Shown here one piece after another: positions 1 through 46,120 of a DNA stretch of 46,120 nt. This stretch comes from Spirochaetales bacterium. Its GTDB lineage: Bacteria; Spirochaetota; Spirochaetia; DSM-2461. Each line of letters begins with the position of its first letter. Positions within the stretch are counted from its first letter, which is position 1. The notes beneath the pieces were generated by a model. That model did no database searches. It was given only the letters and a program-made list of their open reading frames with translations, and was not told where the DNA came from. The DNA lies in assembly GCA_028532905.1 (NCBI GenBank), contig JAQQAM010000128.1, positions 1 to 46,120 of the forward strand, written 5' to 3'. A program made the position numbers and the translations under genes.

Positions 1-700
1 AATCGGACATCAGACAAAGGTCAAACTCCCGGAGGGATTCTGTGAGCAGGGCTGAATGGTCCGGATCGAAATTCCGTATCAGTTCATAGAAGGCCTTTCT
101 GATATTCTCCTGATCCTGATCATCCTCCAGACCGCCGTAACTGTAATAATGGTCAATCTGAAAAGAGAGAATCTGAAATGTTTTATCCGGTAATTCCGGA
201 TCAAGCTGTACCGCCTCTTCCCGCAGAGCCGCTTCATCCTGGAGTCCTGTGAATATGATTTTCTGAAGGAAACTGCGGACCTCCGCCCGTCTGGAGATCT
301 CACCGGCAGCCCGGTTCCGGCTCCGGGACCCCAGCTCCCCGGCAATTTTGGACAGGCTCTGTTCCAGATACACCGTGTCGATGGGTTTGAGTAGATAATC
401 GCTGGCGCCCATTTTCAGAGCCCTCTGCACATAACTGAACTCGTCATGACCGCTGATAAACAGAAAAAAGAGATCCGGATACAGAGCTCTGGCTTCTTCC
501 ATCAGATCAAGACCGTCTTTGAAGGGCATTCTGATATCCGAAATAACCACATCCGGCGGGTCCTGACGAATCAGATCCAGAGCCTCCTGTCCATCGGAGG
601 CTTCCCCCGCGACAAGACAGCCGGCACTCTCCCAGTTTACTTCATTCCGGAGTCCGGATTTGATAATCTCTTCGTCATCCACTAAAAGGACTTTCAGCAT
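1..700 (-). CDS. YesN-type response regulator, receiver domain (C-terminal part runs off the window)
   Basis: Minus-strand translation from ATG at 700 reads MLKVLLVDDEEIIKSGLRNEVNWESAGCLVAGEASDGQEALDLIRQDPPDVVISDIRMPFKDGLDLMEEA..., a classic REC domain. It lies just downstream of a YesM-type kinase on the same strand. Not in the ORF track because it is truncated by the window edge. Confidence 0.85.
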   Translation of the reverse strand, partial: MLKVLLVDDEEIIKSGLRNEVNWESAGCLVAGEASDGQEALDLIRQDPPDVVISDIRMPFKDGLDLMEEARALYPDLFFLFISGHDEFSYVQRALKMGASDYLLKPIDTVYLEQSLSKIAGELGSRSRNRAAGEISRRAEVRSFLQKIIFTGLQDEAALREEAVQLDPELPDKTFQILSFQIDHYYSYGGLEDDQDQENIRKAFYELIRNFDPDHSALLTESLREFDLCLMSD

Positions 701-774
701 TCTTGAATATTCTCCTTCCTAACCTCTTACCGGCAAACGGTTTACTCTTCTGCCGGTTTCCCTTTTGAACAGCC

Positions 775-2547
775 TTAACTGCGGGCTGTTTCGGGGATTT
801 TCAGTGTCACTGTGGTCCCCTCTCCCGCCCGGCTGTGTATGAGCAGTCCGTATGGGTCACCATAGTAAATTTTCAGGCGGTCATGGACATTTTTTATCCC
901 GTAGACTGTTTTTTCCTCAGTCACGTCGCTGTTCCGGACGGTGCCCTCCAGAGCCTGACGCACCTCCAACAGACGCTCCTCGCTCATTCCCGCACCGTTA
1001 TCGCTCACTTCCAGAATGATAAGCTGATTCACCTTCCGGGCACGGATGGAAATCAGGCCTTTCCCCTTTTTCATTTTAATACCATGATACAGGGCATTTT
1101 CAACCAGAGGCTGGAGAATCAGTTTGAGGGTCATACAGTTCAGTACCGATTCATCTACATCCATCTCGTAAATGAATCTGTTCTCATACCTGATTTTCTG
1201 TATGGTCAGATAGCTTTCGATATGGGATATTTCGGCACTGATGGGAATCATATCCTGCCCCCGGCTGATACCCGTCCGGAACAGGGTGGTCAAGGATGTG
1301 ACCATGGCAATGATATCCTCATTCCTCCCCTCCCGGGAGAGCCAGTTAATGGAATCCAGGGTATTGTACAGGAAGTGAGGATTGATCTGAGCCTGCAGGG
1401 TCCGCAGTTCCGCCTTCCGCAGCTGTATCTGATCTTCTTTGACATTCTCCATCAGATTATCAATCCTCTGGACCATCTGGTTGAAACTGCGTCCCAGATC
1501 TCCCAGTTCATCACTGGACAGATCGGACATTCTGACTGAAAGATCCCCCTTTTGAACCAGAAGCATCAGCGACCGCATCTGATGAACCGGCCGGGCAATG
1601 CTGGATGAGAGGAGGGACGCCATCAGGATAGAGAGAATCATACTTCCCAGAATCAGAACAAAAAGGAGGGAACCAATCCGGCGGCTGTCCCGGGTCAGTT
1701 CCACCAGGGAGACCACACTGGCCAGTTTCACATCATTCAGTGTCAGATCCCGGATCAGAACCATTTCCCGGTTCCTGTCCAGCAACTCCTGTTCAATCTC
1801 TTCATTATTGGCCAGACGGATCAGATATTCCGAATCGGGAGCCTGGTTTATGGAACTGGTGAACCCCGAACGGTTGTACTGGATAAACAGGTAGCCCCAC
1901 TCCCCCAGACGGTTATGAAGCATCTCTTTCAGAACCCGCTCCTCAATATCTATCAGAATGACCCCCAGACGGAGGGAGGACTGCCTGTCTTCCACAGGTA
2001 TAGCCAGGCTGAACAGGCTTTTTGCATCCGTATCAAACACGTAGGATTCGGGGTGAGGCGGAAAGACAACAGGAGGAATCGGATACTGCAGGACCTCCCG
2101 GTACCAGTACTTCCTGCGGAAATCCTCTTCTTGAAGAATTCTGTCGGTGCTGATCAGGGTCTGCCCGTTTTCACCGATGACGGCAATACCGAAAAGTTCT
2201 TTCCTGTACTGGAAAATCGCCAGCAGCTCCTGAGCGGCCTTGGCATTCAGGGCAAACTGTTTATGTTCAGGGTTGAAGTTACCCTGCAGAGCTTCCTGAA
2301 TAATGGCATTCCCGGCGATGCTGTCGGCAACGGACAGGGTCTCCTGCAATAGGGCATCCAGCTCTTCCTGCACTCTATCTATGACCATCTCCGCATTGGC
2401 CTGGGTACTCTTGTAAATCATATTATAAGAGAGCCTGACACTGACGATGGACATCAGAACAAGGGGGAGGAGGGACAGCAGAAGAAAACTGAAAAGAAGC
2501 TTTGTCCGGAATGATCTGTTTTTAAACCAGCGGGAGAAACCTGTCAT
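775..2547 (-). CDS. YesM-type sensor histidine kinase (dCache-like sensor, HAMP, His_kinase, HATPase)
   Basis: 590 aa; N-terminal TM, second TM before HAMP, 'LQAQINPHFLYNTLDSINWLSREGR' H-box typical of LytS/YesM kinases, 'LVENALYHGI' N-box, 'DNGAGM' G-box. Confidence 0.92.
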   Translation of the reverse strand: MTGFSRWFKNRSFRTKLLFSFLLLSLLPLVLMSIVSVRLSYNMIYKSTQANAEMVIDRVQEELDALLQETLSVADSIAGNAIIQEALQGNFNPEHKQFALNAKAAQELLAIFQYRKELFGIAVIGENGQTLISTDRILQEEDFRRKYWYREVLQYPIPPVVFPPHPESYVFDTDAKSLFSLAIPVEDRQSSLRLGVILIDIEERVLKEMLHNRLGEWGYLFIQYNRSGFTSSINQAPDSEYLIRLANNEEIEQELLDRNREMVLIRDLTLNDVKLASVVSLVELTRDSRRIGSLLFVLILGSMILSILMASLLSSSIARPVHQMRSLMLLVQKGDLSVRMSDLSSDELGDLGRSFNQMVQRIDNLMENVKEDQIQLRKAELRTLQAQINPHFLYNTLDSINWLSREGRNEDIIAMVTSLTTLFRTGISRGQDMIPISAEISHIESYLTIQKIRYENRFIYEMDVDESVLNCMTLKLILQPLVENALYHGIKMKKGKGLISIRARKVNQLIILEVSDNGAGMSEERLLEVRQALEGTVRNSDVTEEKTVYGIKNVHDRLKIYYGDPYGLLIHSRAGEGTTVTLKIPETARS

Positions 2548-2733
2548 ATCTGCTGTATTATGTGCCTCCCCTCTTCCATCCTGTCAAGGAAGAATATATC
2601 CCGCAGACTGGAAATTCAAAAATCGTTAGAAAATCACAAAAAACAAAAATAAATTCAAAAGATTCAAAATCGCCAGGTTCGGGATTGTGGCTTTACCATG
2701 GGCTTAAGTTAAATAATCCAAAGGAGATTTTCA

Positions 2734-3666
2734 ATGAAGAAAGTATTACTGATTGCCCTTCTGGCACTGATGCTGATCCCCGCCGCCGTTTTTGCGAACG
2801 GACAGCAGGATGACGGAACAATGAAGTTCGGTTACACCACCATGGATCTTGCCAACCCCTATTTCGTAACCGTAACCAACGGTGTTAAAGACAGAGCTGC
2901 CGAACTGGGAATTGAAGTGACTGTACACGATGCCAAATCCGATGCGGCCAGCCAGGTAACAGCAATTGAAAACTTTATTGCCCAGGGAATGGACGCTATT
3001 ATTGTCAGCCCCATCGACCCCAAGGCCTGTGAACAGCTGATCAAAATGGCTCATGAAGCGGGAATTCCCTTTATCAACCCCCATCAGATGATTGAAGGCA
3101 ATGACGCCAATATCAACCTGAAAGATTTTGACTACGGATTTGCCGGCGGAACCATTGCCGGTGAGTGGATTGCCAATGAAATGGGCGGAGAAGCTGAAGT
3201 TGCGATCCTCGGATTCCCCCAGATGGAAGCCCTGATCGAAAGAGCAAACGGAATCAAAGCCGGTATCCTGGCTAAAGCTCCCAATGCAAAAATCGTTTCT
3301 GAACAGTCCGCCAACACTCCCGAACAGGGAATGCAGGCTGCTGAAACCATCATGCAGGCTCATCCGAATGTAAAAGTCATCTGCGGAACCAACGATGCCG
3401 GTGCCCTTGGCGCCATGGAAGCTGTTAAAGCCATGGGTATGGCTACAGATGACTTCTGTATCGTCGGTCTGGATGCCACAGGTGAAGCTCTTGCCAAGAT
3501 GAAAATGGATGACAGCATCTACAGAGGAACTGTTGATATCGATCCCTACGGAACAGGAAAACTGATCATCGATATCTCTCTGGAAGTTATTGAGAACGGA
3601 CCCATTGCTGAAATGGTCAAGATTCCCATGATTCCTGTAACTGCTGCGAACATCGACAAGTACTGA
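2734..3666 (+). CDS. Sugar ABC transporter substrate-binding protein (RbsB-like, periplasmic-binding type 1)
   Basis: Signal peptide MKKVLLIALLALMLIPAAVFA; MKFGYTTMDLANPYFVTVTNGVKDRAAELGIEV... RbsB-family fold motifs; RBS AAAGGAG; followed by ATPase and permease genes. Confidence 0.92.
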   Translation: MKKVLLIALLALMLIPAAVFANGQQDDGTMKFGYTTMDLANPYFVTVTNGVKDRAAELGIEVTVHDAKSDAASQVTAIENFIAQGMDAIIVSPIDPKACEQLIKMAHEAGIPFINPHQMIEGNDANINLKDFDYGFAGGTIAGEWIANEMGGEAEVAILGFPQMEALIERANGIKAGILAKAPNAKIVSEQSANTPEQGMQAAETIMQAHPNVKVICGTNDAGALGAMEAVKAMGMATDDFCIVGLDATGEALAKMKMDDSIYRGTVDIDPYGTGKLIIDISLEVIENGPIAEMVKIPMIPVTAANIDKY

Positions 3667-3693
3667 TTTCAGCAGCTGATTGATTCAATAAGG

Positions 3694-3723
3694 GGCTGCC
3701 CTTCAGCGGGCAGCCTTTTTTTA
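3694..3723 (+). terminator. Intrinsic terminator/attenuator hairpin between the binding-protein and ATPase genes
   Basis: GGCTGCCC-TTCAGC-GGGCAGCC (perfect 8-bp stem) followed by a run of 8 T. Confidence 0.8.
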
Positions 3724-3762
3724 AAAACTGTTTATCAAGGAATACCAAGTAAGGAGTTTCAG

Positions 3763-5274
3763 GTGAATAAGGATAATATCCTGCTTGAACTGAACAAAAT
3801 ACGAAAAGAGTACCCCGGTGTACTGGCACTGGATGATCTGAGTCTCTCTTTCAGAGAAGGCGAGGTTCATGCCATCTGCGGTGAGAACGGTGCCGTAAAA
3901 TCGACTCTCATCAAAACTGTTACCGGTGCCATCAGACCCACTTCCGGCGAGATGATTTATGCGGGTGAAGTGGTTGATCACCAGAGTCCCATTGCCTCCA
4001 TGAATGCAGGAATTTCCTGTATTTATCAGGAGTTCAACCTCATTTCCGAACTGACAGTGGCTGAAAATGTATTTTTCGGCAGAGAAATCATGAAAAACGG
4101 TTTCATCGACTATGCCGCTATGCAGGAAAAAACCAGGGAAATTCTGGTTGATCTGGGTGTGGACATTGATCCGAAGCAGCAGGTCAAGGAACTGACGGTC
4201 GGTTTTCAGCAGATCGTAGAGATAGCCAAGGCCCTCAGCCAGAATGTCAGAATACTGATTATGGACGAACCCTCCGCTCCCCTGACAAACAATGAGCTGG
4301 AATATCTTTTCAAAATTGTAAAAAAACTTAAAAGCCAGAATGTGACGGTGATCTATATCTCCCACAGACTGGAGGAAGTATTTGAACTGGCCGACAGGGT
4401 CAGCATTATTAGAGACGGACAATACATTTCCACCCTGGAAATTAAAGATACAAACAGAGATGAACTGATTCATCTTATGGTCGGAAGAGAACTGGGAAAT
4501 GACTTTCCTGAAGACAGCTGTGAAAAGGGAGATGTGGCTCTCAAGGTTGAAAACCTGACCACTTCCCTCCTCAAGGATATCAGCTTTGATGTGAGAAAGG
4601 GAGAGATTCTCGGACTGGCAGGACTTGTGGGGGCAGGACGGACCGAAACCGCCCGGGCTGTCTTCGGCGCCGATCCCATTGAGAAGGGAACCATAACCCT
4701 CCTGGGGAAAGAGGTGGTCATCAAGAACCCTGGTGATGCTATCAACAAGGGAATCGGACTGATTCCCGAAGACAGAAAACAGCACGGTATTCTGGCTCAA
4801 TTGAGCATAAAAAAGAATATAAGCTTCAGCTCTCTGGGAACCTTTGCCAGGGGACTTCTGATCAACAGTAAAAAAGAGACGGAGCTCACCAGGGGAATGA
4901 AGGACAAACTGCGCATCAAAGCCCCCACCCTGGACGTACCCGTCAGCTCACTGAGCGGCGGAAACCAGCAGAAAGTGGTTCTCTCCAAGGCTCTGATGAC
5001 CGATTCGGACGTTCTGTTCTTCGACGAGCCCACCCGGGGAATCGATGTGGGAGCCAAACAGGAGATCTACCGGCTTATGAGAGATCTGGCGGCCGAAGGC
5101 AAAGCCATTGTGATGATTTCTTCGGAAATGCCCGAACTCATCGGAATGTCAGACAGAATCATGGTTCTCTGCGAAGGAGAGCTGGTCAAGGAGCTGGCCC
5201 CCGAAGAGTACAGCCAGGAAATCATATTAGAATACGCCTCAGGAGGAAGTAATAATGAAATCGCCCGCAGCTGA
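3763..5274 (+). CDS. Sugar ABC transporter ATP-binding protein (RbsA/MglA-like, tandem ABC domains), GTG start
   Basis: 503 aa; two ABC domains, LSGGNQQKVVLSKAL in the second, DEPTRGID; RBS AAGGAG upstream. The first Walker A reads GENGAVKST instead of GENGAGKST. Confidence 0.93.
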   Translation: MNKDNILLELNKIRKEYPGVLALDDLSLSFREGEVHAICGENGAVKSTLIKTVTGAIRPTSGEMIYAGEVVDHQSPIASMNAGISCIYQEFNLISELTVAENVFFGREIMKNGFIDYAAMQEKTREILVDLGVDIDPKQQVKELTVGFQQIVEIAKALSQNVRILIMDEPSAPLTNNELEYLFKIVKKLKSQNVTVIYISHRLEEVFELADRVSIIRDGQYISTLEIKDTNRDELIHLMVGRELGNDFPEDSCEKGDVALKVENLTTSLLKDISFDVRKGEILGLAGLVGAGRTETARAVFGADPIEKGTITLLGKEVVIKNPGDAINKGIGLIPEDRKQHGILAQLSIKKNISFSSLGTFARGLLINSKKETELTRGMKDKLRIKAPTLDVPVSSLSGGNQQKVVLSKALMTDSDVLFFDEPTRGIDVGAKQEIYRLMRDLAAEGKAIVMISSEMPELIGMSDRIMVLCEGELVKELAPEEYSQEIILEYASGGSNNEIARS

Positions 5275-6247
5275 AACTATTAAAACGGCAGATAAAGGCA
5301 CTCTGGACAGGAAGAAAATCGTTGATGGTCTCTCCAGATTTGCCATCCCCATTGCACTGGGAGTTCTGATTGTCATTTTTTCAATCATGTCCAGTTCATT
5401 TCTCACAAGCAGAAACATCATAAATATTTTCCGTCAGGTTTCCATTGTGGGAATCTGTGCCGTGGGGATGACCTTTGTCATCCTTACAGGGGGTATCGAC
5501 CTGTCTGTGGGGTCGGTAATCGGCGTGGCTGTTGTTTCGGCCTCATCCTTGATGGTTGCCGGGGTTCATCCTGTGGCCGCCAGTATTTTTGCCCTGCTCA
5601 TCGGTGTGGTTCTGGGTGTGATTATCGGTTTCTTCATTAATGAAGTGGGCGTTCCCCCCCTTATCACCACTCTGGCCTTTATGACCGCCCTCCGGGGTGT
5701 TGCCTACACAACAACCAAAGGTCTGCCTGTATACGGTTTCCCCGAAAGCTTTGCCTTTCTGGGACAGGGATATATCGGAGGGATTCCCGTACCTGTGATC
5801 ATCATGATACTGGTGTTTATCGGGGGATACATCCTGCTGAACAAAACCAAATTCGGCCGTTATGTCTACGGAATCGGGGGCAATGAAGAGGCGACCCGCC
5901 TGTCGGGAATCAATGTTAAACTGACCAAATACAAGATTTACATTCTGGAATCCTTTCTGGCTTCCCTGGCGGGAATCGTACTTCTGTCCAGAGTTAACAG
6001 CGGCCAGCCCAAGGCGGGACAGGGATATGAGATGGATATCATCACTGCCGTTGTTCTGGGAGGCGTCAGTATTGCCGGAGGTTCCGGTAAGATCACAGGT
6101 GTGATTACAGGTGTTCTTCTGATGGGTGTTCTGACCAACGGTATGATCCTGATCAATGTGGATGAATACTCCCAGTGGATTGTAAAGGGTGTCGTTCTTC
6201 TGGCTGCGGTCAGTCTGGATCAGATGTCCCACCGGACCAGGGATTAA
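5255..6247 (+). CDS. Sugar ABC transporter permease (RbsC-like)
   Basis: 330 aa; multiple TM helices; 'GMTFVILTGGIDLSVGSVIG' and 'GGNEEATRLSGI' motifs of the RbsC/BPD_transp_2 family; overlaps the ATPase gene end. Confidence 0.93.
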   Translation: MKSPAAETIKTADKGTLDRKKIVDGLSRFAIPIALGVLIVIFSIMSSSFLTSRNIINIFRQVSIVGICAVGMTFVILTGGIDLSVGSVIGVAVVSASSLMVAGVHPVAASIFALLIGVVLGVIIGFFINEVGVPPLITTLAFMTALRGVAYTTTKGLPVYGFPESFAFLGQGYIGGIPVPVIIMILVFIGGYILLNKTKFGRYVYGIGGNEEATRLSGINVKLTKYKIYILESFLASLAGIVLLSRVNSGQPKAGQGYEMDIITAVVLGGVSIAGGSGKITGVITGVLLMGVLTNGMILINVDEYSQWIVKGVVLLAAVSLDQMSHRTRD

Positions 6248-6278
6248 AAGGGATATCCCTTTTTTCATAAAACTCCTT

Positions 6279-6305
6279 ATCCCCTGCCGTCGGCGGGGGA
6301 TTTTT
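6279..6305 (+). terminator. Probable intrinsic terminator after the permease gene
   Basis: ATCCCCTGCCG/TCGGCGGGGGAT hairpin followed by TTTTT. A smaller AAAAGGGATATCCCTTTT palindrome lies just upstream. Confidence 0.65.
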
Positions 6306-6354
6306 AGCAGTCAATACTGTACAGTTACTTTGTATACGACTATTATAAGCCAAT

Positions 6355-6732
6355 ATGGAAATAACAAAATACTGCAATATATTCACCCTGCCTTCAGAAA
6401 CTGCGGAGATCAAACTTCAGTTTGGTTTATTCAAACAGGATATAAACAAAAATATTAAAAGTTATATCAAACATCACGGCGGTTTATGGATCGGCGGCAA
6501 ATTCACTATTTCTGACGGACGTTTCAATTTCTCAATGAACAGTATTAACAGAACGATTCACCCTTCCGAGTCTGATCTTTCATTCTCAATGTCCGAAGTA
6601 AAATCGGTCTGGAGAGATTTCGGCTGGATCAGCGGGATTCTGAACTTTGAATTTGAAGATAAAATTGTGAAGCTGCGCTGTTTCGGAGCCAAATCTGTGG
6701 CGGAAACAATCAGTCAGGAGTACATGCTTTGA
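6355..6732 (+). CDS. Hypothetical protein, possibly GRAM/PH-like
   Basis: 125 aa ORF (LWIGGKFTISDGRFNFSMNSINRTIHPSESDLSFSMSEVKSVW...). Translationally coupled (TTGA overlap) to the next gene. Fold suggestion is weak. Confidence 0.6.
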   Translation: MEITKYCNIFTLPSETAEIKLQFGLFKQDINKNIKSYIKHHGGLWIGGKFTISDGRFNFSMNSINRTIHPSESDLSFSMSEVKSVWRDFGWISGILNFEFEDKIVKLRCFGAKSVAETISQEYML

Positions 6733-7061
6733 TCTTCTGGGGTATTCGGAAAAAAAGACTGCAGGGGGGAGCTCTGGATGAAATGCAATGCCCTGACTGC
6801 CGAAAAAGAGAACTCACAAAAAACGCAGTAATAAGATACATCCACCTGTACTGGATTCCCCTTTTCACCTTCTCAAGCAGTGCCGAACTGGAATGTGCAG
6901 TATGCGGTAAACTGATCAAAGGAAAAGAACTTGGCAGTGAGATGAAAAAGGACATAAAATCCGAACTCATTACTGCGGGACAGATCCTGTCAAAAAACTT
7001 CGGTGTACTTCTGCTGTTAACAGTCATTTTTCTTTTTGCACTTTATGTCAGCTTTTCCTGA
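6729..7061 (+). CDS. Small zinc-ribbon protein with C-terminal TM segment, TTG start
   Basis: 110 aa; FWGIRKKRLQGGALDEMQCPDC...IHLYWIPLF...LECAVCGKLI (two CxxC knuckles) and a C-terminal hydrophobic helix. The N-terminal pattern matches small bacterial zinc-ribbon proteins. Confidence 0.65.
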   Translation: MIFWGIRKKRLQGGALDEMQCPDCRKRELTKNAVIRYIHLYWIPLFTFSSSAELECAVCGKLIKGKELGSEMKKDIKSELITAGQILSKNFGVLLLLTVIFLFALYVSFS

Positions 7062-7134
7062 GTCCTGAACAAAGCCCCGCCGGGAAAACCAGAAATTGAT
7101 AGCCTGAATGCAGAGTGGATGATAGAATGGGATC

Positions 7135-8082
7135 ATGTCGTATTCCCGGCTGTTGAAATCAGCAGTGTGTATTTTCCTTTCAGTATTTCTGGTCTCCTTA
7201 TTAAGCTCATGTGAAAAGAAAGAACAGCAGAAGAGTCCGGAGGGGCTGCAGTTCTTCTACTCTCCTATGGATCTGAGCAATCCCTATTTCCGGACACTGA
7301 CAAATGGTATGAAAGACAGAGCCAACGAACTGGGTATAAGACTGACAATTTCAGACGGAGAATCCAGACCGGATAAGCAGATTCAGGACCTCGACAGGGC
7401 ACTGGAAGAGTATTACGACCTGGTCATCTGCAGTCCCCTTCAGCCGGCGGACTGCATCCCGCTTGTGAAAAAAGCCCGGGAAGCAGGGATTCCCTTTATC
7501 AATCCGAACCAGACCATTCCCGGCAGCGATGCCCATATCAATCTGGATGATTTTTCCTACGGCCGGCTGGGGGGGGTCATTGCCGGAACCTGGATATCTG
7601 AAATGCTGCCCCCCGACAGCAAGGTTCTCATTATCGGATACACCCCCATGGAGGCACTGCAACACAGAAGCCGGGGCATCAAAGCCGGCATTCTGGAAAA
7701 AGCTCCGGAAGCCGTTATTGTGGAAGAGGTCTCCGCCCTCACCCCTGAAGCGGGAATGGTGGAAACGGAAAAAGCTCTGCAGCGCCATCAGGACATACGC
7801 GTGATTGCCGCCGTGAATGATGCGGCTGCACTGGGAGCCATGACGGCGGTAAACTCCCTGGGCATCGGGACGGAGAATTTCTGCATTGTGGGCCTGGATG
7901 CCACATCAGAATACCTGCAGAGGATGGACAGCCCCGGTTCCCTGCTCAGAGGGACTGTGGACATCAATCCCTACGGGACAGGGAAGACCGTAATAGATAC
8001 GGCCATCAGGGTTCTCAGGGAAGGGCCCCTGGAAGAGACTGTTTCCATTGATATGACTCCCGTATTCTGGGACGGCCGCTGA
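7135..8082 (+). CDS. Sugar-binding lipoprotein (RbsB-like), paralogue of 2734..3666
   Basis: 315 aa; lipobox LLSSC; co-linear similarity to the first binding protein (MDLSNPYFRTLTNGMKDRANELGI vs MDLANPYFVTVTNGVKDRAAELGI; NFCIVGLDAT; GTVDINPYGTGK). Confidence 0.9.
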   Translation: MSYSRLLKSAVCIFLSVFLVSLLSSCEKKEQQKSPEGLQFFYSPMDLSNPYFRTLTNGMKDRANELGIRLTISDGESRPDKQIQDLDRALEEYYDLVICSPLQPADCIPLVKKAREAGIPFINPNQTIPGSDAHINLDDFSYGRLGGVIAGTWISEMLPPDSKVLIIGYTPMEALQHRSRGIKAGILEKAPEAVIVEEVSALTPEAGMVETEKALQRHQDIRVIAAVNDAAALGAMTAVNSLGIGTENFCIVGLDATSEYLQRMDSPGSLLRGTVDINPYGTGKTVIDTAIRVLREGPLEETVSIDMTPVFWDGR

Positions 8083-8085
8083 TCA

Positions 8086-8160
8086 ATGAAACCTTCTGTA
8101 CCGGTGAAGCCTTCTGTACCGGTGAAGCCTACTGTACCTGTGAAGCCTTCAGTGCAGTGA
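8086..8160 (+). repeat. 18-bp tandem repeat (~4 copies), in frame with the preceding CDS, encoding (KPSVPV)n
   Basis: AAACCTTCTGTACCGGTG / AAGCCTTCTGTACCGGTG / AAGCCTACTGTACCTGTG / AAGCCTTCAGTGCAG-TGA; ATG at 8086, stop at 8158-8160. Confidence 0.85.
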
Positions 8161-8165
8161 ATCAT

Positions 8166-9260
8166 TCAGCTCCAGTGGAGTAAGCGGTCCAGAATTCTCT
8201 CTTCCTCTTCATCCGATTCAGCCCCCACCCACAGGAATATTCCCTCGGGACGGACCGCAGCCATAAAATCCTCCAGTTCATCCACAGCCACATCGGCGAT
8301 CACCGGCATTCCGGCATCCTGCAGTTTTTTAAACAGGGGAACCCACTGCATAATGGGCTGGTCCTCCCCCACTCCCTGAACCCATTGAATGGCGTCAATC
8401 TCAGGAACAGAGAGAATGGAATCCAGATGATTGGCCACGCCCTTTCCATCCAGATGAAAGATATTGGTGTCCATGGGTTTGACCTCTTTCTGCAGGATGG
8501 GCAGACAGTACTCATCAAAGAGCTCATTGCCTATGAGGGCGGAAAAATCATTGCTGGGGATATGGAGTTTGCCGGCCGAAGGAATTCCCATCCAGTTGGC
8601 TGAGGGCTGACCGGCGGCACTGAGGATACTATGAAAATGATCATAAATATCCTGAAACCCCTCGGTTCCCAGGCGGATCAGCTCTTTCAGCAGGCCGGGA
8701 TCAAGATAGAAATCCATGCAGACCCTGTCATTTCCTCTCCAGGAAGCCACAAAATCCATACCCGGGTGGAGGTCGGTATACCCTACAATGTATTGTCCTT
8801 CGGCATACTGAAGAGCACAGTCGGTCATCTCTTCAATTTTTCTAAAATATTTATTGTTTTGATCCAGACGGATTTTGGACAGATCCTCTGCACTGTCTAT
8901 CACCGGATGTGTCCAGGAAGTCACTTCTCCGTATACCAGTTCCTGCCCGTTGAATGCCTGAAGAATATCCGGCCCCAGATTGGGATCAAATATGGGAAAG
9001 GTTTCACCCCGGAATAATTTGCCTTCAATACTTTTGCGGAAAGAGTCCACCTGGTATTCGGTGTCAAACCAGCGCTCCTTCAGGCCGGGCCATGTTTTTC
9101 CTCCGCTATTTTCGTGGTCAAACTGGGCATTATGCCGGTGGAAACGAACCGGTACCCGGTCAATTATCTGGTTTTCATACCAGGCTTCTATTCTCTGCAT
9201 GGACTGTTCAAAATCCGGTTTTCCTTCCAGTTCAAAACCGGACCAGTTTCCCTTTAACAT
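8166..9260 (-). CDS. Uroporphyrinogen decarboxylase (URO-D)/MtaA-superfamily protein
   Basis: 364 aa from ATG at 9260 (GGGAG RBS 6 nt upstream); 'FHLDGKGVANHLDSILSVPEIDAIQWVQGVGEDQP' and the C-terminal region resemble URO-D-fold proteins. Confidence 0.75.
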   Translation of the reverse strand: MLKGNWSGFELEGKPDFEQSMQRIEAWYENQIIDRVPVRFHRHNAQFDHENSGGKTWPGLKERWFDTEYQVDSFRKSIEGKLFRGETFPIFDPNLGPDILQAFNGQELVYGEVTSWTHPVIDSAEDLSKIRLDQNNKYFRKIEEMTDCALQYAEGQYIVGYTDLHPGMDFVASWRGNDRVCMDFYLDPGLLKELIRLGTEGFQDIYDHFHSILSAAGQPSANWMGIPSAGKLHIPSNDFSALIGNELFDEYCLPILQKEVKPMDTNIFHLDGKGVANHLDSILSVPEIDAIQWVQGVGEDQPIMQWVPLFKKLQDAGMPVIADVAVDELEDFMAAVRPEGIFLWVGAESDEEEERILDRLLHWS

Positions 9261-9342
9261 AGTCATCTCCCTTTTGCGTTCATTTGCACGCATTCAGAGT
9301 ACACCTGTTATTTACAGTGGTCAAGGGAAACATTAAAAAATG

Positions 9343-10410
9343 TTATTTCAGAAAATCAGAGAGGAGGCTCTGGACGGGTTTCAGCTCCCTGAAAAACAGT
9401 TCTGTTGCCGTCACATAATGCTCTCTTACCGGTGAGAGACCGCTTTGAATCATGGCATAAAGGATTTTAAAGGCATCAGAACCCTGTTTTTCAGGATTCT
9501 GTCCAATCAGAGCATCACAGAGTCCCTCATCCAGTGCCCGGGAGAGTTCCTCATTGTAATCGTACCCGACAAGGGGGATTCTCTTTTCTCCTTTCAGAGT
9601 CCTGAGAGCCTGTACAGCACCAAGAGAGGCGGCGGCTGTCAGTGAAATGACCCCCTGTATGGAACTGTCTGAGTACAATGCATCCGAAAGCTGCCGGGCG
9701 GCTGTATCCGCATCATCGTAACAGTAGCGGAGTACTGTTTTCTGCTCCGGATTCATACCTTTCAGAACATCCATGACACCAGAGATTCTCTGTTCGTGAG
9801 CCCAGAGTCCCCTGTAACCGCTTAAAACCAGCACGTCCCCAGAAGGACTTATTTTTTGAATCAGTTCTCCCCCCAGGCGGCCGCTCTGGTACAGATTCTG
9901 ACCCACAAAACAGCGTCTTCTGCTGCCGGGAAGGTCTGTATTAATGGTGATATAGGGAATACCCGCAGCTCCCGGCAGGGTTAATGACGGATCAAAATGT
10001 CCTGAGGGAACCAGAAGTACTCCCTTCAGACTATTCTCCTGCAGTTCAGATTTAAGAATCTTAATAAACCCTGAGGAGTCCTCGGGATTATAATGCACAA
10101 CATCCAGCTCAATCAGAGGATCATTCTGCTCAGTCACCGCCGACAGGAGACCGGCTTTCATAACATCATAAAAAAAGGACGGATGCTCGGGGAAAAGGGC
10201 AAGGATTCTGATCTTATCTTTCAGTATGGTAAAACGGGAAATTTTGTCATCGATATACCCCATGGCAGAGGCTTTATCCAGAATGGCCTTCCGGGTTTTT
10301 TCACTGATCCGCCCCCGGTTATGGATGGCCCTGTCAACGGTTCCTCTGGAGATATTCAGAGCATCGGCAATGTCCTGAAGAGTTACTTTACTGTTCTTTT
10401 TTGACGGCAC
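9343..10410 (-). CDS. LacI-family transcriptional regulator
   Basis: 355 aa; N-terminal HTH 'VTLQDIADALNISRGTVDRAIHNRGRISEKTRKAI' plus periplasmic-binding-like effector domain. Confidence 0.92.
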   Translation of the reverse strand: MPSKKNSKVTLQDIADALNISRGTVDRAIHNRGRISEKTRKAILDKASAMGYIDDKISRFTILKDKIRILALFPEHPSFFYDVMKAGLLSAVTEQNDPLIELDVVHYNPEDSSGFIKILKSELQENSLKGVLLVPSGHFDPSLTLPGAAGIPYITINTDLPGSRRRCFVGQNLYQSGRLGGELIQKISPSGDVLVLSGYRGLWAHEQRISGVMDVLKGMNPEQKTVLRYCYDDADTAARQLSDALYSDSSIQGVISLTAAASLGAVQALRTLKGEKRIPLVGYDYNEELSRALDEGLCDALIGQNPEKQGSDAFKILYAMIQSGLSPVREHYVTATELFFRELKPVQSLLSDFLK

Positions 10411-10465
10411 CCGCCTATTATACTGCCCCGCCGGGTATGGGGCAAGGCGCAGATCAGCCGGGCAC

Positions 10466-12286
10466 TTACTCCTTTTTCTGCATCAAAGGCAGACTGACGG
10501 TGAAGGAGGTGTTTTCACCGGGGGTGCTTTCAGCGGTGATTTTTCCATTATAGGATTCAGCAATATGCTGACAGATGGAAAGCCCCAGTCCCGTATTGGT
10601 TTTGGTCACTTTGGTGCTGTAAAAAGGGGAAAAAATCTGGTCCAGAATATCCCCGGGGATACCGTGTCCGTTATCAATGATACTGATTTCAGCCTGGGGA
10701 AATCCTTCTTCAGACCTGTTCAGAGTACTGCGGATAATGATTTGTCCCCCCTTGAGCACCGCTTCAAGAGCATTGCTCAGGAGGTTCAGAAACAGCTGCT
10801 TCAGTTTATTTTCATGAGCCTCTATTTCAATATTGACTGGACAATAATCCTTAATCAGCTGGATTTTATTCTCCTTGAATTTGTGGCCCAGGAGGATGCA
10901 CAATTCATCCAGCAGATCATGCAGATCAAGGGATCTCAGAGGACGGACACCCACCCGTGAAAAAGAGAGAAGGCTGCTGATGATCTCCACGATTCTGGTC
11001 AGTTCCGACTGAATATGATTGACGCAGTCTCTGGAGTTCTCAGGAAGATCATCCATCTGCATCAGGTCCAGGTAATTCTGAATAATCCCCAGGGGGTTGT
11101 TCACTTCATGAGCCACACCCGCGGCCATTTCGGCGGTGGATACGAATTTTTCAGCCTGCTGCAGATACTCCCTGGTCTCATAGTCGGAGGAGATATCTTC
11201 CAGAAAGACAAGCATCCCGTGCCCCGGATCACCCTCCTCCCCCAGAGGGCTGACTCTGATTTTCAGCAGCTTGTTTTTTACGAACTTGAGTTTCTGCCAG
11301 AGCCCGGCTTTCCGTTCTGTGATGATCTTCTCAATGTCCTCAGCATTCTCCAGCTTCAGATCCCTGAAATACTCATTTAAGGGCTGCCCCTTGATCTCTG
11401 CCGGATCACACTCCAGGATTCTGGAAGCCGCCGTATTCAGATCCTGTATCTCATTGCCGGGAGAAATAATGATCAGTCCCTGGGGTATGTCATTGATGAT
11501 CCGCTGATCGTAGCGGGACATAAGCAGAACCTCATGATCCACCTGCCGGGAAGACTCATCCCCGTCGATGGCAAAACTGAAGGCCAGGTTGACCAGTCTG
11601 GTTCTGTCCACCCGGCTGACCTCTTCTGTCCCCCTCCTGTGTCCCTCCTTAAGAATGGTCACCCTGTCGGAGATTCTGAATATTTCATCAATATTGGAAC
11701 TGACATAAATGACCCCTTTATCCTGAGAGCGGCATTTCCTCAGCATTCTGTAGATATGCTGCTGCTCCTCGGGGGAGGTTTTCTGGGCGATTTCGTCGAG
11801 AATCAGGATATTGGCTTCCTGTGCCAGGACTCTGAGAAACGAGAGAACCTGCCGCCGGGCGGGAGTCAGAGCGGTCACCCTGGTAAGGGGATCTTCATCA
11901 AAACCGTACAGATCAAAAAGATCCTGACAGCGTTTCAAATACTCTTTTCTGACTTTACCGGAAATGAGACCCGGAAACCTGCCCAGATAGACATTGTCAA
12001 AAAGAGTACCCGTCGGAATAAGAGTTTCACTCTGGTAGACCATACCGATTCCCTGCTGAACCGATGAGGACGGGGTGAATCCGTTAAAACTTTTTCCGTT
12101 GATCCGGATGCTCCCCCCCTGTAGCATCAGGGAACCACTCAGAATTTTGACAAGGGTAGATTTACCTGAACCGTGATCACCTGTCAAAGCATGGATTTCA
12201 CCGGGGTAGAGATCAAAGTCGATCCCCTTCAGAGCCGGAACATGACCGAAATTGTAACGGATATTCCGCATTTCAAGGATGGGCAT
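10466..12286 (-). CDS. Fusion protein: AraG/RbsA-like ABC ATPase domain + PAS + histidine kinase (HisKA, HATPase)
   Basis: 606 aa; residues ~1-235 ABC-type (ALKGIDFDLYPGEIHALTGDHGSGKSTLVKILSG, ANILILDE); PAS (IINDIPQGLIIISPGNEIQDLNTAASRIL); HK H-box 'MAAGVAHEVNNPLGIIQNYLDLM', N-box 'LFLNLLSNALEAV', G-boxes 'DNGHGIPGD' and 'TGLGLSICQHI'. No obvious TM segment. One uninterrupted ORF. Confidence 0.93.
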   Translation of the reverse strand: MPILEMRNIRYNFGHVPALKGIDFDLYPGEIHALTGDHGSGKSTLVKILSGSLMLQGGSIRINGKSFNGFTPSSSVQQGIGMVYQSETLIPTGTLFDNVYLGRFPGLISGKVRKEYLKRCQDLFDLYGFDEDPLTRVTALTPARRQVLSFLRVLAQEANILILDEIAQKTSPEEQQHIYRMLRKCRSQDKGVIYVSSNIDEIFRISDRVTILKEGHRRGTEEVSRVDRTRLVNLAFSFAIDGDESSRQVDHEVLLMSRYDQRIINDIPQGLIIISPGNEIQDLNTAASRILECDPAEIKGQPLNEYFRDLKLENAEDIEKIITERKAGLWQKLKFVKNKLLKIRVSPLGEEGDPGHGMLVFLEDISSDYETREYLQQAEKFVSTAEMAAGVAHEVNNPLGIIQNYLDLMQMDDLPENSRDCVNHIQSELTRIVEIISSLLSFSRVGVRPLRSLDLHDLLDELCILLGHKFKENKIQLIKDYCPVNIEIEAHENKLKQLFLNLLSNALEAVLKGGQIIIRSTLNRSEEGFPQAEISIIDNGHGIPGDILDQIFSPFYSTKVTKTNTGLGLSICQHIAESYNGKITAESTPGENTSFTVSLPLMQKKE

Positions 12287-12291
12287 CCCGG

Positions 12292-13638
12292 TCAGACCTC
12301 AATTCCCAGTTTTTTGACCTTGTTGTAAAGGGTCCGTCTTGTGATTCCCAGAAGATCGGCGGCCTTGCTTCTGTTGCCGCCGGTTCTCTCCAGAGCATCC
12401 AGAATAATCTCTTTTGTAATACTGTCGGAAGCTGATTTAAGAAAAACGCCGTCGTCCTGTGAGTCATAGCCCTTGTACTGTTCCGGCAGAAGACCGGTGG
12501 TGATCTCATCCTCATCACAGAAGATAACCATTCTCTCTATGGTGTTTTTCAGTTCTCTGATATTACCGGGCCAGTCATGCTTCAGAAAAAGAAGTTCCGT
12601 TTCCTGATCAAATCCGCCTATGGTCTTTCCGTATTTCTGATTGAAATCCGACAGAAAAAGTCGGGCCAGAGGAAGGACATCTTCTTTTCGGGAGCGGAGA
12701 GCCGGCAGCTCCACCTGAATCACCGACAAACGGTAAAACAGATCCTCCCTGAAGAGACCCTCCTGTATTCTTTCTTTCAGCTTCCTGTTGGTTGCCGCAA
12801 CAATTCTCCCTTCCATTTTTCTGGTGTTGTGGGAGCCGATCCGCTCAAACTCCCTCTCCTGAAGCACACGCAGAAGTTTGGCCTGGGTTTTCAGGCTCAT
12901 TTCTCCGATTTCATCCAGAAAGAGAGTTCCCTTTCCCACAGCCTCGAATTTCCCTGACCGGGCTTCCACCGCATCCGTAAAGGCCCCTTTCTCATGACCG
13001 AACAGCTCCGATTCAAGGAGTGTTTCAGGGATGGCGGCACAATTGAGTTTCATAAAGGGTTGATCCGAGCGGGTGCTTTCCGAATGAATCAGAGAGGCGG
13101 CCAGTTCCTTTCCTGTTCCCGATTCCCCGGTGATAAGCACCGGTGCATCCGTGGGAGCGGCTTTTTTCAGAAGAGAAAGCTTCTCCCGCATAACCGGATT
13201 GAAAGTAAGGATATCAGATGATCCGTCAGGGGGTATTGTCTCCGAGAGTATACCGTCATTTGCCCCCCCTGAAATCTCTGCCGGGAGGAGACGCTCAATC
13301 TCTACGGACATTTCCGAAAAACGGACAGGTTTTTCAAAGAAGTTGACCGCACCGAAGCGCATGGCTTTAACAACATTATCCACAGAGGCATATCCGGAAA
13401 CCATAATGATGGGAAGTTCAGAGTATTCGGTCCTGATCAGACGGATCAGCTCGATCCCCGACATACCCGGCATTTTCAGATCAGTGATCACCAGAGCAAT
13501 GTTTTCAAGTGTAAGAATACCCATAACCTTCTCGGGATCTGTTGTGAAAAGAGGATTATATCCGCGGGCTTTCAGAAGTTTTGACAAGCTGATGCACAGC
13601 TGTGTTTCATCATCAACAATCAGGATCTTGGGCTTCAT
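12292..13638 (-). CDS. NtrC-family sigma54-dependent response regulator (REC-AAA+-Fis HTH)
   Basis: Translation from ATG 13638: MKPKILIVDDETQLCISLSKLL (REC), GESGTGKELAASLIH, ELFGHEKGAFTDA, GTLFLDEIGEMS (AAA+), C-terminal 'ILDALERTGGNRSKAADLLGITRRTLYNKVKKLGI' (Fis HTH). The ORF-track start at 13731 adds an unlikely 31-aa extension over upstream palindromes. Confidence 0.93.
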   Translation of the reverse strand: MKPKILIVDDETQLCISLSKLLKARGYNPLFTTDPEKVMGILTLENIALVITDLKMPGMSGIELIRLIRTEYSELPIIMVSGYASVDNVVKAMRFGAVNFFEKPVRFSEMSVEIERLLPAEISGGANDGILSETIPPDGSSDILTFNPVMREKLSLLKKAAPTDAPVLITGESGTGKELAASLIHSESTRSDQPFMKLNCAAIPETLLESELFGHEKGAFTDAVEARSGKFEAVGKGTLFLDEIGEMSLKTQAKLLRVLQEREFERIGSHNTRKMEGRIVAATNRKLKERIQEGLFREDLFYRLSVIQVELPALRSRKEDVLPLARLFLSDFNQKYGKTIGGFDQETELLFLKHDWPGNIRELKNTIERMVIFCDEDEITTGLLPEQYKGYDSQDDGVFLKSASDSITKEIILDALERTGGNRSKAADLLGITRRTLYNKVKKLGIEV

Positions 13639-13710
13639 ATAACCCGATAGTACAGGGGAATTGCAGAATATGACAAGAAAAAAAGAAAATATCACAAAGA
13701 GAGCGGGTAA

Positions 13711-13775
13711 AGTGGGAATTATTTTTCCCACTCCACTGGGAAAGGGGTATAATGATTTCCCAGATATTTCCCACT
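13711..13775 (+). promoter_or_regulatory. Candidate upstream activator (enhancer) sites for the NtrC-type regulator
   Basis: Five TTTCCCA(C/G)-type half-sites in ~65 bp: AGTGGGAA (13711), TTCCCACT (13725), CTGGGAAA (13736), TTTCCCAG (13756), TTTCCCACT (13767), forming two inverted repeats. Confidence 0.65.
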
Positions 13776-13862
13776 TTCTGATTTTGTAATAAAACAGGAA
13801 TAATTGTATATATTCATTACAGTAAAAGATTTAAAGAAAATATCTGTTTAAAAATGATACAT

Positions 13863-13878
13863 TGGCACGCATTTTGTG
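13863..13878 (+). promoter_or_regulatory. Candidate sigma54 (-24/-12) promoter of araFGH
   Basis: TGGCACGCATTTTGTG against consensus TGGCACG-N4-TTGCW: perfect -24 element, -12 is TTGTG (GT rather than GC). About 36 nt upstream of the araF ATG; the divergent gene encodes a sigma54 activator. Confidence 0.65.
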
Positions 13879-13913
13879 TTGGTATACACAAACACGTAAA
13901 AGGAGTTTCTATT

Positions 13914-14918
13914 ATGAAAAAAGGCTTAATCATAGCCCTGTGTCTTACAATTTTCATGGGTACCTTTGCTTTTGCAAACGGTGCACAGGAAGGCGGATCT
14001 GATGAAGTAAAAATCGGATTTCTGGTAAAAATGCCCGAAGAACCCTGGTTCCAGAATGAGTGGAAATTTGCCCAGGAAGCCGGTGAAAAATACGGATTTA
14101 AAGTTCTTGAGATCGGTACTCCCGATGGAGAAAAAGTTCTTTCCGCCATTGATAACATTGCCGCTCAGGGCGCTCAGGGATTTGTCATCTGTACACCTGA
14201 TGTCAAACTGGGACCTGCCATTATGGCCAAAGCCAATGCAGCCGGACTGAAAGTCATGAGTGTGGACGACCGCTTTGTCGGTGCCGACGGTTCCCCCATG
14301 GAAGAGGTTCCCCACATGGGAATTTCTGCCTATGAAATCGGTAAGCAGGTTGGCTATACCATGAAAGAACAGATGGATGCCAGAGGCTGGAAACAGGAAG
14401 ACACCGGTTTTATGAGAATCAGCTTTAACGAGCTGCCCACAGCTGTGGACAGAACCAGCGGTATGACCGACGCCCTTCTGGAAATGGGTTTTGATGAGGC
14501 TTATATTTTTGAGTCTCCCGAAAAAACTACCGACACAGAAGGCGGATTCAACGCTGCCAGCATCACCATTACAAAGAATCCCCAGATCAAGCACTGGCTG
14601 ATTGGCGGACTCAATGATGAAGCGGCCATGGGCGGAACAAGAGCCTGTGAAGGAAACGGATTTGCTGCTGAAGATATCTGTGCCGTAGGAATCGGCGGTT
14701 CCGGAACAGCCACAGCCGAGTTTGCCAAGTCTGAAGTGACCGGTTTCTATGCAACCGCACTGATCAGTCCTAAAAGACACGGATACGAAACATCCGAAAT
14801 GGTTTACAAGTGGATCACTGAAGGAACAAAACCTGCAGCTACCACATGGACCACTGCTGTTATGATGGACAGAACCAACTACAAGGAAAAACTCAAAGAA
14901 AACGGACTGGAAGAATAA
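13914..14918 (+). CDS. araF: L-arabinose ABC transporter substrate-binding protein
   Basis: 334 aa from ATG 13914 (RBS AAAGGAG). Closely resembles recalled E. coli AraF: IGFLVKMPEEPWFQNEWKFAQEAG, VPDGEK-like, GAQGFVICTPDVKLGPAI, VKHWLIGGLNDEAAMGGTRACEGNGF, TGFYATALISPKRHGYETSEMVYKW. Confidence 0.9.
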   Translation: MKKGLIIALCLTIFMGTFAFANGAQEGGSDEVKIGFLVKMPEEPWFQNEWKFAQEAGEKYGFKVLEIGTPDGEKVLSAIDNIAAQGAQGFVICTPDVKLGPAIMAKANAAGLKVMSVDDRFVGADGSPMEEVPHMGISAYEIGKQVGYTMKEQMDARGWKQEDTGFMRISFNELPTAVDRTSGMTDALLEMGFDEAYIFESPEKTTDTEGGFNAASITITKNPQIKHWLIGGLNDEAAMGGTRACEGNGFAAEDICAVGIGGSGTATAEFAKSEVTGFYATALISPKRHGYETSEMVYKWITEGTKPAATTWTTAVMMDRTNYKEKLKENGLEE

Positions 14919-14937
14919 TCTGATCTGAAAACAAGTT

Positions 14938-14971
14938 CCTCCATCTGCCGGTGCCGGCAGATGGAGGTTTT
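14938..14971 (+). terminator. Strong hairpin with short T-tract between araF and araG (attenuator / mRNA stabiliser)
   Basis: CCTCCATCTGCCGG-TG-CCGGCAGATGGAGG (long perfect inverted repeat) followed by TTTTC. Confidence 0.7.
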
Positions 14972-14994
14972 CATACAAAAAAAGAGTAAAAGAA

Positions 14995-16497
14995 ATGACA
15001 GCATATTTAGAATTCAAATCTGTTTCCAAACAGTTCCCCGGAGTGAAGGCTCTGGACGATGTAACATTCTCTGTCCAGTCAGGAGAAGTTCATGGATTGA
15101 TCGGAGAGAACGGTGCCGGGAAATCGACTCTTCTCAAGATCTTGAGCGGTGCCTACTTTCCCAGCGAGGGAGCCGTTTATATCAACAGTCAGGCCATGGA
15201 TTTTCAGGGGACAAAGGATGCCCTGGATGCAGGAGTTGCCATTATTTATCAGGAACTGAACCTGGTGCCCGAAATGACTGTTGCCGAGAATCTGCTTCTA
15301 GGACACTTTCCCCGCAAAAAATCCGGATTCATCGACTTTAAAACCATGAAAGAAATTGCCAGTAAGGAGCTGAGCTACATACTGGAAGAAATAGACCCTG
15401 ATCAGAAGATCAAGAATCTGTCCATTGGTCAGAGACAGATGATCGAAATAGCCAAGGCATTACTCCACAATGCGGATATCATAGCCTTTGATGAACCCAC
15501 CAGCTCCCTTTCCGACAAAGAGACCATCCGGCTGTTTGAAATCATCAAGAACCTGCAGAAAGCAGGCAAAGCCATTATCTATGTGTCTCACAGAATGGAA
15601 GAGATTTTTAAAATCTGCAACACAGTGACCGTCTTCCGGGACGGAAAAAAAATTGAAACATTCACAGATATGTCCAAAGTAGACCATGACATACTGGTCA
15701 GCCGGATGGTGGGCCGGGATATCAAGGATGTTTACAGTTACAGACAGAGGGAACAGGGACAAACGGTTCTTGAAGTCAAGGATCTTATGGGACCCGGCCT
15801 GGCAAAACCTGCCAGTTTCTCCCTGAAAAAAGGGGAGATCCTCGGATTTTTCGGTCTGGTGGGAGCCGGACGCTCTGAACTGATGCGCCTGATCTACGGT
15901 GCGGAGAAACACAGCGGCGGCGCTTTTTACCTGGATGAAGAGCAGATGAAGATCAACTCTCCCCGATCGGCCATCGAAAAGGGAATGTTCTTCTGCCCGG
16001 AAGACAGAAAAGACGAAGGGATTATTCCCATCCGCTCTGTTAATGAAAACATCAATATATCCGTCCGGCGGCACAGCATGAAAGCGGGTCTCTTTCTGGA
16101 CAAGAAAAAAGAGAGAGAGACCACCGACAGTTTTATCAGCAAACTCCAGATCAAGACCCCTAACAGGGACAAGGATGTGGGGAGCCTTTCCGGGGGGAAC
16201 CAGCAGAAGGTAATCCTGGCCCGATGGCTGGCGGAAGATGTGAAGATCCTGATTATGGATGAACCCACCAGAGGGATTGACGTGGGAACCAAGAATGAAA
16301 TCTATCAGCTAATGTACCAGCTGACGGAAGAGGGAAAGTCCATTATCTGTGTCTCCAGCGATCTGCCGGAAGTCATGGGAGTGTCCGACAGGCTCATTGT
16401 CATGAGAGACGGTGAGATCGTAACATCATTTGAACGGGATGAGTTCTCTGAAGAGACAATTCTGAGCAAGGCTCTGCCCGACAAGGCAGAAAATTAA
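14995..16497 (+). CDS. araG: L-arabinose ABC transporter ATP-binding protein
   Basis: 500 aa; tandem ABC domains, canonical GENGAGKSTLLKILSG, SLSGGNQQKVILARWL, DEPTRGIDVGTKNEIY; located between araF and araH. Confidence 0.9.
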   Translation: MTAYLEFKSVSKQFPGVKALDDVTFSVQSGEVHGLIGENGAGKSTLLKILSGAYFPSEGAVYINSQAMDFQGTKDALDAGVAIIYQELNLVPEMTVAENLLLGHFPRKKSGFIDFKTMKEIASKELSYILEEIDPDQKIKNLSIGQRQMIEIAKALLHNADIIAFDEPTSSLSDKETIRLFEIIKNLQKAGKAIIYVSHRMEEIFKICNTVTVFRDGKKIETFTDMSKVDHDILVSRMVGRDIKDVYSYRQREQGQTVLEVKDLMGPGLAKPASFSLKKGEILGFFGLVGAGRSELMRLIYGAEKHSGGAFYLDEEQMKINSPRSAIEKGMFFCPEDRKDEGIIPIRSVNENINISVRRHSMKAGLFLDKKKERETTDSFISKLQIKTPNRDKDVGSLSGGNQQKVILARWLAEDVKILIMDEPTRGIDVGTKNEIYQLMYQLTEEGKSIICVSSDLPEVMGVSDRLIVMRDGEIVTSFERDEFSEETILSKALPDKAEN

Positions 16498-16512
16498 TAA
16501 AAAGAGGAAATA

Positions 16513-17493
16513 ATGGAAAATACAAATGCCATAAAACCGGTCAATCCTGCTGTAAAGGTCATCCGGAATCTGTGGGAAAATTCAGGAATGCTGGTTATCT
16601 TCATTCTTCTGTTTATCATACTGTCGATATTCGTCCCCTACTTCTTCACCTGGAGAAACATGATCGGTCTCGGTCTTTCCGTCTCCATGGTGGGTATGGT
16701 GGCCTGTACCATGCTGTTCTGCCTGGCTTCGGGAGACTTTGACCTCTCGGTAGAAAATATCGTTGCCTTTTCCGGTGTCACCGCGGCTGTTGTGATCAAT
16801 GCCACAGGCAGCATTTTCATTGGTGTTCTGGCAGGGGTTCTGGGGGGCGGACTGATCGGTATCATAAACGGTACCATTATCGCCAAAGCGGGAATCAATG
16901 CCCTGATCACAACTCTGGGTATGGCTCAGATTGTCAGAGGAATGGCCTTTATCGTCTCCGGCGGCAGTGCGGTGGGCATCACAAACATGGCCTTCTTCAA
17001 CCTGGGGAACGGCCAGTTCCTTGGCATGCCCAATCCCATCTGGATCACCATCATCTGTTTTGTGGTTTTCGGGGTCCTTTTGAACAACACATCCTATGGA
17101 AAAAACACTCTGGCCATGGGAGGCAATATGGAAGCCACAAGGCTTGCGGGTGTTGCCGTCGACAAAATCAAGATTATGATTTTTACGATTCAGGGAATGA
17201 TGGCCGGTTTTGCAGGAGTGGTTCTGGCTTCCAGAATGACAAGCGGACAGCCCAATACATCCATCGGATTTTCACTGGATGTTATCTCTGCCTGTGTACT
17301 GGGGGGAGTATCCCTTTCCGGTGGTGTCGCCCCCATACAGGGCGCTATTGTGGGAGTTCTGATTATGGGTACGGTTCAGAATGCCATGAACCTGATGAAT
17401 ATACCCACCTTCTACCAGTATGTTGTCAGAGGTGTGATTCTCCTGATCGCCGTATTGATAGACCGGTTCAAACAGACCAACACGAAAAACTGA
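16513..17493 (+). CDS. araH: L-arabinose ABC transporter permease
   Basis: 326 aa polytopic protein; 'CLASGDFDLSVENIVAFSGV', 'GGNMEATRLAGVAVDKIKI'; RBS AAAGAGG; follows araG. Confidence 0.9.
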   Translation: MENTNAIKPVNPAVKVIRNLWENSGMLVIFILLFIILSIFVPYFFTWRNMIGLGLSVSMVGMVACTMLFCLASGDFDLSVENIVAFSGVTAAVVINATGSIFIGVLAGVLGGGLIGIINGTIIAKAGINALITTLGMAQIVRGMAFIVSGGSAVGITNMAFFNLGNGQFLGMPNPIWITIICFVVFGVLLNNTSYGKNTLAMGGNMEATRLAGVAVDKIKIMIFTIQGMMAGFAGVVLASRMTSGQPNTSIGFSLDVISACVLGGVSLSGGVAPIQGAIVGVLIMGTVQNAMNLMNIPTFYQYVVRGVILLIAVLIDRFKQTNTKN

Positions 17494-17516
17494 TCCTGAG
17501 CCTGACGGGATCTGCA

Positions 17517-17541
17517 GCCGGGTTCATGCCCGGCTTTTTTT
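17517..17541 (+). terminator. Intrinsic terminator after araH
   Basis: GCCGGG-TTCATG-CCCGGC followed by TTTTTTT. Confidence 0.8.
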
Positions 17542-17579
17542 GGGTCCGGACCTTATGGATACTGAAAAAAGGAGAGATT

Positions 17580-18749
17580 ATGAACAATATTGAAAGACTG
17601 ACAGCGACGCTTCAGGGCCGGGAAACCGACCGGATTATGACCTATGACCTTGTGGACAACACGGAAGTACTGAAAGCCTACGGCGGTTATAATGATGAAA
17701 AAAAATACAGCCCCGAAGAACTGATGGAAATCAATGTCAAAGCCTTCAAAGGAATCGGACTTGATATCACCCGGGGTACCCATGATCCCGTCGATCACTG
17801 GATGCGTCATAAGGTGGACAACTGGATCCGCTTTATGGGAGTCGATCCGGCCAACTGGCTGGTGGAACAGGGGGGCGATACAGCCTGGATTTCCAAAAGA
17901 CCCTTTGACGATCTGACAGGGCTTGAAAAAAACCTCCCCTCCCTTCCCCGTGAGGATGAGATCAGGGAATGGTACAGTCCCTTTATCAGAGAGACCACGG
18001 CCCTGTTCAATTCCTATGACAGAGTCATCATAGGAGGGGTGGAAGGTCCCCTGTGCGATGCCTATACCTATGTGGATCTGGAACTCTTCTCCCTGGTCCT
18101 TTTTGATGCTCCTGAACTGATAGAGCATATTATGGACTGCACCTGTGCCTACTCAGAGGCTATAGCCAGAATATACAGTGAAAACGAAACCGCCCCTGTA
18201 CAGTTTATGGGTGAAGATATTGCCGGCTCAACGGGCCCCATTTTTTCTCCTTCCATGATTGAAGAGCTCTGTCTGGAACGGTGGCAAAGAATCGCCGCCC
18301 CCATCCGGGAGAAGGGAGGAACTTTTATCTTTCACACCGACGGAAGATACGGGCCTCTTCTGGACCTGATTCTGGGAAAGGATAAATTTAATGCTCAGGC
18401 TCTGAATCCCATTGAACGCTGCGGATGCAATGATATATTTGAGATCCATCAGGCCTGGCCGGAGACATACCTGTTCGGAAATGTGTGCTGTGAGGAGACC
18501 CTGCCCTACGGAAACAGGGCGGATGTGGAAGATGAGACTCTGGAGCTCATAGAAAAGGCAGGTGCAGACAGAAAAATATTCATAGGCTCTTCCAGTGAAG
18601 TCCATGAACTGATTCCTCTGATCAATATTGAAACCATGTACAATACGGTTCATGAGTACGGCAGCTATCCCCTGGATCTGGACAGAATCAGAGGGAGACG
18701 GCGGGAAATCGCTTCAAAAAGGAAAGTCCGGAAAGACCTTCCTCTCTGA
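17580..18749 (+). CDS. URO-D-superfamily protein
   Basis: 389 aa from ATG 17580 (RBS AGGAGA); MNNIERLTATLQGRETDRIMTYDLVDN..., 'GGVEGPLCDAYTYVDLE', 'FIFHTDGRYGPLLDLIL...DIFEIHQAWPETYLFGNVCCEETLPYG', typical of URO-D-like methyltransferase-fold proteins. Confidence 0.8.
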   Translation: MNNIERLTATLQGRETDRIMTYDLVDNTEVLKAYGGYNDEKKYSPEELMEINVKAFKGIGLDITRGTHDPVDHWMRHKVDNWIRFMGVDPANWLVEQGGDTAWISKRPFDDLTGLEKNLPSLPREDEIREWYSPFIRETTALFNSYDRVIIGGVEGPLCDAYTYVDLELFSLVLFDAPELIEHIMDCTCAYSEAIARIYSENETAPVQFMGEDIAGSTGPIFSPSMIEELCLERWQRIAAPIREKGGTFIFHTDGRYGPLLDLILGKDKFNAQALNPIERCGCNDIFEIHQAWPETYLFGNVCCEETLPYGNRADVEDETLELIEKAGADRKIFIGSSSEVHELIPLINIETMYNTVHEYGSYPLDLDRIRGRRREIASKRKVRKDLPL

Positions 18750-18787
18750 TGACTTCCGGAGTGACCCCTCTTTTCTGAGACCCGAGC

Positions 18788-19690
18788 CTAAGCATCAAGG
18801 GTATAACTGACTTCCCACTCCCTGATCTCTCCCGCCTTCCAGACCGCCGGAATCCCGAAACCTTCTGAACGGGAGGGACTGTCAAAGGGAGCGGTGGCCG
18901 GTTCGGGGGCAAGGTTATAGTCTCCGCCGAAGCCTCCCTTGTTGATCCAGAACCCCAGCCAGGGCAGGATTCCCGCAGGATAGCTCATGGTCAGGCTCCC
19001 CCGCCTGTCCTTCAGGATAAACTCTCCCTTTGAAAGAGGTTCAGTGCAGTAGAACTTATAGGCGCTCCCCTCTTTGAGCGTTCCGGGACGCAGCAGTTTT
19101 CCTGCACCGGGGACCTCGCCGTTCTCACCCCATTCCACTGTATTGAGATAAAGTCCCAGATCCCCCCCGTTACCGGCCTGTGTGATGGACCGGCACTCCC
19201 CGGGAACCTTTATTTCACTTTCGGGATGAAATGAAAACAGGGGATGGGGGGTCCACAAAGCGGGAAAATCAGAATCCGACAGATTCACCACAGTATACCG
19301 GCAGATGACAGAGTTCTCAGACAGGAGGATATTCCGCACAAAACGGTAGGGCAGAAGGTTCCCGTCGAACCTCATTTCCACAGAATCTGTGCTATGGGAC
19401 AGAATATCCCAGTGACTGCTCCACAGCTCGCCGTGATCCGGAAGAATAACCACAGACCCGTCGGCCTGCACAGATTCCTCCTTGATGATTGTGGGAAACA
19501 TCTCATCTGACCCGAAGGCCACCTCTTTGGTGAAGGAACCGTCCTCTGCCGGACAGATATCCTCCTTTTCAGACTGAAAGAGCCATTCACTGCTGTTTAC
19601 TTTGTTGAACAGGGATATGATTTTTCCCCCGTAGGATGAGAGAACCACCCTGACGCTGCTGTTTTCAATACTGATTGTGTCCAGTTTCAT
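18788..19690 (-). CDS. Aldose 1-epimerase / galactose mutarotase-like protein
   Basis: 300 aa from ATG 19690; SSVRVVLSSYGGKIISLFNK..., 'FPALWTPHPLFSFHPESEI', 'YNLAPEPATAPFDSPSRSEGFGIPAVWKAGEIREWEVSYTL', typical of Aldose_epim-like folds. Confidence 0.8.
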   Translation of the reverse strand: MKLDTISIENSSVRVVLSSYGGKIISLFNKVNSSEWLFQSEKEDICPAEDGSFTKEVAFGSDEMFPTIIKEESVQADGSVVILPDHGELWSSHWDILSHSTDSVEMRFDGNLLPYRFVRNILLSENSVICRYTVVNLSDSDFPALWTPHPLFSFHPESEIKVPGECRSITQAGNGGDLGLYLNTVEWGENGEVPGAGKLLRPGTLKEGSAYKFYCTEPLSKGEFILKDRRGSLTMSYPAGILPWLGFWINKGGFGGDYNLAPEPATAPFDSPSRSEGFGIPAVWKAGEIREWEVSYTLDA

Positions 19691-19724
19691 GATTTTCTCC
19701 TTTATGCTGCAGGGACTCTGCCTG

Positions 19725-20627
19725 TCAGCTCTGATTGACTTTGTTTCTGTATTCTGTTGGTGCCAGACCCATAATTTTTTTAAAGACCCGTGAAAAATAG
19801 TAGCGGTCCCGGTATAAGCACAGCTCTCCAATCTCCTGCACTTCCAGATCGCTGACTTCCAGAAGACGGCAGGCTTTCTGGATTTTCATCCGGCTGTAAA
19901 ACTCCACCGGCGAACATCCCCGGGCTTTTTTGAAGGTATCCGAAAAATGGGGAACCGACAAATTCAGCCAGGAGGCCATATCCTCCAGACTCAGGTTCTC
20001 CCCTTCATCCAGAGACTCCCGCATCCTGTTAATAATTCTGTCTACCCGCTTCAGATTGGACCGGCTGATATCCCTGTGGAAGCTCCGGTTCCCGTACAGA
20101 ACTGATGTTAAAATGGCGGCCCCCAGCTGACCGCTTTTCAGCAGGATATCTCCGGAATACCCCTCCCCCATTGTTTCAAGGAGGTAGGAGAAGAGACTGC
20201 CCAGCTGATTCACAGTTCTGGAACAGAGGGAGATGACGCCCCTGTAACCGTCCAGAGCAGAGGTATAGGATTCCAGAAGATCCCCTTTCACATGCATCCA
20301 GTACAGACTCCAGGGATGGTTATCGGATGATCCGTATATATGTCTGATACCGGGTGGAATATAACAGGCCTGATTCTTCTTGAGAATGACCGTAGCATCC
20401 TCTCCGGTTCTGATAAACCCCTCACCCTCACAGCAGTATAACAGAATACCTTCCTCCACAGGAGTCCTGCGGCTCTTCTGGTGACCGGCGGCCTCCGGAA
20501 AATATCCGGCATCACTGACCATGAAATTCCGCAGTAAAACCGAGTGGGCTCCGTCTGTGCTGACAACCGGAGGAATCACATAGAGTTCCTGATTGATAAA
20601 ACCCTCTTCTCTCCTTATATATTTCAA
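19725..20627 (-). CDS. AraC-family transcriptional regulator
   Basis: 300 aa; cupin-like N-terminus plus C-terminal double HTH 'LSLEDMASWLNLSVPHFSDTFKKARGCSPVEFYSRMKIQKACRLLEVSDLEVQEIGELCLYRDRYYFSRVFKKIMGLAPTEYRN'. Confidence 0.93.
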   Translation of the reverse strand: MKYIRREEGFINQELYVIPPVVSTDGAHSVLLRNFMVSDAGYFPEAAGHQKSRRTPVEEGILLYCCEGEGFIRTGEDATVILKKNQACYIPPGIRHIYGSSDNHPWSLYWMHVKGDLLESYTSALDGYRGVISLCSRTVNQLGSLFSYLLETMGEGYSGDILLKSGQLGAAILTSVLYGNRSFHRDISRSNLKRVDRIINRMRESLDEGENLSLEDMASWLNLSVPHFSDTFKKARGCSPVEFYSRMKIQKACRLLEVSDLEVQEIGELCLYRDRYYFSRVFKKIMGLAPTEYRNKVNQS

Positions 20628-20827
20628 ACCGGAATCTCCTCTACCCTCTCTATTCTAGTTTCAGCACAAATAAATAGCAACTGAATCAGAATATAATCCA
20701 TCCGACAGGAAGATTGTCCATTTCTGATTTCCCGAAGCCGGATGTAAACTTGTAATCAAAATCAGGAATCCGGGATCTGTTTTAAAAGACACCCGGCAAT
20801 ACCGGTACTCCGGTAAAAGGATTGAAC

Positions 20828-23800
20828 ATGAATGCCAGTGTAAAAGAGACAACTGTTGTCATACCGACCTATCCGGCAGGTCCCAAAGAAAAAAATCCCC
20901 TGTTTCTGGAAAAAAGGGTGTATCAGGGTTCAAGCGGTTCCGTCTACCCCTATCCGGTGATTGAATCAGTGGGACGGGAGAAGCAGAATCAGGAGTGGAA
21001 GGCTCTTATTCTTGAAAACAGATATTTGAAAATAATGATCCTCCCGGAACTGGGCGGACGGGTGCAGATGGCCTATGACAAGACGAATGACAGCCATTTC
21101 GTCTACTACAACCAGGTGATCAAACCGGCACTGGTAGGACTCACGGGTCCCTGGATTTCAGGGGGAATAGAGTTCAACTGGCCCCAGCACCACAGACCGG
21201 GAACCTATGATCCCACAGACTACAGAATAACAGAGAATGAAGACGGCAGCGCCACCGTCTGGATCGGAGAACTGGAGAGGATAAGCCGGACCAGAGTCAC
21301 AACGGCCTTTACCCTGCAGCCGGACAAGGTGGTACTGGAAATTGAAGCCAGACTCTATAACGGATCATCAGCCCCGAAAACCTTCCTCTGGTGGGCCAAT
21401 CCGGCGGTGAGTGTGGGAGATGACTACCAGTCCATATTCCCCCCCGATGTCCATGCGGTGATGGATCACGGTAAAAGGGATGTCTCCACATTCCCCATTG
21501 CCACAGGCACCTACTATAAGATGGACTACTCTGCAGGGGTCGATATCAGCCGTTACAAAAACATCCCTGTCCCCACAAGCTACATGGCCTACCATTCGGA
21601 TTATGACTTTATGGGCTGCTATGATCACGGAAAGAAAACAGGGATGCTTCACATAGCCAACCATCATCTGGTTCCGGGTAAGAAGCAGTGGACCTGGGGG
21701 AACGGGGACTTCGGAAAAGCCTGGGACCGGAACCTGACCGATGAAGACGGCCCGTATATAGAACTGATGACAGGAGCATTCACAGACAATCAACCCGATT
21801 TCAGCTGGCTCCAGCCGGGGGAAGAGAAGGTATTCCGCCAGAACTTCCTACCCTATAAGGATCTTCCCACTGTAGACAATGCCTCAACCGAGGCGGCCCT
21901 GTCTCTGGATCTTTCAGAATCAGAGATCAGCTGCGGCGTGTATGTCACCTCTGTAATGCAGAATCTGGAACTGGAACTCCGCTGCCGGGGCGAAGTGATC
22001 CTGTCAAAATACTTGTCCATGACCCCCGAAGCCTCTGTTTCAATCTCAGCGCCCCGGCCTGCGGGAACAGAGGAAACAGATTTTGTTCTGGTCCTGAAAT
22101 CCGAAGGGAAAGAGATTCTCAGGGCCTGGAAAGAGGGGGACACTGCGGATGACATCCCCGAACCCGCCTCAGATCCGGGAATGCCCGAAGAGATCGGTTC
22201 CGTGGAGGAACTCTACCTGACGGGTCTGCATCTGGAACAGTACAGACACGCCACCCGCAACCCCGAAGATTACTACCGGGAAGGACTGAAACGGGACCCG
22301 GGAGAGAGCCGCATCCTCACAGCCATGGGAAAAAGAACTCTTGAAAAAGGGAATTTCCCGGCAGCAGAGGAGTACTTCCAAAAAGCAGTGGCCCGGCTGA
22401 CCCGCCGGAACCCCAATCCCTATGACGGAGAAGCCCTCTACCATCTGGGATGGACCCTGCGCTACCGGAACAGAGACGATGAGGCTTATGAAAAATTCTA
22501 CAAGGCTGTCTGGAATGGAGCCTGGCAGGGAGCCGCCTACACCGAGCTGGCCCGAATATCCGTGAGCCGGGGAGATTATGAACAGGCCCTGCTGGAACTG
22601 GATCGGGCTCTGGCGGCAGGAGCCCATAACAGAAAGGCCCTTCACCTGAGAGCCCTTGTTTTCAGACTGACAGACCGCCCGGATGAAGCGGAAAAGGCAG
22701 TGAAAGATCTCCTGGAGATTGATCCCCTGGACTACGGCGGCTGGTATGAAAACCATCTTCTGAAAGGGCAGACCCCGGCGTCGGAAAAGCAGTTCACAGA
22801 TGTGATTAGAGACAATGTGCATTCCCGGCTGGAATTGTCTCTGGATTATATCCTCTGCGGAGAATACCGGGAGGCAGCGGCCCTGCTCACAGCCGGAGGC
22901 GCTGAGTCTGAAAGTGCCTATGCCCTTCTCAGATACTATATTGCCTACTGTTTTAAAAAATCGGCTGATGCCGGACAGGGTGAATACAGGGATTGGCTGG
23001 ACAAAGCCGCAGCCGCTTCCCCTGACTACTGCTTCCCCAACAGAATCGAAACCGTCATGATTCTGGAGGAACTGAAAAAGGATGCACCAGAAGACGGATT
23101 TATCCCGTACTATCTGGGGAACTTCTACTACTTTAAAAGGGAGTATGCAAAAGCCGTGGACCTCTGGAAGGACTGTGCCGACAAAAAGCCTGATTTTCCG
23201 ACGGTCAGAAGAAATCTGGCCCTGGCCGCCTACAACAAGGAGGGGAAGGTCTCCTATGCCGGAAAGCTCCTGGAAGATGCCTTTTATCTGGATACAGAGG
23301 ATGCCCGGGTGATGTTCGAGCTGGATCAGTACTACAAAAAGGAGGGCCGTTCTGTGGATTTCAGGCTGAACTTCCTGAATGAACATCAGCCAAATGTCCG
23401 GAATAGGGACGACCTGATCATAGAAGAACTGACCCTCCTGAACCTGACGGGCAATCATGAACAAGCTCTGGATATAATGAATCATCATCAGTTTCAGCCC
23501 TGGGAAGGGGGGGAAGGCAAAGTGTCATCCCAGTATGTCCGTTCCCTGATTCTGATGGCTCTGGACGCCTACGGCAGGGGGGATTTTGAAAAAGCCGGTT
23601 CCTTTCTGGAACAGGCGGGGGTCTACCCCCCCCATCTGGGAGAAGGTAAACTGGATACCGTCACCGACAATGAACTGGAGTTCCTTAAAGGGGAAGTCCT
23701 GCTGGCGGAAGGGAAAAAAGAGGAAGCCGAAAAATGGTACAGGTCGGCAACCGGAGGAGAACAGATCCCCGCGTCTGCCATGTATTACAACGACCAGTCC

Positions 23801-24154
23801 GCAGAGCTCATCTACTACCAGGGCCTCTCCTGGGTCAGACTGGGGAATCCTGAAAAAGGAAGGGAGCGGTTTCAATCCCTTATCGACTGGTCCGAAGAGC
23901 ATATGAATGACGAGCCCCGGATTGATTATTTTGCCGTCTCCCTGCCGGACCTTCTGATCTTTGAAGAAGACCTTACCCTCAGAAACAGAACCTACTGTAC
24001 CTATCTGAAGGCCCTGGGACTCTTTGGACTGGGAAGCAGAAGAGAAGCACTCGAACATATGGCAGAGGTTCTGAAGGTGAACCCTGTTTATCCCGGAGCT
24101 TCCTTTCTGCAGCAGCTGTGGACCCGGGAGACCGGATTACTTCTGTCCCTGTAG
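20828..24154 (+). CDS. DUF5107-like N-terminal domain + TPR-repeat protein, carbohydrate-cluster associated
   Basis: ~1108 aa; N-terminal 'LENRYLKIMILPELGGRVQMAYDKTNDSHFVYYNQVIKPALVGLTGPWISGGIEFNWPQHHRP' (mutarotase-like DUF5107 signature), C-terminal TPR-like helices. ATG 20828 has AAAAGG 7 nt upstream; the ORF-track TTG start at 20822 is less likely. Confidence 0.85.
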   Translation: MNASVKETTVVIPTYPAGPKEKNPLFLEKRVYQGSSGSVYPYPVIESVGREKQNQEWKALILENRYLKIMILPELGGRVQMAYDKTNDSHFVYYNQVIKPALVGLTGPWISGGIEFNWPQHHRPGTYDPTDYRITENEDGSATVWIGELERISRTRVTTAFTLQPDKVVLEIEARLYNGSSAPKTFLWWANPAVSVGDDYQSIFPPDVHAVMDHGKRDVSTFPIATGTYYKMDYSAGVDISRYKNIPVPTSYMAYHSDYDFMGCYDHGKKTGMLHIANHHLVPGKKQWTWGNGDFGKAWDRNLTDEDGPYIELMTGAFTDNQPDFSWLQPGEEKVFRQNFLPYKDLPTVDNASTEAALSLDLSESEISCGVYVTSVMQNLELELRCRGEVILSKYLSMTPEASVSISAPRPAGTEETDFVLVLKSEGKEILRAWKEGDTADDIPEPASDPGMPEEIGSVEELYLTGLHLEQYRHATRNPEDYYREGLKRDPGESRILTAMGKRTLEKGNFPAAEEYFQKAVARLTRRNPNPYDGEALYHLGWTLRYRNRDDEAYEKFYKAVWNGAWQGAAYTELARISVSRGDYEQALLELDRALAAGAHNRKALHLRALVFRLTDRPDEAEKAVKDLLEIDPLDYGGWYENHLLKGQTPASEKQFTDVIRDNVHSRLELSLDYILCGEYREAAALLTAGGAESESAYALLRYYIAYCFKKSADAGQGEYRDWLDKAAAASPDYCFPNRIETVMILEELKKDAPEDGFIPYYLGNFYYFKREYAKAVDLWKDCADKKPDFPTVRRNLALAAYNKEGKVSYAGKLLEDAFYLDTEDARVMFELDQYYKKEGRSVDFRLNFLNEHQPNVRNRDDLIIEELTLLNLTGNHEQALDIMNHHQFQPWEGGEGKVSSQYVRSLILMALDAYGRGDFEKAGSFLEQAGVYPPHLGEGKLDTVTDNELEFLKGEVLLAEGKKEEAEKWYRSATGGEQIPASAMYYNDQSAELIYYQGLSWVRLGNPEKGRERFQSLIDWSEEHMNDEPRIDYFAVSLPDLLIFEEDLTLRNRTYCTYLKALGLFGLGSRREALEHMAEVLKVNPVYPGASFLQQLWTRETGLLLSL

Positions 24155-25222
24155 CGCTCTGTTCAGTGTTCTGACTTCATCCAGCATGGCCTCCTGGTTT
24201 TCCCAGGGGACCTCGGGTTCCAGAACATGGGTGGGACCCACAACAATCCCGCCCTTCTCTCCGCAGATGTCCACCAGATCCCGCACAGACTGCCTGACCT
24301 CCTCTTCGCTTCCGAAGGGGAAGGTTGTCTGTGTACCGATGCCCCCCCAGAAGGAGATCCGGTCACCGTACTGATCATGAATTTTCCGGAAGTCCATACA
24401 TTCAGGCTGTATGGGATTCAGTATATCCACGCCGATCTCAATCAGATCGGGAATAAAGGGCTCGATAAAACCGCAGGAGTGGTAGAAAACCAGAATATCC
24501 GGCTTCACAGCCTTTGTGGCGGCGATGACTTCGGCCAGACGGGGTTTAAGCCACTGACGCCAGAGATCGGGACTTATCATAACGGTTTTCTGCATGCCCA
24601 CATCATCTCCGAAGGCGATGATATCAATCCCCGCCCGGGCAAAGGCGGTTGAGGCTTCTATGGAGTGGGCCGTCACCTTATCCAGTATACAGGCAGCCCG
24701 TTCATCCTCCATCATCATATCCATCATCAGATCATTCATACCCCGGATCAGCCAGGCCCGTTCCCAGATGGTCTGTTCCATCCAGCCGAAGGCGGCATAC
24801 CCCTCTTTCCGGCAGTCCTCTGCAAAACGGGTCCATTCTTCCTCGGAGCCCTCTTTCAGAGAGGGGAGTTTGAAATCCTGTATCTGAGCCAGACTTGTAT
24901 TTTCCCCTTCCAGGGGGCTGTGAAAATGGACCATGTGAAAAGCCGCCTCCGAACCGGGAGACATGCCGATGCCGAACTCATCCACCTTGAAACCATCAGG
25001 AATATGCAGTGCTTCAAAGAACTGAAATCCATTTCCCTCATACCCGGGAATGTACTCTCTCTCAATCACCCTGTGGGAAAAATCATAATATTCCGCCACA
25101 GTCCTGTCTTTCACCTTCTCATAAAACTCCTCCTCCTTGGGAGGAGTAAAAACCATATCACAGGGGATTTCCTCAAATCCCTGTCGTCTTAAGGCCTTGA
25201 GCAGATTATCTCTTTTAGTCAT
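24137..25222 (-). CDS. URO-D-superfamily protein
   Basis: 361 aa; MTKRDNLLKALRRQGFEEIPCDMVF..., 'LVFYHSCGFIEPFIPDLIEIGVDILNPIQPECMDFRKIHDQYGDRISFWGGIGTQTTFPFGSEEEVRQ', characteristic URO-D-like C-terminal half. Confidence 0.85.
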   Translation of the reverse strand: MTKRDNLLKALRRQGFEEIPCDMVFTPPKEEEFYEKVKDRTVAEYYDFSHRVIEREYIPGYEGNGFQFFEALHIPDGFKVDEFGIGMSPGSEAAFHMVHFHSPLEGENTSLAQIQDFKLPSLKEGSEEEWTRFAEDCRKEGYAAFGWMEQTIWERAWLIRGMNDLMMDMMMEDERAACILDKVTAHSIEASTAFARAGIDIIAFGDDVGMQKTVMISPDLWRQWLKPRLAEVIAATKAVKPDILVFYHSCGFIEPFIPDLIEIGVDILNPIQPECMDFRKIHDQYGDRISFWGGIGTQTTFPFGSEEEVRQSVRDLVDICGEKGGIVVGPTHVLEPEVPWENQEAMLDEVRTLNRALQGQK

Positions 25223-25351
25223 GTGTCTCTCCTGATTCCTTTAATTAGCAGCATTTTTTGATATAATTAAAACCAATTTAAACCCATTAAACCCGTGTGA
25301 ATATGGAATATCTGCTATAATATGTAGATAATTTGATTATAAGAGGAAAAG

Positions 25352-26200
25352 ATGAGCCTGGACCATAGAATACAGACCGGTCTGGAGATACTGGCAGCAG
25401 GGCGGAAAACCCAGACTGTCAGAAGCCGGCTGAAACGATGGAGAACTCTCAACACCTTCGCCCTGGTTTATATCTGTGAGGGGATCGGGAGTTTTGAATC
25501 AAACGATACCGCCGAGATACAAGTCAAAGCGGGTGACTGCTTCTTCCTGTTCCCGGGAGTCAGCCATATCTACGGTCCCCCTGCCGATAGCATATGGAAG
25601 GAGATATGGGTTTTGTTCAGCGGTCCCCTGGCAGAGTACCTGGAAAAAGAGAAGATCCTCCATCCGGCCCATCCTGTTCTGTCCCTTCATGCTACAAGAC
25701 GGAGCGAATTTCAACGGAACCTGGAGAGCCTGGCCGATCAGTACAGATACAGAACACGGGATTACAGGATTAACTGCTCCACCCTTCTCTACAGCAGTCT
25801 GCTCCAGTCCTCTCTGCCAGTGGACAGCCCTCTGCCGGCGGAAGGCTCCCGTCTGCTGGATGAAATGAAACAGATACTCCACCGGAATATGGGGAACAGC
25901 AGCAGGATCTCCGCTTATTTTCACACGGAACGCTACTCCTACAATACTCTGCGCATGGAATTCCAGGCCCTTACAGACCAGTCTCCCGGTCAGTATCTGA
26001 ATGAACTGAGAATGCACCATGCCGAGGAGCAGCTCTTGTGGAGCGGTTTAAGTATTATTGAGATCAGCAGGGGTTTGGGATTTTCAGATTCCCGCTATTT
26101 TTCCCGGGCCTTCAGGAAGTACAGCGGCACCTCCCCCCGGGAATTCAGAAAACGGTATCATCTTATAAGGGATGATCAGCCGGATCAGTTTTCTCAGTAG
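25352..26200 (+). CDS. AraC-family transcriptional regulator
   Basis: 282 aa; cupin-like N-terminus; C-terminal 'LSIIEISRGLGFSDSRYFSRAFRKYSGTSPREFRKRY'. Confidence 0.92.
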   Translation: MSLDHRIQTGLEILAAGRKTQTVRSRLKRWRTLNTFALVYICEGIGSFESNDTAEIQVKAGDCFFLFPGVSHIYGPPADSIWKEIWVLFSGPLAEYLEKEKILHPAHPVLSLHATRRSEFQRNLESLADQYRYRTRDYRINCSTLLYSSLLQSSLPVDSPLPAEGSRLLDEMKQILHRNMGNSSRISAYFHTERYSYNTLRMEFQALTDQSPGQYLNELRMHHAEEQLLWSGLSIIEISRGLGFSDSRYFSRAFRKYSGTSPREFRKRYHLIRDDQPDQFSQ

Positions 26201-26469
26201 GTCACATCAAAGTCGATTAGACTTTCATCAAAGGCGGCGGGCATTTCGATGACCCGGTCAACCCGGGCCGACGGGGGGCCCTTTCTCAGCCAGACACAGA
26301 AATCATCCACATCCTCCGAGGGTCCCTGCATATGAACCATGACGGAACCGTCCCGCTCATTTCTGACCCAGCCGCAGATTCCTCTGCGCCGGCCCTGCCG
26401 GCAGGTATAATAGCGGAAACCGACACCCTGAACACGGCCTGAGACTTTCAAGCGTATGACTCTATCCAC
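26194..26469 (-). CDS. acyP: Acylphosphatase
   Basis: 91 aa; LKVSGRVQGVGFRYYTCRQGRRRGICGWVRNERDGSVMVHMQGP contains the acylphosphatase signatures. Confidence 0.95.
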   Translation of the reverse strand: MDRVIRLKVSGRVQGVGFRYYTCRQGRRRGICGWVRNERDGSVMVHMQGPSEDVDDFCVWLRKGPPSARVDRVIEMPAAFDESLIDFDVTY

Positions 26470-26493
26470 CTGCCGGACCCCTTCTGTGAATGA

Positions 26494-26847
26494 TCAGGCT
26501 TCCAGAACGGCAGCCAGCTCGGATTCCAGATCGGCATAGTCATAGGGTTTGTAAAAAACCTTGAAAGGAATGGGGAACTCGGGCCGCAGAAAGCCGCTTG
26601 TGATGAATATATCCTTGTCCCGGCAGTACTGGTCCAGAAATTTGACCCAGTAGTCTCCACCCAGAATATCCATCCGGTAGTCGGTCACAATGATCTGTAT
26701 GTCCGGATGATCCAGAAGCTGCTTTATGGCTCCCACACCGTCGGAAGCAACATAGACCTTGTACCCTTTTCTCAGAAGATAATCTCTTAGTGTAAGTCTG
26801 ATGGCATCTTCGTCTTCCACAACGAGGACAGCCTTGTTTTCTGCCAT
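26494..26847 (-). CDS. Single-domain response regulator (REC only)
   Basis: 117 aa; VLVVEDEDAIRLTLRDYLLRKGYKVYVASDG...IIVTDYRMDILGG...DIFITSGF...FYKPYDYADL. Confidence 0.9.
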   Translation of the reverse strand: MAENKAVLVVEDEDAIRLTLRDYLLRKGYKVYVASDGVGAIKQLLDHPDIQIIVTDYRMDILGGDYWVKFLDQYCRDKDIFITSGFLRPEFPIPFKVFYKPYDYADLESELAAVLEA

Positions 26848-26909
26848 GCGTATCTCCTATCGTCCGGGCAATCTACCCTTGTTCACTAATCCTATTATAG
26901 CCAAAGAAC

Positions 26910-27560
26910 CTAGAAATTGTCACGGTCTAGTTTTTTTATAATGGAAGAATAGGAGAATCCTCTTCTCTGAAGTTTCCTGATAAGCTTATCCCTGTCCACA
27001 GAAGGTACGGATGTTAACTTGTCGATCAAGCGCTGAAGGCCTTCGTCAATATCCCGGTCATTCACATATTCATCTACGCAGCTGCGGGCAATACCGGAAG
27101 GGACACCCCGTTTCTGAAGACCCGCTGTGAGGGACTCTTTCCCTTCGGGGTGGGATCTGATTCGTTCTCTGAGCCAGAGGGAGGCAAAGCGCTGATCATC
27201 CAGAAACCCCAGACCGGTCAGATCATCAATGATCCGTCTCACAACAGAAGCAGGATACTCCCGCTGCAGTAGTTTCTGAGCCATCCGCCCTGAAGAATCT
27301 TCTCTGAGGGCCAGGCGGGAGGCGGCCCACTCCTTTCCTCTCACATAGGCATCCTCTTCTTTCAGGAAAAGGAGATCGTCCTCATTGAGGAGATAGCCGG
27401 GTACCCAGCTTTCCTGCAGGGGAAGGGGCATAAAAAAAGAGGAGCCCTCTGATAAAAAGACTGTAACAGTCTCTTTTCCGGAACCCCTCTTCTGCAGAGA
27501 CGCGATAGAAATATTAACGTTTTGAGAACTGGAACTTTCTACGAGCTCCCTTCTGTCCAT
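26910..27560 (-). CDS. recX: RecX-family regulatory protein
   Basis: '[91 protein letters not shown]' matches RecX three-helix repeats. The first plausible ATG (27560) lies inside rpsI. Confidence 0.8.
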
Positions 27561-27906
27561 ATTTCTTTCTCTCAACCATTCTGGAGTCTCTTGTGAGGAA
27601 TCCGTTGGCCTTCAGAGAAGGTCTGTTGGCTTCATCAAGATCAACCAGAGCTCTGGAGATACCATGACGGCAGGCGCCAGCCTGACCGGTGATACCACCG
27701 CCTCTAACTGTAATCAGAATATCGTATTTATCGGCAGTGTCAGTTACAACAAGGGGTTCCTTGATCATAGTGACCTGCTGTTCAATGGGGAAAAACTCAG
27801 AAATGGCTTTTCCATTGACTACGATTTCGCCTTTACCCTGTCTGAAATAGACGCGGGCAGTTGCTGTTTTTCTTCTTCCGGTACCGTGTGCAAGATTTTT
27901 AATCAC
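27514..27906 (-). CDS. rpsI: 30S ribosomal protein S9
   Basis: 130 aa; [26 protein letters not shown]...[20 protein letters not shown]...[27 protein letters not shown]. Confidence 0.98.
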
Positions 27907-27918
27907 TGTTCCTCTCCC

Positions 27919-28356
27919 TTACATCTCAATCTTTACAGGCTTCTGTGCCGCATGGGGATGATCCGCACCGGCATAAACTTTGACGTTGGTAAAAAGCTTG
28001 TTACCGAGGGTTCCTTTGGGAAGCATACCCTTGATGGCTTTTTCCATGGGAGCGGTGGGCTTTCTGGCAACCAGTTTTTCATAGTTTTCAGACTTCAGTC
28101 CACCAAGATAACCTGAGTGACGATAGTACATCTTGTCAGCTTTTTTGTTACCGGTGAGGGCAGCTTCTGCGGCATTCACAACGATTACATAATCTCCCAC
28201 TTCCTGGTGGGGAGTATAGAGCGCCTTGTTTTTACCTCTCAGAATATCAGCGGCTTTTACAGCGACACGACCAAGAGGCTGACCAGCTGCATCTATGAGA
28301 TACCACTTACGCTCAATTTCATTTGGTTTAACAAATATTGTTTTCATTTTTTTCAT
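27919..28356 (-). CDS. rplM: 50S ribosomal protein L13
   Basis: 145 aa; RKWYLIDAAGQPLGRVAVKAADILRGKNKALYTPHQEVGDYVIVVNA...YYRHSGYLGGLK...MLPKGTLGNK. Confidence 0.98.
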   Translation of the reverse strand: MKKMKTIFVKPNEIERKWYLIDAAGQPLGRVAVKAADILRGKNKALYTPHQEVGDYVIVVNAAEAALTGNKKADKMYYRHSGYLGGLKSENYEKLVARKPTAPMEKAIKGMLPKGTLGNKLFTNVKVYAGADHPHAAQKPVKIEM

Positions 28357-28399
28357 CTACCTTATTAAAGGATCTTTGTTTAGTCGTAACGGGTTCGGT

Positions 28400-28428
28400 A
28401 TTTTCACACAAACCATAAAACTTGTCAA
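28400..28428 (-). promoter_or_regulatory. Candidate sigma70-type promoter of rplM-rpsI
   Basis: On the minus strand: perfect -35 TTGACA (28428-28423), 17-nt spacer, -10 GAAAAT (28405-28400). Confidence 0.5.
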
Positions 28429-28535
28429 TATGGAATTTGAGGCAACATAAGAGTTTAGGTTATTTCCGCCACAGCTGAGAAATCAGGGTGAAAAAGGATC
28501 CCTCAGGGGCCGTATCTCCCGTTCCGTCCGGCCTG

Positions 28536-28829
28536 TCAGAAACGTCTGTTCCTGAAGATGTAAAAACCGAATCCCAGGGCATAGAACAGATAGGGTACCA
28601 TCTGCAGGATTCCCAGCCACAGGGGAATCCGTCCTTCCAGATCCGGTGAGTAGGGAAGAATGGAAAGGGAGGAGAGGATTTCTATGAGAAGGACGATAAA
28701 GGAGACCAGTATACCGGTAACAATGAACAGCCAGGATTCCTCCCTGGTGCGCGACCAGACCCAAATGGCCAGAAAGGATGCGATGAAGCTGACAGCGGCT
28801 CTTCCGATTAAAAGAGATGCAGGACTCAT
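28536..28829 (-). CDS. Small integral membrane protein, unknown function
   Basis: 97 aa, about three hydrophobic helices; ATGA overlap with the upstream gene supports this frame over the overlapping 28483..28764 ORF. Confidence 0.7.
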   Translation of the reverse strand: MSPASLLIGRAAVSFIASFLAIWVWSRTREESWLFIVTGILVSFIVLLIEILSSLSILPYSPDLEGRIPLWLGILQMVPYLFYALGFGFYIFRNRRF

Positions 28830-29605
28830 GGGGCTGTTCCTCCGGGAAAGACTTTCTTCAGAACCTTCAGATCACCGCTGCTTAATTCACGGGGGATAAT
28901 GCAGGGGGACTCCCTGGAGGGAGACAAAAGTACACCCTCTTCCAGAGCCTTTTTGAAGATTCTATCATAATCATCGGCAGATCCGGTAAAAAAGCAATAG
29001 TTCCCCTGCATGGTCCACTCCTCACCGGGGGTAAACAGGGGGGCTGTTATCTCTTTCAGGGCGGCCAGCAGGGACCAGAGACTGCGGTTTATGGCAGCGG
29101 CATTGACGGGAGAGGGCAGATCCCCGGGGGGAAGCTCTCCGTCCCGGGACACAATGATCCGGCCCGCATCCAGTCCGGGAAGGGGGATAAGGATTTCCAC
29201 CTGCTCCGCCTTATCCGGCCAGGGAAGACCGGGACGCCACAGGACAAATGAGGCCTCCGGGCGGACCAGAATGTCTGATGGCCTGCCCGGTACATCCTCC
29301 CGGTCCTGCCGGCAGCTGTAATAGGCAATGTCCCTACAGCCGGCGTTCAGAAAATCGCAGAGGGCTGCGGCCGCCTTGAGCATTTTACCCTCTTCCGATG
29401 AGGGGAAAGGGGCGAAAACACCCCGGCTCAGTGTATTTTTCAGCTGCAGAGAGACTCCATCGGGACGGTGTCCCAGCCAGGCTCTTCCCCTATCCAGATA
29501 CAGGTCCAGAAAGCGTCTGCCTGAGGCATCGTACAGGTGATAGTCCCGGGCTCTCCTGATAACCGGGAGCCGTCTTAAGTTTTTATATTCCTCTGATCTG
29601 TTCAT
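28826..29605 (-). CDS. Short class-III-aminotransferase-like (GSA-aminomutase-like) protein lacking the central PLP region
   Basis: 259 aa; N-terminus 'RARDYHLYDASGRRFLDLYLDRGRAWLGHRPDGVSLQLKNTLSRG' and C-terminus 'DYDRIFKKALEEGVLLSPS' resemble class III aminotransferases, but the protein is too short and no PLP-lysine region was recognised. Confidence 0.6.
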   Translation of the reverse strand: MNRSEEYKNLRRLPVIRRARDYHLYDASGRRFLDLYLDRGRAWLGHRPDGVSLQLKNTLSRGVFAPFPSSEEGKMLKAAAALCDFLNAGCRDIAYYSCRQDREDVPGRPSDILVRPEASFVLWRPGLPWPDKAEQVEILIPLPGLDAGRIIVSRDGELPPGDLPSPVNAAAINRSLWSLLAALKEITAPLFTPGEEWTMQGNYCFFTGSADDYDRIFKKALEEGVLLSPSRESPCIIPRELSSGDLKVLKKVFPGGTAP

Positions 29606-31701
29606 TGTCCGATCTTCTCCAGCTGGTATCCGTTGAACTCGGGAAGAAAGGTCATGGAGTGTCCCGTCTCAAAGGCAACCTGAATGACAAGGTGTCCGCT
29701 GTTTTCCATATTCCGGATCACCTCGCCCACACCGTAATCGTCATGGTAGATTCTGGTTCCCGGGGGATATTCGGAGTCCGGGACTCCGGCAGCGGAAACC
29801 GGGGCTTCCCCCATCACCTCAATATGGTCTTCCGGGAGTTCCCTTAAAAAACGGCTGGGTGAGGCCTGTTCGGTCCTGCCGTAGAGCATTCGCCTGCGGC
29901 AGCTTGTGAGATACAGCTCCTTCCGGGCCCGGGTGATGCTCACATAGAACAGGCGTCTTTCCTCTTCAATTTCCTCTTCATCATCATATTCGGCGCCTCT
30001 GGGAAACAGACCGTCTTCCATTCCGGTGATAAACACACGGTCGTATTCAAGGCCCTTGGTGTTATGCATGGTAATCAGGGTCACCCGGTTGGTGTCGTTC
30101 TCTTCCTCTTCCAGTGAAGCCTGATCCAGTTCAATGAGCTCCAGAAACTCCGCCAGTCCCTCGGGGGTGGAGGGATAATCACTGGCTGCCGAAACAAGCT
30201 CCTCCAGGTTTTTCACCTTCTGGGTTCCTTCGGCCTTGTCATGGTCTCTGTAATGATCAAAGAGACCGGACTCTGTAATCAACTCCTTAAGAAACTGCCC
30301 CAGGTTTTCCTGTACAGGCATAATCTCTTTCATCTTCTGCAGCAGATCAATGAGAGAGGCCACCCCTTTGGCAGCTTTTCCCCGGATTCTCTCTTTTGCC
30401 GAAACAAGGGCTTGTTCCAGATTCACCGAAAGGAGAACGGCCCCCTCCCCTTTCAGGATTTTATTCAGAGAAACCGCACCGATCCCCCGGGCCGGCTTGT
30501 TGATAAGCCTGCGGAAGGCCACCTCGTCGGCGGGGTTGCTGAGGAATCCCAGATAGGCCAGAGAGTCTTTAACCTCTTCCCGGCTGTAGAAACTGGTGGT
30601 GCCCACCAGTCTGTAGCTGATATTGTGTTTCCGGAATACCGACTCAAACAGACGGGACTGGGCATTGGTCCTATACAGAACCGCCGACCCCGACCAGTTG
30701 CCGTCTGCCAGCTGCCGGGCACAGAACTCGGCTTCCTCGTTCTGATCGGCCAGATAGGCCAGCCGGGGTTTGACCCCCTCCTCCTGACGGGTCCACAGGC
30801 TCTTTCCCAGTCTTCCTTCATTATGTGAAACCACATGGGAGGCAACGGCCAGAATATGACCCGTAGACCGGTAATTCTCTTCCAGCTTGATGACTCTGGT
30901 GCCGGGAAAATGGTCCTGAAATCCCAGAATGTTCTCCACTTCCGCTCCCCGGAACCGGTAGATGGACTGATCGTCATCTCCCACCACACAGAGCCAGGTG
31001 CCCGGAGCCACCAGCTCCTGAAGAAGCTGAAACTGGGCTCTGTTGGAGTCCTGGTATTCATCCACGAGAACCACCTTGAACCGTTGCTGGATTCTGGTTT
31101 TCACCTCGGGGTTTTCGGCCAGCAGTTTTCTGGACAGATAGATCAGGTCACCGAAATCGGCATTCCCGATCTCTCTGAGGCGCTCTTCGTATTCTCTGTA
31201 GTACCGGGGAAACTCGTGGTCTGCGGAGATATGGGACAGATTGTCATCGGGACTGAGGCACTCATCCTTGGCCCGTGATATATTCCGGGCAATCAGCTTC
31301 AGCTCATTCCGGGGCAGATGGTCAAACAGAGTTTTCAGCAGCCCGATGGTATCGTCGTCATCATAGATACTGAAACTGCTTTTCAGACCCAGAGACGCTC
31401 CGTTCCGCCGGAGCAGCCAGGCTCCGAAGGAGTGGAAGGTGCGGATCATGGCCCCTTCGGCACCGGGAACAAGAGACTCCACCCGCTCCCTCATTTCAGC
31501 AGCCGCCTTGTTTGTAAAGGTCACCGCTAGAATGGACCAGGGGTTGAATCCCAGCTTCTCCACCAGGTAAGCGATTCGGGTTGTGATAACCCTGGTTTTA
31601 CCCGAACCGGCTCCCGCCAGTATGAGAAGGGGATCTTTTTCGTGGAGGACAGCTTCTTTCTGCTCACTGTTCAGGGCAGAGAGCCACTGGGGTTCTTTCA
31701 T
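29602..31701 (-). CDS. UvrD/Rep/PcrA superfamily 1 DNA helicase
   Basis: 699 aa; LNSEQKEAVLHEKDPLLILAGAGSGKTRVITTRIAYLV, VDEYQDSNRAQF, VVGDDDQSIYRFRGAEVENI, LEENYRST, TMHNTKGLEYDRVFI, FYVSITRARKELYL. Confidence 0.96.
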   Translation of the reverse strand: MKEPQWLSALNSEQKEAVLHEKDPLLILAGAGSGKTRVITTRIAYLVEKLGFNPWSILAVTFTNKAAAEMRERVESLVPGAEGAMIRTFHSFGAWLLRRNGASLGLKSSFSIYDDDDTIGLLKTLFDHLPRNELKLIARNISRAKDECLSPDDNLSHISADHEFPRYYREYEERLREIGNADFGDLIYLSRKLLAENPEVKTRIQQRFKVVLVDEYQDSNRAQFQLLQELVAPGTWLCVVGDDDQSIYRFRGAEVENILGFQDHFPGTRVIKLEENYRSTGHILAVASHVVSHNEGRLGKSLWTRQEEGVKPRLAYLADQNEEAEFCARQLADGNWSGSAVLYRTNAQSRLFESVFRKHNISYRLVGTTSFYSREEVKDSLAYLGFLSNPADEVAFRRLINKPARGIGAVSLNKILKGEGAVLLSVNLEQALVSAKERIRGKAAKGVASLIDLLQKMKEIMPVQENLGQFLKELITESGLFDHYRDHDKAEGTQKVKNLEELVSAASDYPSTPEGLAEFLELIELDQASLEEEENDTNRVTLITMHNTKGLEYDRVFITGMEDGLFPRGAEYDDEEEIEEERRLFYVSITRARKELYLTSCRRRMLYGRTEQASPSRFLRELPEDHIEVMGEAPVSAAGVPDSEYPPGTRIYHDDYGVGEVIRNMENSGHLVIQVAFETGHSMTFLPEFNGYQLEKIGQ

Positions 31702-33062
31702 TTCGGTTCCAGTAATACGGCTTCCAGATCGACACCGTTCCGCTTGATGATACGGGCCTGAACAATGTCTCCGGTTTCCAGACCTTCGGCCCGGAGCACC
31801 ACCAGACCATCCACTTCGGGAGCCTGAAAATAGGAACGGCTGAGGTAGAGGACCTCTCCTTCCACTTTTTCTTCGATGATCAGAGTCAGTTCCTGTCCCA
31901 CAAAGCGGTCCATCTGCTCTTCAGAGATCTGCTGCTGCAGTTCTTCCAGTTCTTCCTTCTGGCGGTTCGATTTCTTTACAGCCAGCTTTGTCCCCAGAGA
32001 GCCTCTGTAATTATAGGCTTCCGTACCCTCTTCCCGGGAGTAGACAAAAAAGCCGACCCAGTCCAGACGGGCTTCTGTAAGGAATCTCTTGAGTTCGGCA
32101 AAGGAAGCCCTGGTTTCACCGGGAAAACCGCACATTATGGAAGAGCGGATGACACCATGGGGGAAATCACTGCGGAGCTTTTCTATCAGTTTGAGGTAGG
32201 TCTCCCGGTCCCCTTTGCGGCCCATCCGCTTAAGGATGGCAGCGTCGCCGTGCTGAAAGGGGATATCAAAATAAGGGAGGAACCGTTTATCCTCTTTGAT
32301 GAGGTCCAGAATTTCCTCAGGGAAATGGTCTGGATGGATATACAGAAGCCTGAGCCAGAACTCTCCTTTCATGGAGGATATCTGCTGCAGCAGCTCGTAG
32401 AGAACCCTTTTCCCCTTGTCCAGACCGTAGTTGGCCAGATCCTGGGCCACCAGATTAATCTCAAAAACACCGTCATTCAGCAGGGTTCTGATCTCCTGCA
32501 GAATATCATCCATATCCCGGCTCTGCAGATCTCCCTTGATCAGGGGTATGGCGCAGAATTTACATCTGTTGTTGCAGCCCTCGGAGATCTTTACAAAAGC
32601 GGAGCCCTTGAAATTGAAAAAATCCTTCCGTTCGGGAACACTCAGGTCCGCCTCGGGAATATAGACCGGCTTTTCCCCTTTCAGAATTCCCGGAACCATA
32701 TCGCCTATTTTAACGGGCGCCTTGTTTCCGAAAACACCATCCAGCTCGGGTATCATATCCAGTAGATCTTTATTGTAACGCTCTGCAAAACAGCCCGCCG
32801 CCAGAATCTTCCGGTCCGGGTAGGCCTGTCTGTAATCAAAAATGGTCTGTATGGATTCTTCTTTGGCGGATTGTATGAATCCGCATGTATTAACAATTAA
32901 CAGCTCAGCCCTGTCCGGACTGTCAGAGTACTCCCATCCGGCCTGTTTAAGAGCCGCGATAATGGTTTCCGCATCAACCTGATTTTTGGAACAACCCAGG
33001 TTCTCTACATAAAAGGTTTTACTGGACAGGGAAGAGGACGAGGTCGTATTTTCCTTCATCAT
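31698..33062 (-). CDS. rimO: Ribosomal protein S12 methylthiotransferase
   Basis: 454 aa; YVENLGCSKNQVDAE, SEGCNNRCKFCAIPLIKGDLQSRDMDDILQE (radical SAM CxxxCxxC), C-terminal TRAM-like domain. Confidence 0.93.
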   Translation of the reverse strand: MMKENTTSSSSLSSKTFYVENLGCSKNQVDAETIIAALKQAGWEYSDSPDRAELLIVNTCGFIQSAKEESIQTIFDYRQAYPDRKILAAGCFAERYNKDLLDMIPELDGVFGNKAPVKIGDMVPGILKGEKPVYIPEADLSVPERKDFFNFKGSAFVKISEGCNNRCKFCAIPLIKGDLQSRDMDDILQEIRTLLNDGVFEINLVAQDLANYGLDKGKRVLYELLQQISSMKGEFWLRLLYIHPDHFPEEILDLIKEDKRFLPYFDIPFQHGDAAILKRMGRKGDRETYLKLIEKLRSDFPHGVIRSSIMCGFPGETRASFAELKRFLTEARLDWVGFFVYSREEGTEAYNYRGSLGTKLAVKKSNRQKEELEELQQQISEEQMDRFVGQELTLIIEEKVEGEVLYLSRSYFQAPEVDGLVVLRAEGLETGDIVQARIIKRNGVDLEAVLLEPK

Positions 33063-34092
33063 TCTTCACCCACTGTATGTATTTCACTGATACTTCACCG
33101 GCTCTGCCGGGAACCACATTTACACCTGAAATTTTCAGAGACACTGCGCCTCCGGAAGAGAGACCGTACAGAAGAGATTCAGAAGCGTCAAGACGGATAC
33201 GGTCGCCGTCACGATAAAATTTCTCGATAATATCCCCATTATCCGCCTGATAGCGGAACAGGCAGTATCCGCTGAACAGGACATTCAGGGTAAAATCTTC
33301 AGGAGCCAGTCTTCCGGCAAGAAGAATTGTCTCCTTCCCTTCTTCCATGACCTGTACTCCGGGAGCCGCCGTCTCTTCAGAGACCGCTTCCCGTACCACA
33401 GTCACATCTGTTCTGTGAACCGTCAGCAGGGCACCGGATTCTGAAATAGAGCTCAAACGAAAACTGATAACGGGAATGCCCTCTCCTCCGGGAAGGATTT
33501 TCTCATCCCCCGGAGCCAGTACCAGTTCGCTTCCTCCGCCCACAGGGCGGATGATCAGCTTCTTCTCTTCCACAGAGACGATCATATGCAGTTCGCCCTT
33601 CTCATAGGAGATGAGGATCTCATCCTCTGTAAAAAGATTCCACTGGGCTTCATCCTCATCCAGACGGTACTGAATGGATTCTCTTCCCACAGGTTCGGCT
33701 TCCTGTACCGCAGGTCTTTCCGCCGAGAGTCCCCGCAGGAAAAACCAGCCTCCTCCACCTCCCAGAATCAGGAGCAGAAGAACAATGACAATCAGTCTGG
33801 CCGGAACCCTGTTATGATGAGTCGTACCCACCAGTTCCTCAAGAGGAGCCGGTTCTTCGCTGATTTTATAGTTTTTATAAAGGGCTATGGTTTTTTCAGT
33901 ATCCAGGCCCAGGTATTCGGAATAGTTTCTCAGAAATCCGAGAAGATAGGTCTCTGCAGGAAAGATATCAAAGTTCTCCTCCTCCAGGGCGGTCAGATAC
34001 TCCTTGGAGATATTACTGTCCTGGGAGATCTGTTTAATGGAAGCCCCTCTGGCTTCCCGGGCTTCTCTTAATGTTTCACCAATGGATTTCAT
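33019..34092 (-). CDS. RodZ-like protein (N-terminal HTH, single TM, C-terminal domain)
   Basis: 357 aa; 'IGETLREAREARGASIKQISQDSNISKEYLTALEEENFDIFPAETYLLGFLRNYSEYLGLD', typical RodZ HTH, then TM 'LIVIVLLLLILGGGGGWFFLRG'. Confidence 0.85.
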   Translation of the reverse strand: MKSIGETLREAREARGASIKQISQDSNISKEYLTALEEENFDIFPAETYLLGFLRNYSEYLGLDTEKTIALYKNYKISEEPAPLEELVGTTHHNRVPARLIVIVLLLLILGGGGGWFFLRGLSAERPAVQEAEPVGRESIQYRLDEDEAQWNLFTEDEILISYEKGELHMIVSVEEKKLIIRPVGGGSELVLAPGDEKILPGGEGIPVISFRLSSISESGALLTVHRTDVTVVREAVSEETAAPGVQVMEEGKETILLAGRLAPEDFTLNVLFSGYCLFRYQADNGDIIEKFYRDGDRIRLDASESLLYGLSSGGAVSLKISGVNVVPGRAGEVSVKYIQWVKNDEGKYDLVLFPVQ

Positions 34093-34098
34093 AGGACC

Positions 34099-34770
34099 TC
34101 AGTTTTCCGGTTCAAAAAGAAAGTTTTCAATTGAATTCCCTTCGGGGGGACTTTTGTAATCAAATCGGGCATCGGGGATACCCTTGTTTGTCTCAAGATT
34201 GGTAAAATTGAAAACGATGCTCTCCATGGATGTGGTGATCCCTTCTATCCGGCGGATCAGATTGTTCTGACCGATAGCCAGATAAATTTCCCGGAACCCT
34301 TCACTGGTGGAGCGCCAGTTGAGCCTCAGCTTGACAACCATTTCTTCAGAACCTTCGTCCAGAGGCACTGCATTGGGTCCGGAGACATAGGCGATACTGT
34401 AGTTCCGTTTCATAAGTTCCAGTCCCTGAGAATTGGCCATCCCCGCCAGATTCGACCCCGAACCTCTACTCAGGGGCTGGACAAAGGAGACTCTGTATTC
34501 GGGAATATAGAGCTCAAGTTTTTCATCATTCACATTGAGAACCTGACCGTCGGGCTTTGAAAAATCGAGTCTCAGCTTATTGGGGTTCTTGTAGGAAATA
34601 CGGGCAACCTGTTCCTGCTTCCCCTGGGTGATCACGAGATCCCCTTCATAGTCACGGATATTTCCGTAGAAATCAGATATTCTGTCAAAATATTTTTCAG
34701 CCGTTTCCTGGGCTGCAAGAGAGCTCATACCCGCCAGCAGCAGGAAGAGTCCGGTGATTATTCTTTTCAT
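34099..34770 (-). CDS. lolA: Outer-membrane lipoprotein carrier protein LolA-like
   Basis: 223 aa from ATG 34770 with signal peptide MKRIITGLFLLLAGMSSLAAQ; 'GNIRDYEGDLVITQGKQEQVARISYKNPNKLRLDFSKPDGQVLNVNDEKLELYIPEYR' LolA-like. Confidence 0.75.
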   Translation of the reverse strand: MKRIITGLFLLLAGMSSLAAQETAEKYFDRISDFYGNIRDYEGDLVITQGKQEQVARISYKNPNKLRLDFSKPDGQVLNVNDEKLELYIPEYRVSFVQPLSRGSGSNLAGMANSQGLELMKRNYSIAYVSGPNAVPLDEGSEEMVVKLRLNWRSTSEGFREIYLAIGQNNLIRRIEGITTSMESIVFNFTNLETNKGIPDARFDYKSPPEGNSIENFLFEPEN

Positions 34771-34909
34771 GTATTGTAATATACCCCGACGGGACGGGGC
34801 GCTGTCAAGCTTTGAACAGTTTGCCGGGTTCTTCTCTCCTTCTCTTCCCATTTTGCCCCTGAGACCTTAAAATACAAATTAAAATAAACTGCAGTTGCGG
34901 AGGACAGTG

Positions 34910-35605
34910 TTGGAGAACATTCAGATACTTGATTTGGGCGGATCAATCGTTGCACCCGAAGTCATTAATACAGATTTTCTTAAGAAAATGAGAGATTTCC
35001 TGACAGCCTGGCTGGAAGAAGAGAAAGATAGAAAACTGATCCTGATTATCGGAGGGGGAGCACCGGCCAGAAAGTATCAGACAGCCTATAGAGAAACAGA
35101 TCCGTCTGCCTCAGAATCCGAACTGGACTGGATCGGCATCATGGCCACCAGGCTCAATGCCCAGCTGATGAAAGCGGTTATGGGAGACTACTGTCAGGAC
35201 CCTGTTGTCACAGATCCTACGGGGGTGAGTACAATGAAAGGCCGGGTTCTTGTGGCTGCCGGTTGGAAACCGGGATTTTCCACAGATTACGACGCTGTTC
35301 TTCTGGCGGAAAACTTCGGAGCCTCCACGATTCTGAATCTGTCCAATATAAAAAAAGTATACTCCGCCGATCCCAACCTTGATCCGGCAGCAGTTCCTCT
35401 GGACAGCCTGAGCTGGGGGGATTACCAGACCATGTGCGGAGAGACCTGGACTCCCGGAAAAAACACTCCCTTTGACCCTGTGGCCACAAAGAAAGCCAGA
35501 GAGCTTAAGCTGAAGGTGATAGCCGCCGACGGCCGCAATCTGGAAAACCTGAAGGAGATCTTCTATGACGGTGATTTTACGGGTACCGTCATCGGTCCCG
35601 AATAA
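34910..35605 (+). CDS. pyrH: Uridylate kinase (PyrH-like amino acid kinase fold)
   Basis: LDLGGSIVAPE...LILIIGGGAPARKYQTAYRE...DWIGIMATRLNAQLMKAVM...ILNLSNIKKVYSADPNLDP. Likely TTG start at 34910 with GGAGGA 6 nt upstream (ORF track starts at 34895). Confidence 0.85.
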   Translation: MENIQILDLGGSIVAPEVINTDFLKKMRDFLTAWLEEEKDRKLILIIGGGAPARKYQTAYRETDPSASESELDWIGIMATRLNAQLMKAVMGDYCQDPVVTDPTGVSTMKGRVLVAAGWKPGFSTDYDAVLLAENFGASTILNLSNIKKVYSADPNLDPAAVPLDSLSWGDYQTMCGETWTPGKNTPFDPVATKKARELKLKVIAADGRNLENLKEIFYDGDFTGTVIGPE

Positions 35606-35630
35606 AAGAAACCCTTTAGAAAGCCTTCCC

Positions 35631-36614
35631 TCAGGATGACTCCTGATCCGGAACTGAACCGTCAACGAATCCGTCACGCCAGTGCCAGAGGACCCGGGAC
35701 AGTTCGGATGAAAAGGGATTAATCCTGTTGAAATCAGGCAGCCAGTCGCTGCCTGTAATCCATTCCTGAATAAAACCGTCCTCCAGATCATAGCGGTGCA
35801 GCATATCCAGAACCCTGTCATATTCTGACTCGGACAGATAGCGGCCGGGTCTGGGGTCGGGATAAGCGGCGCTCACAACCGGTGTATACTGGCTCATCAG
35901 GGAAAGCATGGCCTTCCCTTTCATTACGGTACTGAACCACTTGAGAACCTGTTCTGTGGAATCCAGTTCTCCCGGCAGTATCAGATGCCTTATGAGAACC
36001 CCCTTTTTAAGCACTCCCTCATGATCAAGAACCAGAGGCCGGTGCTCCGCCATCTCCCGCAGGGCCGGCTCGGCAATACCGGGGTACTTCCTGAAGAGAT
36101 AATACTCGCCAGCCACCCGGGAATCCAGAGTTTTCAGATCAGGAAGGAATATATCCACATGGGGGAACACCTGTTTGAGTGCCTCCCGGGTCTCCTGCCC
36201 CGATGAGTTCCAGACAATGGGAAAATCATCTTCCCTGAGCTGTGGCAGCAGACGGCTCAGGGTCGGGATAAAATGGGAAGGGGTCACAAGATTCAGGTTC
36301 TCAGCTCCCGCGGCCTTCAGTCTCCGGGCAACAGACAGGAACTCCTCATCATCCATTTCCCGTCCCATGCCTTCCCGGCTGATCTGATAGTTCTGGCAGA
36401 AGGGACACCCCAGGGTACATCCGCTGAAAAAAAGAGTTCCGCTGCCTCCTGTTCCCACAAGAGGCGGTTCTTCGCCGAAATGGAGTCCGGCCCAGGCCAG
36501 AGAGATCCTGTGAGATGCGCCGCAGCGGGCCTCTGCTCTTGTCCGGTCGGTACCGCAGTTCCTTCCGCAGAGCCGGCATTCCCTGTAGTCAGCAGGAGTC
36601 GGAGTATTTTTCAT
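35631..36614 (-). CDS. Radical SAM protein, PflA/AmrS-like activating-enzyme family
   Basis: 327 aa; CRLCGRNCGTDR...RCGAS N-terminal Cys motif and 'FFSGCTLGCPFCQNYQIS' CxxxCxxC. Confidence 0.9.
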   Translation of the reverse strand: MKNTPTPADYRECRLCGRNCGTDRTRAEARCGASHRISLAWAGLHFGEEPPLVGTGGSGTLFFSGCTLGCPFCQNYQISREGMGREMDDEEFLSVARRLKAAGAENLNLVTPSHFIPTLSRLLPQLREDDFPIVWNSSGQETREALKQVFPHVDIFLPDLKTLDSRVAGEYYLFRKYPGIAEPALREMAEHRPLVLDHEGVLKKGVLIRHLILPGELDSTEQVLKWFSTVMKGKAMLSLMSQYTPVVSAAYPDPRPGRYLSESEYDRVLDMLHRYDLEDGFIQEWITGSDWLPDFNRINPFSSELSRVLWHWRDGFVDGSVPDQESS

Positions 36615-36858
36615 ACGCCTATTTCAACCGGAAAGAAGGAACAGGTCAACACCCGGGTACAGCCTGTAAGAGAGAATCATCCTTTACTCTGTACCTGCGT
36701 TTAACAGGAAACAGGCGGATCAAGTACAGGGGGAGCCGGGTCAGGAGAGTGACAGAAATCCTTTACCTCCGTGTTGCAAAGGTGTTAGAATGTGAACAGT
36801 TTCTTATTTTTGATGTTTTCATGAAATACAGAAAGCCTTATCGCTTTTTCCATACGGA

Positions 36859-36899
36859 CAGAGCCGGGATGCCCCTAATACCGGCTCTGCCCGGTTTTT
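36859..36899 (+). promoter_or_regulatory. Hairpin/attenuator-like element in the leader of the PEP-synthase-like gene
   Basis: CAGAGCCGG...CCGGCTCTG (9-bp arms, 13-nt loop), overlapping CCGG-CTCTGC-CCGG followed by TTTTT, about 20 nt upstream of the ATG at 36920. Confidence 0.5.
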
Positions 36900-36919
36900 A
36901 AAAGGATTGACCGCCTGTT

Positions 36920-39316
36920 ATGAATGATTCACCCCGCCTGCTCCTGATAAACGATAAAGAATGCCTCAATGCCGGCGGCAAAGCCGCAAACCTGTACAAG
37001 CTGACACAGGCATCCCTTACCATACCGCCTGCCTGTGTTCTCACCGGAACCTCTGAAAAAATGGATCGGGCTCTTATCCGGAAAGCCTGGGAGACCCTGG
37101 ACTGTCCCTCAGTGGCGGCCCGTTCCTCCGCCGGCGATGAAGACGGTGAAAACAGCTCTGCCGCCGGGCAGTATGAGTCGGTTCTTGGAATAGATTCTCC
37201 TGAAAAACTGGCAGAGGGAGTTGAGAGCTGCACAGCCTCCCTCTACAGTACCCGTGCCTCCGCCTACAGAAATTCAGAGACTCCCGGGGCTGTTATGAAT
37301 GTGGTTGTGCAGAAAATGATAAATCCTGTCTTTGCGGGTGTTGTCTTTACGGATGATCCCCTTGATCCATCAGGAGACAGGATGATTGTGGAAACGGTAG
37401 AGGGAGCAGGGGAAAATCTGGTAAGCGGCAGGAAGGCGGCAGCCAGAATCAGTCTGAACCGGAAGGGGACAGTAGAGGAGATTGAGAACCCGGAGAACCA
37501 GGCCCTCCCCGGAGAAAGGGAGATGGCAGCCCTCTTCACAGAGGCCTCCCGGTTTGCTGCAGCAGAGGGATGTCCCCAGGACCTGGAATGGTGCATTGAT
37601 GGGGAAGGCAGGTTGTATTGGCTTCAGGCCCGGCCCATTACAACAGAAAAACTGCCCGCTGCTGATGAGTTTGACTACACCGTCCGGTCGGAGGATGAGA
37701 TTTTCACCCGCTGCAATATCGGCGAAATGATTCCCGGGGCCGTGACCCCTTTGACAAGGGACTGTTTTGCCCCGGCCATCGAGCATGCCATGCGGGTTCT
37801 CTACAGTTCCTGCGGCGGAATTCACAAGGGAAACAGGGACAGGCCCTTTGTGGTATCCTTCTCCAATCATCTGCTGTTCAACTTCACATCCATCTACGGG
37901 ATGGCCGGCCGGATAGCCGGGGCAGGCAAAGAGAATATAGAGATGAATATTCTGGGAAAAACCATTGATGATCCCCTCCCCCATCCGGAGGCTCCGGGAG
38001 TGATTAAAATAATCAATGCCCTCCGTTATTTCTCAACAATGGGCCGGCACAAAGGATACCTGAAAAAACTGATCAAACTGAAAGACTCCATTCACTTCAG
38101 CGGCAGCGATGATCCCGTATCAGCCCTAAAGGAATGGACAGCCAAACTTCCCCTTATGGACAGGGGATATGCCCTCCATATGCTGGTCAGCGGCCATTCG
38201 GGTTTTGCCAATTCCCTGCTGACCAATATCCTTGAAAGGAGCAATCCGGAACTGGAGGTGAACGATTCCCTGCTGTCTCATCTTCTGAGCCGGGTGGACG
38301 GGGTGGAAAGCGCCAAAGCCGTTGCCCAACTGGAGCGGATCAGTGAGGAGATCTTTAAGAATCCGGACCTGCTGAAAACCTTTCAATCCGCTGATAACAG
38401 AGCGGCTCTGGAAGAACTGTCATCCTCCCCGGGAACAGAGGGTGAACTGTACCGGGCCTTTATGGAAAGACACGGACACCGCTGTATACGGGAAGCGGAG
38501 TTCCGCTCCCTGGCCTGGGAAGAAGATCAGGAACCGATTATAGGGAACCTGAAGGAGATGCTGAAGATAAGAGAGAAAGGACTGGAGAAGCCTGAACCGC
38601 CCCCCTTCCCTCTGGATAATTTCCTGAAGGGCTTTCCAAAAGGACCGGCCCGGAACTCTGTGGCCTGGGCTCTGAATAAAAGCCGTAGGGCGGTGAGAGA
38701 GAGGGAACTCTCCAAATCTCTGAGTATCCGTATTCAGTTTTTCTTTAAGAAGGAACTCAGAAGAATAGCGGCTCTCATGGTCAGCCGGGACCTTCTGCCT
38801 GAGGCGGATCTTGTCTATTTCCTGACCCGAAGCGAGCTGTCCGCTCTGGCGGAAGGGGGCAGGCAGGATCTGGTGAGAAAAGCGGGTATCAGGCGCAGGC
38901 TTCTGGGTGAACAGGCACAGGCGGAGTTTCCCGAATTATGGCGGGGTACTGTTCCTGAAAGAACAGAAAAAGAGGATTACGATCCGGCGAAGACCATCCA
39001 GGGGACTCCTGTCAGTGTGGGCCGCATCAGAGGGCGTGTGAGGATTGTCCGGACCGCCGCCGATGCCGGTCTGCTGGAACAGGGAGAAATCATGGTAGCC
39101 CCTCTCACGGATATCGGCTGGACTCCCTTCTACAGCATAGCGGGAGGAATGATAACAGAAATAGGCAGCGCCCTCTCCCACGGATCGGTAATAGCCAGAG
39201 AATACGGGCTGCCTCTGGTGACCAATATCAGTTCAGCCTGTGATTTTCTGGAGGACGGAACAGAAATTGAGCTGGACGGCAAAGAGGGGACTGTCAGAAT
39301 ACTGGATGCCGTCTGA
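36920..39316 (+). CDS. PEP/pyruvate-binding, PEP-utilising enzyme (PEP synthase / rifampicin phosphotransferase-like)
   Basis: 798 aa; N-terminal ATP-grasp 'LNAGGKAANLYKLTQASLTIPPACVLTG', 'GDRMIVETVEGAGENLVSG', 'LEWCIDGEGRLYWLQARPIT', C-terminal phospho-His domain 'APLTDIGWTPFYSIAGGMITEIGSALSHGSVIAREYGLPLV'. Confidence 0.85.
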   Translation: MNDSPRLLLINDKECLNAGGKAANLYKLTQASLTIPPACVLTGTSEKMDRALIRKAWETLDCPSVAARSSAGDEDGENSSAAGQYESVLGIDSPEKLAEGVESCTASLYSTRASAYRNSETPGAVMNVVVQKMINPVFAGVVFTDDPLDPSGDRMIVETVEGAGENLVSGRKAAARISLNRKGTVEEIENPENQALPGEREMAALFTEASRFAAAEGCPQDLEWCIDGEGRLYWLQARPITTEKLPAADEFDYTVRSEDEIFTRCNIGEMIPGAVTPLTRDCFAPAIEHAMRVLYSSCGGIHKGNRDRPFVVSFSNHLLFNFTSIYGMAGRIAGAGKENIEMNILGKTIDDPLPHPEAPGVIKIINALRYFSTMGRHKGYLKKLIKLKDSIHFSGSDDPVSALKEWTAKLPLMDRGYALHMLVSGHSGFANSLLTNILERSNPELEVNDSLLSHLLSRVDGVESAKAVAQLERISEEIFKNPDLLKTFQSADNRAALEELSSSPGTEGELYRAFMERHGHRCIREAEFRSLAWEEDQEPIIGNLKEMLKIREKGLEKPEPPPFPLDNFLKGFPKGPARNSVAWALNKSRRAVRERELSKSLSIRIQFFFKKELRRIAALMVSRDLLPEADLVYFLTRSELSALAEGGRQDLVRKAGIRRRLLGEQAQAEFPELWRGTVPERTEKEDYDPAKTIQGTPVSVGRIRGRVRIVRTAADAGLLEQGEIMVAPLTDIGWTPFYSIAGGMITEIGSALSHGSVIAREYGLPLVTNISSACDFLEDGTEIELDGKEGTVRILDAV

Positions 39317-39336
39317 GGATTCTGAAGGCCGGAGGA

Positions 39337-40326
39337 TCAGGTTGTCTGCCGCTCCACCAGCACCGGCGTAATGGTTATTTCTTCGGGGAACTCGGATGGG
39401 GGATGACCCCCGCTTCTGTTGATCAGATAATCCGCAACAGCTCTGGCCTTGGCCGGTATAAACTGCTTCATGGTGGTCAGATTGAGAGACCCGGCCATTC
39501 GGATATCATCAAAACCCATAACAGCCAGATCTTCGGGAATCTTTATATTCTGTTTGTGACAGTATTCAATACCCCCTATGGCCATGGTATCGGACGTGTA
39601 AAACAGCACATCACAAGGGTGGTCTTTTAAAAGACGCCGGGTAGCCCCCTCCCCGCCGGCGATGGAGAGTTTGCTTTCTTCTTCAGGAATAGCCTCCCGG
39701 GGGACTCCCAGCTCCTCCATTTTTCTGTAAAACCCGGCCAGACGGTCATCCTGAAAACTGACGGTCCCCTCATTCCAGCGGACCACTGCGGGTTTTCTGT
39801 AGCCCCTGCTCCACAGATAGGCTGCCGCGTCATAGCCTCCCAGATAGTTGTTATTCATAACAGAAAACGTATGGCGGCAGCGGGAATGGACTGCCGCGAA
39901 GGGGAGGCCTCGTTCAGACAGATAGGCGTGGGCCCTCTCATCAATCTCCATTGTAACGATCACAGCCATATCGGCCATGCCGACCCAGCTGTTGCTGCGG
40001 CTCAGAAAAAGAGAAAGACTGTCTGCCCCGTCGGTATGGACCAGAAGCAGATAGATGTTGTGGAGATGGAGTTCCTTTTCCAGACAGACAATCAGGTCCG
40101 ATATAAACTCACTGTCCATAACAGGTGTCACCATAGCCAGAATCCGGGGCTTATCCTTTCTGATCACGGCGGGGAATCCCGGCTGATAATCCAGCTCCCG
40201 CATGACCCGGTATACCCTGTCCCTGGTAACCGCATTGACCTGTTCGGGTTCATTGATCACCCGGCTCACAGTGGTGATGCTGACCTCCGCCAGTCTGGCA
40301 ATATCTTTCAGATTGATGCGTCCCAT
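39337..40326 (-). CDS. LacI-family transcriptional regulator
   Basis: 329 aa; 'INLKDIARLAEVSITTVSRVINEPEQVNAVTRDRVYRVMRELDYQPG' HTH plus effector domain. Confidence 0.95.
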   Translation of the reverse strand: MGRINLKDIARLAEVSITTVSRVINEPEQVNAVTRDRVYRVMRELDYQPGFPAVIRKDKPRILAMVTPVMDSEFISDLIVCLEKELHLHNIYLLLVHTDGADSLSLFLSRSNSWVGMADMAVIVTMEIDERAHAYLSERGLPFAAVHSRCRHTFSVMNNNYLGGYDAAAYLWSRGYRKPAVVRWNEGTVSFQDDRLAGFYRKMEELGVPREAIPEEESKLSIAGGEGATRRLLKDHPCDVLFYTSDTMAIGGIEYCHKQNIKIPEDLAVMGFDDIRMAGSLNLTTMKQFIPAKARAVADYLINRSGGHPPSEFPEEITITPVLVERQTT

Positions 40327-40369
40327 ACCCTCAGATTAGGCGTCGGCAGAGGGCAAAGTCAATGGAAGG

Positions 40370-40405
40370 TGAAAATATTTTCATAATATTTTTCATATAT
40401 TTTCA
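40370..40405. promoter_or_regulatory. Candidate LacI-type operator cluster between the LacI and GH4 genes
   Basis: Perfect 14-bp palindrome TGAAAATATTTTCA (40370-40383) followed by two more ATATTTT(T)CA units ending at 40395 and 40405. Confidence 0.45.
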
Positions 40406-40543
40406 ATCTTTTGATACCTTTGTGCCCCATAATGATTGATCCGGGTGAGCCGGGTCCCTTAATATGCTTTTCAGGCAACAGAATGACAAAACCCTCCGGG
40501 CAGAATCTGCACCGGAAGAAAAATAAGTGACAAGGAGCAAAGA

Positions 40544-41911
40544 ATGAATAAAAAGATTGTTTTAATCGGTGCCGGAAGCGCCCAGTTCGGTCTGGGAACA
40601 CTGGGAGATATTTTCACCAGCACAATCCTGAAAGGATCAGAAATAACTCTGCTGGATATTAACGGAGAGGCTCTTAAGAAGGTGGATGAGACCGCCCAGG
40701 CTTTTATCAGCAAGGAGAACCTGGATTTTACCGTAACAAGCACAACCAGGCGGAAGGAGGCCTTGAAAGGAGCCGACTTTATCATCATCTCCATTGAGGT
40801 GGGGGACCGTTTCAAACTCTGGGATGAGGACTGGAAAACCCCTCTCCAGTACGGTATCAGCCAGGTGTACGGCGAAAACGGCGGAGCCGGAGGAGTCTTC
40901 CATGCTCTGAGAATCATCCCCCCTATTCTGGAGATCTGCGGCGATGCGGTGGAAATCTGTCCCGAAGCCCATATTTTCTGCTACTCCAACCCCATGACAG
41001 CCATTACCACGACGGTCCACAGAGCCTATCCGGGAATCAGATTCACCGGTCTGTGCCATGAAATAGCCTCTCTGGAACGCTACCTTCCTGCGATTCTGGA
41101 CATGCCCTTTGAGGATATGGACCTCACATCCGGAGGACTGAACCATTTCAGCTGCCTCCTCAAGGCAAAGGACAGGAACACCGGACGGGACCTGTACCCC
41201 GAAATAATGGAGAAGGCTCCTGTTTTCTTCGAATCCGAACCGGGATACAGCGATATGCTGGACTATTACAACAGGACCGGAGAAATGATTCATACAGAGG
41301 GAGCCACCGGCCGTCATGATCTGGGAATAGAGAGAAGCGCCTACTCCTGGGCCGACCGGAAGCTGTTTCAGTTTATTATGGAGACCTACGGTCTGCTGCC
41401 CATCACCGGAGACAGCCACTTCGGAGAATATCTGAGCTGGGCCTGGGAAGTGGCCGACCACAGAGGCATTTTGGATTTCTATGACTTCTACAAGCTGATG
41501 CTGGGAGAAATGGCGGACCCAGAAATCCACCTGGAAGTGAAAGAGAGGATCGTGGCCATTATGGAGGGTATCAGTACAGACAGCGGAGCCCTGGAAGCGG
41601 CTGTGAATGTACCCAATGACGGACTGATCGCAGACCTGCCCTCCTGGATTGCCGTTGAGGTTCCCGGAACGGTTCATGCAGATGGAGTCAAGGGCAATGT
41701 ACTGGGAGAACTTCCCAAGGGATTCAGCGCCCTGCTGAGAAACTATACCGGCACCTATGATCTGACGGCAGAAGCCATACTGACGGGTAGAAAAGACTAC
41801 GTTGTACAGGCTCTTCTGGCCAACCCGGTGGTGAACAAGGCCCTCCCCCTGAAAGACCTGACAGACAGGATGATCAGTCAGCAGGGCAAATGGCTCTCCT
41901 ATCTGAAATAA
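40544..41911 (+). CDS. Glycoside hydrolase family 4 (alpha-glycosidase type, NAD-dependent)
   Basis: 455 aa; 'KIVLIGAGSAQFGLGTLGDIF', 'DFIIISIEVGD', 'CYSNPMTAITTTVHRAYPGIRFTGLCHEIASLERYL', characteristic GH4 with a CHE-type motif. Confidence 0.93.
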   Translation: MNKKIVLIGAGSAQFGLGTLGDIFTSTILKGSEITLLDINGEALKKVDETAQAFISKENLDFTVTSTTRRKEALKGADFIIISIEVGDRFKLWDEDWKTPLQYGISQVYGENGGAGGVFHALRIIPPILEICGDAVEICPEAHIFCYSNPMTAITTTVHRAYPGIRFTGLCHEIASLERYLPAILDMPFEDMDLTSGGLNHFSCLLKAKDRNTGRDLYPEIMEKAPVFFESEPGYSDMLDYYNRTGEMIHTEGATGRHDLGIERSAYSWADRKLFQFIMETYGLLPITGDSHFGEYLSWAWEVADHRGILDFYDFYKLMLGEMADPEIHLEVKERIVAIMEGISTDSGALEAAVNVPNDGLIADLPSWIAVEVPGTVHADGVKGNVLGELPKGFSALLRNYTGTYDLTAEAILTGRKDYVVQALLANPVVNKALPLKDLTDRMISQQGKWLSYLK

Positions 41912-41966
41912 GCCTTATCCGGAACAGGTTCCACCCCCTGTCCGGATTCTGCCGGGCAGAGACAGC

Positions 41967-42995
41967 TCAGGAATCGGCCAGGGCGTTCCAGAGCTTGCTG
42001 GCATAAAACACGGGCTGATGGTCATCGGCTATCAGCCCCATTCCCTCATGAAGCTCGTTCAGATGAGTCTTCCATTCCTCCAGGCTCATCTGCAGATGGT
42101 CATCGATCCGGCTGAGAAGCTTTCTGGATTTGTTTTTATCAAACAGATCGGTCCAGAGTTCACTGAGTTCCTTTTCCCGGGCAGTCCGCTCCTCTTTTGT
42201 CTGAAGCATTCTGCTTTTCTGCTCTTCCAGACTGAAAACGGGACGCTCCATCAGAACCTCCCCTTTCCGGGAAATAAAGACAAGCTGTCCGGGGTCTTTG
42301 AAGTTGAAATCCAGAGACGGCAGATCAGGGGGCACCATGGGCACAGGATCACGCCCGTGCTCCACCCGCCACACCGGCCGGTCCTGAATCAAATCAACAA
42401 AATCCTGATCTCCCACCCGGGGGGCACCATACACATAGAGTCCCGCCGCATGGGGAATCCGGGCAAAACAGAGGGTAGCCAGAGCGCCTCCCAGACTGTG
42501 TCCGCAGATCCACAGGGGTCTTTTTCTTTTCTCACTCTGCAGAGTGATTAGAAACTGCTCCAGCCCGTCCTCTCCGCTCCAGACTTCCTCCAGTCCCTTG
42601 AGAAAGCCCTTATGCACCTTCCCTCCCCTGTCAAAATCAACAGGCAGGGTATTCAGATCCGTCCGGATCTCATGAAGAACCGATGAGCTTTTCAGTTCGG
42701 TTCCCCGGAAGGAGACAATCACGGCTTTCCGGTTCCAGCTGACCATGCATTCAGTCCCTTTCCCCTGAAAGAATCTGAAATGATCAAAACCTGCCAGCTG
42801 AAAGGCCATCCGGGCAAACCCGGGGTGGCAGTAGGCCAGAAAGGCACATTCTGCAAACCACCAGGCATTTACCAGAGAGAACTCCCTGTCTTTAAACCGG
42901 GGTGTCCGGTTTCCTGGATTTTCAAAATAGCGGTAGTTCATATCCGGAGGGATAATATCGTATTGTCCCGGATCAGGGATCTCTTTCCTATTCAT
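41967..42995 (-). CDS. Class 3 lipase-family protein
   Basis: 342 aa; 'KAVIVSFRGTE', 'WICGHSLGGALATLCFARI', 'YVYGAPRVGDQDFVDLIQDRPVWRVEHGRDPVPMVPP'. Confidence 0.9.
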   Translation of the reverse strand: MNRKEIPDPGQYDIIPPDMNYRYFENPGNRTPRFKDREFSLVNAWWFAECAFLAYCHPGFARMAFQLAGFDHFRFFQGKGTECMVSWNRKAVIVSFRGTELKSSSVLHEIRTDLNTLPVDFDRGGKVHKGFLKGLEEVWSGEDGLEQFLITLQSEKRKRPLWICGHSLGGALATLCFARIPHAAGLYVYGAPRVGDQDFVDLIQDRPVWRVEHGRDPVPMVPPDLPSLDFNFKDPGQLVFISRKGEVLMERPVFSLEEQKSRMLQTKEERTAREKELSELWTDLFDKNKSRKLLSRIDDHLQMSLEEWKTHLNELHEGMGLIADDHQPVFYASKLWNALADS

Positions 42996-43024
42996 GCTTC
43001 ACCTTTGTACGGATTTTCGTCAAA

Positions 43025-45268
43025 TCAGGCCAGGGGGTATCGTTCCTGCAGGGATTTCATATACCGGTCCATCTCATCCAGACGTTTGATGGATAGAATT
43101 TCCCGGCTGATATCCTCTACCTCGTTCAGAGAAAACTGCATCAGCCTCTGCTTGACGGCATCCACTCTGGAGGGAGCCACACTGAGCTTCCGTATCCCCA
43201 TCCCCACAAGAACGGGTACCAGCAGGGGATCCGATGCAATATCACCGCAGACGGAAATCTGATCCGCCTTGTCACCGGCTTCTTCCATTATGGAGGCCAG
43301 AACCTTCAGAACTGTGGGATGATGACTTCTGTAGAGATGACTGAGATTCTCATTGGTTCTGTCCACGGCCAGAAGGTACATGGTCAGGTCGTTGGAACCG
43401 ATAGAAAGGAAATCGCTGTACTCCGCCAGTTCCCCGGCGGCCATCGCCGCAGAGGGGAGTTCCACCATGGCGCCCACCCGGGGACGGGCGTTAAAAGGGT
43501 CTCCCCGCTCTTCCAGCTGCTTCATACAGAATTCCAGTTCCTCCCGGGCCTGGAGCAGCTCTTCCACTCCGGAAACCATGGGAAACATAATGCCCAGATC
43601 CGCACCTGCCCCGGCCCGGAGCATGGCTCTGAGCTGATCATGGAACATTTCCCGGTTGGCCAGAGAAAACCGGATGCCCCGTACCCCCAGAAAGGGATTG
43701 CTCTCGGCCTCGCTGCGCCCTTGCAGGAGCTTGTCTCCGCCGATATCGGCTGTCCGCAGGGTGACGGGTTTGCCGCTCTGGCTCTCAACAATGGAGCGGT
43801 AGAGCCTGTACTGCTGCTCCTCGGAAAGAAAATCATTCTTCAGAATAAAAGGGAACTCGCTCCGGTACAGACCGATTCCCTCGGCTCCCTCTCTCTTGGC
43901 ATCCTCAGCATCTTTGAGGATATTGATATTGGCATGGACAGATACGGGTTCCCCGTCTGATAAATGCCCTTTCAGGATATAGGAGCCCTGTGTCCGGAGC
44001 TTCCGTTTTTCCTTGTCCAGAATAGCGGCTCTGATTTTATCATCCGGGCGGATATATAGTTTTCCGCTGGTGGCATCCAGAAGAAGAGGAAGCCCTTCGG
44101 GAACATTCAGAAGGGATTTGTCATCGGTAATCAGAACAGGTACGGACAGAGACCGGGCCAGAATGGAGATATGCGCCGTAACACCGGCTCCTCTGAGAAC
44201 CACCCCGGCCACTCCCTCCACGGCCAGACGGAAAAGATCGGAAGGATAGATGTGCCTGGACAGAACAATCTTGTCGTTATAGCTGAATCCGGCCTTGTCA
44301 GGCCTGGCCATGTTGGACAGGATGCGGTATCCCAGATCTCTCACATCCTGAGCCTTTTCGGCCAGCCTGGCTTCGCTCATGGAAGCAAACCGGTCGGCAT
44401 AGGACTGAATCACCTCCCTGACAGATGCAGCCGCACTGCGCCCGTCTCTGATCCCTTTCCGCATTTTTTCAAGAAAGCTGTTGTCTTTCAGCATATACAG
44501 CTGGGCTGTGAAGATCAGAGAGATCATCTCGGTATCAGTAAAAGAGGTGCTTTTCTGTATTTTTTCCAGCTGGGAAGAGGAGAGTTCAAGGGCTTTCTCA
44601 AAGAGCTCCATCTCCCCGTCTACAGATCCGGAGGAGGCGATTGTATCGGCCACACTGTCAATATCCGACCAGACGGGCAGCGCCGTTCCCTGGGCAATTC
44701 CCGCAGAGGCCTTCAGTCCCCGGATGACCCGGGAACGGGGCACTGGTACAGAAGCACCCTTTTCCGCCGGTACGATAAAGGCTGTGGCTTCTGCCAGCAT
44801 ATCCCCTAAAAGTGAGGCGGCTTTTCTCAGGTCCGCCGTGTCTTCCCTGCTGAAGGCGCCGGGAGACTGGTGAGCCAGCATCAGAACCCCCAGCTTCTCG
44901 GGTCCCCTGACAACCGGGATCAGTATCTTTGTGCGGAAGGGACTCTTGTCCTCCTCTTTATAGGAGATGATTCTGACCGAATCATCCCGGAAGGCCCGTC
45001 CCAGTTCACTGTCATCCAGAGCAAAGCGCAGGGGCATTTTATTTTTGCCGCAGCGCATACTGTCCCAGTAGTCACCACTGTCATATCCTGCCCGGAGAAC
45101 CAGTTCTCTGGTGGATTCATCATATCCGAAAATGGCCCCCAGAGAAGCTCCTGACTGTTCCATCAGGGGTGAAATGGCCTCCTTCAGAAATCCGTCCATT
45201 TCCTGATCTGTCTCAAACAAAGAGGCCTTATTACTTATACTCGATAGAGCGTCGCTGTATTTATGCAC
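43025..45268 (-). CDS. ptsP: PEP-protein phosphotransferase, PtsP-like (GAF + enzyme I)
   Basis: 747 aa; N-terminal GAF-like domain, then EI: 'GLKASAGIAQGTALP', active-site 'GAGVTAHISILARSLSVPVLI', 'GIGLYRSEFPF', 'IGSNDLTMYLLAVDR', 'SVCGDIASDP'. Confidence 0.88.
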   Translation of the reverse strand: MHKYSDALSSISNKASLFETDQEMDGFLKEAISPLMEQSGASLGAIFGYDESTRELVLRAGYDSGDYWDSMRCGKNKMPLRFALDDSELGRAFRDDSVRIISYKEEDKSPFRTKILIPVVRGPEKLGVLMLAHQSPGAFSREDTADLRKAASLLGDMLAEATAFIVPAEKGASVPVPRSRVIRGLKASAGIAQGTALPVWSDIDSVADTIASSGSVDGEMELFEKALELSSSQLEKIQKSTSFTDTEMISLIFTAQLYMLKDNSFLEKMRKGIRDGRSAAASVREVIQSYADRFASMSEARLAEKAQDVRDLGYRILSNMARPDKAGFSYNDKIVLSRHIYPSDLFRLAVEGVAGVVLRGAGVTAHISILARSLSVPVLITDDKSLLNVPEGLPLLLDATSGKLYIRPDDKIRAAILDKEKRKLRTQGSYILKGHLSDGEPVSVHANINILKDAEDAKREGAEGIGLYRSEFPFILKNDFLSEEQQYRLYRSIVESQSGKPVTLRTADIGGDKLLQGRSEAESNPFLGVRGIRFSLANREMFHDQLRAMLRAGAGADLGIMFPMVSGVEELLQAREELEFCMKQLEERGDPFNARPRVGAMVELPSAAMAAGELAEYSDFLSIGSNDLTMYLLAVDRTNENLSHLYRSHHPTVLKVLASIMEEAGDKADQISVCGDIASDPLLVPVLVGMGIRKLSVAPSRVDAVKQRLMQFSLNEVEDISREILSIKRLDEMDRYMKSLQERYPLA

Positions 45269-45356
45269 ATTACAAATATAATAATCCCTGACTCAATGAT
45301 CAAATTCATAGACAATAAGGATGAAAGAGTTTAAAAATAGAGTCCGGGAGAATGAT

Positions 45357-46120
45357 ATGAAGAAAGAACTGTTGAAAAAAGCGGGTAAGATGCTTGTGTG
45401 CGGATTTCAGGGACTGGACTACTCTGAACATGCCCGTTTCTGTACCGAAGAACTCCTTATCGGCAACTGGATCATATTTTCCAGAAACGTGGACACCTTG
45501 CCCCAGCTGGCCGAACTGAACAGTGAAATGCGCCTGAAGACCCTGGAGCACAACGGTTTTGAACCCTTTATGACCATAGACCAGGAGGGGGGGATTGTCA
45601 GCCGCCTCCACGGCGATATGAACCACTACCCGGGAGCCATGGCCTGCTCCGCAGCGGGAATACAATATCTGGAACAGGCCTACCGGATCATGGCCTCTCA
45701 TCTGAAACAACTGGGGTTCAACATGAATCTGGCTCCCGTTGCCGATATCAACAGCAATCCTCTGAATCCCATTGTGGGTCCCAGAAGCTTTGGGGACAAT
45801 CCCCGGCAGGTGAGCGAGGCTGTTCTCGCAGCGGCCCGAATCAGTCTGGATGCCGGTATGATTCCCAGCCTGAAGCACTTTCCCGGCCACGGGGATACAG
45901 CAGCAGACTCCCATCATGAAATGCCCCTTCTCCCCTACAGTTATGATCAGCTGGAACACAGAGAGCTCATCCCCTTTATCAAGGGAATTGAAGCAGGACT
46001 CCCGGCCATAACTGTGGCTCATATGAATGTCCCCGCCATGGACGGAAGCGGTCTGCCTGCCTCCCTCTCCCGTAAAATTATTACGGAAGTTCTGAGGAAT
46101 ACCCTGGGATTTGAAGGACT
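45357..46120 (+). CDS. Glycoside hydrolase family 3 N-terminal (beta-N-acetylhexosaminidase-like), truncated by the window end
   Basis: Open frame from ATG 45357 (RBS GGGAG): ...IGNWIIFSRNVDTLPQLAELNSEM...FMTIDQEGGIVSRLHG...NMNLAPVADINSNPLNPIVGPRSFGDNPRQVSEAV...SLKHFPGHGDTAADSHHEMPLL (NagZ-like KHFPGHGxTxxDSH motif). Not in the ORF track because it has no stop in the window. Confidence 0.9.
   Translation, partial: MKKELLKKAGKMLVCGFQGLDYSEHARFCTEELLIGNWIIFSRNVDTLPQLAELNSEMRLKTLEHNGFEPFMTIDQEGGIVSRLHGDMNHYPGAMACSAAGIQYLEQAYRIMASHLKQLGFNMNLAPVADINSNPLNPIVGPRSFGDNPRQVSEAVLAAARISLDAGMIPSLKHFPGHGDTAADSHHEMPLLPYSYDQLEHRELIPFIKGIEAGLPAITVAHMNVPAMDGSGLPASLSRKIITEVLRNTLGFEG

Follow-up and report, generated by a model that had tools for sequence, protein, structure and literature searches.

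A predicted sigma54 promoter and a putative two-component switch with an ABC-ATPase-like input domain beside an arabinose importer operon of a spirochaete

Is an arabinose importer operon of a Spirochaetales bacterium transcribed from a sigma54 promoter, and, if so, which regulator drives it and what signal does that regulator receive? The question comes from a sequence-only reading of a 46,120-nucleotide stretch (contig JAQQAM010000128.1 of GenBank assembly GCA_028532905.1; hereafter, the window), which placed a -24/-12 element directly upstream of an araF-like gene and a sigma54 activator gene in divergent orientation next to it. In Escherichia coli, araFGH is controlled by AraC, CRP, and sigma70. 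The binding protein, the ATPase, and the permease of the E. coli AraFGH system all match the importer encoded in the window; here, in contrast, a predicted sigma54 promoter and a two-component switch adjoin the importer.

The importer genes lie on the forward strand and encode an AraF-like L-arabinose-binding protein (13914..14918; E value of 1e-99 to the solved structure 4kzk and ~1e-98 to other solved arabinose-binding proteins), an AraG-like ATPase with two nucleotide-binding domains (14995..16497; 786 bits, cut-off of 689), and an AraH-like permease (16513..17493; 489 bits, cut-off of 378). The earlier reading of the operon as an arabinose importer is thus borne out by curated models or solved relatives, and the closest relatives of either kind predict that the importer is specific for L-arabinose. 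The next gene in the same direction encodes a URO-D/MtaA-like protein (17526..18749, forward strand; identified by domain and curated models); this gene order is kept in the nearest orthologous locus, L036, and we infer that the gene is part of the araFGH operon. The divergent operon on the reverse strand consists of a response regulator gene (12292..13638) followed by the gene for a histidine kinase of 606 residues (10466..12286). Behind the kinase gene are those for a LacI-type regulator with a sugar-binding domain (9343..10410, reverse strand; domain search) and an uncharacterised protein without a Pfam match (8166..9293, reverse strand), both kept in L036.

The candidate promoter of the araFGH operon is TTGGCACGCATTTTGTG (13862..13878, forward strand). 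Its core, TGGCACGCATTTTGT at 13863-13877, has the -24 GG at 13864-13865, followed by N10 and the G at 13876; the -12 dinucleotide is GT (13876-13877) rather than the consensus GC, a consensus that is not absolute. Direct reading of the letters agrees with the earlier description in the -24 box, the GG-N10-G spacing, and the GT at -12. The element is located ~36 nt 5' of the araF start codon (ATG at 13914), which is preceded by AAGGAG at 13900-13905. A loose sigma54 match carries little weight alone, because the whole window contains 4 matches to the consensus with up to 2 mismatches, versus 8.4 expected by chance. The TGGCACGCATTTTGT site is the sole one-mismatch match in the window and the single match there to a strict degenerate sigma54 pattern. 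A weight matrix scan of the 46 kb, which had been proposed as a check, ranks the araF site first at 16.0 bits, with the runner-up at 12.1 bits; this matrix is our own approximation of the published general sigma54 consensus and was not fitted to these loci. Among 45 such sites of related loci, the base after the -12 G is C in 40 and T in 5, so that GT at -12 appears to be a tolerated minority variant that does not exclude the site.

What raises the araF site above chance is its conservation, with 17 of 17 positions kept in the nearest ortholog and, in most related loci, the top-scoring sigma54 site at the corresponding position. The proteins encoded in L036 are 82% (regulator), 92% (binding protein), 93% (permease), and 94% (ATPase) identical to those of the window. 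In the intergenic region, the sigma54 17-mer is identical at 17/17 positions and the half-sites of an upstream repeat array at 35/35, with 64% identity from the array to the promoter, 74% upstream of the array, and 50% from the predicted start to the ribosome-binding site. This array (13711..13775, no strand assigned) is a candidate activator-binding region, recognised as a hexamer cluster and by its conservation. It consists of five TGGGAA/TTCCCA half-sites (13712-13718, 13725-13731, 13737-13743, 13756-13762, and 13767-13773), arranged as two inverted pairs and one additional half-site, and lies upstream of the -24 box at a distance of ~90-150 bp, ending ~90 bp short of it. It is the densest cluster of the TGGGAA hexamer in the window, with 5 of the 52 copies falling within 62 bases. 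A more distant ortholog, L037 (64% identity in the regulator), carries GTGGCATGTTAATTGCA at the equivalent place and a degenerate array, and no array was seen in the more distant loci that were read, which gives a footprint of two close orthologs and a degenerate form in the third (L037). A genome search for further TGGGAA-N-TTCCCA dyads returned six other places; in the 3 kb read, none of them had a convincing sigma54 site, and a wider regulon is therefore not seen.

That the sigma54 match is fortuitous and araFGH is transcribed from a sigma70-type promoter, e.g., TTCCCA-17-TATAAT at 13725-13753, is highly unlikely: this sequence does match 10 of 12 positions in a promoter scan, and the loose sigma54 consensus shows no enrichment across the window, but the -35 part of the sequence falls in a half-site of the array, most related loci have a sigma54 site at the corresponding position, and the TATAAT becomes TGTAGT in L036 (4 of 6 positions kept, versus 17 of 17 in the sigma54 17-mer); the site was rejected because of this unconserved -10. 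Separately, the palindrome TGTGTTGGTATACACA (13875-13890) overlies the predicted start region and could have been a repressor operator; it is not conserved in the nearest ortholog and was rejected in that role.

The divergently encoded protein was found by domain search to combine a receiver, a sigma54-type AAA+ domain, and a Fis-type HTH domain, in agreement with its earlier description as a sigma54 activator; it belongs to the NtrC family of response regulators and is presumed to be an activator. Its sigma54-contact loop reads GAFTDA in place of GAFTGA. A GAFTGA-like motif is present in 33 of the 34 regulators of the set, and 9 of the 34 have the GAFTDA variant. The best curated match of the regulator is the AtoC model and that of the kinase body is the AtoS model. 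The genome also encodes RpoN (194 bits) with an intact RpoN box, ARRTVAKYR, which settles the presence of rpoN, another check that had been suggested.

In related spirochaetes, the same arrangement, as judged from gene content and predicted sites, adjoins dozens of sugar importers. Relatives of the kinase were detected in 24 of the 61 genomes searched, and in nearly all of the 40 regions taken around them, a regulator-kinase pair lies beside a sugar ABC importer. In 35 regions, an importer operon could be recognised, and these were used to record the position of the single best sigma54 site per region, the target being the segment from -300 to +100 of the first importer gene. The best site fell within this target in 29 of the 35 regions, which are related and not fully independent, against 0.44 expected by area; 100 column-permuted matrices applied to the same 35 regions gave a mean of 0.53 and a maximum of 3. 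Fourteen further regions from other genomes had their best site at the importer operon in 12 cases, one of which (L111) is nearly identical to L059; the exceptions are L120, with none, and L121, where the site precedes a gene for an ice-binding-like protein. Because of this conservation across dozens of loci, sigma54 control of araFGH is very likely, and the promoter proposed from the sequence alone stands as a strong prediction. The comparison adds three features that are absent from that earlier reading, namely the upstream array, the fusion of an ABC-ATPase domain to the kinase encoded next to the activator, and the recurrence of this mode of control at sugar importers of the group. A search of the phylum, with three candidates scored per genome, found the hybrid kinase in at least 17 of 394 genomes. 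No further hybrid kinase was found in the named genomes, where the Rectinema match is an ordinary importer ATPase without an adjacent site, and a search of plasmids for the hybrid kinase matched importer ATPases only.

The same genome provides a control. Of the 30 RbsA/AraG-like importer loci retrieved from it, 6 lie beside a regulator of this kind, and in all 6 the operon start carries a site, scoring 12.4-16.7 bits; five of them include a kinase of the hybrid family and one an ordinary HAMP kinase. One of the five was found through its sigma54 site alone, and its kinase gene is cut off by the contig end. In the other 24 importer loci, a score above 12 bits occurs in two, both times within annotated genes. 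This distribution also bears on the identity of the activator. The sigma54 activator domain matches 23 places in the genome, so that some activator other than the divergent response regulator could act at araFGH; we consider this very improbable, since the divergent layout with the repeat array between the genes is conserved in L036, and importers of the same genome that lack an adjacent activator also lack sigma54 sites. With good confidence, then, the site at 13862..13878 is predicted to be a sigma54 promoter driven by the divergently encoded regulator.

Two observations belong with these loci. In L106 (G000:C63:29000-47000), positions 1597-9830 contain an importer with a regulator of the same kind and a sigma54 site. 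Its kinase, a 722-aa HAMP protein, is preceded by an AraC-type gene and lacks the ABC domain, which makes this a variant with another input domain. In L121, positions 8662-17130 encode the hybrid kinase and the regulator, and then come a LacI-type gene and the genes for an FGGY sugar kinase and L-arabinose isomerase, with no importer ATPase nearby.

The kinase is a more surprising common feature of these loci than the promoter, its input domain being a degenerate copy of the first nucleotide-binding domain of the importer ATPase; it belongs to a family with many spirochaete members and several copies in a genome. According to domain search, alignment, and a structure model, it contains an ABC-ATPase-like domain (residues 1-235), a PAS domain (~261-365), a HisKA domain with His393, and a HATPase_c domain. 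ABC_tran, HisKA, and HATPase_c were found in all 20 of 20 aligned relatives, in which His393 is invariant. The protein appears to be soluble, with a maximum hydropathy of 1.24 (versus 2.97 for the permease) and no strongly hydrophobic stretch. Its structure model has a mean pLDDT of 77.8, averaging ~85 over the first 230 residues, and matches solved ABC ATPases, among them LptB, FtsE, and MalK, as well as solved kinases; the arrangement of the domains in it is not reliable because of the pTM of 0.43. In three related loci, L030, L026, and L031 (G000:C57, G049:C1, and G004:C16), one in-frame stop was counted inside several hybrid kinase matches; since the open reading frames reach almost the full length, this may be an effect at the match end, but in the G004:C16 copy the frame is shorter and misses the Walker A part.

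Comparison of the motifs in 39 kinase ABC domains and 38 importer ATPases reveals a selective pattern of retention. The kinase domains keep the Walker A Gly/Lys (38/39), the Q-loop Gln (39/39), the asparagine of the EN motif (38/39), and, in Walker B, the Asp (39/39) and the Glu (36/39). In Walker A, His replaces Asn in 36 of the 39; the Pro of DEP is found in just 1 of 39, the signature motif is degenerate, and the H-loop His is variable (25/39). The window kinase has K42 as its Walker A lysine and Q85 in its Q-loop; it has LTPARRQ for LSIGQRQ, DEI for DEP, and Ser for the H-loop His, and it has only one nucleotide-binding domain, the second being absent. Its N-terminal domain is not classed as an importer ATPase because it lacks an intact signature, DEP, the H-loop, and the second nucleotide-binding domain. 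Of the two nucleotide-binding domains of the importers, it is the first that all 39 kinase ABC domains resemble more closely, and the importer ATPase closest to a given kinase domain is its neighbour in the locus in just 2 of 39 cases. This combination is consistent with a single old fusion followed by spread and re-pairing. The distance matrix of the kinase ABC domain agrees with that of the regulator at r values of 0.74-0.83 and with that of the importer at 0.51-0.53. Other parts of the kinase agree with the importer at least as well, and this comparison, made at the level of whole proteins, does not single out a kinase-importer link.

From what is known of these protein families, the kinase would most likely phosphorylate the regulator, and the phosphorylated regulator would bind the array at 13711-13775 and loop to the sigma54-RNA polymerase at 13862-13878, driving araFGH. 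The ABC-like domain would dock on the permease or on the importer ATPase and report the presence or working state of the importer, whereby importer supply would follow the sugar flux. The proposition that the ABC-like domain is the part through which the kinase, having no membrane span, receives a signal from the importer has, in our view, evenly balanced chances; docking is plausible in that the residues for ATP binding and those on the permease side are kept, those of the ATPase cycle are lost, and the domain travels with importers.

A competing view of the sensing step, which leaves the sigma54 dependence of the promoter intact, is that the ABC-like domain senses cytosolic ATP or a small ligand, with the PAS domain carrying the specific signal. 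This has a considerable, if somewhat less than even, chance of being right: with Walker A and Walker B kept, the binding of a nucleotide could in itself be the signal, the window kinase has a PAS domain, and the tree of the ABC-like domain agrees with that of the importer no better than the trees of other kinase parts do. On the other hand, the domain descends from the first nucleotide-binding domain of importers in 39/39 cases, an importer accompanies it at nearly every locus, and the loss of the signature motif does not extend to the Q-loop Gln and the EN asparagine, which lie close to the permease-facing surface. Docking on the importer can be extended to a more general and more tentative proposal, on the doubtful side in our estimation: the first nucleotide-binding domain of an RbsA/AraG-type ATPase may have been captured by soluble kinases, each of which would dock on its own importer as a non-cycling mimic and inform a sigma54 activator directly of transport activity; such a switch would serve many spirochaete sugar importers.

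The system resembles NtrBC, AtoSC, and ZraSR in its receiver-AAA+-Fis regulator, its histidine kinase, the -24/-12 promoter, and the upstream inverted repeats. It differs from them in its predicted target, an ABC sugar importer, and in its input, for which it has an ABC-ATPase-like domain where they have a membrane domain or an ordinary PAS/GAF domain alone. Sigma54 has been known to serve the uptake of sugars by PTS, as well as ammonium, carboxylate, and other systems (PMC3162934; PMC12655853). Its role in sugar uptake is mainly known from the LevR/CelR-type control of PTS operons in Firmicutes (PMC3162934), where PTS-regulated activators act on PTS permeases, whereas an ABC importer with a phosphorelay is predicted here, in what appears to be a rule that recurs among ABC sugar importers; neither ABC nor arabinose nor spirochaetes are mentioned in the main text of that paper. 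In spirochaetes, sigma54 and its activators have been described as EbpA/EbpB-RpoN in Leptospira and Rrp2-RpoN in Borrelia, with ammonium transport, lipoproteins, and the RpoS cascade as the reported targets; the word sugar is absent from the review (PMC12655853). Outside these two genera, the sigma54 targets of the group are little known. The nearest functional analogy is found in E. coli, where MalK, the ATPase subunit of the idle maltose importer, holds the activator MalT until sugar is transported (PMC10427625); the spirochaete protein is instead a histidine kinase that includes an ATPase-like domain; it would act on a sigma54 activator, and its binding to the importer is a prediction. Searches of the open papers turned up no account of the fused kinase or of ABC sugar importers under sigma54 control in spirochaetes. 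We rate the predicted circuit as standard sigma54 two-component logic with a new target class and a new input domain. The shared kinase suggests a route by which an ABC-ATPase-like domain could serve as a two-component input, and if it does read the importer, the making of a transporter would be coupled to its use without a membrane sensor, in a form that is open to testing. The arrangement also offers a rule by which regulators could be predicted for the orphan sugar importers of these genomes.

Several other features of the window deserve mention. A second sugar importer at 775-6247, consisting of a binding protein, an RbsA-like ATPase, and a permease, is accompanied by a divergently encoded Cache-HAMP His_kinase-type sensor; it has no sigma54 site and appears to be under different control. 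A 1110-aa protein with DUF5107 and TPR domains is encoded at 20822-24154 (forward strand), adjoining an AraC-type regulator, and a 1099-aa protein encoded in L117 (984-4283), which is similar in length, also lies beside an AraC-type gene, near a related importer. Finally, URO-D/MtaA-like proteins recur beside these sugar importers: in addition to the one encoded at 17526-18749 on the forward strand, another is encoded in the window at 24137-25222 on the reverse strand and a third in L069 at 6335-7591.
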